Source: Chloranthus sessilifolius
Lineage: Eukaryota > Streptophyta > Magnoliopsida > Chloranthales > Chloranthaceae
Reading direction: 5' to 3'
Assembly: GCA_021018995.1 (NCBI GenBank)
Contig: CM037593.1
Location: 18,008,088-18,072,087 of the forward strand
DNA: 64,000 nucleotides
Positions 1 through 64,000 of the stretch are shown in pieces. How positions within the stretch are numbered: the stretch's first letter is position 1; every line of letters begins with the position of its first letter. The position numbers and the translations under genes were made by a program. The notes under the pieces were generated by a model. It saw only the letters and a program-made list of their open reading frames with translations. It was not told where the DNA came from and made no database searches.

Positions 1-1463
1 AGAGAGACTATTTCTATCAAATCAAAATTTCTTTAAACTTCTATACTGTAATCTCATATTGTTGAATTTAGAATCAAATTATTCTATGAATATGATAAAC
101 TGATTTTTTATCTAGAACTATCTATTAGAAATATCAAAGCAATAAGGCATCTATACTAGTAAATCGTACAGATGATTTAAGGCCATCTTTTGTTTAAACC
201 AGGGCCAAAAGGTCAAAATCTCAGAATATTTTATCCTTTGAACCCATATTAGAAGTCTAAACTGAATTTCTTTGTACAAAAAACTTGATAAACCTTTAAC
301 CATATGTACTACCCAAAGCTCTCTATTTTTAACCCTTATAATTTCTGAAAATTTAGAATGTAAAAGCAGGAGGAGAAGAGGGAGTGAAAGGAGTAAAAAC
401 AAAAACAAAGAAGAGGAAATTAGAAGAGAGGTACAACTGAAAAAAAAAAAAAAAGTACGGGTAAAAGAAGGGAAAAATCGTAAAAAAATAATTTTCATAA
501 AGGAAAAATCATGATTTAGCCAAAAGTTTTCAAAAGAAGAAAAATCGTAAAGTGCAACTTTGCAATTGAAGAATTGGGATGTATTTAAAAGAATAATAAA
601 GAAAAATGGGAAGAAGTTATCTAAGTCTTGGATACTTACTGCAGTAGAATAAAGAAGCCATAAAAAGATAGGAAACAGAAGAGCGGAATTCTCAGAAAAA
701 CTTTAAATCTTTTTCTACCTTTCTTTGATACCTTCTGAAACCCAAAGCCCCATTACAAGCCGAAGAAAAAATCTTTTTGATTTACGATTTACAAAAGCAT
801 AAGCCAAGTAGAGATATGAATAATAGATACTATGGATTGTACAGGGAATCATAGGAATAAGAAAGATTATCTTTTTCTATGAGATTTATAAGTTTTTGCA
901 ATTATCTTTGACTGAATTCTTCTGAAAAATATACTGAGAGAACTCACAAAGTTTTGATATTTTTTTGAGAGTATGTCAATAGTGAGTTTTTGAAGAATAA
1001 ACTGTTCACTAATACATATACACTCTATGCTTACTATGAATTGAAATTGTTGGAGTTCTAATCAAAGATAATTATTGTAATAAAAAGTAAGGATAAATGA
1101 TTGGTAATTTTAGAAAATCATAACAAACTATGTATTAATCAATTTGATAATTTGACAATTTGGTAATTTAGTAACTTAGTTAATTTAATTAGTGAGTAAA
1201 ATTAGTTTAGCTTTTTAATTTTTTTTTTCTTTTAATCTTTGAAATATATTTTAAAAAATAAAAAATATTTGAAGTTTATAGGTAACTTCACTAAAAACCT
1301 TCAGGAGACTACAACTCCTCCACTAGGGATCACCTAAAGGTTTTAAAGGCTTGTTGCATTCTCTAAATGCAATCGTGATCCCTACGAAAGTAGCATTTAA
1401 TTTAAGTTATTAGTTTATATTTTCTTGTTTGCTAGGGACTAGCAAAACGTAAGTTTGGGGGTG
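1..1463 (+). mobile_element. 3' internal end of an Athila-like Ty3/gypsy element (truncated by window start)
   Basis: There is no credible gene here. Positions 1271-1463 match in order the non-coding 3' end of the complete Athila at 57051-57227: a block with CAGGAGACT and ACTCCTCCACTAGG, then CCTACGAAAGT, then a GACTAGCAAA-like motif and the polypurine tract AAGTTTGGGGGTG at 1451-1463. A purine-rich stretch (360-500) parallels 56160-56410 of that element. I infer the tail of an element whose coding part lies left of the window. Small open frames near 151-514 are low-complexity and not believed. Confidence 0.7.
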
Positions 1464-2929
1464 TGATCATGCATAGAATATACCATTTTACAACCCTTAA
1501 CTTAGTGATGCTAGGACTTAGTTTGCTACTAATAAGTTGATGGTGTACAAATATTAAAGATAATCAGTAAAAGAGAGCCATAATGTTAATCTTTGTCAAA
1601 GTGAACCCAAAAGAGCAATAAGAAGACGATTAAGTATAAAAGATAATTCACCGCTTACTGAAGAATGAAAAATCATGTTTAATGATTTTGCAGACGATCA
1701 AGCATTACTACTAAAAGCTATAGAAAATCGTAATTTATAATTTTTCAGAGAAAGAGAATGATGCAGAAGAAAAATGATGAATTGTAATTCTAGAATCGTC
1801 TAATGAGAAAGTTATGAAAGATAGGAAATCGTGATTTACGATTTTATAAAGAAAGAGATAATCGTAATTTACGATTATGATAATTGAAGCTTTCCTATTG
1901 CTAATCACGTAAGAATTTCTACCGTCATATATAGAATTAGAAAAACTTTTAAATTAGAAGTTTAGCTGATCACGGATCTGAGAGATTGATGAAGAAGAAT
2001 CTTAAGAGGACTCTGCTGTTGAAATAAAGGAACAATCCAGAAGTGCATCAACTAAAGGAAGCAAGGAAGAATAAAATTAGAAGTAGAATTATAGTAGGAT
2101 AGTTTAATTTCTTTTACTAGAATTATAAGTCTTGTAAACCGACTCCTTATGATCTATAAATAAGAGAGCCTAGTGTAGGAATAAGCCATTGAAGAAATTC
2201 TCAACATCAATTGACGACTGAGGTTAAGTTTTCTTCTGATCAAAATTAGAGTAAATTTTTATTGTTTTATAGATTAGATATTCAAGGTTTCTCCAGAGAA
2301 ATTGACGACTGCTATTGGGTGCTGAAGATTAGTATAGATATCTGTAGTTTCTCAGAAGCAATTGACGATTGCGGCTGAGGGGTAAAGAATATAACTTTAC
2401 TTTGCTTTCTAGTTTAGATTTTATTTTCTTTTACTTCCTACTTTGTAAATATTTTCAGATTTTAATTTGAATTGACGACTCAGGTTGAAGTTTGCAGATT
2501 AGTATAACGGTTGTCATTTTTTCATCTTCAATTTTCTAAAATTTGATTGACGCCCAAGTTTTAGGAAATTGTTGATTATATTAAATCTGTATTAATAGGA
2601 TTTTAGTATTGATTGACGATCAATATTAGAAAACTTGATATATAGTGCAACGGTACTATTTAATTTTATAAATATCTGATAGTAAAAGATTGTGATTGAT
2701 GACCATAATCTGAAGTTTGAAGACTAGGATTTATTTTCTGCCAATTTAGATTAATAATAAATTCTTTATTCATATTTCTCCAGTAGTTTAGGATCTTAAA
2801 ATATAAGTATAAGTTTTCAGAAAAATTGAAATAATATTTATTAATTCGATCTCTGTAGGAACAATCCTTTGCTAGTACTATGATTTCTATTGTACACTTG
2901 CAATAGGTTAAGACTTAATTAGATACACA
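1464..2929 (+). repeat. 3' LTR of the Athila-like element
   Basis: The LTR starts TGATCATGCA right after the polypurine tract and ends near ACACA, after a U5-like AGGAACAATC block that parallels the GGGAACGATC block of the other Athila LTRs here. The U3 part carries CG palindromes (ATCGTGATTTACGAT at 1828-1842, ATCGTAATTTACGAT at 1861-1875) about 50-100 bp upstream of a TATA-like CATATATAG near 1926. Seven ATTGACGAC-like motifs follow between 2209 and 2705. The right end is approximate, since the partner LTR lies outside the window. Confidence 0.6.
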
Positions 2930-3108
2930 TATAAGTAGTCCCAATTAATGGGCTAGTTCCAAATGCCCGACTAAAAATCAGCCTATTGAAATCTGACCTG
3001 GCCCAGCCCACAGTGGGTCTAGTATGTTTTAAGGTTAGTAAGCCCAATTTATAATTAGGTCAGGTATAGGCTAGCTCCAAGAAGCTCGATTACTTTGGAT
3101 TACTTTGG
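2930..3108. other. AT-rich spacer with GGGCTAG/GGCCCAG motifs, unassigned
   Basis: It contains GGGCTAG, CTGGCCCAGCCC and AGGTCAGG motifs of the kind seen in hAT-type MITEs elsewhere in the window, but no matched ends or TSD were found. Confidence 0.25.
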
Positions 3109-4472
3109 ATCCATGTATGGGGACTCCCGCTACACTTCTGGAACATTGCAAAATTTAAAGAGATTGCTGCTAATTGTGGGAGATTATTGGAAGTTGATCC
3201 TAACTCTTTAAATTTTAAGCGTATTGAATATGTCAAACTTAGAGTCTCCTCTCCTCTTTGGTGGGAGATTCCACAGGCTCTCGAAGTGCAAGTTCAAGAT
3301 GAAACCATTCTATTGGCTCTGGATATTGAACTTGATTCTAAGCCGACTCCATCGTAAACATTTGTCACTCTGATTATCACAGTAAATTCTACCTTGGTGG
3401 CTCCATCAGCAAATGTTGCTAATACTGTTGCTCCGACCAACAATATAGCCACCGTTCACTACTCCGATACCCAGGAAACAATCGTCGCTAGATCAAATCA
3501 AGTGTTTGACCATTCATTTCGTTTTGGAAATTTGAATTTTGATTTTCAAAATTGTGAAAAGCCGCTTTCGCTTGATTTCATTGGCTGCCTTTCCCCTTTT
3601 TCTTAGGATGAGAATCTGGTCGAGAATCCCAATATGCTTGCAATCTCGAGAACTTTCAGCGCCAGGACCGCACCCCCTAATATTGTGGAAGATCCCATAG
3701 CTCAAGCCATGATTTTAGAAACTTCTCCGAATAGAAAGACTGCTGCAAATTCTACTATGATTGGACCTATTTCTACTGGGCCTGTCTTCAACCCAAAGCT
3801 CTACACTGCTGACCCAGCTCCTAACCCAACAGCTCCAACATCGGGGCCATGTCCTGAGCCTCAGATTGGACCCATTTTTGCGGGCCCTTCACACAAACTA
3901 ATAGCTTCAAGCATAGATTACCCACTTCCTCTTTCCACTCTAGCTTCTGCACACCTCGGTCAAGCTCCCAACTCTCACCAAGATCCATTATCCCCCTTAG
4001 TGGCAACACCCCCATCTAACCAATTTTTTCAGCGGTCTCCTCCCTCTTCGTGTCACTAAATTTTCTGATGATATCACCGATGAAGCCATTCATCTAGAAA
4101 CCAATTGTGAAGAATATAACATTAGCGAAAGAAAAAGTAGCTAGAAAAATGATTTGAATGATGATTCCGAAGTGGACTTTGTTTCGAGAGTTGATCGTTT
4201 CTCTCAACCAATTCCTGAATCAAATGACCCCAACAAAAACGATGTCACAAAAACCCAGCCACAACGCAAACAAGGTCAATGAAACCGCGAACTTGGAAGT
4301 ACCATTCAATTCCTTTTGCAGCAATGACGTCAGAGCAGAATTCGAAGACAATCTTCTATCTGAAAATCAGGGTAATGAGATGGAAATGATCTTTGCTATC
4401 AAATCCTCCAATCATAATAAGACGAAAGTCGAACTCAAACGGTTACAGTGGTCCTTGAGCTACACCCATTAA
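3109..4472 (+). pseudogene. LINE ORF1 remnant (nucleic-acid-binding protein)
   Basis: Reading from about 3109, the translation shows the motif WGLPLHFWN, followed by CGRLLEVD and a VKLRV segment, typical of the DUF4283-type domain at the start of plant L1 ORF1 proteins. A stop follows at about 3355. Later pieces at 3394-3606, 3634-4059 and 4158-4472 are Pro/Ser/Thr-rich or acidic linker-like sequence in different frames. No CCHC knuckle is seen. ORF1 ends 25 bp before the ORF2 start, the usual spacing. Known for the family: ORF1 protein binds element RNA and chaperones it. Confidence 0.6.
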
Positions 4473-4499
4473 GCTTCTCGATTTCGGAGTCGGAATATA

Positions 4500-7400
4500 A
4501 TGCCCATTCTTACTTGGAATGTTTGTGGTTTCGACAAAAGTTGCAAGTGTGCTGCAGTCAAGAGTGTCATCACCAATAATAAAGCTAATTTAGTCTCCCT
4601 TCAAGAGACTAAATGGCACCAAATTGATGGAGCCAAACTCCAATCCATTACTCCAAATGCGGATTCGAACTAGGCACATAAAGATGTGAACGGAACCAAA
4701 GGTGGAATTCTAGTCATGTGGGATAGCGCCATCTACGAAAACCAAGGTCACTGGACAGGTAATTTTAATATTTTGATATTGCTTCTTGATAAACGAAAGA
4801 ATATCTCTTTCCTTTTTACATCAGTTTACGAACCTTGTATTAGGGGTGCGGATGTTGAATTATGGGATGACCTTTATAGATGGAAAATCCTCCATCAGGG
4901 GCCATGGGTGATATGTGGGGATTTTAACTCCATCTCTTATCCTCACGAAAGATCCAACAATTTCCACTTTTCAGATTCCATGAGAAACTTTTACTAATTC
5001 ATCAACGAAGCTGAACTAATGGACATTCCTATGTCTGGGGCCCAATTCACTTGGACTAATGATAGAAGCCCGATCACTCTCTGCGCTTAGACCGTTTTCT
5101 CATCAATGAAAGTTTTGATACCTTATATCCCATCGTTGATTGCAAAGCCATTACTAGAGTTACATCTGATCACACTCCCCTAATTCTAAACTTGAACGGA
5201 ATCAAATGGGGCCCTTCTCCTTTTAGACTTTACAACCATTGGCTTGACAATAGCGAATTTGCTGAAAATATGCCCATGTGGTGGGCGGCTACGGGTGGTC
5301 TCCACTCTATATCATCTTAATTCCACACCCTCAAAACATACATATCCGAGTGGAATAAAGATCACAAAGCAACCATCAAAGCTGCTGCTAATATCATTGC
5401 TGATACCATTAATAATATCGATCTATTAGAGAAACCTCATCATCTCACTGATGAAGAAACTTTGGAGAGAGAAAGGGCTAAAAGTAGCTATGCTAATCTT
5501 GCGTTGAACATTGAAAAAGAATGGCATAAAAAATCATGTATCTAATGGCTTAAAGAGGGAGACAAAAACACGACCTTTTTTCACTCTTCTGCCAACATCT
5601 GTAGGAAAATTAACACCATCTCCACCTTAGACAAAGATGGAATCTCCTACTCTAAACCCGAAGATATTGCCGGTATAGCCATTCAATTCCTTGAAAATCT
5701 GTTCAAAGAAACAAATCACAAAAGGCCACATTTGAACAATCCCAAAGTTTTATCCCAATCTGCAGCCGATCATATTGAAGATAAGTTTCACATTGATAAA
5801 ATTTGGGTTGCTATAAAGAGTTGTAAAGCTCAAAGAGCCCCCGAACCTGACGGATTCACGATTGGTTTTCTTCATAAATATTGGTCGACCGTCAAAGATG
5901 ATGTGATCCAGATGCTTGAAAAATTATGGGAAGATATCCATATACACAAGTCCATAAACTCTACTTTTGTCGTTCTCATTCCTAAGGAGAGAGGAGCTGC
6001 AAAAATGAAGAAATTCAGACCTATTTCCCTGGTCTCCGGCCTTTACAAAATTATTGCCAAAATCCTCATCAGCAGGTTGAAAAAGGTCATCGGCTCGATT
6101 GTTTCTAAATCTCAAGGTGCTTTCATTGAAGGGAACTCGAATCTTGATCTTGCAGTTTTGGCTCAAGAATGCACTCACTCTGAACACTCAACTAAAAAGG
6201 AAGGGGTTCTTATCAAAATAGATATGGAGAAGGTTTACAATAGGGTAAGTTGGGATTATCTTCTCTGGATGATGAAAAAAATGGGCTTCAGTCAAAGATG
6301 GAGATCCTGGATCCACGGTTGTTTTGTTAGCGCTCACTTTTCTGTCATTATTAATGGGAAAGCTTGCGATTTCTTCCAGGCCTCTAGGGGACTAAGACAA
6401 AGATGCCCTTTATCTCTGTACCTTTTTAATATTGCCAACGAAGGTCTAGCACTCTTATTTCAACATGCGAACTCAAAAGGTAAAGTTATTGGCTTTTCTA
6501 ATCCTAGATGCAATTTTAATATCAACCTCTTACAGTATGCTGATGACTCTCTTATAATGTGTGGTGGAGAGATCAACCAAATTCGGCAGGTGTGCAAAAT
6601 CCTCAAAGTATATGAAAAAGCCTTCGGTCAACAGGTGAACTTTGAAAATTCCAATATATTCAGTATTAACATATCAAATACTCTCTTGAATAGTTGGTCC
6701 AATGAAGTCAAGCTCGTCCTTGCCAAGTTCTCACTCAAATACCTCAGTGTTCCCTTAGGCATTGGCAAATTAAAATTATCTGCTTGGGATCCTGTTATTT
6801 CAAAAATAAATGACAGACTAAGTGATTGGAAAAGCAAAATCCTCTCTAAAGGAGGAAGGTTGACACTTATACAATCGGTCCTCAGCGATGTTCCCACCTA
6901 TTTCCTCTCCATTTACAGATGTCCTGCCACTGTGTGCAAGGAGATTGAAAGGCTTGAGCGTAACTTCCTATGGGACAATATCGGAAGCTCCAAAAAAATT
7001 TATTTGATTGGGTGGGACAAGGTGGTGAAGCCCAAATGGGCCGGGGGTCTTAGCATCCGACCCATTGACAAGATGAACCAAGCTCTTCTTATGAATTGGT
7101 GGTGGCGTCTCAGAGATTCCAATGAAGATTGGTTCAAATAAATTATCATTAATAATTATCGTATGAGTAACAATGGCTGGGAGTGTAGAAATGGAAAATA
7201 TCAAAATTCTTCATAGTGGTGGAAAAGTATCATCTCCGTTAGGAACATGTTCATCAATAACATATCCTACTCCTTAGGTAAAGGAGACCAAATTCGTCTC
7301 TGACTTGACAAGTGGAATATTTTGCCAAATCCTTTACATTTTCAATTCCCTAACCTCTTCAGAATCGCTGATAATCCATAAGCTTATATTAGTGATATAT

Positions 7401-8146
7401 TCGATTAGAATATTTCTAGACTTTGGACCATCGAATTCAAGAGGAGACTTAATGATACATAAATCATTGAATTTTGCGCTCTCTCTATCATTTTGGATAA
7501 TACCTGCCGCAGCTTGACCCTTTCGGATCGCCGCATCTGGGCCACTAATTGCAACAAGACCTTTTCCGTCAAATCGGCCTACAAATCATTGGTGGAGAAC
7601 TTCGACAAAATAGATTGGTTATATATCTGGAATCTCAAGATCCCGCCGAAAATCACCTTCTTTTTATGGATGGTCCGATGGAAAAGAATCTCCATCATTA
7701 CCCACTTAACCAAAAGAGGCATGTGCATCGATCAAAAGTGTTTCTTGTGCCTTGATGCTGATGAAGATATAGATCATTTATTTCTCCTATGTCAGAAGAT
7801 ATGACCAATTTGGATGAGCATTTTCAAAGTCTTTGGTGTTACTGCTTGCTTGCACAAAGGAGTGATAGAACTTATGGACGGCTAGGACACTCATCTATTC
7901 AGTGGTTTCAAGAAATGGTTATGGTCGCATATCCATTATTCTCTCATATGGAATGTTTGTCTTTTGAGAAACTGTATTAGATGTAGTGGAGATCATTTCA
8001 GTGAAGGATCTTTAGTTCGGGATAACATTCTCACTTTATGCTCTTGGGCCGTTGCTGTTGGGGTTGAAGACCCATCTATCTTCACCATCAGACGATTCGA
8101 TGTCGAGCATCTTCTTTCTCTTATTAATGTTTGTAATTGGGGTTAG
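4500..8146 (+). pseudogene. LINE ORF2 remnant: endonuclease, reverse transcriptase, zf-RVT
   Basis: The likely start ATG at 4500 opens an endonuclease frame with the motifs WNVCG, QETKW, GDFN (about 4918) and SDHTPL (about 5166), interrupted by stops at about 4672 and 4995 and by a frameshift. The longest open piece (5732-7141) is the reverse transcriptase: FRPISLVSGLYKI, QGAF, the palm motif DMEKVYNR where the usual second acidic residue is Asn, then YADD at about 6537. The zf-RVT-like end lies at 7493-7804, with an FFLWM segment and C-x2-C...H...C residues. The last piece reaches a stop at about 8146. In active elements this protein nicks DNA and copies element RNA. Confidence 0.85.
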
Positions 8147-8390
8147 GTCATTGCTGTATTTTTTGGTTTGTAGGAGGTTTTTTCCCGGCCATTTTGGTTT
8201 CCTCCTTTTGTAGGTTTTTTTCCCTTTTTGGTTTTCGTACGTACCTATCTTGGTCTTCTCTGGAAAATCTGATTTTTTAGATAGCATTGTCTAGGCATTG
8301 GCCTGCGATTTTGGGGTTTTCTTCGTGTCTCTTGTCCTATTTTTTTATTAATAAAGATACAATTTTCAAATAAAAAAATTTAATTAGCTT

Positions 8391-8992
8391 GTTTAATGCC
8401 TAGCCCAGTTCATCCAATTGAGATCCCTAGTTTAAATCGTCATTCTCCAACACCAACACCAACACCGTGCTTTTAATTCATGCTGACGGCACAAATATAT
8501 TTGGTGGTGTTGGTTGGTAGGTGGTGGTGGTGGTGGTTTGGGAGGTGGTGGTGGTGGTAGTGGTAGTGGTGGGGAGAATGTAGTCGTGGTAGTGGCGACG
8601 ATGGTGATGTTGGTAGCATTGATTGTGGTGGTGGATTGTTGCGCGAATATCAACGATTGGTGTTTTGCCCAAAAGGATTTTGGGTGGATCATTGTGAATT
8701 TTTGATATCAACAGTTGGTTAAAGCATTCAAGTTTGGAAGCTCTGAAGATGAGTCGCAAGGATTTGTTGGATTACGAAGGGATTAGATAGAACATCGCAT
8801 GCATATTGTTATATCATTCATACTATTTGTAATTGTTTATTCTATAGTGGATTTGGTTGCTTGGAGCCTTAGACTACGGTCCACTAGATGTTTCCTAGTG
8901 ATTGTGTTTTACAATGTAAAAAATTATTGTGTACATTTTTTTGTGATTGCTTGACTGTTCTTGCTATATTGATTAGGATTATTCAGATAACT
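8391..8992. repeat. Unassigned DNA with imperfect GGT trinucleotide repeat
   Basis: Positions 8500-8640 are an imperfect (GGT/GGA)n tract that opens artefactual Gly-rich and Pro/Thr-rich frames on both strands. The CCTAGCCCA...GATCCCTAG sequence at 8397-8433 resembles a hAT-MITE end but no partner was found. Nothing else is recognisable. Confidence 0.4.
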
Positions 8993-10096
8993 TGTAACAA
9001 CCTGAATTTTCTTAATTTTATTTAATGGTATTAGATGATGTTTTGCACAATGCATGAGCGCTTCACACCGGAACCAACCGTATTCTTAAAAAACCTTATT
9101 TAATTTACGTAACTCTCTCTTCACTTTTCTTATTATAATCTTATAAGAAAACCTAGCCGTCTCTTAACTCTTTTTCTTCTAAGAAACCCTAGCTGTCGCA
9201 ACTTCTCTTCCTTAACTCACCTCTCCCAAAACTCTCTAATCTCTTTCCTCAAAATTTTTGTGTGTTCTTCCGCAAGAACCACCGTGATCCATTTTCACTG
9301 ACAAAATCAAGAAGGAAGAAGAAGAAAGCTTGGATGAATCGATGATTTGGGCATTTTCAACCCTAACCATCGTAGATCTACCGTTCACGCTTCAACAGGT
9401 GGGTACCCATCAATCGACTATGTTCTTCTAAGATCCCCTTGCGCATCGACGTGCTAAATAAAACGAACCTGCATATTTCTATTTATATAAATATTGCTAT
9501 AAAAATAAGAATATGACTAATCCTAATTATAATTTTATTTTATTTATTTTCTTATTATTTTTGGGTCTTATTTCGAGTCCATGATATTGATGCGATAATG
9601 AACCCATAAGACTTAGTATGGAAGACACTGCTTGAAATAGGATTCGATGTCAACTTTTGAAAGGTTTAGTAGATAAAAATTTATGCTAAAATGTATTGGA
9701 TTGCACCACCATGTACTTTCGGGTCCGAACTCGCGTCCACGAACTCGAACTCACGACTATCGATGTATCAGACTCGGTATTTTGACTATAACATTTTATT
9801 CTGACCTCGGATTGACGCAATTCTTACGACATTGTAAAAAAGATAACGAGCTTTATAACTTTGTGTGAAATAGTAATTTCATGAATCCGATATTTTAGAG
9901 ATCAAAATAAAGCGGTAAATCGGGATCAATTCTTAATGACCCAAGGTTGCACGAATTTAATATTATTTTTCTGAATTTTATGATCATAATTCATGTGTAT
10001 ATTATATCTTACTTAAAGTCTTTCGATCGATGATTATGACAAATCTCAACTTAAGAATTATAACTATCATTTAATTTAATTATCCAATTATAGTAC

Positions 10097-10135
<39 letters not shown>

Positions 10136-13100
10136 ATTTTATTGCTTCAACGCGATCTCCGCGATAGCAAGAAGATTTAGAAATTCGATGCCCTCATAAA
10201 ATCGAACTCTAACCTTCACATTTTCGATTTCAAGTATATCAATAACTACCTTATTCTATATTTGTATTGGTGTGTTATATAAATATACATATAAACATAA
10301 TGTAATTTTGAATATAAATCTATCTATCAAGTAAGATGGTTCTATGTTTCCATCTTGATTATGTTGTACGAGTTAAGGATAAACTAGATCATGTATGAGA
10401 GTGTGTGAGATCATACTGATGAGTAGTGAAATATGATAATATTTCACCCCTAAATACCTACATTTAGTCTTTCGATGAAGGCTATCAGATGAGAATTACT
10501 AGATTTAAAGAGTTTAAGGTAAATACAATCAAAGTACATAAAATAACCCAAGAGTTCTGAAAATAATGTCAAACACTGTAACCTTGGGTCATCGAGAACT
10601 TATCACAACTTGCAGCTCAATTTAGACCTTCAAGATGTTAGATTCATGAAATTGCTAAAACACAAAAGTTGTAAAGCTTTCTGTCATCTTTCTAATGCCA
10701 CAAGAATCATGTCAATCTGAGTTCAGAGTAGAAAATTATGGCTGAAATACCGAGGCAGCATCTGATGAAGAGTTGGGCTGAAGTTCACGAAAATATGACA
10801 AGGTCGATGCATCGACCTTACACTCGATTAATCGAGGGACGTGATTGAGTTTGACACAAAAAGCACCTTTTTGGTTGCAGAATTATAGAGAGTCGATTAA
10901 TCGACTCTGGCATCTCGGGCTTGGAGACCTGCGAGACTTGGAGAGTATTTAAAGCCACAAACAACAACTCGGGACATACATACGCAGATATAAAGATTTT
11001 ATTTTTTAGAGAGTTTTGTTGTTCTTTTACCTTCTTGTTTTAGCATTCATTTCTTTCGAGAATTTTATTCTTGCTCAATTAATTCCTAGCTTAAATTTAG
11101 AGATTAGTAGAGAGTATTTTTAATTTCGTTTCTAAAGATCATTATACTCGTAGATTAAGCTTGAATCAAGGAATTGCTATTGAAGGTTGAGGTATTTTTA
11201 ATTAATTAGATCTATGTTATTTTTCATTTATTACTTTCTTATGTCGTTTAATTACAACATGTGTGGCTAATTTCTTAGAGATGGGGATCTAATGATTCCC
11301 ATCCGAGGGATGTACTTTTAGTAGTATAAATCTAGGATTAAAATTTGAGATTTTATTTTATGGTTGTTATGCTATCTCGAACTGATGAAATCCCCGCCAC
11401 CACTAACTGGGATCGAGTGTGCCGAGTCATGCCCTGAATTTCAGATATGTGACGCTAATTTTATCTTAATTACCCACTGTGGAGATGATTTTTATTTGTA
11501 TCTGAGATCAAGTGTGCTGAGTCATGCCCTTGATCCTAGATCTATATATGGAAATCATCTCTGAAATTAAGTTCTGATTGCAGGGATGCAATGTAGAACC
11601 TATTCGGGTTTTGATAATTTATCTTTCATAAAAGATGCTTTTCAATGGTATATCTCATAGTTTAATCCTTAGATTTGTATTACACGAAGAACAAACTAAA
11701 GATATGAGGATTTAGTATCTTCATCTTTACCTTCATTTTTGAATTATTAATTAAACTTTATTTTGTAGTCAGTAATTATCTTATCTCACAAAATCGCCTA
11801 AATCATAATATTAGGAGGGTACTGTTAAATCTTTATAGATTTCTTGAGTTACTGTTTCATCTTTTTGAATCTTCTAAATTAGTCCTCGTGGGAACGATCT
11901 CGTACTCCGCACCCACCATCTACAATCTGATTCGTGCGCTTACGAGTAAAACATCACAATTAAAATTGCATCACATGCCTACTCTTAGGCGTGGTGTTTC
12001 TCTGAGATGATATTGAAGCGGGGATCATACCATATTCGCATGCCTCACAACTCATGATGGTATGAGACATTATGACAAGTGTGGTGAGTGTGAATTTAGT
12101 GTAACCTCGTATATGGTGTCATATATGGTGATCCTATTACCCTTGAGCTTTAAAGTTGACTTGCTTAAGGTTAAATTCATGTTAAGTATTAAATATGATT
12201 ATGATAATAAGACACCGCTGTGTAGGTCAATATAAGATTAAGAATTTAAGTTTGTACGTGTCATACCTTACGTAGCCACCGTAAGGACCGCAACGTCTAC
12301 CATCAAGACAAGTTTCAGAGAAGACAATATGAGTTATGTTACGAAGTGCATGTTCTCGCCTTTAGAGACCGTACACAATGGCCAAGTCTCCCTATAGGCT
12401 GAATGGGGTGTATGAGTATATTATGATATGAAAGGCGTTATCTTATGGTGGTAAGGTACTTTGGTGACCTTCACATGGTAGGTTCGAGCATTGACTCTGG
12501 CATAGGACGTATTAGGATTACAAGTATGTAAGTATGCCCATGCGATGTATAGATACATGTGACGAAATAATAAGTTGTGTTATATTTATGAGGTATGGTG
12601 ATGTACTTTAGGACTGAAGTGTGTCTAGATTATGTTTTTGCATTATGATATGATATGAATTCAATGATACAAAATAATTTATTATTTCCTTCTTTCATAT
12701 TATATTGCTATACTATTTTATCACTCACGAGATGCACCCACTATACACCTGAATATAGTAGGGGTGGATTGGTGGTGTATTTATTTAGTTGCATGTTGTT
12801 TAGCAACTTTTCCCTCGTGACATTAATCATTTCAAGTGATTATGTCGACAAAGTGAATGCTGACTATTCTGATCCTGCCGACGCTGACTTCGTTCACCTC
12901 GTGGACGCAAAGTACCAGGAGCCTTTGGAGAACAACACTACAAGGCACTAGGAGGATCTTGGTACTGCCTTTGATCCGAACACCGATTACTGATAGCGCT
13001 AGTTTGGTATAAAGATTAGGATCTTTAGTGTAGCCAGTTATTTTTTTGTTTTATTCATACAGTTATTGTCTATTCATGACCTCATACTTTTGATTTATGT

Positions 13101-13284
13101 TTGACATTACTCTTCCTTTGATTAGTAGTTATTTTATCAAATTTTATTGCTTTTATTCATTATTTATGATTGTCCTGATATTTCACCTTTAATTTTTAAT
13201 TTCACGAATTTTTTGGAATTGTATTAGCTTGAGAACTCTGATTATGAGTATGTCTGCTTAGTGTATCTGGGATGCGAGCAGGTT
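8993..13284 (+). repeat. Probable chromovirus-type LTR remnant, interrupted by a solo Athila LTR
   Basis: It begins TGTAACAACCTG, a start typical of plant chromovirus LTRs. Next come a transcript-leader-like stretch with CCCTAGC motifs (9150-9400), an (AT)n run (10098-10131) and low-complexity sequence, and it reaches CAGGTTATAAC near 13284. ATAACT occurs next to both ends. No coding sequence is visible, and small frames such as 12655-12951 are not believed. Ends and identity are uncertain. Confidence 0.35.
10417..11973 (+). repeat. Athila-type solo LTR
   Basis: The start TGATGAGTAGTGAAA and the segment ATTTCACCCCTAAATACC parallel the complete Athila LTR at 47228 (TGATGAGTACTGAAA; ATTTCGCCCCTAAATACC). 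It also shares GATGGGGATCTAATGATTCC, the GTGCCGAGTCATGCCC repeats, GAACGATCTCGTACTCCGC and CGAGTAAAACAT, and ends GCATCA. Flanks read CATAC and CATGC, a 5-bp TSD with one mismatch. No primer site or internal region follows. I infer a solo LTR left by LTR-LTR recombination. CG palindromes TCGATGCATCGA (10804) and TCGATTAATCGA (10824) lie just upstream of TATTTAAAG at 10947. Confidence 0.75.
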
Positions 13285-13652
13285 ATAACTCGAAATTCTA
13301 GGCCCTCGAGATGGGATAATATTTTTAGTCATGACCTAACTCCTTGAGAATTTCAAAGATTATTTGAGCAAATATTGAAGAGTAATTGGGAACTCGAAGG
13401 ATTAATAAGCCTTTAATCAGCTCGGAAAGAATTAGAGATTTTCAGAGACTTTTTTCAATAAATCAAAAATTTTTGTCACCGTAGTTCCCTTGATGCATTG
13501 AAATGAATCAGAACGTTTAAATTACATAAGATTAATATAAAATCCTTATCAAGAAAAATTATAAAAAACAATCCCCTGGAGAATTGGAAAATAATATAAT
13601 CACTCCTAAAATATAAAATTTCCCCAAAACCTAAAAACTAACCCTAATAGTG
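13285..13652. other. Unassigned AT-rich DNA
   Basis: No gene-like frame. The opening (CTCGAAATTCTAGGCCCTCG) is LTR-like in composition but no second copy is in the window. Confidence 0.3.
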
Positions 13653-13660
13653 AATATAAA

Positions 13661-14030
13661 TAGGGCTGTCAACGGGTCGGGCCCGTGCCGAGTCAAAATT
13701 TTGGCTGCCCGACAAGAAATCTGCCTATGCCAGACTTGGATCGACTTGACACAATGGTGCAACTGACCCGACCAGATCCGGCGCCCGACCCGAAAATCCA
13801 ACCCAACCCAACCTCATAAAAAACCCATGTTTGATAATTTTGTAAGTATAAAATATGAGGATGAGCCGAGTTGACCCAACAAAATTTATTGGTCAACCCG
13901 ACCCAACCCGAAGGTCGGGTTGGAAGTCTCATGCCCGACCCGACTCGACAAGCTAATTTTAGGTACCCGACCCAGTAAAATTATTGGGTAGGGTCGGGTA
14001 TCGGGTCGACTCGGCCCATTAACAGCCGTA
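13661..14030. mobile_element. Non-autonomous hAT element (370 bp)
   Basis: The ends are imperfect terminal inverted repeats: TAGGGCTGTCAACGGGTCGG on the left, and TACGGCTGTTAATGGGCCGA read inward from the right. A perfect 8-bp TSD AATATAAA flanks it at 13653-13660 and 14031-14038, the hAT signature. The interior is rich in GGGTC/CCGAC motifs and codes for nothing. Confidence 0.88.
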
Positions 14031-14054
14031 AATATAAAGCACTATTTTAAAGAT

Positions 14055-14216
14055 GGGTACCATTATTCACACCACATGAGAGTGCTTTCTCACCCAGTAA
14101 TGAAAATAAAACAAAAATAAAGTTGGGGTGTGAGTTTTAAAATAATCCTTTTTAGTGAGGTTTTTTTACACTGGGGTGAAAGAGCAGAGTCTCATGGGGT
14201 GTGAATAACGGTACCC
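14055..14216. mobile_element. MULE-type MITE (162 bp)
   Basis: The terminal inverted repeats start GGGTACCATTATTCACACC and, from the other end, GGGTACCGTTATTCACACC, and stay similar for about 45 bp. The 9-bp TSD is TTTAAAGAT at 14046-14054 against TTTTAAGAT (one mismatch). The right copy of that TSD is itself split by the hAT element at 14224-15292. Confidence 0.75.
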
Positions 14217-14223
14217 TTTTAAG

Positions 14224-15292
14224 TAGGGCTATGCAGAAACCGACCCAAACCGACCAAACCAACTAAAATCGACTCGAATTTCGGTTCGATTTCGATTTTG
14301 GGACATATCGGTTCGGTTTCGGATTCGAAAAATAGAAACCAACAGTTATCGGTTCGATTTCGATTTTAACGTTAGAAAATCGAAACCGAACCGATAAGAA
14401 ATCGATAGTGGTGCATGCCTGAGATTGGGGTTCTGTGAAGTTATTGGGATCTCGATATGATTTTTCTATTATCTGCATGCATGTATTTAGATGGATCTTG
14501 TTCATGCATTGCTTTCTGAATTGGTTTGTGAAAAATATGCTTCAATCATTTATGCTCTCTGTTTTAATTTTTGTTTTCGCTTTTTATGCAAAAAATCTGA
14601 ATATATATACAAGTTATAATGTAATGAAAATATGAAATAGCTATGAAGGGTTATGTGTCATGAATCTGGTCGATTTGGACAATACATGTTGGCAACCCAT
14701 ATCATGCATTTGAAAAATGCTCGACATTTCACAGATCAGAGGATTGCTAAATGGATGGTTGAAAATTTTATGATCAATTGCCTAAAATTTGACATGCAAT
14801 TAAATGGTTAGGGTTATTTGACATTTTACTTTTGGGTCGTCTTCTATCGAATGGCGGCTTACCTGTGAATGATTGGATTGTAATATTGTATGGATTCGTG
14901 CCGTCGAGATCTACCAGTGTGTACTAATAATCAGTACATCTGCCCATCGATCTGGACTGTTCAATAGGTGCATTAATTTCTTGGAAATGTTCTTAGCCAT
15001 CTGATCAATCACCTACTTTTGGATGGTTAATAGCGAATTAGAGATATAGGCAACAACCTACAGAGTCTTCAGTAATCTGACTCTTATGAATTGGCAATGA
15101 CTTCCTAATAAATAGAAATTAAAAAATTGAGGTTTAGAAACCGAAAACCGACCGAACTGATAACTATTGGTTAGGTTTTGGTTTTAAACCTTATCGGTTC
15201 AATTTCGGTTTCATAAAATAGAAACCGATAGTTATCAGTTCGGTTTCGATTTTACCCCAAAACCGACCCGAACTGACCCCAAAGCACCCGTA
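14224..15292. mobile_element. Non-autonomous hAT element (1,069 bp)
   Basis: It starts TAGGGCTATGCAGAAACC, ends GACCCCAAAGCACCCGTA, and has a perfect 8-bp TSD CTTTTAAG at 14216-14223 and 15293-15300. Both flanks of the interior carry many CGGTTTCGATTT / AAACCGA motifs (14230-14410 and 15130-15280) surrounding about 700 bp of unrelated AT-rich sequence. No transposase is encoded. Confidence 0.85.
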
Positions 15293-15456
15293 CTTTTAAG
15301 ATTCCCAACACTTAATTCAAGATAAGAGACCATGCAAAAGTTATGCCCTTGTGCAATTTGAATCTCCCATCTTACTCTTTCAAGCATTTACATGAACAAG
15401 ATAAAGTCGGAAATTTGTAATCTCCTTGTTGGACTAACCCAACTTCTTTACTTGTA

Positions 15457-15586
15457 GGGAAATTTACCTGACCGGCCCTGTTAGATACGCCTTTTACGTC
15501 AGAAGCCCTGTAGTTTCACTTTTACCCAAACAAGCTTGCTGCGCGCCGAGCCGACGCACGCCTTTAGGAAATGTCCAAACTACCCC
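15457..15586 (+). repeat. MULE left terminal inverted repeat
   Basis: It pairs with 24823-24952. The first 70 bp differ at few positions, for example TGTTAGATACG against TGTCAGATACG. The inner end is gradual. Confidence 0.85.
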
Positions 15587-15848
15587 CAATGTAATAAATA
15601 GCCGTCCTCTTTTCAAATAATTTACTGTTTACCTTTTTTACTTTTTACTTTTTTGTTCGAAGTCGGTGGAGAGTCATTGTCGCTTCGTGGATGCTAGCGT
15701 TCAAATCTACAATCTTCAAGCTACCAAATTTGTAAGTTAGAATTAAAATTACCTTCTATTGCTTTAGATTTTTTTTTTCTCCTCTCTTTGGTGCACATTT
15801 GTACATAATCTTTTATGGTTTTCCCATATGTACCGATTACATATTGAG

Positions 15849-15946
15849 TCGCTATCGATTACATGTAGAGTCGATAACGATTATATATGTAGTCGTAATC
15901 GACTATATAAATAGTCGATGACGACTCTATAAAAAATCGATATCGA
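15849..15946. repeat. 22-bp phased palindrome array A (5 units)
   Basis: Cores start at 15849, 15871, 15893, 15915 and 15937, exactly 22 bp apart: TCGCTATCGA, TCGATAACGA, TCGTAATCGA, TCGATGACGA, TCGATATCGA. Each 10-bp core is followed by a 12-bp AT-rich spacer. It lies between the left TIR and the first open frame. Confidence 0.95.
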
Positions 15947-16228
15947 CTCTCTATGAATATAATTAATACCCATCATATGAATTAATTTTCCTATAATTAT
16001 TACCCTCGATGCCATAACCCATAATAAACCATACGAGGTTTTATATTTATCTCAGCCGACGTTCAATTTATTGCCAACTACCCTTTTGTAAAATCATTAT
16101 GTCAAGTTAGCTTGGAAGAATGAGAAAATTTAATACAATGATTCGTATTCCACCATCTAGGAGCTTTAAATACAGGTTTAGTTCGTCCTTAGCAAACCTG
16201 TCATCCCTACCAGTCCATACTTTTCCTA

Positions 16229-16465
16229 ATGTCAGACGACGAAGAAAAAACTTACTATAACCCAATCAAGTTCGAGCTTGTATGGGGGGACCCACCACCA
16301 GAACCAGATCCTCTGCAGTTCCTGTGGGACGAGTACGATGAAGTAATGGAAATTATGGCGAAGGAAGAAAAGAAAAAGAAGAAGGAAGAAAAGAAAAAGA
16401 AACTTAAGACGGAACCACCCGCCTCTCTACCCCATCCACCACTTGCTCTTTATCCATCTTCCTAA
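16229..16465 (+). CDS. Short acidic/Lys-rich open frame, possible 5' exon of the MULE protease gene
   Basis: A 78-aa frame, not recognised as a family. The N-terminus is acidic (MSDDEEKTYY), the middle carries DPPPEPDP, and residues about 50-62 are Lys/Glu-only before a Pro-rich end. A TATA-like TTTAAATA lies at about 16165. It sits between repeat arrays A and B, as an exon might, but no clean splice donor at its 3' end was found. It could be a separate small gene or a chance frame. Confidence 0.35.
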   Translation: MSDDEEKTYYNPIKFELVWGDPPPEPDPLQFLWDEYDEVMEIMAKEEKKKKKEEKKKKLKTEPPASLPHPPLALYPSS

Positions 16466-16684
16466 ATTTTGGTTAGAAGCGGAAGACTGCTCTTCATCCA
16501 TCCACCTGCAAGATTTTATTTTCATTTTTAATTGTAAATGAAATATTATGAATGTAATTAAAAAATTTTGAAAGTAAATGAAACATTTTGATTCAATGGC
16601 AACTTCATGAAATCTTTTGAGTCAGTAAATTAAATATTTTCAATGTAAATAAACATTGTGAGATTTTTGCGACTTTATATTGAG

Positions 16685-16891
16685 ACGATACCGACTGTAT
16701 AAATAGTCGATGGCGATTTCATATGTAATCGATATCGATTACATCTAGACTCGATATCGATTACATATAGAGTCGATATCGATTATATATAGACTTGATA
16801 TCGATTACATCTAGAGTCGGTATCGATTACATATAGGGTCGATATCGATTACATATGTAATCGATATTGACTCTATATAAATTGATATCGG
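16685..16891. repeat. 22-bp phased palindrome array B (10 units)
   Basis: Cores start at 16685, 16707, 16729, 16751, 16773, 16795, 16817, 16839, 16861 and 16882, mostly TCGATATCGA with TTACATATAGAG-type spacers. It lies just upstream of a TTACAG acceptor-like site near 16966. Confidence 0.95.
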
Positions 16892-17832
16892 TTTTATATA
16901 TTACATTTCATTCAACATTTAAACTATCCTTGTTAGTATGGGGCTCAGTCATTTCTTTTTTATTACAGTTCATTTCAAAAGGCTATCAAGATGGTTGTAC
17001 ACCGAGCTGTTGCTAAGTGTTAGCATAGTGCCATTTCGAATCTCTATGAAAATGCTACCCCAGCTCGGAAGAAGTTGCTGAGAGATTTAGTTTTTGATGG
17101 AATATTTCAAATGCCGAAGGGTGTGAGATTTATTTCCAATGTGGTGGATGCGATGTTACCATTTTGGGTTGAAAAAAATCACTTTCGAATTGGGAAGACT
17201 GATGTCTATCTTCGGAAGATAGACATTGCATTGATATTGGGCCTTGCCGTAGTTGGCCTAGAAAAGTATACCCATCCGTTAAACCTTCGGAAAAACAAAT
17301 CATTCGATACAAATACTTTCGTGGAATGCATCCTGAAAAAATTCTTCAGTCTCATATAGATGCTGCAATTTGGAGAGCGAAAAGTGATGAGGACTTCGTA
17401 AAGTTGTCCCTTCTATTTGTGTTGTGAATATTTCTCTTCCCCGGGTCCCACCATCAACTTTCGGAAGACCACATCGATCTCATCGATGATGTGGAGAACT
17501 TTAACCGAACTCCGTAGGGTCTGCACGTCTACCAAGACTTGATCGAGTATATAATGAAGGGCGCGGCGAATAGAAAAACTGCCGAGATGGATAAAGCCCT
17601 GAAGACGTACAACACATATGGATGCATATGTGTACTTCAATGGTGGGCTTATGAGATCCTGTCCGATATATCGCCATCCCAGCTAGGCCTCGAGGACCCT
17701 TTCCCATGACTGCTGAAATGGTCGGACAGGGTGCAGTCAAGGATCAAAGGTTACACTCGCGGACAGATGTTAGACAGTAAGGTATGAGGTCTATTGTCAA
17801 TTCAAAAAGCAACTTACCGATTCATTCTAGAA

Positions 17833-18150
17833 TCGATAACGATTCATTAAAGAATCGATAACGACTTTTTAAGAAGTCGATAGTGACTCAGTATAGAATC
17901 GTTATCGACTACTTATTAAGTCGATAACGATTCATTAAAGAATCGATAACGACTTTTTAAGAAGTCGATAGTGACTCAGTATAGAATCGTTATCGACTAC
18001 TTATTAAGTCGATAACGATTCATTTCGGAATCGATAATGACTTACTAAGTAGTCGATAACGATTCATTAAATAATCGATAACGATTCAGTACCGAATCGA
18101 TAACGATTTATTAAATAGTCAGTACCGATTATTTACATAATCGAGAATGA
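17833..18150. repeat. 22-bp phased palindrome array C (15 units)
   Basis: Cores from 17833 to 18141 hold exact 22-bp phase. Positions 17833-17920 and 17921-18008 are two near-identical 88-bp blocks of four units each. Common cores are TCGATAACGA and its complement form TCGTTATCGA. It lies in an intron-like position of the protease gene. Confidence 0.96.
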
Positions 18151-18839
18151 TTTATTATATATACAATCATTTTATTCTATTATTTACCATATTTTCTTTT
18201 CTTTCAAAAGGTTCGCGCTCCCCTCGTGCCTCAGGGCTTTGAATTAGAGATACCCGTGTTAAGAGAATATCTACGGGTTCAAAAGGAGGTTGGGGGGAAG
18301 AGGAAAGAACCGGTCAAGAAAGTTGTAGAAGAGATGCGGCCGAAGAAGAAAAGAAATTACATTCCGATCGAGAATATTGAAGAGGAAGAATGGGATGACG
18401 CATTGACGTCAGAAGAAGAACCCCCCTCGAAAAAGGGCCCCATCCATGTGGGAGAGGGTCGGCCAAGAACTAGGGGGGCCACCAAGGAGAGCCTGGCAGC
18501 AAAAGATAGCTCAGCTGAACCGTCCACCTCCAATGATTCTTTGTTGAGGAGGGTCGACCATTTAACGCTGGAGAACTTGAAGCTCACCCAAAGAGCGAGC
18601 GATTTGGAGGGAGAGAATAAGGCCCTGGCTAAACGTTGCGCCTCTGTAGAGAAACTATGCAACTCCTTCAAAGAGCGGCTGAATTCAAGGGATGCGGAGT
18701 TGCAGAAGTTAAATCACTACAACTCTTTGGTTAGAAAGGGCCAGTCGAATATAAAAGAACTCCTTAAAAATTTATTGGAGGCGAGACCTAGGGTATGTGT
18801 TGAAATCTGGTTTTATATGTTCAGTTTTGTTAACATAAA

Positions 18840-19069
18840 TCGATATCGACTGTATATAGAGACGATAACGATTATATACACAATCGTTATCGACTGTATA
18901 TAGAGTCGATACCGATAATATATAGAGTCGATATCGATTATATTTACAATCGATATCGACTCTATATACAATCGATAACGATTGCTAATAGAGTCGATAA
19001 CGATCATATATAAAATCGATATCGACTATATATACAGTCGATAACGATTATATTTAAAATCGATTTGGA
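18840..19069. repeat. 22-bp phased palindrome array D (11 units)
   Basis: Eleven cores from 18840 to 19060 at 22-bp steps lie between the GTATG donor-like site (18793) and the CAG acceptor-like site (about 19128), that is, inside an inferred intron. Confidence 0.95.
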
Positions 19070-19802
19070 CTTTTTAAAATGGGGACCAAAAATTAATTCT
19101 TATTTTGCACCATTATTTTGATGTACAGGATGTGGCTATTGAGGAGCTGATATCGAAGGTGTGCCACATAATCATCAATAAGGAACCATCAGCTCCTGTG
19201 CATCAGGTTCCTCTTCCTCCTCCCATTGATAAGGTGACGGCAGCTACTGACGAGCAGCCTGAGAGTCAAACTGATAAGGGTCCTCCTGGTGAAGAGGAAA
19301 CCTCGTCCCAATTTCCTCGCCAACAAGCTGAGCCTCGCTTAAGACCTAGGCAAGGGAAACTCAGCAAAGTAACTACCATCAGACCTAAGGCACAGCGAAG
19401 GGTAGCGGCTGTAAAGAAGCCTATCGACAAGGCCAGTGAAGGACCAATTGCTGAGCCTAGACCAGTGGCACTCATTACCGCTGGTCCTGGGTCTACGGCT
19501 GAAGATGCTCCTACTGAGTTTCCACCTGAGCTGACAGCGGAGCAAAAATATATGCTAGACATATTGAACAAGCCTCTGAAGGAGGACGAGTAAGTTATTC
19601 TTCCCTGATTCCTTAACTTTATTATTATATATTTATCGTGAAGATTAGTTAAGTTGGCCATTATTTATGCAGCGAATATGTAAGCACTGTCGGCAAGTAT
19701 AAGCTAGTAGTGCAATCCTTCAGATGTCTGGTGGCCACGCAATACCTAGATAACTTTGTAAGTTTAATATACTGTAGGCAAAATCAAAAATAGTTAAAGC
19801 TG

Positions 19803-20029
19803 TCGATGACTCGAAATAGAGTCGATATCAATTCATTATAGAGTCGATGACGATGACTTACATCATCGTTATCGACTCTCAAATTAATCGATATCGATGG
19901 CTTTTAAAGTCGATAACGATGGCTTATGTAATCGTTATCGACTCTGTAACTCATCGATATCGATTCATTGGAGAGTCGATAATGATGACTTAAGTCACCG
20001 TCATCGATTACTTATAGAGTCGATAACGA
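19803..20029. repeat. 22-bp phased palindrome array E (11 units)
   Basis: Cores run from 19803 to 20020 at 22-bp steps except a first step of 19 bp. The array lies between the GTAAGT donor-like site at 19758 and a TTTCAAG acceptor-like site near 20080. Spacers here include GATGACTTAC-type sequence not seen in other arrays. Confidence 0.94.
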
Positions 20030-21075
20030 TTATGTATTTAACTCTAACTGCATATTTTAATCTAACTGCATTGGTTTCAAGTTATGGGCGCCTATCTGAG
20101 ACATTTGGAAGTAATTGATGATAAAATTCATCCTGATAAAAAGCTCAAAAACTTCCTTATGGTAACGCACTGACGTACATGGGCTATGAACTGAGAGATT
20201 TCAACAAGTTCCTGCTTGCTGAAAAATTTTACGAACAATCGATCGAGGTTCAAGTTCAACGGTGGGCTGCCTATAGAGAAAAAGAGACCGGAGGGAAGAA
20301 GCTGATGGAAACTTTCTTCTTCAATGAGCTTTGAAATCTGTGGGCTCACGAATGTAGCGTAGTATGCTTTTATCCTCTTTATAATTATTCTTTTTAATTT
20401 TTCTATCATACCCTTTGAGATTATATTACTTTTTTGTAGATATTTATGCTAATACATTCAGAACAACCACTACATTGGGCGCTTGCGATTGTGAAGGTAG
20501 TCGAACGATCGATAATGATCATCAACCCTATATTTAATAGGCCCTCCAAGGAAAGATATGTGTCCCAATTACAAGCGCTGGTAAAATATTTTACTTAGCA
20601 TATCTTTTATCATTATTAGCTTAGCATATCTGACACTCCTCTCTATTATTTTGAAACAGACTCAATACCTTCCCGTAATTTTATATTCGTACGGTGATTC
20701 CACTGCACTGATCGCGAAGAACTATCCTTGGTCATCTAGTGACTGCCGGATCAAAGCCCTCCCCCAACAGACCAACTCGTGTGATTGTGGAGTGTTTGTT
20801 GTGAAGTATGTCAAGTATTTCATGATGGAGAAGAAATTTGACTTCGTGCAATCACATATAGATAGGATCAGGACAGAAATTGGCCATATACTGGCTACAT
20901 ACACAGGCGATGGCAGAGTACTGGCGAAGGACGACAAAAAGGAGGGGGCGCAGCAGTAGTGTGGTTGTATTTTAATATTTTTGTAAATGTAAATAAAATA
21001 TTTTTTGTTAATAAAAAATTTTAAATATAATTGCACCATTTTTATGTAGCTGTGGTTAAAAAGTAGAAATCGCAG

Positions 21076-21349
21076 CCATTATCGACTACATATAGAGTCG
21101 TCATCGACTATATAAATAATCGGTAACGACTCTGTATGTAATCGCTATCGACTATATATAGAGTCATCATCGACTATATACATAATCGATAACGACTCTG
21201 TATAGAGTCGCTATCAACTTTATATAGAGTCGTCATCGACTGCATAAGTGATCGATATCGATTCTTAAATGAATCGATATCGACTTTATAAATAGTCGAT
21301 GACGACTCTATATAGAGTCGATATCGATTATGTATACAGTCGATGACGA
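21076..21349. repeat. 22-bp phased palindrome array F (13 units)
   Basis: Cores run from 21076 to 21340 at 22-bp steps, including TCGTCATCGA, TCGCTATCGA and TCGATGACGA. The array lies between the convergent 3' ends of the protease gene (20959) and the transposase gene (21603). Confidence 0.95.
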
Positions 21350-21602
21350 CGCTATGATTAATCGGTAAAGACTATATTACAATAAAAAAAGATAGATTCT
21401 GAATTTCTCGTTTACATTCAATCTATCATTATTAAAAATATACACTGTCAACCCATCGGTCCCACTACCGTGTAGCTCCTGCGATTGTGACCATATTCAC
21501 TACACCTGCTACACTGTAGTGCCCTAACCTCACCCTTAGACCTTATCCTTCTCTTCCTCGGACGGTCAGCTTGCTTTTGGCAATAATAGGGTGGTCTCAC
21601 TT

Positions 21603-24194
21603 TCATATTTTCAGGGAGTTGCTCTGCTTAGAACTCCCATTGACTTTTATCGAGGGTGGGAACCTATTGCTCGTCGTATGTTTATCTAAGCAAGCGGTGA
21701 AAAACCATTTCTCACAAAAGTTATGGTAGTTGTAACTTCTCCGATTGATGGCCGCCACGGCATGGGAGCAAGGCAAGCCATGAATGTGCCAACGGCGGCA
21801 ACTGCAGGTCTTGTGTTCCAAGTCGACGTGATGAATGAAATTTTTGGAATTGACTTGGAATTGATCGCACCTGTATGGTTGAGCTCTCTTTCTACCGGCC
21901 CATTGCAACACCTTCTTCATGTGCGCGTCTGCTTTCGGGCAGAGAAGGGTGATCCATTTCTCATATATCTCTCTGCGTTTTTGAAAATGATCGGCGACTT
22001 TCTCTCTAGTAGTTCTGATTAAGTCGATAATTGGTCTCTCTCGAGCTATCTTTAGTACGCTGTTTAAACTTTCGGCAATATTCATAGTCAGGGAATCGTA
22101 CTGCCTTCCTTCCATATGTGCGCGTGCCCAATGCTTCGGATCTATTTTCAAAATATATTCTACGGCCTGAGAATCAGCAGGATCTTTCTTCATTTCGTTA
22201 ATAAAATAATCCAATTTCTCTTTCTAATATGCACGCGCGGCGCACCACCATAGACCCTTCACATTATTTCTGGGATACTTGTGCTGTAAATTTTGTATCA
22301 TATGCTGCATGTAGTAGTTGTAATATGCGTTAGGAAAGATACATTTCACCGCATTTATTAAACCCATCGACCTGTCCGTGATAAATACGAAATCTTCGTT
22401 AAACCCACCGATCACAAACGCACATACCCGTTCAAGAAATCACATCCACGTATCATCTTCTTCTAACTCGACCACGGCAAATGCTAACAGTAATATATGA
22501 CCATAACCGTCTTGCGCAGAGGCGATAAGTAGGATCCCTTTGAAACGTCCTCGTAGGTGTGTACCGTCTACAAGCAATATGCGACGAAGTGTATTGCGGT
22601 AGCTTCCGATGCATGGGCTAAAACTCTAAAAAAATCTTCGAAACTTACCGTCAAAAGTAAGTTGAAAGGATGCTTGTATATTAGGAACTACCATCTCCAT
22701 CTCCTTCACGTAGGCCGGTAGATCAACAAATTGTCTTTCCCAACTGCCTCTAATATCATTAGGGGCAAGTTCTTTTCCCCTCCAAGCCTTTGCATATGAG
22801 ATTTACACATTATAAGCTTTTACAATATCAAACATTATTGATGCCGGTGTGTAGTTGAATTCTTCCATAAGTTTATCCCGTACATAGTTCGCTACGAAGG
22901 AGATTATTGCATTACGGTGATCGTGTGGTCCGATCTTAGCGGCTCCGCATGTGTGAGTACTATTGAATGTCTTGATTTGGAAAGAATCAAGCCCAGTCAA
23001 TTTAGAAGCATGTATTCACCACGAACAATCGGGTTCGTAGCATCCGGCTGTCACTCGATAACTAGAGGTCCTCAAAGGCTGAATTTGAAAGTTTTTCTCC
23101 ACCGCGTGATCTTTCAATGCTCTTTGAAATATTTGTTTGTCTCGAAAGATCTCTCCAATTTTAAACGTCCAATTCCGATATTCAGTTTTCACCTCTTCAT
23201 CGGAGAAGTCGCCCGATGTCTCTGACATTTCGTAATCTCCGTCTACTAGGGGATTGTCAATGTCTCTCACAAAAATTTTCGGATCCTCTTTGATAAACCC
23301 ATCCGGTTCGCTTTCATATTCTTCTTCTAAGGTATCTTCATTAGTGACTTGAGAATGACTACGCCATTCACTAGCGGTGTTCTCGGGTGGTTGACTAGAT
23401 CCTTCACCGAAGGGGTTCTGATGTGATTGACCGGATCCTTCACCGAATGGATAATGGCGTAGTTGGCTAGGCCCTTCACCGAAGGGGTGCTCATGTGTAT
23501 GGACATGGGGTTGAGTTTCTCCGGTAATTCCCATCGATGGCATGGTAGAACATAAGTCTTGAGTAAACCAATTTATCCATCCACCGGGGAAGATATGACT
23601 GAAATCGCCGGTATCCACCACCCTTTCTGAAGTGTAGTCTAACCATTGACTACATTGTTGTGACCCATGCATGTATTTTATTGGGTCATCATACGATTCA
23701 ATCGGAGCATCGTTTAAATTAAATGTTGCTTTCCCTCTGCCATCGTTCGCCGCAATATAACCGTCATCGCCTAACGGGACGGTATCGTATACAGTTTCAT
23801 CCTCAAACTTACATGACTGAAATGAATGAGTCACAAAATCAGTCCCGCCGAGATCTACTTATTCAGCTTCAACTGAGAAGGATGACGGTTCCTTAATGAT
23901 GAATACTTTTATAACGTCCACCGTGGATTTATAAAACGTAAATAAGGTGGCCAAATCATCAGAGTCCAAAATGTCGGCAACCACAGGCGTATTCACTATC
24001 TTCCTATGAAACTTTGTGGAAACTGTTTCATTCGCCTTCGCAAAACTGACAGCAGACATTCGCCTTATGAATTGTTAATAAGAAATATCAGTTGAAATGT
24101 TAATAAGCCTCTGCCGGCCACCTTCATACAAGTCATCATCATTTACAAGAAGGTCATCATAGTGACAAAGAAGAGGAATCCTCACGTCCGTCAT
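21603..24194 (-). pseudogene. MuDR-type MULE transposase, one continuous frame broken by stop codons
   Basis: Read from the ATG at 24194 the whole protein stays in one frame to 21603 (about 864 codons). It is interrupted by in-frame stops near 24080, 23871, 23015, 22800, 22630 and 22223. In order: an N-terminal MULE-like start (MTDVRIPLLCHYD); an acidic region with repeated PFGEG(S/P) motifs; a MuDR DNA-binding domain ending CYEPDCSW; the DDE domain with VDGTHLRGRFKG, then FAVVELEEDD, then FITDRS and the AESLNS glutamate; and a C-terminal SWIM zinc finger CSCRRWHIHGLPCSHA. This enzyme cuts the element ends and inserts them elsewhere in the genome. Confidence 0.93.
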
Positions 24195-24285
24195 CGTCTG
24201 TTTAAGAATGAGAAGGAAGGGGTCATAAGATTGATGAAACAAAAGAGAAAAGACGACTATAAATCTTAGTCGATTGTATATAGAG

Positions 24286-24493
24286 TCGATATCAATTGCA
24301 AATACAATCGTCATCGACTCCATATAGAGTCGATAGCGATTGTATATAGAGTCGATAACGACTACATATACAATCGCTATCGATTGTATATACAATCGAT
24401 ATCGATTGTATATGTAGTCGTTATCGACTCTATATACAATCGATATTGACTCTATATGGAGTCGATGACGATTGTATTTGCAATTGATATATA
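24286..24493. repeat. 22-bp phased palindrome array G (10 units)
   Basis: Ten cores from 24286 to 24484 at exact 22-bp steps, with a weaker half-unit at 24270. It lies just upstream of the transposase start (24194, minus strand), in promoter or leader position. Confidence 0.95.
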
Positions 24494-24822
24494 TTTAAAA
24501 AAAAAGGGATCGAAGGATATAAAGACCTTTCTTATACTACACGAATAGGAGATACTGTATCACTAAAAGGCACTAATAAACTAAAAATGGGGTTTAAGTA
24601 GGATACCTCGCGTCGCAAGGACAAACTGCAGGGTCTTCTTACTACAATGAAGAAATGCAAGAGCTTCTTCTCCCAAGCCTCTGTTTTCTTCTTCGAAATA
24701 GCAGATCGGAGCAGATCAGACTAAGGAAGGAGATGTCGTCTAGGGTTTTGCACCTCTAACTTTTTTGCAGAATAAAATGAGGAAGAAGATGATGCTTTGT
24801 TGGTTAAAGAAGGTCATAGAAG

Positions 24823-24952
24823 GGGATAATTTGGACCTTTTACTCTCCTTAGGGTCGGCTCGGCTTGGAGCTGGTTGGTTCGGGTAAAGGCTAAACTACA
24901 AGGCTTCTGACGTAAAAGGCGTATCTGACAGGGCCGGTCAGGTAAATTTCCC
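24823..24952 (-). repeat. MULE right terminal inverted repeat
   Basis: The inverted copy of 15457-15586. Its outer end GGGAAATTTACC is adjacent to the TSD TTACTTGTA at 24953-24961. Confidence 0.85.
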
Positions 24953-24961
24953 TTACTTGTA

Positions 24962-25344
24962 TTCTTCGTTAATGTGCAGAGAATATGGCCATCAAATGAA
25001 GCAGCCAGTGGTTTGTCGTTTTCAAAAAAGTTTTTAGCTTATTGGAAGATATCCAAAAGTTTTAATTTGGTTTAAATTTTGACTTTTACAAATATCAGGA
25101 TCCCTGAATATCTATGCAAAACAGACATAGATGGATTCAATGGATAAAAAACCAATCATAAGCTTCATAACCCTTCTCCCATCCCTTTTAGAAAAGAGTT
25201 GGTTCAATCTCAAAGTTGAACGGGTCAATCTCGTTATGCTAAAATGGCCAAAACACAACTACTTATAAACCTGAAAATCAGTTAAAGTACATGCAAACTA
25301 TGTTGAAGGGTGGGTTATATTGAAGGAGGGACAATGTTATATGA
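24962..25344. other. Unassigned intergenic DNA
   Basis: No gene-like frame or clear repeat ends were seen. Confidence 0.4.
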
Positions 25345-25486
25345 GGATGGGAAGTCGTAGACCATTCAACGGACTGCTAATGTGGTGCGATGCAAGTGCA
25401 GTGGGGCCAGTAATGTACATCAGCTAGAGCAGCCACTTATATTGCGCCATATAAGTATCCATTGAATGGTCTGCTATTTCCTATCC
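25345..25486. repeat. Foldback MITE-like sequence (142 bp)
   Basis: The 28-bp arms 25345-25372 and 25459-25486 are imperfect inverted copies (GGATGGGAAGTCGTAGACC against GGATAGGAAATAGCAGACC read from the right). The element class is unclear because no convincing TSD was found. Confidence 0.5.
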
Positions 25487-26415
25487 ATCTGATCGTTATA
25501 ATTTTCCATGGATGAAGGAGAACTACATTTTGAAGGCAAGCATAATTCAATGCGTTTCATGATCGATTCGATTTCTGGTATTTTATTTTATATGCTTTAA
25601 TCTTGCAGGTCACTGAGCCGAAATAGGGGACCTTCCTTTGATTTCTTCTTTGCTTCTCTATGTTTCCCTCGACGTTTCTCCAAGCTCTCGCTCAATTTTG
25701 ATTCCAGTTGTAATGTTAAACTTTATCAAGGACCAGATCTTGAGATCATTGTCCTTCCAACGGACGGTTAGTTTTTCATTTATGTAGCACACATCCGTCT
25801 CTAAAAGTGATCCTAGAACCATATTTGAAGAGCGGTAGGGATGTGTGGCAGGTGGAATCAAAATCTGACCAATTAATGCAAGGACAAAAATCTTAAAATT
25901 TATTGTGTCGAAAATTGCTACGAAAAATGATCTCCATGTCCGATTCAAAGTATTCAAAATTTTTAATCATATGAAATCCAAGTTGAAAAAGAAAGAACCT
26001 GGATTGAAAATAAAGGTTACCGGTCTTCTGAATTTTATTTATTTTAATTTTATCTTAAAAACAAAAATTTATCATTTTGTCCTTATTCTAAGGGATGCCA
26101 CGATTGTTAATTGTCACATGTCACTAACTATTATTGAATGGTAGGAATAAAAAGTGACATTTTAATGGTATAAAATTATTTAAACAACATCTAGTGTTTA
26201 AATTTTGGTCAGAGCCATTAATCCCATAAAAATTTGAAGAGCAGAAAAATGTGAGAATATTTAAAGATTTTGATTAATTTGGAGAATTTCGTGAGAGGTC
26301 ACCAACCAGTCATGTCATCTCGTGAGTTGTGAGTCGCATGTTAGCAGTCAATTCCTTAATACCCATTCTCAACCAATCAGTGGTGTATGATTTGGTCGCA
26401 CTCTTTCCTATTTGC
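25487..26415. other. Unassigned DNA upstream of the VQ gene
   Basis: AT-rich, with no supported gene. Small frames at 25658-25957 (minus) and 25905-26144 (plus) match no family I recognise. Confidence 0.35.
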
Positions 26416-26418
26416 ACT

Positions 26419-26528
26419 TTGACGAAATCCCAGTCCGCTTAGTCAGCGTGGAACCGTCAACCTTGTATAAGTCAAAAAGTCAATCCTCTAAAGTTCCTCC
26501 TTACTCTTTCATTTACTCTCCATATATA
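26419..26528 (+). promoter_or_regulatory. Putative VQ gene promoter: W-box cores and TATA box
   Basis: W-box cores occur at 26419 (TTGAC) and, as the complement GTCAA, at 26456, 26471 and 26479. A TATATA box lies at 26523-26528, about 200 bp before the start codon. WRKY factors bind W-boxes and VQ proteins partner WRKY factors, so feedback control is plausible but inferred. Confidence 0.45.
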
Positions 26529-26667
26529 ACTAAAGCCGCTCCACAAATAAATGCAACCGCAACAAAAGATCCTTTGTTTATTTTTTAAAAGCTTACTTCT
26601 TCCACAGTGCTACAAGCTCAAACTGCCTACTGCGGCTAATGATCATCATCATCATCAATCTGACGCT

Positions 26668-26709
26668 AATTATTGTTGGTGACTGTAGAGTTCACCACCA
26701 ACAATAATT
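26668..26709 (+). promoter_or_regulatory. 14-bp perfect inverted repeat in the VQ gene leader
   Basis: Arms AATTATTGTTGGTG (26668-26681) and CACCAACAATAATT (26696-26709) with a 14-nt loop end 18 nt before the ATG. In RNA this would be a stable hairpin close to the start codon. Confidence 0.7.
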
Positions 26710-26727
26710 GATTACGAAGAAGTTTTC

Positions 26728-27033
26728 ATGGAGAATAAGGTGCGTGATCAGGTGAAAGTGCGAGTCATCACCACTGAATTCGTAAAAACGGAGCCGGCTC
26801 ACTTCAAATCGGTGGTTCAGAGGCTCACCGGAAACGATCCAACTCGGCCGGTGGTCACCGAGAATTTGTGTACGAGCCCCCAGATTTCTATGTCAGAGAA
26901 AACTTGTGCTCAAGAAGAAGAATGGCGATGTGGCTATCCGACGGTGGTAGATCTAATTGGGTTGGAGGAGATTGAGAGATGGTTGGTGGAGCTGCCGCCC
27001 TTGGATGACTTGCGTGGATTGTTGGTGGATTGA
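26728..27033 (+). CDS. VQ motif-containing protein, short type
   Basis: A complete intronless 101-aa frame with ATG in the context TTTTCATGG. Residues 26-35 read FKSVVQRLTG, an exact match to the plant VQ signature FxxxVQxLTG, preceded by a VKVRVITTEFVKTEP strand like that of short VQ proteins (VQ1/VQ10 type in Arabidopsis, by memory of the family). The C-terminal half is acidic and Leu-rich (GLEEIERWLVELPPLDDL). VQ proteins are small nuclear cofactors that bind group I and IIc WRKY transcription factors in defence and stress signalling. A TATA box and W-boxes lie upstream and an inverted repeat sits in the leader. It is the only intact host-type gene in the window and has no stops. A truncated duplicate of a longer VQ gene is the main alternative. 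Confidence 0.85.
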   Translation: MENKVRDQVKVRVITTEFVKTEPAHFKSVVQRLTGNDPTRPVVTENLCTSPQISMSEKTCAQEEEWRCGYPTVVDLIGLEEIERWLVELPPLDDLRGLLVD

Positions 27034-27152
27034 ATTTCAAGGATTAAGTTTTGTCACGCTGGACTCGAGTCCAGCGTCCCAAAGTAGACTGCTGCTTTTG
27101 GTGCCACGTGGTACTCATCTAGGAAACAAACAATTCCAAGAAAAAAAGGACA

Positions 27153-27155
<3 letters not shown>

Positions 27156-27213
<58 letters not shown>
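27156..27213. repeat. (TA)n microsatellite, left half
   Basis: An uninterrupted 58-bp AT dinucleotide run abutting the element at 27215. Confidence 0.97.
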
Positions 27214-27214
<1 letters not shown>

Positions 27215-27215
<1 letters not shown>

Positions 27216-28336
27216 GGTACTTTAGAAAAGCATGCCTCGGTTTCAAACCTTTGTGCGTATTATACCGAAATGAAATGTTTTAGGTAAAAGGGTTTTTATA
27301 ATTATTTGAACTTCAGAAATCCGTGAGTTCTAAATTACCCCACACATGTGGGGATTGGTTGTAATAGTGAGATTACAAAATTGCCCTTCTATATAGTGTT
27401 TCGTCTTCTCCGATCGGATCGGCTCCAAAAGATTGTGGCCGTTGTTTCTAAAGCAACTAAACAGAGGTTAACGAAAAAGGATTTCTAATTTCCCAAGGCA
27501 AAACCACCAAAATACAAGAATTAATATTGAACAATATCCAAATTTTGAGCAGATTTTATTCATCTTTGCATAAAGATTGAAGAGCTAATTAAATATACAA
27601 GAAAAAGAATAAATATAAAAATGGGTTTTTCCAGATTAAAGACAAGATTTTGAGCCTATTTTATTCATCTAATTAAAGATACAAGAAAAAGAATAAAAAT
27701 AAAAATGGGTATTTCTTGAAGACAAGATATGAACCTAGAAGAGCTATTTTATATTGCTTGTGAAGGAGGAAATAGCTCAGAACAAAGAATTTAGGGATGG
27801 GCAGCTTTATTTATTATTTTTATTTCAACTGGAAGTTAAAAGATCACTTGTATCTCGCATACAAGATCGTTACTGCATTAGCTTTTGTTCTATGAAAAGA
27901 AGAAAAAAAAAACCCTAATATCTGCTTTTTTTAGGGAGATTAAAATCTCCAATATAACTTTTAGCTCGATTTTCCCCCCTTTTTTTTGTTAAGGATTTGT
28001 AAGAATAAAAGCTCATAAGGATGGGCGATGGGTGGGCTTGAGTGGGCAGAGACGACCGTGGATTTGAGTGGAGAAGACGACCAACACTGAAATGAGGGGT
28101 GTTTCTCTTGGAGAAGACGATCGGCTCCAACAGATGTGTTTCCTTCTAATTTCCCCTTAAAGTACCCCGGGCAAATTCATAATTTCACAACTGCAACTAA
28201 TACCCACATGTGTTGGTAAATTAGATCTCACGAATCTCTGAAGTTCAAATACCCGTGAAAACCCTTTAATCTAAAAAGTTTGGTTTCAGTATATTAGCCC
28301 GAAACATTTCAAAACGAGGCACTTTCTTCTAATTTC

Positions 28337-28338
<2 letters not shown>
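27215..28338. mobile_element. Large-TIR element inserted in a TA microsatellite (Micron-like, MULE-type ends)
   Basis: About 200-bp imperfect terminal inverted repeats start GGGTACTTTAGAAAAGC on the left and GGGAAATTAGAAGAAAGTGC read from the right. Both arms share TTTGAACTTCAG, ACACATGTGGG and a GATCGGCTCC-like inner segment. (TA)n runs abut both ends (27156-27213; 28339-28390), as in rice Micron elements. The interior is AT-rich and non-coding. Confidence 0.8.

Positions 28339-28390
<52 letters not shown>
28339..28390. repeat. (TA)n microsatellite, right half
   Basis: A 52-bp AT dinucleotide run, presumably continuous with 27156-27213 before the insertion. Confidence 0.97.
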
Positions 28391-28393
<3 letters not shown>

Positions 28394-28423
28394 CTCGATA
28401 TATTATGCCATTTTGTGTGAATG

Positions 28424-28653
28424 AAAGTTTGGCTGCCAAATAAAAAAATTGCAAATGTCGGACCCGACCTGAAAATTTGTCCCGACCCGACCTACTAATA
28501 AACCCTATTTTTTAATACTTTTACATATAAAATAAAGCGGTAGGGTCCGGTCGACCCGCCGATCCGACCCGACAGGTCAAGTTTGTGTACCAAGCCTTGT
28601 AAAATATTGGGTCAGGTCAGGTATCTGGTTGAGCCGACTCATTGACAGCCCTA
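28424..28653. mobile_element. Truncated hAT MITE related to 13661-14030
   Basis: The right end CATTGACAGCCCTA matches the hAT-type terminus TAGGGCTGTCAA. The interior shares TTTGGCTGCC and the CCCGACC/GGGTC runs of the 370-bp element. The left end is missing. Confidence 0.65.
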
Positions 28654-29639
28654 CTTAGGGGTAAGGGCGGGTCAGGTTTGGGCCAACCGCCAAACTAAAC
28701 CTAATCCGGTTATTGAAACTCTGAACTCAAACTCAACCCAACCTGTTTATTGAAACTCTGAACTCAAATCCAACCCGGCCAACCCATTTAACAAATATTC
28801 GTGTCAAGCAAACTAGGTTAAAATATCGGGTCAAGTTGGATTGCGATCTGGTAAAAAAACCTTAACCCGAATCGGACCCATTTAATAAATGGGTCGGGAT
28901 TTTCAACCCAACCAGACCGACAGGTTAGAAATGATCTGAACCCAAACCTGACCTGTAACAGGTCATATCGCTTGACCCGCCAGATTGACTCAACCATTTC
29001 GCATGTCCCATCACACAAAGATGTCCAATATCAGTGGACCCACTCTCAATCTAAACTATGAAGCAGTCACCATTCCTTGTACAATGAGGTAAAGGCCTAA
29101 GGGTTCGTCAGACTCGCCCTCAGACAATTAGTCAAAGTCTCGTCCGGTGTGCATTTAAATGAACCTTAAGATGTGTAACGATTCTTATGTTCTTGAAGCT
29201 TGTCTCAAAGTCCACTCACTATATTGCTGAGCAGAAGATAGGAATGAGCCCTCGCTTCATTGTAAACAAACTTTCTTTAAGCTCATGACACTACTTTTCA
29301 TAAAGTATTCTAAGTTAGATCGAAAAAACTTTTATAATGTGATTCAAAGTAGTCAAAATGCTTGAAGAATGTCCAAAGTTGCACGACTTGATACAAAGCA
29401 GTGCCACATGTATAATAAAAGTGATCCATTCATAATTTAGATATGGAACATGTCCGGAATTTATTTTTTTAGCTGCAGGTGTGCTTGAATATGCAACCTT
29501 ATAAGTACCTGTTTTTTTTTAAAAAGCTAAAGCTGTGCTTGAATATGTAGCCTTAATCAAGGATGCATATTACCTGCTCGATGAAAAGCCAAAAGAAGAA
29601 AAATCCTTTGAATCTCCACCGCTGCTGTTAAAGATGTTT
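28654..29639. other. Degenerate repeat DNA
   Basis: 28656-29000 is rich in GGGTC/CCAACCC motifs and begins TAGGGGTAAGGGCGGGTC, perhaps another hAT-like end without a partner. 29000-29640 is unassigned AT-rich sequence with a short local repeat of TGTGCTTGAATATG (29488 and 29534). Confidence 0.35.
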
Positions 29640-29996
29640 TTGAAGGAGATGGAAGTCTAAGGTTAAAATGAGATTGCAAAACTCAGCAGGTAGGATTAAT
29701 GGGGGAATAAATATCCCATGAGGATATTGCAAAGGTGATGGTGAACCATTTTCATATCAGATTTAAGAGGAGCGGGTGGGAGGGACTTAAGATGGATGGG
29801 GTTGATTTGCCTAAAATTCAGAGGTTGACAGAACTGCTTTTAATAGGGTCTTTTTGATTGAGGAAATCAAAGTTGTGGTCTTTGATCTTTGCCGCAATAA
29901 ATCCCAAGGTCTGGGAAATCATCAAATATAATCTTCTCAAAGTATTTATGAAAGTTCACGAAAAATGTGAGATGAATGCTACTTTTATAATCCTTA
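29640..29996 (+). pseudogene. 5' fragment of a split LINE (region before reverse transcriptase)
   Basis: The translation in shifting frames shows KVMVNHFHIRFKRSGWEG, then EEIKVVVFDLCRNKS and KVFMKVHEKCEMNATFI. These are the conserved blocks just upstream of the first RT motif in plant L1 ORF2. The reading stops at 29996. The next conserved residues (PKK...DFRPI) appear in the matching frame at 61057, so 29997-61056 interrupts one LINE copy. Frameshifts and stops show it was already decayed or decayed later. Confidence 0.8.
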
Positions 29997-29999
29997 CTA

Positions 30000-30312
30000 C
30001 TATTTAAAAGTAAAAATAGTTTCTGTCAATTTTCTATACCTAAAATACCTCTAACTCATATCTCAAATATAGCCGCAAGTCCCGAAAACAGAGTTCTAAC
30101 TCATATAGCCGCAAGTATGTGATGATACATCCGTAATCAGCTAATCATAAAGTTACCCTTAGCTGAGCTCTATTAAAGAGGTGATTTTGAAGTCTTTACA
30201 CTCAAACTCTGTTACCATCAAAGGTGACGTTGTTATGGTTGAGAAGAAGATGAAGAAAACGTCCTGAATTATCAGGCTCAATATGGACAATTTTTGTGCA
30301 GGGAATGCCAAA

Positions 30313-30367
<55 letters not shown>

Positions 30368-30888
30368 GGTATATTCCTACCATGGTTTAGATTATTGTGC
30401 AGAGAATGCTAAGGTTGAGGCCCACATGCTAATCATCCTTTCTCATACAACAGAGAAATATGTGAGTGATGGTGGTAGTGGTATTACTATTACTATTATT
30501 ATAGGACAGTGGTATACAGTGTACAATATTTTACAGATAATTTTTCAGGCAGCTTACAAGCTACCCAACAACCCATTGGGGATGGACTCTTCCTGATTTT
30601 CTTGGTTCAAATGTTTGCAGACAATGCTTTGGAGGAAGAAAGCTCTGAACCTATGGATAATGAAATAGATGGCGATGAGACGATGCGCAGTAAGTAAGCA
30701 TGTTGTAGGAGAAAGCTCTGAAATTTGGAATTGCATAGTAACAAATTTCATTTTCGGCAACAGTTCAGTAAATTTCGGATAAATTTTGAGAAAAGTTCGA
30801 AAAGTTGTGGAAATATTTCGGGGAGTACCAAAAATATTAAATATAAATTATATTTAAACTTCAAAAAAAAATTATTTATTATTTAAAA
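30000..30888. other. Unassigned DNA inside the Helitron-like insert
   Basis: It contains a (CT)n microsatellite at 30316-30366 and no supported gene. Frames at 30159-30383 and 30509-30697 are low-complexity or unrecognised. Confidence 0.4.
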
Positions 30889-31147
30889 GGGCACTTTAGA
30901 AAAACAACCTTAAAAAACAAACATTTTACCAAAAAATTCCAAAACTTAAACGTTTTAAAAAAACAAAGCTTTCACAATTTTTTGAAGTTCTGAGATCGGT
31001 GAAAGCATTATTTTTTTAACAAGGATTTGTGATCTCACGGATATCGGAACTTAAAAAACCGTGAAAGCATTGTATTTTTAAAACATTTAAGTTCTGAATT
31101 TTTTTGCTAAAATGTTTATTTTTGAAGGTTGTTTTTCTAATTTTTCC
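30889..31147. mobile_element. MULE-type MITE (259 bp)
   Basis: Nearly the whole element is two inverted arms: GGGCACTTTAGAAAAACAACC on the left and GGAAAAATTAGAAAAACAACC read from the right, similar for about 100 bp each. The 9-bp TSD is TATTTAAAA (30880-30888) against TACTTAAAA (31148-31156). The termini resemble those of the Micron-like element at 27215. Confidence 0.75.
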
Positions 31148-31159
31148 TACTTAAAAAAT

Positions 31160-34005
31160 AGTAAAAATTAGAAAAGATTTATTAATTTCGGTGAAATTTT
31201 GTCGAAAGTTTTGACCGACCCCTGTTTCGATAAATTTGAAAGAAATTTCGAAGAATTTATGAGAAATTTGTCACTATGGTTACGAGATCTTGTGCTGCCT
31301 GAGCAAGCAGCTATTGATTTCTTTTTGTGTTACTTATAAGCCTTGGCTAATATTGAATAGGGGTTTTTGGATTTACCCTAGAGAAATGTCTTATTTGCAC
31401 TCCTCCCCCTTGTTTTACCTATTTAGACTGCTGCCCTTGCTTTTATGTTTCTTTTACTTATTAATCCCTATAGTCATGGATTCTCCGCTATGACTGCTTT
31501 GAGTTAATTGATGGATACTACCATATAAAAGTAAAAATAGCTTGTGTCAAATTTTATCTTTACATGTATTAGGACCAAATTCCCCCTAACTAGCCTAAAA
31601 AATTAAAACTTTTGAGCGCCTATGTTTTCTCCTCCCTAAAACTTCTACATATTTATTTTTGCCAAGCTTTTTTTTCACACTTTTTAATACCAAAAATATC
31701 CATTTTTTATTTGAAAATTATCGGGGATTACCTCTATCCCCCTCCTTCACATGAGAAAACAAAGAATGATTTTGGTAAATGTTTTTAGTAGAAGGGAAGG
31801 GGGGGGTCCCCCCATCGCTATCTACCACGTTAGATTACCAGATATATGAGAAAACAAAGAACGGATTTGGTAAATGCCTTTAGTAGAAGGGAAGGGCCCC
31901 ATGTCGCTATCTACCATGTCAGATTGCCAGATAATAATTCTACCCGTACTAAGGTGTTTGGTACATGTCAATGCACTAAGATTAAGAGGACAGATGCAAA
32001 CAAGCACCCACATTTAGTTGCTCTTGCATATGGGTGGCAAAAAAAAATCAAAAATTCGAAAACCAACAAAACCAAACCGAAAAAAGTCAACCTGAGTCCA
32101 AACCAAAATCGATCCAAAACTGAAAAACCTAAACTAATTTTGGGTGCCGAAAACCAAAAATTGGTTGAGTATGGAGAGAAAATCGATGAAAAACCATAAA
32201 ATATCTCTTAAAAAATAATAAAACATATAAAATACCGAAAATCGAACTGAACCGTCCGAAATCGAAATTGGATCGATTCGAGTTCCATTTCGGTTTCACC
32301 CATTGCAGATTTCTGTTAACCGATCAAGACGAGAAATTTGGGTTTGGGTTCGGTTTTGGCCAAAATGGCATCGAAATCGAAGCCAAAAAGTCGATTTCGA
32401 TATCTATTCGGTAAACTAAAATTTCAACCATACTCTTGCAACCTAGAGTCTGTATGCCAATGTGCATGGGTGCACTCATGTGCCCCAATAATGTACCTGA
32501 TCAAGTGTTTCTATAAAGTGTTTGGCTCGCATACTTTTAAATAGTACTCATTTCAACTCTAAATTCGAAAAGATTTATTAATTTCGGTGAAATTTTGACG
32601 AAATTTCGTTAATTTTTCCTAAATTAATGAAATTTCAGTTTAATGAAATTTCAGTGATTTTAGAGAAATCATTGAAATTTCGCCGAAAGTTTTGCCCGAC
32701 CCCTGTTTTGGTAAATTTGGAAGAAATTTCAGAGAATTTCGGAGAAATTTGTCACTATGGTTACAAGATCTTGTCTTGTTTAAGCGAGCAACTATTGATT
32801 TCTTTTTGGGTTACTTATAATCCTTGGCTAATATTGAATAGGGGTTTTTGGATTTACCCTAGAGAAATGTCTTATTTGCACTCCTTTTCCTTTTTTACCT
32901 ATTTAGACAGCGGCCCTGCTTTTATGTTTCCTTTACTTATTAATCCCTGTAATCATGGATTCTCCACTATGACTGCTTTGAGTCAATTGATGGACACTAC
33001 TATATAAAAGTAAAAATAGTTTGTGTCAAATTTTATTTTCACATATATTAGGACCAAATTCCCCGTAACTAGCCTTAAAAATTAAAACTTTTGAGCATCT
33101 ATATTTTCTCCTCCCTAAAACTTCTACATATTTATTTCTGCCAAGTTTTGTTTTTACACTTTTTAATACCAAAAATATCGATTTTTTATTTGAACATTAT
33201 CGGGGATTACCTCTGTCCCCCTCCTTCACATGAGAAAACAAAGAATGATTTTGGTAAATGTTTTTAGTAGAAGGGAAGGACCCCACGTCACTATCTACCA
33301 CGTCAGATTGCCAGATACATAAGAAAACAAAGAACGGTTTTGGTAAATGCCTATAGTAGAAGGGAAGGGCCCCACGTCGCTATCTACCATGTCAGATTGT
33401 CAGATAAAAATCTTACCCGTAATAAGGTGTTTGATACATGTCAATGCACTGAGATTAAGAGGACAGATGCATCCGATCACCCACATTTAGTTGCACTTGC
33501 ATATGGGTGGAAAAAAAAAATCAAAAATTCGAAAACCGACAAAACCAAATCGAAAAAAGTCGACCCGAATCAAAACCAAAATCGATCCAAAACTGAAAAA
33601 GCTAAACCAATTTGGGTGCCGAAAACCAAAAACTGGTTGAGTATGGAGAGAAAATTGATGAAAAATCATAAAAAACCTCTTTAAAAATAATAAAATATAT
33701 AAAAAATCGAAAATCGAACCGACCCGACCGAAATCGAAACTGGATCAGTTCGAGTTCCATTTCGGTTTCACCCATTGCATATTTCTATTTACCAATCAAG
33801 ACGAGAAATTTGGGTTCGGGTTCAGGTTCGGTTTTGGCCAAAACGACATCGAAACCGAAGCCAAAAAGTTGATTTCGATATCTATTTGGTAAACTGAAAT
33901 TTCAACCATACGCTTGCAACCTAGAGTCTGTATGCCAGTGTGCATGGGTGCACTCATGTGCCCCAATAATGTACCTGATCAAGTGTTTGACTTGTGTACT
34001 TTTAA
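31160..34005 (+). repeat. Tandem segmental duplication, two units of about 1.4 kb
   Basis: Unit 1 (about 31160-32560) and unit 2 (about 32570-34005) share GATTTATTAATTTCGG, ACTATGGTTAC, TTGGATTTACCCTAGAGAAA, TATAAAAGTAAAAATAG and GGTGCACTCATGTGCCCC in the same order. Each unit also contains an inner tandem repeat of about 95 bp (for example 31751-31845 and 31846-31940) with GAGAAAACAAAGAA and CGCTATCTACC. Open frames inside (31846-32199, 33340-33684) are parallel copies of Lys-rich repeat sequence, not genes. Confidence 0.85.
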
Positions 34006-34053
34006 GCTACACATGACATTTCACCTCTAAGCTACACATGACATATAGGATAA

Positions 34054-34454
34054 GGGAGCCATTACTTGCACTCGGAAGTGTGGCCCTTGAACTGAAGTTA
34101 AAGAAAGACTTTGTATTTTAGTAATATGTGACATGTGAAAATGCAATTTGGGCCGTCTGATTTAAAGTTTATGATCTATAGATCCTTAGTGGATAAGATT
34201 GGAGCAAAACATGATATTTATCATATGCTCTATTGTTGTCAACCGTTGAATCTAATAATAGATTTTGACTCTATTTAATCACATGATGAAGAGTATATTT
34301 CGTGCTAATCTTTTGCACTGAATATCTTTAAATTATGGGCTCCAAATCAAACGGTTTAGATGGAGTTTTCATATAGCAGAGGTCGCCAAACTTGTAGGTC
34401 TTTGTTTTAAACTCAGTTCAAGGGCCAAGTTTCCGAGTGTAAGTAATGGCTCCC
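34054..34454. mobile_element. MULE-type foldback MITE (401 bp)
   Basis: The terminal inverted repeats start GGGAGCCATTACTTGCACTC on the left and GGGAGCCATTACTTACACTC from the right, and continue through GGCCCTTGAACTGA. The 9-bp TSD is ATAGGATAA (34045-34053) against ACAGGATAA (34455-34463). Confidence 0.8.
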
Positions 34455-34850
34455 ACAGGATAATCATTGAAGAGGTCCATATAATGTCATTAGAAGGGTA
34501 AAAAATAGTCTCTATCATCAACGGTTTAAACTTGTGAAATTGCACCAGCATCAATATCATTTAAAACCTAAGATTATATTTCGTGCTAATCTTTTGCACT
34601 TAATATCGTTAAATGATGGGCGCCAAATCAAACGGTTTAGATGGAGTTTCCATATAGCAAAGGTCGCAAAACTTGTAGGTCTTTATTTTAAACTCGGTGC
34701 AAGGGCCAAGTTTCCGAGTACAAGTAATGGCTCCCACAGGATAATCATTCAAGAAGTCCATATAATGTCATTAGTGGGGTGAAAATTAATCTCCAACGTC
34801 ACAGGTTTAAACTTGTGAAATTACATCAATATCATTTAAAACCCATCCCA
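34295..34850 (+). repeat. Tandem duplication of a MITE half plus flank, two units of about 280 bp
   Basis: TATTTCGTGCTAATCTTTTG begins both units (34295 and 34576), and they align through AATGGCTCCCACAGGATAAT to CAATATCATTTAAAACC. The second unit carries an orphan MITE terminus ending at 34735. Confidence 0.85.
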
Positions 34851-35347
34851 CCATGCTCCTTAGGTTTACACATTTGACTCCAATTTTTCAGTATATGCCT
34901 TTACCAAACCTACCTCAGTTCAACTTCCATTAGTCCCCTTATCTCTTTATATTTTGCATACAAAAAATTTGTCAACCTAACCTTCAAATGATTCATGCTC
35001 GAACTTGATTCGAGGGGTCAAGTTCATATGCTTGACCTGATTAAAAAATTGAGTCAACCGATGAAATCAAATCAGTCTGATAATATTTTGGTTGGTGTTA
35101 CCGGCACACCACTTTTTGTTACAACCACCGCATTCAATGAATAAAAACTGTTGAAAGGGAGTGGACATCCACAGCCCAAAATGTGGTCAAACGATAAAAA
35201 ATTTAATGTGCTATGATGTGTGAGACAGTATTCAAACTTTGGTTGAAGTTTAGACCACAAAAAAAAAAAATTTAATTTTTTTTAATAGATGACATACGAC
35301 ATTACACATGATCCCCAAAAAGGCACTATCTTGGAATCAGGTGTCAC
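34851..35347. other. Unassigned AT-rich DNA
   Basis: No gene or repeat ends were seen. It ends at the 8-bp TSD GGTGTCAC of the next element. Confidence 0.4.
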
Positions 35348-35543
35348 CAGTGGTGGAGCCACGTTGTTCAATCGGGGGTCCCGTGATCCCCCATCACAAG
35401 TTTTTTTTTCTTTAAAGTCTTTTAAGTTCCATTGTTTTAGAGGCAAAATCTTTTAATAAGGATCCCTCAAATCCCAAAACTTCTTAAGATATTTTAAAAA
35501 CTTACTTTTTTATCTACAAATTTTTTTAACATAAATAGACTCC

Positions 35544-35589
<46 letters not shown>

Positions 35590-35707
35590 TTCCCAAATAT
35601 TACTTCCAAAATTCTCTCTCCCTCTCTTCCCAAATCTCACGCCTAAAATTCTCTTTCTCTCTCTTCCCAAATCTCATGCCTAAAATTCTCTTTCTCTCTC
35701 TTTCAAG

Positions 35708-38273
35708 TGTGACAGCCCGGATTTCAGCACCCCGAAACCCGTGCCATCAGCACGATCATCCTGACCGTGCCCCTTAGCTAAGCACGGAACACTAGTATAT
35801 CAAGCATTTCAATAAAATAATAAATGAAATTGCGAAATTTGAATCTATATTAATTAACTCTCCAAAAGACAGTTCTACCCTCATGCCTCTACATGAATGG
35901 AGAACCGATCCGAACCATCGATGATAGCAATCATCACGGATGGTTCGCCCAAAAAGAATAATCCCATCTATATATATATATATATACATGGTTTAAACAG
36001 AATCAAGGCTTGACATACCAAGCCGTACAAAAACTCTCTCCAAAATCCCTCAAAGTGGCACAACGGAGTCCTCTAGAAGAAGTCCTCTGGAGGTGGCTCC
36101 AACTCTTCACCCGTCGCAAGGTCCGACTTCGGGATCTCCTGAAGCCGCGGCAAGTGCTAGTAGTGGACTGCGACGTATAGTCTATAGGTGAGCTACATCC
36201 TAGCTCAATAGGAACAAACACTATTGAACATATAAATTATAACTCACATATATTCCATGATATGCCATGCATGATGTATCTATGCTTGTTAATGAAACAG
36301 TTAAAAGCATTTCGCTTTTATTGTTGATTACTTGTATTTTCATTTACTCATGAATGATGTTTGAAAAGGCCTAAAGCAAAACTTAAACTTTCAACTTAAG
36401 TAATCCCCGAGCAATATAGCATCGAGCCGATGAGATACCCATCATCGCTATCTATATAGACAGCTTTTAACCGTATTCCCTGAATACAAATAGTACCAAG
36501 CCCTTTCCTGGGATTGGTGGCGGGGTTTCACTTATCTCAATCAACACCCCTGGGGTGTGCTTACTATGTACGGATAAGCCTCCGACCGCCTACGGTTTCG
36601 CCACAGATATTGGCCACGGATATCCGCCGTGGTACCTATCAAACCTCAAATAACAAAAATATCGTGTCTTACATATAGTTATTCACCGTAAATGTGCTAT
36701 CTTATATCGCTAGGCCCTATCAAACATGATTCAATCCTTGGATACATCCTCGATGTATCCATTTCCTTGCATCACACCTGATGCTCTCATCTCTTTACTT
36801 CTTCATCCCCTGGGGATGGCTTATTAGAATTTCTCTTATGGATGTCATACGCACACACACTTTTCACAATTCTTAAGCAATTAAACATTTGAATGGAAAT
36901 CTATATCACTACATACATGCTCTTGTAAAATAAAGTACATGTTCAAGGTGTTCCCTACCTCAAGTCTTCATTTAATCAATGCATCAAGGTCCCACGTGGC
37001 TCCTTGTGCACTAGTCCACACGTACCACCTATGGTACCACATAACAGGTGAAACACATCACAAAGGATGCAATAAAGAAGGTGTAAGACCCTCCAAGAAT
37101 CTTAAAGTCAAACCCAAAAGTCAACACAATTGATCTCAGTCGATTAATCGAATTCCAAAATCGATTAATCGAAGGTCAATATCGATTAATCGAAGTAATT
37201 TCGATTAATCGAAATTCTCCTTTTCGCAAAGTCGATCCTCAATTCGAACAGTCGAGTTTTCATTCGATTAATCGAATCCAATTTCGATTAATCGAAATTC
37301 TTCTTTTCGCAAAGTCGATCCACAGTTCGAACAGTCGAGTTTTCATTCGATTAATCGAATCCGATTTCGATTAATCGAAATTCTTCTTTTCGCAAAGTCG
37401 ACTCTCGCAGTTGATTAATCGATCCCAAATCGATTAATCGAAAACTAAAATCGATTAATCGAAATCCCATTTCAATTAGTCGATTTTTCCTTAAGTCATT
37501 TTCTCCAACCCCTGGGGTCCACTGGAGGTTCCCAGTCGATTAATCGATCCCCAAATCGATTAATCGAAATTCAAAGTCGATTAATCGAAATCAAATTCGA
37601 TTAATCGAAATCGGAGTCCTCTGACCTTTCAACTTCCTGGCCAATTTCGATTAATCGAAACCCAATTTCGATTAATCGAAACCCAATTTCGATTAATCGA
37701 ATTTGTCAGATTCAGCCCCTTTCGAGCTGTTCTTCCCAATCTTTTTCCATACTTTTTCCTCTATTTTTCTAAGCCATTATCCTATGATTTAACCCACATT
37801 CAAACACAACTTAACCCCTATAATCTATGCATCTTATTTACGAAAATTTTTACCTTGAATAGATCTCAAATCAAATGGTTGGAAGGCTAGGGTTTCCAGC
37901 TTTTGTTCTAACAGATCCCCGTTGAATCTGGCTTTTATCTCTTGAATCCCCCCCTCCAATCAGTTGCAATAACTCCTCTCCTACTTCTCTCTCTTTCTCT
38001 CTCTTCTTTACTCTCCTTCAACAACCAAAAATACACATCTAGGGTTATTAAACCCTTTTATCTATCTCCCTCATTGTGTGTTGAGCACATACACCGCCGT
38101 AGATGTAAGTGACTTCTCATTTACATCACACACCACATAATCACTCAAACTATCACATCTCGTCCGTTCATCACATTCTATGCTAACTCATGATCTCCTG
38201 ATTGGTCAAACTTGTGACCAATCAGGCACGGATCCCGAGGTCATAGTTTAGCGTGATTTTTCGGGCTATTACA
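35708..38273 (-). repeat. Tekay 3' LTR (left, 2,566 bp)
   Basis: It starts TGTGACAGCCCGG and ends TCGGGCTATTACA on the plus strand. A (TA)n run lies at about 35970. About 19 copies of TCGATTAATCGA-type palindromes lie at 37142-37690. Compared with the right LTR it has many small deletions at 36120-36740. Confidence 0.93.
37142..37690. repeat. TCGATTAATCGA palindrome array in the Tekay left LTR
   Basis: About 19 copies of the 12-bp palindrome TCGATTAATCGA (a few with one change) occur in groups of two to four at steps of about 19-21 bp. Groups are separated by short unique stretches such as CTTTTCGCAAAGTCGA. Confidence 0.95.
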
Positions 38274-38285
38274 TCCTCCCCACCT
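38274..38285 (-). other. Tekay polypurine tract
   Basis: The minus strand reads AGGTGGGGAGGA immediately before the 3' LTR. It is the plus-strand primer for reverse transcription. Confidence 0.8.
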
Positions 38286-38550
38286 TGGGAATTTTCGTCC
38301 TCGAAAATAACCCAAGGTTTGTCTCTCTCTCTCCCCCCCCCACTTTCAGGTGAGGTGGTCCAATTGACTCAGACGTATTTAAGTATCCCCACATTCACAC
38401 ATACCAGCATGGAAGTAAAATTTAACAAAATTGAACAATTTACACAAAAGTTTGATTTGTATTAAGGATTGAATATTTTTACAATGCCAATAAGTTGGCG
38501 TACAATAAGATTTACAGGTATAAAATGAAAATGCAAAGTACATATAAGAC

Positions 38551-40049
38551 TCAAACAGTCCCCTCGCCAGTGGTTTGGGTGCCTGGGCGGGGTGTCTTGG
38601 CTCTGGTCATGAGTGGCGACTTGAGGGCTGGTGGTCGGTGCCAGTGGCCTCTTGGCGTCTCGGTCGGCGGAGTAGATGTGGATGTGGAAGGAGTCGCGTC
38701 TGTGGTGGGATGAAAGACGGGTCCTCTGTGGAAGGCGGTGCGTCCGGCCGTCCACTCCTCCTCCTGGGCGAGGTAGCGGTGGTAGTCCGTCGGGTAGATG
38801 TAGCGGAGGGTGTGGAACATCAAGAAGTCCATCCTCCGGTTCATCCTCTTATTGTTGGCCTCCATGCGAGCCAACACGTCCTCGATGGTAGGACCGGATG
38901 GAGCGGCGCGCCGGCGGTAGGATGAGGTGGGTGTCGCGGGCGCGGAGTGGGCAGGTGGTGTCGGTGAGGCTGTGGTGTGGGAGGGAACCCTCTCCATGGA
39001 TGGCTCTGCGGGAATAGGGTGTGCCCCACCCACGGGTGGGTCCTGCTGAGGTGGTGGGGGTGGTGGCGGTGCTACTGCTTCTTTGTATGGCGGAGCGGGA
39101 CCGGAGCGTAGGGTCCGCTTGAGCAAATTATAACTACAGCCCATGAAGACCTAGAGAATGTCTTCACGCGATCAGCCCTCTCTTCATGAGAGACGGTATA
39201 AGATGCATCGTTGAGTAGCACTCCAACATGCTCGATAAAGGCGACATAGGGCATCTTTTCTCTAGGTTGCCTTCATCGCCTTCCCTTTATGTATCTCATC
39301 CCTCAAGGATGAGCATGGTAGCATCAAACCACCCGCCCGAAGGCGAGTAAAGTGCTCACACTTTTTCCACGCCGCTTCGATGTCGTGGGCGCATTGGTGA
39401 AGTCAAGCATCCATATATGGTGGAAGGTCAACCTCTTTATGGAGGAGCCCGACCCCTTCTTGCCGTTGGTCATGCGGGTCATGACCTCCTCAAAGCGGGG
39501 TTCCTCCTCAAAGGGTGGGAAGAGAGTGGTCTCCGGGGTGAACTCGAGGTAACACTCGAGTACCTCGTGGATGTGGCGACGAGTGATCGTGTATAGACGA
39601 CCCTCAATCTTGGTTATAATGCAATCGTCGGTAGGGCCGTCTACGAGCCCTTGGTAGAATAATCTCACCAATCTAGGGTAGTAGGAACCCCGGATTGGTT
39701 TGAGAAGGCTTAGGAGGGCGTTATTTAGGTAGTTTCGAGCCCATTGGGTCTCGCCCGGCACATCGGGATCGGTGAAAAGGGTAGGGTTGATGACGTACTC
39801 GACCTCAAAGGTCTTTGCCGCCCACCATTCATTTGGTTGCTCGACATTGGTGGGTGGTGGTGGCATGGGGGTGGACTCGCGAGAAGACTCGCACGTAGAC
39901 GCGCTCGTCGAACCGGAGGTGGTCTCCGATTCCGACGGTGATGGAGTCCTCACCGGCGATGGGGTAGGTGGTGGTGGCGCGGCGTTCTTACGCCTAACTG
40001 GTAGCTTAGAGGTTGCCTTCTTCGAAGACAATCGGGTTTTAGGCGGCAT
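38551..40049 (-). pseudogene. Extra ORF downstream of Tekay pol, putative plant transposon protein domain
   Basis: Starting at ATG 40049, the first 241 codons give a Ser/Thr/Pro-rich N-terminus (MPPKTRLSSKK...) followed by a globular part with YYPRLVRLFYQGL, an IEGRLYTITRRHI segment and TSKRRGKSVSTL. This pattern resembles the putative plant transposon protein domain found in accessory ORFs of plant retroelements. It breaks at 39324. A parallel frame (about 39254-39072, MPYVAFIEHVGVLLND) and 39144-38551 (Pro-rich, PTIEDVLARMEANNKRM, His/Thr-rich end) appear to be its frameshifted continuation. It lies in sense orientation between pol and the 3' LTR, with its own upstream palindrome array. The function is unknown; a captured host gene or a retroelement accessory protein are both possible. 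Confidence 0.6.
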
Positions 40050-40273
40050 ATTGGGAAAATCTAGGGTTTTCTAATTCAAATTGGAGGAAAAAGTGCAAAT
40101 CTAGGGTTTACCTTAGGTGTCGATGTGAAAATGGGTGTGAATCGCCGGAAAAATCCAAACCCTAGGGCACCTACTTGTCGGAGATGAGGAAGAAGGTGAA
40201 GCGCCAAAAACCCTAAGCAAGAAAAAATTTCGAATGGGGAATAAAATCCCCAATCTTATATATATAGCCCGCG

Positions 40274-40880
40274 GCTCGATTAATCGAAATTCAGAATCGA
40301 TTAATCGAGATTTCAAACCAAGTTAAGCCGCGTAAAATCGATTAATCGATTTCCCAAATCGATTAATCGAAAGTCAAATTCGATTAATCGAAACCATTTC
40401 GATTAATCGAAATCGTATCTGTTTAAAATTTTCCATTTTTGAGCTCACTGGTGCGAGCCAGTCGATTAATCGAAATCCATTTCGATTAATCGAAATTCCA
40501 AAATCGATTAATCGAATTTAATTTCGATTAATCGAAATCGTGCTGTAACTTCAAATTTTCCAGAATTTCTTAAATTATTCGATTAATCGAATCCATTTCG
40601 ATTAATCGAAATTTCGAAATCGATTAATCGAAATTCACTTCGATTAATCGAAATCGTCCATTTGATTTCAAATTCTCGTAAGTCCCTTTAGTAAATCGAT
40701 TAATCGAAATTTCAAAATCGATTAGTCGATCCCCAATCGATTAATCGAGATTCCAATTCGATCAATCGAAACTTGTCTTCTATGTATATTCTAACTCTCA
40801 TTCTCATTTCCAGTCACTGGCACATGCCAGTCGACTAATAGAACAAAATCGATTAATCGATTTGAAATTCGATTAATCGG
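40274..40880. repeat. TCGATTAATCGA palindrome array between Tekay pol and the extra ORF
   Basis: About 21 copies, in groups of four at about 19-21-bp steps. The groups repeat every 105-120 bp, separated by related AT-rich linkers (for example TTTCAAATTCTC, TTCAAATTTTCC). It lies 225-830 bp upstream of the extra ORF start. Confidence 0.95.
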
Positions 40881-41021
40881 TTTTGCCCAAATTGTGTAGA
40901 TTGTCAATTTCTTTGGTTCTTTTACTACTTTTGACAATTTATGACAGATTGGATCAAATTTCCATTGGATTATAAGTATGGTGGAGATTTCACAAATATG
41001 TTTGTGGTTTACATTGAATTC

Positions 41022-44000
41022 TCACGTCGTTGGAAATAAGGCTGGATATTGTTCTTTCACATCGGCCTCTCGTTCCCAAGTAGCCTCTTCTTTTGGATGA
41101 TTGTTCCACCGAACTAGCACTAAGGGAATCACTTTAGTGCGCAGTACTTGTTCTTTTCGATCCAAGATTTCCACTGGTTCCTCTATCATGCTCATGTCCT
41201 CACACATCTCTATAGGTTGCTTTCCTAACACATGAGACGGATCATTCACGTACTTTCTGAGCATCGATATGTGGAAAACGTTATGTACTCGATCAAATAG
41301 CAGTGGTAAACCAACGCGATATGCTACTTCACCTACGCGTCCCAAAATTTCAAATGGTCCAACATAACGTGGACTTAACTTCCCTCTCTTGCCAAATCTC
41401 ATTACACCTTTCATAGGTGACACTTTCACAAACACATGCTCGCCCACTTTATAGTCAACACTAGTCCGCTTCATATCGGCGTAACTTTTCTGTCTACTCT
41501 GTGCTGTCTTCAACCTTTCTCTGATAATTCGAACGACGGTAGCATTATCTTCAAGTAGTTTTGGTCCTAACACAAATTTCTCACCTGTTTCCTCTCAATT
41601 GAGAGGTGATTTGCATCGTCGTCCATACAGAGCTTCATACGGTGCCATGTCAATGCTCGTTTGAAAACTGTTATTATATGCGAACTCGAGCATCGGTAGA
41701 TACTCATCCCAGTATCCTTGCATATCAAGCATGCACGCTCTGAGCATGTCTTCTATTACTTGATTCACTCGCTCCGTCTGTCCATCAGTTTGAGGATGGA
41801 AAGCTGAACTAAAGTCTAGTCGAGTTCCCATTCCTTCTTGAAATTTCTTCCAAAACTTGGACGTATATAGTGGATCACGATCTGAAACTATGCTGCTTGG
41901 AATCCCATGTAATCTTACAATCTCCTTCATGTATAAATGCCGTCTTCTACATATCGTAGTATTGTACGGTAAAAAGTGCGCTGATTTGGTCAATCGGTCT
42001 ATGACGACCCAAATAGCATTGTGTCTCTTGGCAGTATGGGGTAATCCAACAATGAAATCCATTGGGATCGATTCCACTTCCATTCTGGTATTGGTAAAGG
42101 TTGCAATAGTCCAGCAGGATGTCTATGATCAACCTTCACTTGCTGACAAGTCAAACATCGTGACACATACTCGGCCACGTCTTGTTTCAGTCCTCTCCAC
42201 CAGTAGTTCTTTTTCAAATCTTGGTACATTTTGGTGCTACCAGGGTGGATAGCATAATTTGACTTATGGGCCTCATCAAGAATCGTTCGTCTTAGATCGG
42301 CATTGTCCGGAATGCAGAGACGGCCTTTAAACAACAAGGAACCATCTTCTTTTACTGAGAAGTCCGATCTGATGCCTTCACTCACGTCTTGATGAATCTT
42401 TGTTAATGTCGGATCTTTCATCTGTAGATCATGGATATGCTCAAATATCACTGGCTTTACTGATATGTTAGCGAAAAAGGATCCGGTGTCCTTTGACTCA
42501 ATGTTCGTATCATAGAGTGCCAGGTCTTCCAATAATTTCCATCGGTGCATACCCAAAATCAAAGAAGCTAAGCGAAATTTGAACCTTTTCCGACTCAATG
42601 CATCGGCTACTACATTCGCCTTGCGGATGGTATTGTATGGAGCAATCATAATCCTTGAGAATTCCATCCATCTGTTGTCTCATGTTGAGCTCTTTACGTG
42701 TAGCAGTATCGGAGGCTCTTATGATCGGTGAAAATTTCAAAGTCTCACCATACAAGTAATGTCTCCAAATCTTTAGCATAAAAATGGCTGCTAGTTCAAG
42801 TCATGAGTCGGGTAATTTTCTCGTGTTCTTTCAATTTGTCTTGATCCGTAAGCTATCACCTTCTTGTGTTGGTTGAGCACACAACCAAGGCCATTGTATG
42901 CGTCATTTGTACGCAGCGTATCCTCCCTTTACTGAAGGAATCGCTATCTTTGGGCGAAGTGAGTCTCGTTTTGAGTTCTTGAAAACTCTTCTGCATGCCT
43001 CACTCCACTCAAACCTTGAATCTTTTATGTCGACTTTGTGAGAGGTCCGATATCTTTGAAAACCCCTCAAGCAAGCGTCGATAATAGCACGCTAAGCCCA
43101 GAAAACTTGGACGCCGGTCCTTTGTCTTTGGTTGCTCCCATTTAACTCTGCTTCTATCTTTTTGGATCTCTGGTGACACCATGCTTTGAGGCGACATGTC
43201 CCAAAAAGCTAACTTCTTCAACCAAAACTCACACTTCTTTGAGTTTGGCGTACAATTGGTGTTCACGTGGCGTCACGTAGAGCAATCCTCAAATGTTCTT
43301 CGTGTTTCGTCTTGGATTTGGAGTATATCAGTATATCATCAACAAACACTACGACGCAGGAGTCCAAGTGTGGTTTAAACACTCGGTTCATCAGATCCAT
43401 AAACGACGCCGGAGCATTCGTTAATCCAAACGGCATCACAAGGAATTCATAGTGTCCATACCGTGTCCGGAAAGCTGTCTTCTGAATGTCCTCTGCTTTG
43501 ACTCGCAACTGATGATACCCAGATCTCAGGTCGATCTTAGAAAAATACCTTGCTCCTTGCAGTTGGTCGAATAGATCGTCTATTCTAGGCAAAGGGTAGC
43601 GGTTCTTCACAGTGAGTTTGTTCAATTGTCGATAGTCAATGTATAGCCGCATTGACCCATCCTTCTTCTTGACAAACAAGACCGGTGCTCCCCATGGAGA
43701 TACACTTGGTCTAACAAACCCCTTGTCCATAAGCTCTTGTAGTTGTTCCTTTAATTCCTTTAACTCAGCGGGAGCCATTCTATAAGGTGCTTTCGAAATA
43801 GGCTCCGTTCCTGGTGCTAAGTCAATGGCGAATTCTACTTCTCTTTCTAGAGGTAATCTAGGCAATTCCTCTGGAAACACGTCAGCGAAGTCTCGCACAA
43901 CTGCTATCTCAGAAATGACATTCTTTTCTTCCTTGTCCTCCTTTAAGAAAGCTAAGTATCCACTGCAACCCTTTCTGATCATTTTCTCGGCCCTTACTGC

Positions 44001-44413
44001 TGAGATCAGTGGCACAGATGACGACCTCACTCCTTTAAACCGAAATGATCTTCTTGTGTTGGGTCTGAAAATAACTACCTTGTTCTTGCAATCGACGGTT
44101 GCACAATGCTGTGCCAACCAGTCCATGCCAAGGATCACATCAAACCCTTGCATGTCTAACAGTATCAACATTGCTTCTAGTTCATGCACCTCTAAGTCTC
44201 GAACTGCTACAATGATATATTTGCAAGCTAACTCCGTGTCTACTAACTCTCCAGTCGGAATAGACACAGATAGGACGAAATCCAACATCTCTGGAACAAT
44301 CTTCATCTTCTTAGCGAAACGTGGAGTAACGAATGAGTGGGTAGACCCGGGGTCTATCAACACTCGAGCGTCATATCCACCGAAGCATCCTTTTTCATAT
44401 ATATTTAGAGTAC
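41022..44413 (-). pseudogene. Tekay pol: protease, RT, RNase H, integrase, chromodomain
   Basis: The order on the minus strand is as follows. Aspartic protease with [11 protein letters not shown] (usual DSG replaced by DPG) at about 44365. RT with FVDDILIYS near 43325 and upstream [14 protein letters not shown]. Frameshifted RT end and RNase H (43266-42510) with SFLGLACYYRR. Integrase zinc finger with CLTCQQ at about 42150. DDE core with MDFIVGLP, SDRDPLYTSKFW and HPQTDGQTERVNQV (41595-42083). A TGA at about 41592 follows SPLN, where Trp is usual. C-terminal domain and chromodomain-like end VLVRWNNHPKEEATWE (41022-41573). Chromodomains steer chromovirus integration to marked heterochromatin. 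Confidence 0.9.
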
Positions 44414-44580
44414 CTATAGTATACATACATACATACAATAATTTACACATCAATTTACACTCTCAATTCACATACAGCTTTTTGTATTGAGAAAAGAATC
44501 TATATAATTTCTAATGCATGCTCCTTCTCTATCTAGGATTTTAATGAAGTGAAAATTTTCTTTAATAATAAAAAAAAATC

Positions 44581-45929
44581 TCACCTTCTGACGTTGACTG
44601 CATAGGCTCTCCCCTGGACGATCGGTTTCCTTGCTTGAATTGGTCGTAGTGCTGCAACTGAAACCGTCTTTCTTTTATCCGTCTCGGGGCAATCCTTAAT
44701 CAAATGGCCCACCTTGCCACATCGGAAACAACCCCTAGTTCCCGATCTACAGTCCACCGTCCTATGAGGCTTGCCACACTTTGCGCAAGTCTCCCGAGGT
44801 GCGGAAGAAACAGTACGAGAACCCTGTGTAATAGTGGCGCCAGTAGACATGGCAGGGCTCTCATAGCGAATAGGTCTCCCCGACGCAAGTAATGGAAACC
44901 TCTGTTGGTGTTGTTGCTGGTCTTCCAAACCCCTTGAAACTGTGGTCTCTGATTCTGGGCCATGAACCTCGGCTTTTTGTTCACCGGTTCGTAGTGCCCC
45001 GATCTTCCTTGTTCATTTCCTCCTCTCTGCTGCTCCCTCTGTCTATATCTATTTGTATTCTCCTCTTCAACTACTAGTGCTTTACTCATGACCTCTTCAT
45101 AGGTCCTCAGTTGAAATGGAGCTACGCCTCCCCTAACTTTAAGCTTCAAACCTTGTTGAAACCTCTTGGACTTCATCACTTCAGTAGCGACGTAATCCGG
45201 AGCAAAACGGGCAAGTCGTAGAAACTCCACCCCATATTCTCTCACTGTCATCCTCCCTTGCACTAACTGTAGAAATTGTATCTCAAGCTGGTTCCTCACC
45301 ACTTCCGGAAAATATTGTTTGTTGAACTCCTCAACAAACTCCTCCCAAGTCCAAGGCAACTCTGGGGTCTCCTGAGCCCGAGTCCGTATCACGGACTTCC
45401 ACCAAGGCCCAGCCTCCCCATCCAACATGTAAGCTGCCCATCTTACACTCTCATCTTCCGTGCAAGTTAGCACGCTAAAGACTTTCTCCATCTCCATCAA
45501 CCAGTTCTCAGCGGCCATTGTGTCTACCTGCCCAGAAAATGAAGGAGGTCTTATTCTCCTAAACTCTGTAAATGATGAGGGTACAGGCAACGCAGGTCCT
45601 ACAGGTGGTGTAGGTGGCTGCTGTTCTCTTGACGCATGAGCTGCAAAGGATGCGGCTTGTTGTGCCATGGCAGCAGCCATAGTCTCCATAGTGTGCATCA
45701 TCCTTTGTCGCTCTTCTCTGTCCTCTTGCCTTTCTCTCAATCTTTCTTGTTCTCTTAGATCTTGATCTTGATGATCTCGATCTTCTTCATCCCGTTGTCT
45801 ACTACTACTGCCTCCTGGGGCCTCTGTACCTCCTAAAGGCACTCTATTTGTAGGAGAGATGTAACCATCTCCACTACGTAGACTCCTCTACTGGCCTCCC
45901 CTTGGTCGGCCTCTTCCTCTAGATGACAT
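44581..45929 (-). pseudogene. Tekay gag
   Basis: The likely start is the ATG at 45929 (MSSRGRGRPRGGQ), followed by an in-frame TAG at about codon 14, then an open frame to 44700. The capsid-like region contains FRRIRPPSFSGQVD, AENWLMEMEKVF and WEEFVEEFNKQYFPEVVRNQ. A frameshift at about 44900 moves the C-terminus to another frame, with CCHC-type knuckles CAKCGKPHRTVDC and CFRCGKVGHLIKDC (about 44690-44810). Gag forms the particle and binds RNA. Confidence 0.9.
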
Positions 45930-46017
45930 TTGCGGCTGCATTTGAAACTAAAGTTTCGTTAGCAGAAGCCCCTATGTTCTGACGAAAGAACCCTTGTCAG
46001 AGTTGCTAAAAGAAAAT

Positions 46018-46031
46018 AGCTTTGATACCAA
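46018..46031 (-). other. Tekay primer-binding site (initiator Met-tRNA type)
   Basis: The minus strand reads TTGGTATCAAAGC right after the 5' LTR. It matches the usual TGGTATCAGAGC with one change. Confidence 0.85.
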
Positions 46032-46032
46032 C

Positions 46033-47227
46033 TGTGACAGCCCGGATTTCAGCACCCCGAAACCCGTGCCATCAGCACGATCATCCTGACTGTGCCCCTT
46101 AGCTAAGCACGGAACACTAGTATATCAAGCATTTCAATAAAACAATAAATGAAATTACGAAATTTGAATCTATATTAATTAACTCTCCAAAAGACAGTTC
46201 TACCCTCATGCCTCTACATGAATGGAGAACCGATCCGAACCATCGATGATAGCAATCATCACGGATGGTTCGCCCAAAAAGAATAATCCCATCTATATAT
46301 ATATATATACATGGTTTAAACAGAATCAAGGCTTGACATACCAAGCTGTACAAAAACTCTCTCCAAAATCCCTCAAAGTGGCACAACGGAGTCCTCTAGA
46401 AGAAGTCCTCTGGAGGTGGCTCCAACTCTTCACCGGCCGCAAGGTCCGACTCGCAGAGATCAGCGTCTCCTGAAGCCGCGGAAGCTGCTAGTAGTGGACC
46501 TGCGACGTATAGTCTATAGGGTGAGCTACATCCTAGCTCAATAGGGAACAAACACGGTTGAACATATAAATTATAACTCACATATATTTCATGATATGCC
46601 ATGCATGATGTATCTATGCAGTTGTTAATGAAACAGTTAAAAAGCATTTCGTTTTATTGTTGATTACTTGTATTTTCATTTACTCATGAATGATGCTGAA
46701 AAGGCCTAAAGCAAAACTTAAACTTTCAACTTAAGTAATCCCCGAGCAATATAGCATCGAGCCCCGATGAGATACCCATCATCGTCATCTATATAGACAG
46801 TATAACCGTATTCCCTGGGAATACAAATAGTACCCAAGCCCCTTTCCCCTGGGAATTGGTGGCGGGGTTTCACTTGTCTCAATCAACACCCTTGGGGTGT
46901 GCTTACTATGTACGGATAAGCCTCCGCACTGGCCTACGGTTTCACCGCCGTATCGGTCACGGATATCCTGCCGTGTCAGTCGTGGATATCCCGCCACGTC
47001 GGTGGGGTACCCTATCAAACCTCAAATAACAAAAATATCGGTGCCTTACATATAGTTATTCACCGTGTAAATGTGCTATCTTATATCAGTTAGGCCCTAT
47101 CAAGCATGATTCAATCCTTGGATACATCCCTGGGATGTATCCATTTACTTGCATCACACCTGATGCTCTCATCTCTTTACTTCTTCATCCCCTGGGGATG
47201 GCTTATTAGAATTTCTCTTATGGATGT
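46033..47227 (-). repeat. Tekay 5' LTR, part 1 (right LTR, before the Athila insertion)
   Basis: It matches 35708-36850 and starts TGTGACAGCCCGG. It is interrupted at the GATGT duplicated by the nested element and continues at 59049. Confidence 0.93.
47223..47227. other. Athila target-site duplication GATGT (left copy)
   Basis: The partner is 59044-59048. The uninterrupted site exists once in the other Tekay LTR at about 36841, which confirms the insertion point. Confidence 0.95.
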
Positions 47228-49037
47228 TGATGAGTACTGAAAAATGAGGATATTTCGCCCCTAAATACCTATATTTAGCTGTCCAATGAAGGCTATCTAA
47301 TGAGATTGATTAGATTTGAAGTGTTTCAGGTAAATACAAGCCAAGTATAGAAAACAGTACAAGAATTCTGAATATAATGCCAAAACACTGCAACTTCGGG
47401 TAATCAAGAACTTGGTGCGACTTGCGGCTAAATTTGGACCTTCAAGACGGCCGAATTACGAAATTGTCAAAACATGAAAGTTGTAGATCTTTTCATCAGC
47501 TTTCCAACGGCACAAGCATCGTCTCAATCTGAGTTCGGGACAGAAAGTTATGGCCGAACTACCGAAGCAGTGTCTGAACCACAAGAAAGTGCTGATTTTC
47601 ACGGATTTCTGGGGTCGATGCATCGACCCTACAGGTCGATTAATCGAGCCAGAGTTTCAGTCTGACACGAATCTGACACTGGAAACGTGATTTTTTGGAT
47701 TTCTTGTCGGCTCAATGCATCGACACCTATTGGTCGATTAATCGACCCTAAAAAAGTGGCTTAGGAAACCTCCGCGCGATGGGGTTTATTTAAAGCGACT
47801 CAAACACTTCGGGGGGGAGATCTTTTTCAGCATTCGAATTACGTAGGAATTAAATTTAGGAGAGAGTTTTAGTTTTTAGTGTTCTTAGTTTTTAGCCATT
47901 ATTTTTCATAGTTAGACATAGAAATAGGAAGTTTTATTATTTCTTTTTGAGAGCTTTGTTCTTTAATTTTTCAGTACTCATTCCTTCAGTTTATAAATTT
48001 TGTTGAAAGTTTATTTCCTGCATTTATTTCGTTTCTGAAGACTATCATCCGTGTGGATCAACGTAATTTATTTTGAAGTTTGAGGTAATTTTAATTAATG
48101 TTATTTTCTCGTCTTTATTTATTTATGTCATTTACTTACAATATGTGTGGCTAAATTTATAAGGATGGGGATCTAATGATTCCCATCCGAGGGATGTACT
48201 TTTAATAATATAAAATTAGGGATTAAAATATGAGATTTTTAATTTTATGGTTGTTGTGCTATCATGAATGGATGAAATCCCCGCCACTAACCGGGATCGC
48301 GTGTGCCGAGTCATGCCCGGGATCTCAAATCTGTGACGGTAATTTTACCCTATCATTGTTATGGTCTTTGTATTTTCGTTGTGTGGATCTAATTACGATT
48401 ATGTTCTGGGATCGAGTGTGCCGAGCCATGCCCTGAATCTTGGTTCTGTAATGGTAATTTTATCTTAAATATCCCTAATCTGAATAAAGTGTGCCGAGCT
48501 ATGCCCTTGATTTCAGATTTGTAAGTGGTATTCTTGTTGGAATTTTCACCCACCTTGGGGATGATTTTTATTTGAACCTGAGATCATGTGTGTCTAGCCG
48601 TACCCTTGATCCCAGATCTAGATATATGAAAATCATCTAAGTCCTGATTGCAGGGATGCAACGTGGAACCTATTAGGGTGTTGACCATTGATCTTCCATA
48701 AAAGATGTTTGTTACCAATGAAATATCTCATAATTTAATCCTTAGATTTATATTATAGGAAGAACGGACCAAAGATGGGAGGATTTAGTATCTTCATCTT
48801 TATCATCATCTTCACTTTTATTTTTGAATTATCAATTGAATTTTAGTTTGTAGTCATTAATCACCATCAACCACTTAAATCATAAAACTGGTAGAATACT
48901 GTTAGATCTTAATAGATTTTTAGAATTACTTGTCTCTTTTAGGTATTTCAACATAACGATCTCGCATCTCGCACCCACTATATACAAACCGATTCGTGCA
49001 CTTGCGAGTAAAACATTACATTAAAAATATCACATCA
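47228..49037 (+). repeat. Athila 5' LTR
   Basis: It carries paired palindromes TCGATGCATCGA (47615) and TCGATTAATCGA (47636), and a second pair at 47712 and 47734, upstream of a TATA-like TTTATTTAAAG at 47785. It lacks the TTAGTCCTCGTGGG present in the 3' LTR at about 58946. Confidence 0.95.
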
Positions 49038-49043
49038 AGTTTT

Positions 49044-49062
49044 TGGCGCCGTTGCCGGGGAT
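49044..49062 (+). other. Athila primer-binding site (Asp-tRNA type)
   Basis: TGGCGCCGTTGCCGGGGAT lies 6 bp after the LTR. It is the usual Athila/Tat primer site. Confidence 0.92.
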
Positions 49063-49138
49063 TAAATTTAGAAAATCTGAATTTTTGGTAGACAGTAAAT
49101 TTTAGGAATTTTCGAGGATTAAAATAGTATTTCTGCTT

Positions 49139-49175
<37 letters not shown>

Positions 49176-49201
49176 CGAAAATTTCAAATTTAAAAATTTT
49201 A

Positions 49202-49233
<32 letters not shown>

Positions 49234-49235
49234 TT

Positions 49236-49433
49236 TGGAGGTCGATGCATCGACCCACACTGTCGATGCATCGAGCTTGCCTCGATTGATCGAGTTATAC
49301 TCGATTAATCGATTTAAAAAAAAAATAATAATAAATAAAATAAAATTTTTTGAAGGTCGATGCATCGACCCACACTGTCGATGCATCGAGCTTGCCTCGA
49401 TTGATCGAGTTATACTCGATTAATCGATTTAAA
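49236..49433 (+). repeat. Duplicated palindrome cassette in the Athila leader
   Basis: Two copies 115 bp apart each contain TCGATGCATCGA twice, TCGATTGATCGA and TCGATTAATCGA, starting at 49242, 49263, 49282 and 49301, and again at 49357, 49378, 49397 and 49416. Steps are 21, 19 and 19 bp. Poly-A runs of 25-30 bp flank the cassette. Confidence 0.95.
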
Positions 49434-49498
49434 AAAAAAAAAAAAAAATTTGTTTTGAGGTTTTTCTGCCGGAAACCTCCGCTCTGTGCATCCTTTGT

Positions 49499-51205
49499 AT
49501 GCACACTAGGTCTTCTAAAGAGAGAAATTTAGAACCTTTAAATTCTGAGATCGAACGTGCCTGCCGATCAAACCGTAAGGACGCTAGATCAAGGCAGAAA
49601 TTTTTAAGTGAATCATCCACTGAAGTCAATATGACTGACAACATGAATGGGCAACTCAAACAAGAGGAAGAACCAACATTGAGAGAATTGTTCTCTCCGA
49701 TAACTACAAATACCCCATCATGCATTGTATACCCCGCCACACCTGGTGGCCGGTTTGAAATTCGGACAAATGTCATCCAAATCCTTCCAATCTTTCATGG
49801 CATGGAGCGAGAAGATCCATACCAGCATGTTAAAGACTTCGTTGAAGTCTGCTCATCTGTTTACCAAAATTTCAGCGAAGAATCTGTTAGACTGCGCTTA
49901 TTTCCTTTCTCTATAAAGGATAAAGCTAAAGCATGGTTAAATTCTCTACCATCGGGATCCATAACCACCTGGGATCAGATGGTCAAAAAGTTTCTATCAA
50001 AGTTCTTCCCTATGGCGAAGACGAATGCCCTTAGACGTGAAATCACGGATTTCACGCAAGAGGAAGATGAGAGATTATATGAAGCTTGGGATAGATTCAT
50101 GGATCTCTTACTCAAATGTCCGCACCATGGATACTCAAAGTGGAGACTAGTCCAGTGTTTCTACAATGGATTAAATCAACCAAATAGGCATCTGGTGGAG
50201 TCAATGAATGGCGGAGGATTCCTGAGCCTTAAAGAAACCGAATCTTATGCTTTCTTAGAAAAGTTAGCTGAGGATTCTCAGCACTGGGATTTCACAAAGA
50301 CTGGAACAATGGTCTGACCGGGATCAAGCGGAGTTCAACCAAGAAAGGAGGTATGACGTAGTAAAGGATTCCCCAGATCTGATTGCTAAAATTGATTTCC
50401 TCACTCAACAAGTGGAGGAATTGAAAGTAAAGAAGAATGTGCATATGGTCAATACACAACCTGAGCCATGTTCAATTTGTGCAAGTCCAATGCATATGGC
50501 AGATGATTGTCCTTCAATGCAGAACTATCATGAAGACACATCTGAACAGTTAAATGCTGTGAATAATTATGGGCGGAATCAAGGAAACGCTTTCAATGAG
50601 AATAACCCAAATAGCTAGAGATACCACCCTAATTTCTCATGGAAACAAGATAATCAAAGAATGCAGCCCAGGAAACAGGGGATGAACTTTTATCCCCAAC
50701 AAAATTTCAATCAAGGACCCCAGCAGAACTATGGTCAAGGGCAATTTCAGCAGCAAGGGTTCAATAACCCGAATCAATTTCAATACAATCAAAATCAGGT
50801 TGGGCAGCCACGGCAAATGAACCAGAAATTTCAGTTTACACAACCAATGGGAGGTTATCAAAACCAACCACAACAAAATGTTGTGCCGACATTTCCACCA
50901 CCGGGATTTAACAACCCACAGGGAAATCCTGCCCAACGTCCTCATACACAAACTCCTTCTACTGAGGACCTGATGAAACTCATTCATTCTCACACGTCCT
51001 CAATCTCTAAAATAGAGACCCAAATTGGGCAATTGGCATCCTTTCTCTGTGAAAGAGAAAAAGGTTCGTTTCCAAGCCAACCTGTTCCTAACCCAAGGGG
51101 CCAAATAGTTGTTGAACAAACATCAACTTCAACACAAGAGGAGAATCAACAACAAATTCGGGCGATCACTGGCGTTGAGATCTCGGAAAGGTGTCGATAA
51201 CAAAG
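49499..51205 (+). pseudogene. Athila gag
   Basis: The frame starts at ATG 49499 (MHTRSSKERNLEPL). The capsid core reads FHGMEREDPYQHVKDF, LRLFPFSIKDKAKAWLNSLP and ALRREITDFTQEEDERLYEAWDRF, clearly Athila/Tat-type gag. It breaks near 50300 by a 1-base shift into a frame with a single CCHC-like knuckle CSICASPMHMADDC (about 50470), then a TAG at about 50617, then a Gln/Asn-rich tail (50661-51200). It is not functional as it stands. Confidence 0.9.
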
Positions 51206-51235
51206 TAGTGTTACCAGAGGAGGAGGAAGAGTCTG

Positions 51236-53683
51236 ATGGAGAGAAGAAATCTGAAGAGAGAAGAAATTGATGACAAAGTACAAGCAAAAGAAATATCAGA
51301 TGACAGGAGTGAACAGAAGAAAAGTCTTGTTCCGAAAGCACCGTACCCTCAAAGATTGATGGCACCACTGAGAAATCGCGATGTGGAAGGAATAAATGAG
51401 ATTTTCAAGCAATTAAAAATTAATATTCCTTTCCTGGATGCCATCCGTCAAGTACCTGCTTATGCTAAATTTTTGAAGGAATTGGTCACAATCAAAAGAA
51501 AGGCCAATATTCCGAAAAAGGCTTTCTTAGCCGAGCTGGTTAGTTCAGTGTTGCAAGCAAAGCTCCCAATCAAATACAAGGACCCAGGTTGTCCTACAAT
51601 CTCGATCATTATCGGCGATAACCGTATTGATCAGGCCCTTTTGGACTTAGGAGCAAGTGTCAACTTGTTGCCTTATTCTGTGTATAAGGAGCTCGAATTG
51701 GGAGAACTTAAGACCACTGCGATGACCCTTCAGTTAGCTGATCGGTCCGTAAAGATCCCTCGAGGAATTGTAGAAGATGTCCTCATCAAGGTGGATTCTT
51801 TCTACTTTCCTGTAGATTTTGTTGTTCTAGACACTGAACCGGCATCAAATTTGAAGAATAATATTTCAGTGATTCTAGGAAGACCATTCCTAGCGACCTC
51901 CAATGCGTTGATCAATTGTCGAAATGGGATCATGAATCTATCATTTGGGAATATGACAGTGGAACTCAACATTTTTAATATTGCCAAGCAGCCCATGGAG
52001 GATGATGAACATGCACAAGCATGCATACTCGATGAAATTGTAGAGGAAATATTTAATGCATCTGAATCTGACAATCCTCTAGCAGCTTGTCTTACGCATT
52101 TTGGAGAAAATTTCGATGTGGATCAACTAATCCAAGAAGTAAATCACATGTTGGATTCCACACCGCGTCTGGGTGAAGAACAGGAAATAGAGTGTGGAAC
52201 TCAAATTGAATTAATCGAGGAAAAGCAGAAAGAGGAGGAGAAAGTGTCCTTAGAACTTAAACCTCTTCCGGAAAATCTCAAGTATGCCTACCTGGGGGAG
52301 AATGAAACTCAACCTGTTATCATATCATCAACACTGGATGCGAATCAGCAAGGCCAACTCATGGATGTACTCAAAGAGCACAAAAGTGCCCTCGGTTGGT
52401 CGATAAAAGATATCAAAGGCATTAGTCCAACGGTGTGTATGCACCGAATCCATTTGGAAGACAATGCTAAGCCTTCTAGGGAACCACAAAGGAGACTGAA
52501 CCCTATCATGCAAGATGTGGTCCGAAATGAGGTAATCAAACTTTTAGATGCTGGAATCATATACCCCATCTCGGACAGTAAATGGGTCAGCCCCACACAA
52601 GTGGTCCCTAAGAAATCGGGAATCACAGTGGTTAAGAATGAAGAAAACATACTGGTCCCTACAAAAATTCAAACAGGGTGGAGAGTGTGCATTGATTATC
52701 GGAAGTTAAATTTGATGACGCGGAAAGATCACTTTCCACTTCCGTTTATCGATCAGATGTTAGAAAGATTGGCCGGGCATGAGTACTATTGCTTTCTCGA
52801 TGGCTATTCCGGGTATAACCAAATAGTCATTGCACCGGAGGATCAGGAAAAGACCACTTTCACATGTCCTTTTGGTACTTTCTCCTACCGACGAATGCCG
52901 TTTGGGCTTTGTAATGCACCAGCTACATTCCAAAGATGTATGCTGAGTATTTTTTCGGATATGGTCGAGCGATTCTTGGAAGTCTTCATGGACGACTTCT
53001 CGATACATGGAAACAGTTTTGCTGACTGTTTGAAACATTTGTCGCTAGTGCTTGCACGTTGCCAGGAGAAGAATCTTGTTCTTAACTGGGAGAAATGTCA
53101 CTTCATGGTTAAAGATGGCATTGTTTTGGGACACATCATATCGTCCCAGGGTATCAAGGTCGATAAGGCTAAAGTTGATTTAATTGCCGACCTACCACCA
53201 CCGAGGACAGTGAAGGAAATCAGATCTTTTCTGGGCCACGCCGGTTTTTACAGGCGTTTTATTAAAGATTTCAGTAAGATAGCACGGCCGCTCTGCAGCT
53301 TACTTTCCAAAGATGTCCCATTCATCTTTGATGATAAATGTTTGCGGGCCTTTGAAACCATTAAGGCCGAATTAATAAAAGCTCCAATAATTCAATCTCC
53401 GAACTGGGCCTTCCCGTTCGAAATTATGTGCGACGCCTCCGATTATGCAATTGGAGCTGTTTTGGGGCAACGAATAGAAAAATTACCGCATGTGATCTAC
53501 TATGCGAGTCGCACTCTTAATGATGCCCAGTTGAACTACTCGACCACTGAAAAGGAACTGTTGGCGGTAGTTTTCGCGTTGGATAAATTTCGATCCTATT
53601 TATTAGGATCTAAAGTTGTGGTATTCACAGATCACGCCGCTCGATATATCTGTTCGCTAAGAAAGAGGCTAAGGCATGTTTAA
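51236..53683 (+). pseudogene. Athila pol part 1: protease and reverse transcriptase, into RNase H
   Basis: An 815-codon open frame. The aspartic protease has LLDLGASVNLLPYSVY (about 51640). RT contains WRVCIDYRKLN, FLDGYSGYNQI, FGLCNAPATFQRC, and FMDDFSIHG (52987) as the YxDD box. RNase H has MCDASDYAIGAVLGQ, where D is the first catalytic Asp, and YSTTEKELLAVVFA. A 1-base shift near 53640 breaks it, and the frame resumes at 53695 with [15 protein letters not shown]. This longest intact retroelement frame in the window supports a recent insertion. Confidence 0.93.
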
Positions 53684-53694
53684 TTAGGTGGATC

Positions 53695-53883
53695 TTGTTG
53701 TTGCAAGAGTTCGATTTGGAGATCAAGGACAAGAAAGGTTCAGAAAATGTGGTGGCCGATCACTTGTCCCGAATAATTATTGAGAAACCTGACGAGCCTG
53801 TTCCGATCTTGGAGCACTTCCTGATGAACAGGTTGTTCAGATTGATTGCCCACCTTGGTATGCGGATCTTGTCAGTTTCCTAG
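53695..53883 (+). pseudogene. Athila pol: shifted end of RNase H
   Basis: [26 protein letters not shown] is the standard end of Athila RNase H. The frame ends before the integrase start at about 53943. Confidence 0.85.
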
Positions 53884-53942
53884 TCACCGAGAAATTACCT
53901 CACCATTGGTCGAGGAATGAGAAATCTATTTTCTTAGCTCGG

Positions 53943-55124
53943 GTGAAACACTATTTTTTCGAAGATCCGTACTTATTCAAATACTGTCCTGATCAAATCA
54001 TACGAAGATGTATTCCTGAATCTGAGCAACCACGAATCATCTCGTTCTGTCATGAGTTAGCTTGTGGAGGTCACTTTAGTTCCAAAAAGACTGCAGCAAA
54101 GATCTTTCAAAGTGGTTTTTACTGGCCGACGATATTTAAGGATTGTCATCAACATTGCAAATCCTGTCACAACTGTCAAATGCTGGGCCGAATCTCAAAG
54201 CGCAACATGATGCCGCTCAATCCAATTTTAGAAGTTGAATTATTTGATGTTTGGGGGATCGATTTTATGGGTCCTTTCCCGAATTCATTTGGTAACATGT
54301 TTATTCTTGTCGGTTTTGACTACGTTTCGAAATGGGTAGAGGCCGTGGCTTGTAAATCTAATGATCACAGAGTAGTGATCAAATTTCTCAAGGATCAAGT
54401 GTTTTCACGTTTTGGCATTCCAAAGGCGATAATCAGTGATGGTGGAAAGCACTTTTGCAATAAAGTGTTCACCCAATTAATGAAGAAATATGGTGTCACA
54501 CACAGAGTTGCTACACCATACCACCCTCAGACAAGTGGCCAAGTTGAAGTCTCTAATCGGGAACTTAAGCGGATTTTAGAAAAGACAATCAATCCGAACC
54601 GTAAAGACTGGTCGTTAAAGTTAGACGACGCCTATGTCGAATCGCATTTAAAACTCCAATTGGCATGTCGAGATCGGTTGGTCTTTGGTAAAGGATGTCA
54701 CCTCCTGGAATTGGAATATCGAGCATTTTGGGCCGTTAAGTCATTGAATTTCGATTTCCTGAAATCTGGTACCCAAAGGGGTCTCCAAATAAATGAATTA
54801 GATGCGTATGACTGTGCTAAATCGTATAAGGACCGTATGAAACGGGTTCATGATCAATCTATTCTGCGGAAATCATTTGTTGTTGGTCAACAAGTTCTAC
54901 TCTACAATTCCCGACTTCATCTATTTCCGGGGAAACTAAAAACCCGTTGGAGTGGTCCTTTCAAAATCTCTCGAATACTCCCCAATGGGGCAGTAGATAT
55001 TATCAACCCGAAACACGGGAATGTTTTTCGGGTTAACGGTCAGCGATTGAAACCGTTCCTTGAGAATGCGGTTGCATTCTCTGACACTATTTCTTTGAGT
55101 GAGCCACTGGCTCACCCTGACTGA
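53943..55124 (+). pseudogene. Athila integrase
   Basis: A 393-codon frame. The zinc finger is HELACGGH...CKSCHNC, and the DDE core has WGIDFMGPF, ISDGGKHF and HPQTSGQVEVSNRELK (the last E catalytic). Small deletions around 54630-54680 garble the segment between DDAY and VFGKGCHL without leaving a stop. The C-terminal part KTRWSGPFKI and NGQRLKPFL is intact. The protein would insert the element cDNA; it is probably inactive after the internal deletions. Confidence 0.9.
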
Positions 55125-57227
55125 GCAATTCCCAAGGTCGAGCTATCGACTTTAAACTAGCGCTCATTGGGAGGCAACCCAATTGTGTAGTTTTCGTTTG
55201 GTTTAGGATTTAGGCTTTATTAGTTTTTTCGTTCCTTTTTGTTTTGTTGTATTTAGTTTAGATTGTTTTTAATTCCCTCAATAGTGTAACCATATTCCCT
55301 TCAATATATTTTTTATGTTCCGATTTGATGCACATATTCTCTGCACCTGATCTTTGTGTTGAGGTACTTTTTTCAAACAGGTTTGGGGGTGCGCTACTTT
55401 TTTCAGTCAATGAGGACATTGTCATCTTTAGGTTTGGGGGTATGGTTAATTATTTTGCGTCATTTATTTGTTTTATTTGAAAAAAAAAAAAAAAAAAAAA
55501 TTTTTTTTTTATTTTTGAAGTCATCATGCACATTATTTTATGATTGTTTTCAAACTTTAGTGGATGATGCATGTGAATTTAATTTTGAGAATAATAGTGT
55601 CATATTTTGATTACTTGTATCTAAGATGATGAAGCTTAATGTGATATGTTGTGGATAATTTTGATATTCATGCTTAGACTTTTTACACTGATACCAAGCT
55701 AAGACTTAGAAATCGATGAACTGTTTTAAATGTTGAATCTTAGGATTTCAGTGGAGACTAAACCCAGTGAGCTTTAGAGCTAATTTCCCGTCATTGATGA
55801 GTGAATATATAAACTCGGAGTTTTCTTTGAATACGACTTATTTTGCATAATCTCATACACTTCATTTTGACTTGTGACTTTGCATGAAATAAAATTTATA
55901 TCATTATGTTAGAATGTACTGTATATTTACTCAAGACAAATAGGCAAAGTTACTATCTTTTAAGGATATGATTGAAGGCCATCTCTGGCTCGTTTGTGCT
56001 TAAAATGCCCCACCTCAAATAAATTTATCTTTCTAGTACCCCTTTGAGCCTATTGAAAAATTTACCTTTATACATTCTTTGATAAGCCACGTTAACCTTT
56101 AACCCTTCACCATTTTTGAAAATTCAGCTTTACCCTTCTTATTTCTGAGAAATTAGGAACGAGGGATGAGAGTGAACGAAAAGAGAGTAAGTGGAGAGAT
56201 ATTGAGTTGTGGTGTTTACTGAGAGTGTATGACAAAAATAAAAAGAAAAAGGGGAGAAAAAGAAAAAGAAAAGTGTGAAAAAGAATGAAAAATCTGAGGT
56301 GCTTTAAGAAAAAAAAAAAAGGAAGAGAAAAAGAAAGTTGAGAAAAAGAAAAAAAAAAAATTGAGAAAAATAGTGAGAGATTAGAAAAGAAAAAGAAGAG
56401 AAATAGAAAAAAAAAGTTGTTTCTTTTTCAATTTCTCAGAAACTTTGAATCCCAACTTCCAATTCTTTCTTACCCTTTCCTAAGCCCCATTACAACCCTA
56501 AAAAGACCTTCATGATCTGATCTTGCATTAGTAACTGCCTTGTGGAGAGTAAATATGTGATACTTATGACCGTTGATATGACATGCTTAGGATATACAAG
56601 TATCTTCTTATGAGATTTATTTTTGTTCATTGATTGCATCGTGTTTCATTTATCATGTGAGACCTTTTTATTTGCTTTGTATTGATCTCTCACATATGTG
56701 CGAAAACTTATCCACTATCGGTGTCTTTATATTTTGAGAGTATACCTAAAGTGAGGATTGAGTCAAAACAACAGATCCAACGGTTTTCCGTTTAAACTAG
56801 TTCTGAGATGAATGAATTTTGGTTTGGTTATGCACACACTTCACGTTTAGGCATGAATGGATGAGCTATCTAACGAGTTGAGCATTAGACTAATTTGAAT
56901 GGATATTAGTATGATTAGTATAACATTGTTATTTAAAATTGAGAATTCGCATGTTGAATTGATTAATGATTTTTGTTTTTCAATGGTATATATGTTATCA
57001 AAATCATGTTTTGAAAACTCAATTTTATCGATGATTTCAAAAATATATTGAAGTTTGTGGGTAACTTCACTGTAAACCCTCAGGAGACACAACTCCTCCA
57101 CTAGGATCACCTAGGGGTTTAAAGGCTTATTCCACATGCTAAGTGCAATCGTGTTCCCTACGAAAGTGACATTTATTTTCTTTAGTTTGCTTTGCTCGAG
57201 GACTAGCAAAGTGTAGGTTTGGGGGTA
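55125..57227 (+). other. Athila 3' non-coding region with repeated polypurine tracts
   Basis: No env-like frame was found. GGTTTGGGGGT occurs at 55380 and 55431 and, as the terminal polypurine tract, at 57216-57227. Purine-rich (GAAAA)n-like sequence fills 56160-56420. Small frames (55356-55610 plus; 56847-57110 minus) are unrecognised. Confidence 0.8.
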
Positions 57228-59043
57228 TGATGAGTACTGAAAAATGAGGATATTTCGCCCCTAAATACCTATATTTAGCTGTCCAATGAAGGCTATCTGA
57301 TGAGATTGATTAGATTTGAAGTGTTTCAGGTAAATACAAGCCAAGTATAGAAAACAGTACAAGAATTCTGAATATAATGCCAAAACACTGCAACTTCGGG
57401 TAATCAAGAACTTGGTGCGACTTGCAGCTAAATTTGGACCTTCAAGACGGCCGAATTATGAAATTGTCAAAACATGAAAGTTGTAGATCTTTTCGTCAGC
57501 TTTCCCACGGCGCAATAATCGTCTCAATCCGAGTTCGAGACAGAAAGTTATGGCCGAAATACTGAAGCAGTATCTGAACCACAAGAAAGTGCTGATTTTC
57601 ACGGATTTCTGGGGTCGATGCATCGACCCTACAGGTCGATTAATCGAGCCAGAGTTTCAGTCTGACACGAATCTGACACTGGAAACGTGATTTTTTGGAT
57701 TTCTTGTCGGCTCGATGCATCGACACCTATTGGTCGATTAATCGACCCTAAAAAAGTGGCTTAGGAAACCTCCGCGCGGCGGGGTTTATTTAAAGCGACT
57801 CAAACACTTCGGGGGGGAGATCTTTTTCAGCATTAGAATTACGTAGGAATTAAATTTAGGAGAGAGTTTTAGTTTTTAGTGTTCTTAGTTTTTAGCCATT
57901 ATTTTTCATAGTTAGACATAGAAATAGGAAGTTTTATTATTTCTTTTTGAGAGCTTTGTTCTTTAATTTTTCAGTACTCATTCCTTCAGTTTATAAATTT
58001 TGTTGAAAGTTTATTTCCTGCATTTATTTTGTTTCTGAAGACTATCATCCGTGTGGATCAACGTAATTTATTTTGAAGTTTGAGGTAATTTTAATTAATG
58101 TTATTTTCCCGTCTTTATTTATTTATGTCATTTACTTACAATATGTGTGGCTAAATTTATAGGGATGGGGATCTAATGATTCCCATCCGAGGGATGTACT
58201 TTTAATAATATAAAATTAGGGATTAAAATATGAGATTTTTAATTTTATGGTTGTTGTGCTATCATGAATGGATGAAATCCCCGCCACTAACCGGGATCGC
58301 GTGTGCCGAGTCATGCCCGGGATCTCAAATCTGTGACGGTAATTTTACCCTATCATTGTTATGGTCTTTGTGTTTTCGTTGTGTGGATCTAATTACGATT
58401 ATGTTCTGGGATCGAGTGTGCCGAGCCATGCCCTGGATCTTGGTTCTGTAATGATAATTTTATCTTAAATATCCCTAATCTGAATAAAGTTAACCATGCC
58501 CTTGATTTGATTTGTAAGTGGTATTCTTGTTGGAATTTTCACCCACCTTGGGGATGATTTTTATTTGAACCTGAGATCATGTGTGTCTAGCCGTACCCTT
58601 GATCCCAGATCTAGATATATGAAAATCATCTAAGTCCTGATTGCAGGGATGCAACGTGGAACCTATTAGGGTGTTGACCATTGATCTTCCATAAAAGATG
58701 TTTGTTACCAATGAAATATCTCATAATTTAATCCTTAGATTTATATTATAGGAAGAACGGACCAAAGATGGGAGGATTTAGTATCTTCATCTTTATCATC
58801 ATCTTCACTTTTATTTTTGAATTATCAATTGAATTTTAGTTTGTAGTCATTAATCACCATCAACCACTTAAATCATAAAACTGGTAGAATACTGTTAGAT
58901 CTTAATAGATTTCTAGAATTACTTGTCTCTTTTAGGTATTTCAACATTAGTCCTCGTGGGAACGATCTCGTACTCCGCACCCACTATATACAAACCGATT
59001 CGTGCACTTGCGAGTAAAACATTACATTAAAAATATCACATCA
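57228..59043 (+). repeat. Athila 3' LTR
   Basis: It starts TGATGAGTACTG right after the polypurine tract, ends CACATCA and is followed by TSD GATGT at 59044-59048. Confidence 0.96.
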
Positions 59044-59048
59044 GATGT

Positions 59049-60510
59049 CATACGCACACACACTTTTCACAATTCTTAAGCAATTAAACATTTGAATGGA
59101 AATCTATATCACTACATACATGCTCTTGTAAAATAAAGTACATGTTCAAGGTGTTCCCTACCTCAAGTCTTCATTTGATCAATGCATCAAGGTCCCACGT
59201 GGCTCCTTGTACACTAGTCCACACGTACCACCTATGGTACCACATAACAGGTGAAACACATCACAAAGGATGCAATAAAGAAGGTGTAAGACCCTCCAAG
59301 AATCTTAAAGTCAAACCCAAAAGTCAACACAATTGATCTCAGTCGATTAATCGAATTCCAAAATCGATTAATCGAATCTGGTTCGATTAATCGATTTCCA
59401 AAATCGATTAATCGAAGGTCAATATCGATTAATCGAAGTAATTTCGATTAATCGAAATTCTCCTTTTCGCAAAGTCAATCCTCAATTCGAACAGTCGAGT
59501 TTTCATTCGATTAATCGAATCCAATTTTGATTAATCGAAATTCTTCTTTTCGCAAAGTCGACCCACAGTTCGAACAGTCGAGTTTTCATTCGATTAATCG
59601 AATCCGATTTCGATTAATCGAAATTCTTCTTTTCGCAAAGTCTCGGTTCGAGCAATGAATTTCACAAGTTGATTAATCGATCCCAAATCGATTAATCGAA
59701 AACTAAAATCGATTAATCGAAATCCCATTTCGATTAGTCGATTTTTCCTTAAGTCATTTTCTCCAACCCCTGGGGTCCACTGGAGGTTCCCAGTCGATTA
59801 ATCGATCCCCAAATCGATTAATCGAAATTCAAAGTCGATTAATCGAAATCAAATTCGATTAATCGAAATCGGGGTCCTCTGACCTTTCAACTTCCTGGCC
59901 AATTTCGATTAATCAAAACCCAATTTCGATTAATCGAATTTATCAGATTCAGCCCCTTTCGAGCTGTTCTTCCCAATCTTTTTCCATACTTTTTCCTCTA
60001 TTTTTCTAAGCCATTATCCTATGATTTAACCCACATTCAAATACAACTTAACCCCTATAATCTATGCATCTTATTTACGAAAATTTTTACCTTGAATAGA
60101 TCTCAAATCAAATGGTTGGAAGGCTAGGGTTTCCAGCTTTTGTTCTAACAGATCCCCGTTGAATCCGGCTTTTATCTCTTGAATCCCCCCCTCCAATCAG
60201 TTTCAATAACTCCTCTCCTACTTCTCTCTCTTTCTCTCTCTTCTTTACTCTCCTTCAACAACCAAAAATACACATCTAGGGTTATTAAACCCTTTTATCT
60301 ATCTCCCTCATTGTGTGTTGAGCACATACACCGCAGTAGGTGTAAGTGACTTCTCATTTACATCACACACCACATAATCACTCAAACTATCACATCTCGT
60401 CCGTTCATCACATTCTATGCTAACTCATGATCTCCTGATTGGTCAAACTTGTGACCAATTGGGCACGGATCCCGAGGTCATAGTTTAGCGTGATTTTTCG
60501 GGCTATTACA
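59049..60510 (-). repeat. Tekay 5' LTR, part 2 (after the Athila insertion)
   Basis: It matches 36846-38273 of the left LTR. The palindrome array (59343-59940) has two extra units near 59370-59410 and one fewer near 59900 than the left LTR. Confidence 0.94.
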
Positions 60511-61056
60511 TCAAGAGTCTCTCTCCCCCCACTCCCAAGTCCGAACGTCTCTGTCATCTCTCTCTCTCTCTCTCAAATCTTAGCCACTCATCTCGTTCTA
60601 TGACATCTCATTCACTCTTCGATCGTCAACGCCAAGATCTTAGATTATCGTCGATTTTTCGCTGAAGTCAAAGGTATGCTATAATTATTATTTTTTAATA
60701 AAAAATAAAAACTCTAATTTATTACTCAAAGTATAATTATTTTTAGGGATAATAGCTTCTGACAGACATTCATATACCAAATAGTATTTAAACAATTTTC
60801 TACCATTAAATTAGAAATTTTGATCTCACACCATTGAAGTGCTCTTTACTATTACTACTATCTTACGACTATAAGGGATTCCCCATCAGAAAAATGTTGG
60901 CTCCGCCATAGGGTGTCACGTGGCATATGATCTGAGTTTTGAATGTATAGGTTCATCCATACATTAGAATCCATAGACCTTTTCCATTTTATAAATTTAT
61001 CATTATTTTTATGATTTTATAGAGCAACACGTGCAAAGCACGTGCATGTTTACCAG

Positions 61057-63477
61057 TTCCTAAAAAAGTAGCCATAGACGTGCAAGATTTTAGACCGATC
61101 AACTTATTAAATGGGCTCTATAAAATTATTAGTAAGGTGCTCACTAATCAACTTAAATTAATTCTACCTGAGATTATTTCTCATAAGCAATCGGCCTTCC
61201 TCAAAGACAGACAACTTGTGGATGGGGTTCTCATTGCACATGAGCTAATTGATTCTTACCATAAGAAGAAAAAATTAGGTTTAATTCTTAAGGTGGATCT
61301 TGAAAAAGCTTTTGATAGAAAGAATGAGTTTCAGTATTAAATGGAGAGGCTAGATTAGGGGTTGCTTGGCGTCAGTGTGGTTCTCTCTTGTTGTTAATGG
61401 GGTTGTGGAAGAATTTTTTTCTTCAGAGCAGGAGTTAAAAGGTAGGGGGATCCCCTCTCTTCTTTTGTCTTCTTGATAATCGCGCAAGGGACGTCTACCC
61501 TTATCAATATGACTGTCGATGCTGGAATCTTCAAAGGCTTCATAGTTAGCAAAAACAATTGTGAAATTTCACACCTTCAATATATTGATGATACCATGCT
61601 TTTCATTGACGAGGATGAAGCTACTCTTAGAGGAGTGTGGGCGGCTCTAATATGTTTTGAAGTAGTCTCATGCTTGAAAGTGAATTTGTCTAAGTCTTCT
61701 CTTATTGGGATTGCCATGTGTGAGAGGGAGGTTTAGAGATTGGTGGGGATCTTTGAGTATGATGTTGCTTCCTTGCCGTTCATGTACCTACGTCTTCCTA
61801 TTGGCCCCGAAAATCTGCGAAGAAATATGTGGTATCCGATTATTGAAAAGGCCAAAATAAAATTAGAAGGGTGGAAGGAAAATCTTCTCTCATTTGCTGG
61901 AAAAATTACGCAAATTAAATCTATCTTATCGGCATTGCCTATTTTCTATATGTCGTTGTTTAGATGCCCTAGCTGGGTGGTCCAAAGATTAGAAAAGTTG
62001 CAAAGAGATTTTCTGTGGTCGGGAATTGAAGGTAAATCAAAAGTCCACTCTATCGATTGAAGATTGTTGTGTTGGAATAAGGAAGATGGTGGCATGGGTA
62101 TTATTAGTTTAAGACTATTTAATGATGCTTTGCTTGTCAAATGGTATTGGCGCATTGAGCTGGAGAGGTCCAGCCTATGAAGGTGTATCCTGTTGGATAA
62201 GTACAGTTCTGGAGGTAGCAGGTGGGACATTAAGATCTCGCGACCAGCTTCTGGTTTTTGGTGTCCTCTTAGCAAGGTTAATGAGCTTTTTAAAGAAGGA
62301 GCCAACATTAGTATTGTTGATGGAATTACTACTTCTTTTTGGTATGATAGGTGGCAGCTTGCCCAACCCCTTAAAGCCATTTTTCCTAATGTTTATAGGA
62401 TCTATGTTAACCAGCAAGCTTCAGTTTTAGAGATGGCAGAGTCCGATTCCAAAGGTAGAATTTTTTAGAATTTAGTTACTTTAAGAAGGCTCTATGAGGT
62501 TGAGATTAGTAAGGTTACCATCCTTCTGAACCTCCTTAATTCGTTCATCTCTTTCAACTCTTAGAAGCATGATTCTCCTTCTTGGTTTGACTGCTTGGAT
62601 GGAAAATTAAAGGCTAATGTGTTGTAAAAGAAATTAGCGGGAGTTGTTACTCTAAATCTCCCGTGACTGTGCATTTGAAAGTCAAAGGCTCTTAACATAG
62701 TTATCACATTTGTCTGGTAAGTAGTGGCCGATAAGATTTTAACTCTTGATAATTTAATTTCCAGGGGTCTCTCGTTGGCAAATAGGTGCGTCAAGTGCAA
62801 GATGGCTGAGGAAGACGTTGCTCATCTTTTTATCCATTGTGATTCAACTTATGTCATCTGAGGCTTCTTGCTTAGATGGTTCAAAGTATCTTGGGTTATG
62901 CCGAGCTCATGTGATTCACTTTTTGGAATGTGGCAATATAGCTGTGGAGGCTAGAGACGAGGCAAAATTTGGAGTCTAGTTCCTTTCGCGGTTCTGTGGA
63001 TGATATAGAAAGAAAGGAACATGAGAATTTTTTAAGGAAAGGAGATGCAGATTTCGATGCTTACTGAAAAAATTTAAATTAAAATTTTGCAGTGGGCTCA
63101 GAGTTTAAAGATTATCTAGCCGTTTTCGATTAGGGACTGTATTTCTATCTTAGGGGATATTGGTGGAGGGTGTAGTTTTATGCTGACTCTGCATTAGTTC
63201 TGTGTTTGTCAAGTTTTCCTTCATTTAGGTTCTCAATTTGAACATCTTGTTCTATGAGTTTTCTTTTGTAGCTTTTTAGTTCTGTTTTTGTTTCTTGAGC
63301 TTTCTAATTATGTTTTTGTGGTTTATGTCTCTGGCTATTTAGGGAGTGATGGCATTATTAAAGCTCCCTTAGGAGTTGGGTGATTTTCCTTATTGTTGTA
63401 TGTGAGTTGGCTTTGCTCTTTAATGGTAGAGTGAGGTCCCTTATCCCTTAGCTTTAATTATATAATATAAAAAAAAG
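61057..63477 (+). pseudogene. 3' part of the split LINE: reverse transcriptase and zf-RVT
   Basis: It begins with the PKK residues and DFRPINLLNGLYKI. Next come QSAFLKDRQLVDGVL and the palm motif VDLEKAFDR (about 61310). An internal deletion and shifts follow, then YIDD (61581) and LPFMYLRLPIG. PCP-type residues RCPSWVVQRLEKLQRDFLWSG follow, then FWYDRW, then a zf-RVT finger CVKCKMAEEDVAHLFIHC (about 62790-62840). The 3' UTR ends in TATAATATAAAAAAAA at about 63477. It pairs with 29640-29996. Confidence 0.88.
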
Positions 63478-63858
63478 TTTTTAAAGTGACACTTATTGTT
63501 ACACACTTATTTTCTACAAAATCATTTAGGATGACCTCTCTCCATGGGTCACAAAGCTTAATTATTTGTCAAAGCTATCTATGTTTGTCTTCAAACGCAC
63601 TGCCATGATAGTCTACTTTTTCGCGGCGTGCACATGTTTAATCATTTAAAATTTTCAACTAACAACCCATAATGGCATCATTGATGCATAACTTAACATA
63701 AAAAATACTTCGAGTAGAGGATTCTAATCATTCCATTGATGAACTTTAATTTTCATCGCTAAAAAAAAAAAAAAAATGTAAACTATCATCTATTTAGAGA
63801 ACATAGGGCGAATGATTCAAATCTACCAAGATCCATTAAGCACTAGTTTGCTGGAAAA
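63478..63858. other. Unassigned AT-rich DNA
   Basis: It contains a poly-A run at about 63760. No gene-like frame was seen. Confidence 0.4.
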
Positions 63859-64000
63859 TAAGGGTGGCAATGGGTCGGGCTCGGGCCTCAAATTCTATTA
63901 TAAATAGGTCAGGCTTGGGTCGTTTTTTATTTGAAAATGACAAATATTTCCCCAACGAAAAAACACATTGCACTTGACGGTTATAATATAAATTGGAAAC
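63859..64000. mobile_element. Start of another hAT-like MITE, cut by the window end
   Basis: TAAGGGTGGCAATGGGTCGG matches the hAT-type terminus seen at 13661 (TAGGGCTGTCAACGGGTCGG). The other end is outside the window. Confidence 0.5.

Follow-up and report, generated by a model that had tools for sequence, protein, structure and literature searches.

The window, i.e. the whole 64-kb stretch of DNA that was analysed, contains a MULE with terminal inverted repeats (TIRs) that spans positions 15457–24952, about 9.5 kb. The TIRs are about 100 bp long, and the left one (GGGAAATTTACCTGACCGG..., 15457–15555, plus strand) is identical to the inverted right one (24854–24952, minus strand) at 86 of 99 positions. 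Directly outside, a 9-bp target-site duplication, TTACTTGTA, occurs in identical copies at 15448–15456 and 24953–24961; duplications of 9–11 bp are of the MULE type, and the related locus L005 has TTTTCGATA on both sides. Judged by the duplication and the TIRs, the extent of 15849–24493 assigned to the element in the initial annotation is too short. The transposase is encoded on the minus strand (21603–24194) in a single frame with no frameshift, and its DBD_Tnp_Mut (MuDR DNA-binding, PF03108), MULE (PF10551) and SWIM (PF04434) domains all score above the Pfam cut-offs. There are six in-frame stops within 21603–24074, plus a further one at 24075–24077 if the methionine at 24194 is the start, and the window copy of the MULE is broken. 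A protein search with the MuDR-domain open reading frame (ORF) gave 192 candidates and none at E 0.001; the read-through transposase (21603–24074, with X at the stops) gave three distant plant matches at 28% identity.

Judging from domain matches, the second gene of the element, on the plus strand, appears to be VANC/KIU-like, with a DUF1985-like part that stays below threshold, a coiled coil and an Ulp1 domain. Its decayed 5′ coding part (16991–17781), which is DUF1985/PMD-like, carries an in-frame stop after MVVHRAVAKC. It is followed by the coiled-coil exon (18211–18792), which is the fast-diverging part, a further exon with no Pfam match (19129–19590) and a 3′ part with small introns (20082–20959). 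The last contains Ulp1 (Peptidase_C48, PF02902) at 20645–20956 with an E value of 8.5e-11, above the cut-off; the same domain was found in the relatives L005 (1.6e-9) and L024 (5.2e-9). In the 5′ part of the window copy the sole match was PMD (E 0.022), and DUF1985 was unmatched in the piece scanned. Among the relatives, DUF1985 was matched in L010 (E 2.6e-6, 27.9 bits) and L016 (E 1.5e-6, 28.7 bits), both under the Pfam cut-off of 35.1 bits, and in L009 (E 0.0037), while PMD reached up to 31.7 bits in L010 and L016 (cut-off 34.9). This protein architecture, with DUF1985 at sub-threshold level, is directly observed in the relatives. DUF287 was not detected in the pieces of the gene scanned from the window and relatives, with E limits of 0.1 or 1, and the DUF1985/PMD ORF of L016 had no match among solved structures at E up to 1. 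The parallel to VANC drawn earlier from the arrays has thereby gained a candidate protein, DUF1985-like and with Ulp1, whose variable middle co-varies with the motif. A small acidic, lysine-rich ORF without a Pfam match lies on the plus strand between the first two array clusters (16229–16465); at the DNA level, similar sequence is present in 12 of 23 related loci.

A unit of the arrays was scored when at least five of the six outer bases of TCGNNNNCGA matched. With this threshold we counted 73 units in phase, distributed over seven clusters in non-coding DNA (5, 9, 15, 11, 10, 13 and 10 units), and all 66 successive steps within clusters measured 22 bp, close to the approximately 75 units in seven clusters first described. 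Only two off-phase matches, at 18025 and 18086, fall inside the cluster spans. Cluster 1 (15827–15946, five scored units and one decayed slot) lies beside the left TIR and cluster 2 (16685–16892, nine scored units and one decayed slot) upstream of the VANC-like gene. The next three are located inside predicted GT-AG introns: cluster 3 (17833–18150, 15 units) in 17782–18210, cluster 4 (18840–19069, 11 units) in 18793–19128 and cluster 5 (19822–20029, 10 units) in 19758–20081. Cluster 6 (21076–21371, 13 scored units and one decayed slot) occupies the region between the convergent gene ends, and cluster 7 (24264–24471, 10 units) lies upstream of the transposase. The statements of the initial annotation that every cluster is non-coding and that 15 units run from 17833 to 18141 both hold. 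Autocorrelation of 15849–24493 showed peaks at 44, 66 and 22 bp (0.337, 0.333 and 0.332; mean 0.266), i.e. at the expected period and its multiples, and Tandem Repeats Finder reported a period of 22 in six clusters and of 66 in cluster 5. The lattice in the window is a direct observation. In cluster 3, Tandem Repeats Finder also detected a repeat of 88 bp, present in 2.6 copies at 94%, so the regularity of this cluster is partly due to recent copying. Clusters 1 and 7 sit about 0.4–0.5 kb inward of the two ends of the MULE. CACTA elements have subterminal repeats that are bound by the transposase in complex assembly, and the placement of these two clusters would fit a similar role of the arrays as transposase-binding sites aiding assembly of the transposition complex. 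However, five of the seven clusters are internal, three of them in the predicted introns, and this explanation, taken up again below, deserves hardly any weight.

The 12-bp spacers are not mere AT-rich filler, as which they had been described with the correct length, but follow the pattern YTNTAT reading outward from the core. The array therefore consists of 11-bp half-units of alternating orientation. Over 74 slots, both core halves read TCGAT in 15, one half in 51 and neither in 8; thus the description of the cores as palindromic applies to 15 slots, and the remaining 59 are imperfect palindromes. Asymmetric cores occur in both orientations inside one array. The CpG bases show 14 transitions in 296 positions, compared with 72 changes in 296 for the inner four bases, and at least one intact TCGAT half is present in 66 of the 74 slots (permutation p 0.0015). 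Since an array is almost identical to its own reverse complement, we also considered an action as RNA, in which array transcripts fold into long hairpins and either supply small-RNA pathways or serve as decoys for them. Cluster 4 folds at -104.2 kcal/mol compared with -49.0 for shuffled sequence (z -13), two spacer positions have halves matching above chance (z 6.6 and 5.5), and tandem repeats are possible siRNA sources according to the excerpt consulted of Sasaki 2023 (PMC10398659). The imperfect cores speak against this, and at the inner core position the two halves match less often than expected by chance (z -5.3, 1004 cores), the opposite of compensatory pairing within the core. Selection for RNA hairpins was rejected on this ground despite the strong fold of cluster 4. 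Arrays are also present near the TIR and in front of the genes. Overall, a function as RNA is highly improbable.

Genome-wide, exact pairs of TCGATATCGA separated by 12 bases were found at 2950 places, and pairs at any separation of 2–32 bases at 3225. The reversed pattern, likewise with 12 bases between, was found nowhere, which excludes a chance origin. All 20 loci chosen by the motif, all on contig C1, contain a MULE of the same family as the window copy, and 19 have a TIR match. Conversely, all three loci chosen by the transposase carry arrays and belong to the same family. In locus L012 a second TIR and array cluster were seen, seemingly those of a neighbouring element. The family looks very large, with 9699 transposase candidates genome-wide at first look, 55 of which were scored. 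The clusters of fuller copies number seven or eight and are similarly arranged; flanking bases vary within the family with the period unchanged. Among steps of 18–26 bp between strict cores in 24 copies, 609 of 625 (97.4%) were 22 bp, although successive spacers in the same copies differ at 1748 of 4620 positions (38%). The tie of the arrays to this MULE family and their upkeep across copies, in layout as well as period, are thus established directly. Ordinary satellite DNA was rejected as an explanation by the MULE sequence in all 20 motif-chosen loci, and recent copying alone by the persistence of 22-bp steps across such spacer divergence. The two outcomes that the initial annotation named as refuting, related MULE copies with missing or irregularly spaced arrays and an occurrence of the arrays as satellite DNA unrelated to MULEs, were looked for in these loci and not observed. 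The initial annotation had argued for helical phasing and not only copying; its second half stands, while the helix is merely one reading of the period, since 22 bp is about 1 bp above two turns of B-DNA. The pitch might just as well reflect the distance at which proteins pack, or in-register recombination.

The last of these leads to the possibility that the arrays are neutral tandem repeats, in which slippage and in-register unequal exchange keep the 22-bp unit without selection. Pairwise alignments showed that arrays do contain indels: we counted 229 alongside 3354 substitutions, compared with 496 alongside 4192 in the remaining non-coding DNA and 659 alongside 10,260 in coding DNA. Indels of exactly 22 bp made up 27 of the 229 in arrays and 2 of the 496 in other non-coding DNA, which, like the 88-bp repeat in cluster 3, is in line with such a process. 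As repeats misalign and old copies are decayed, this BLAST-based comparison is weaker than the direct step counts, and these point the other way: the element's own non-coding DNA has 11.8 indels per 100 substitutions, from which we calculate that each junction should have acquired about half an indel, yet the period is almost invariant at the spacer divergence found. Inner bases vary but the CpG positions are preserved, the fuller copies share their seven- or eight-cluster layout, and a different lineage has a different core at a nearly equal period. Hence, purely neutral maintenance appears very unlikely.

The co-divergence of protein and site was assessed by Mantel and partial Mantel tests in those 16 of the 24 copies in which both genes were sufficiently represented. 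The coiled coils of types I and II differ by about 48–63%. Coiled-coil distance correlated with motif (site-flank) distance at r 0.83, and at 0.72 given the transposase distance, with 0 of 2000 permutations as high. Given the coiled coil, the transposase distance left the motif distance unexplained in these 16 copies (-0.04), a further argument against the arrays being transposase-binding sites. For the array beside the transposase alone, the coiled-coil partial r was 0.68 (p 0.0024, 10 of the 16 copies). In the 9 copies of type I, the transposase distance correlated with motif distance at 0.79, a point for transposase binding, and the coiled coil at 0.80; without L007 (8 copies) the transposase value of 0.84 exceeded that of the coiled coil (0.62). 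In the 7 copies of type II, the coiled coil reached a correlation of 0.39 (p 0.058). Protein and site co-diverge in direct observation, and this rests on few clades, being weak or inseparable from the transposase inside them.

A second lineage was found among four DUF1985 loci (L029, L030, L031 and L032) that were chosen blind to the motif; at first look the genome has 4046 DUF1985 candidates. Two of them, L031 (DUF1985 at 56.2 bits) and L032 (51.7 bits), both with Ulp1-like matches, carry 21–22-bp arrays of a different core, GCGNNNNCGC; L029 and L030 showed no such arrays in the 8 kb viewed. Strict GCGNNNNCGC cores numbered 21 in L031 and 13 in L032, compared with 0.8 and 0.65 in shuffles of crude two-base blocks. 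The steps between strict-core pairs were 21 bp in three cases, 22 in two and 23 in two for L031, and 21 in three and 22 in none for L032, so that 22 is not favoured over 21. The expectation that the period is kept while cores diverge is approximately borne out by these two loci, where steps are mostly 21–22 bp. They also bear on the idea that the arrays bind a host transcription or chromatin factor exploited by many elements, the element's own protein not being the reader. Two Ty3/gypsy elements in the 64-kb window have TCGATTAATCGA or TCGATGCATCGA palindromes at 19–22-bp steps in their LTRs and leader, and Sirevirus LTRs carry palindromic CpG boxes according to the consulted part of PMC2829016, both of which would favour a host factor. 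However, the gypsy steps are loose (19 bp, 9 cases; 20, 11; 21, 19; 22, 3), and their flanks differ. In addition, the site flanks of MULE subfamilies differ in step with their own coiled coil, and the other DUF1985 lineage uses another core. Because one host reader would favour one motif, we regard a host factor as an unlikely reader. The pol of the young gypsy element has its top-scoring named matches at 67–77% identity (Citrus 74% over 36% of the query, Hibiscus 67%, Paulownia 67%, Pyrus 77% over 48%). The species noted by name among the 120 listed of 5765 matches are core eudicots, and a core eudicot is a likely host. A copy of the plastid gene matK is present as locus L028.

Our preferred interpretation, which from sequence comparisons we consider about 60% probable, is that the arrays would be docking sites for an element-encoded anti-silencing protein of the VANC type. 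We infer that the VANC-like protein, which has a DUF1985-like domain, a coiled coil and Ulp1, would bind TCGNNNNCGA sites specifically, probably as a dimer reading the half-sites CGAYTN outward from the core. Bound protein molecules would follow one another along the array at a constant spacing of 22 bp and may strip or block host silencing marks nearby, including DNA methylation. Since arrays are located in most non-coding gaps of the element, demethylation could extend to its full length. A more elaborate version, tentative and rather doubtful, is a methylation-gated, polymerising anti-silencing switch. Here the protein would read unmethylated CG palindromes and form a filament whose half-units are spaced 11 bp apart; with two CpGs per full site, host methylation and protein binding would be mutually exclusive, giving a two-state memory that the transposon carries with it. 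By exchanging the outermost core base (TCGNNNNCGA to GCGNNNNCGC), lineages would turn into independent switches, and protein–protein contacts would keep the lattice geometry nearly fixed.

Docking of a VANC-like protein would mean that anti-silencing of the VANC type, as elucidated in Arabidopsis, extends to another plant and a large TIR-MULE family there. It would also offer a cleaner system, with a near-crystalline site lattice and two CpGs per site, subfamilies in which variants of protein and site go together, and a second lineage with one base per half-site changed at nearly the same pitch. The lattice, the matched variants and the second lineage make DNA reading, CpG gating and the contributions of pitch and sequence to specificity directly testable, and the broad MULE family could supply natural parts for targeted demethylation.

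Among the literature matches listed, titles and abstract openings pointed to no such MULE arrays beyond the VANDAL work, and searches with the motif strings listed no plant-transposon paper by title. Sasaki's 2022 study in EMBO J reportedly found that VANC motif sequence, density and helical periodicity set specificity. Sirevirus repeated-motif boxes resemble the present arrays, in the consulted part of PMC2829016, in being palindromic, CpG-containing, present in high copy number and grouped within non-coding regions of a plant transposon. They differ in belonging to Ty1/copia elements, in a CGG-CCG core in all but one and in their position in LTRs and before the envelope gene, and that part proposes no element-encoded reader. 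The excerpts consulted of PMC12844716 and PMC12312487 merely cite VANC work. The available portion of the review PMC13317346 counts KIUs among VANC genes; Ulp1 in a MULE second gene is shared with the KIU/Kaonashi elements and Ulp1-bearing MULEs of melon, grapevine and rice in that text, which describes KIU elements as non-TIR and does not mention phased CpG arrays in them. The closest comparison is Arabidopsis VANDAL/VANC. In the parts seen of Hosaka 2017 (PMC5735166), VANC21 motifs are arrayed in one orientation and published VANC motifs are without CpG, whereas the present sites are CpG near-palindromes in both orientations at a strict 22-bp pitch, with half-units alternating every 11 bp. 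VANDALs have degenerate TIRs according to the excerpt of Sasaki 2023 (PMC10398659), unlike those found here. The VANC proteins are shown with DUF287 in the Fig. 5 legend of Hosaka 2017 (PMC5735166), in contrast to a second gene that has Ulp1, yielded no DUF287 in the pieces scanned and belongs to a seemingly very large family. Within the same excerpts, VANC21 target arrays lie in non-coding parts and are likewise positioned (PMC5735166). Both systems combine a MULE and its second gene, which has DUF1985 in the VANC system and a sub-threshold DUF1985-like part here, with short tandem motif arrays that are confined to non-coding DNA, including introns and the region upstream of the transposase, and whose family-specific motif changes along with the protein.

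The MULE spans 15457–24952 and thus extends further than the initial annotation had placed it. Its ends are inverted repeats with 86 of 99 bp matching, and the 9-bp direct repeat TTACTTGTA lies on both sides. The transposase is encoded on the minus strand and has MuDR DNA-binding, MULE and SWIM domains. Its single frame (21603–24074) contains no frameshifts and six premature stops, with a seventh if the methionine at 24194 is the start; this copy is therefore broken. The plus-strand, VANC-like gene opens with a DUF1985/PMD-like part, carries a coiled-coil exon and closes with Ulp1, DUF1985 being sub-threshold in this MULE family. A small acidic and lysine-rich ORF at 16229–16465, whose DNA is matched in 12 of 23 related loci, is possibly a third gene.

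Seven arrays with a 22-bp step had been described within the element. Scoring TCGNNNNCGA with at least five of the six outer bases recovered 73 in-phase units in seven clusters, and every step between in-phase units (66/66) was 22 bp; two off-phase matches fell within the cluster spans. Autocorrelation showed the expected peaks at 22 and its multiples, together with a second, weaker series at 11. The 22-bp repeat had been described as a core plus a 12-bp AT-rich spacer; it is more aptly read as a series of 11-bp half-units of alternating orientation, A-T-C-G-A-Y-T-N-T-A-T outward from the core centre. Because the half-units alternate, each array approximates its own reverse complement. The core CGA is kept on both sides, with CpG transitions at 14 of 296 CpG bases, while the inner core bases vary (72/296). 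At least one TCGAT half occurs in 66 of 74 slots, above chance pairing of halves (p = 0.0015), and both halves are TCGAT in only 15. Across 1004 cores from 24 copies (the window and 23 related loci), matching halves are avoided at the inner core position (z = −5.3). The CpG observed/expected ratio is 3.13 in the arrays, 0.87 in the remaining element and 0.79 in the remaining window.

The claim that all clusters are non-coding agrees with our mapping, as none overlaps the placeable coding parts of the element. Cluster 1 adjoins the left TIR, cluster 2 lies upstream of the VANC-like gene, cluster 6 between the ends of the convergent genes and cluster 7 upstream of the transposase. Clusters 3, 4 and 5 fall in GT-AG introns, placed by intron prediction at 17782–18210, 18793–19128 and 19758–20081. 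As RNA, the intron array at 18838–19071 (234 nt) is predicted to fold into one long hairpin that takes in about 212 nt (z = −13 versus shuffles).

We searched the genome (2.17 Gb in 32 contigs) for motif pairs. TCGATATCGA-N12-TCGATATCGA occurs at 2950 places and its reversed pattern at none; with gaps of 2–32 there are 3225 pairs and 2 reversed. The motif-chosen loci speak against satellite DNA independent of MULEs. At least one MULE coding part was matched in all 20 such loci (10 kb each, the first places listed, all on one contig), the transposase in 17 and the TIR in 19. Conversely, all three copies chosen by transposase carry arrays, with eight clusters of at least three units in a similar layout. 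The period is kept while spacers diverge: 609 of 625 strict-core steps of 18–26 bp are exactly 22, and 1650 of 2034 core pairs 30–140 bp apart lie at multiples of 22, with successive spacers differing at 1748 of 4620 positions (24 copies pooled). Elsewhere in the non-coding DNA of these elements there are 11.8 indels per 100 substitutions, from which we calculate about half an indel expected per array junction. Set against this, BLAST alignments between copies do contain indels in arrays, at 6.8 per 100 substitutions and close to the coding value of 6.4, and 27 of 229 array indels are exactly one unit. Since repeats are difficult to align and old copies are degraded, the pitch argument is based on step counts and not on alignments. 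Sasaki 2022 (EMBO J) reportedly already described helical periodicity as a determinant. A pitch of 22 bp exceeds two turns by about one base pair; the spacing may therefore be set by contacts of adjacent protein units as well as by the helix.

The MULE copies can be typed by the coiled coil that their VANC-like gene encodes. The share of half-sites with G as the third spacer base is 9–24% in 11 type I copies whose coiled coil can be read, 55–82% in seven type II copies, 27% in L007, the single copy with a third coiled-coil type, and 25–59% in five copies in which the coiled coil is unreadable. Enough of both genes is present in 16 of the 24 copies, and in these the motif distance correlates with coiled-coil distance at r = 0.83 and with transposase distance at 0.59. 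The partial correlation with the coiled coil given the transposase is 0.72 (0 of 2000 permutations as high), and that with the transposase given the coiled coil is −0.04. Mere linkage of protein and site is disfavoured, because the correlation recurs in the transposase-side array, which lies apart from the coiled-coil exon (partial 0.68, p = 0.0024; 10 of 16 copies, at least eight half-sites). The signal lies mostly between types: within type I the correlations with transposase and coiled coil are 0.79 and 0.80, or 0.84 and 0.62 after removal of L007, and within type II the coiled-coil correlation is 0.39 (p = 0.058). Flank composition of cluster 7 (24264–24471) in type I is a mosaic; of the seven copies that have eight or more half-sites there, five show G as the third spacer base at 45–62%, versus 8–11% in the same elements' other arrays.

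DUF1985 yielded 4046 first-look candidates genome-wide, with at least 150 above the cut-off among the matches listed. Four above-cut-off loci were fetched irrespective of the motif. Two of them, L031 and L032 (DUF1985 at 56.2 and 51.7 bits), have Ulp1-like matches (30–34%) and arrays with the core GCGNNNNCGC; in the other two, L029 and L030, such arrays were not found in the 8 kb examined. Strict cores number 21 in L031 and 13 in L032, versus 0.8 and 0.65 in crude shuffles. Tandem Repeats Finder reported period 22 for several of these arrays, and steps between cores at 5/6 are mostly 21–22 (L031, 21:7, 22:17, 23:4; L032, 21:8, 22:12). Strict pairs show no preference for 22 over 21 (L031, 21:3, 22:2, 23:2; L032, 21:3, 22:0). 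As the steps spread over 21–23, the pitch is looser than in the window's MULE family. We do not call these loci MULEs, since no transposase was found in the stretches fetched, which extend beyond the domain by about 2 kb and 6 kb.

Two Ty3/gypsy elements in the window also carry spaced 12-bp palindromes, TCGATTAATCGA and TCGATGCATCGA, at 19–22 bp (19:9, 20:11, 21:19, 22:3), looser than in the MULE and with different flanks. By self-BLAST, the older element comprises 35704–38275, 46029–47227 and 59044–60512, with gag-pol on the minus strand (41025–45887); many exact TCGATTAATCGA palindromes stand at 19–22 bp steps in its LTRs and at 40276–40849. Its right LTR appears to be split by the nested younger element (47228–59043, LTRs 97% alike), which has TCGATGCATCGA/TCGATTAATCGA palindromes directly before gag (49242–49416) and in its LTRs. 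A diverged LTR-like copy at 10417–11976 (74–82% to the younger LTR) holds one TCGATGCATCGA and two TCGATTAATCGA palindromes. Elsewhere in the nuclear assembly, L028 (G000:C2, ~71087210) is a long matK-like plastid insertion with 433 codons open. The closest parallel found for the gypsy palindromes, in the part of the account consulted, is the palindromic CpG boxes of Sireviruses (PMC2829016).

VANDAL identity was considered for the MULE and fails on motif orientation and TIRs; nor was DUF287 seen in the stretches scanned. According to the sections consulted, VANC21 of Arabidopsis binds YAGTATTAY arrays in the non-coding parts of VANDAL21, removing CG methylation locally and non-CG methylation across the element, and VANC6 recognises a different motif (PMC5735166). 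RdDM is directed at the same kind of non-coding parts, as far as the consulted portion describes (PMC10398659). Array placement, protein type and coupled protein–motif change are common to these systems and the window's MULE. Because these match VANC anatomy, the arrays are most likely docking platforms for the element's own VANC-like protein, and arrays and gene would work like a VANC system. Compared with the consulted parts of the published VANC accounts, the CpG in the site, dyad symmetry, mixed orientation, strict pitch and long TIRs of this MULE differ and are new.
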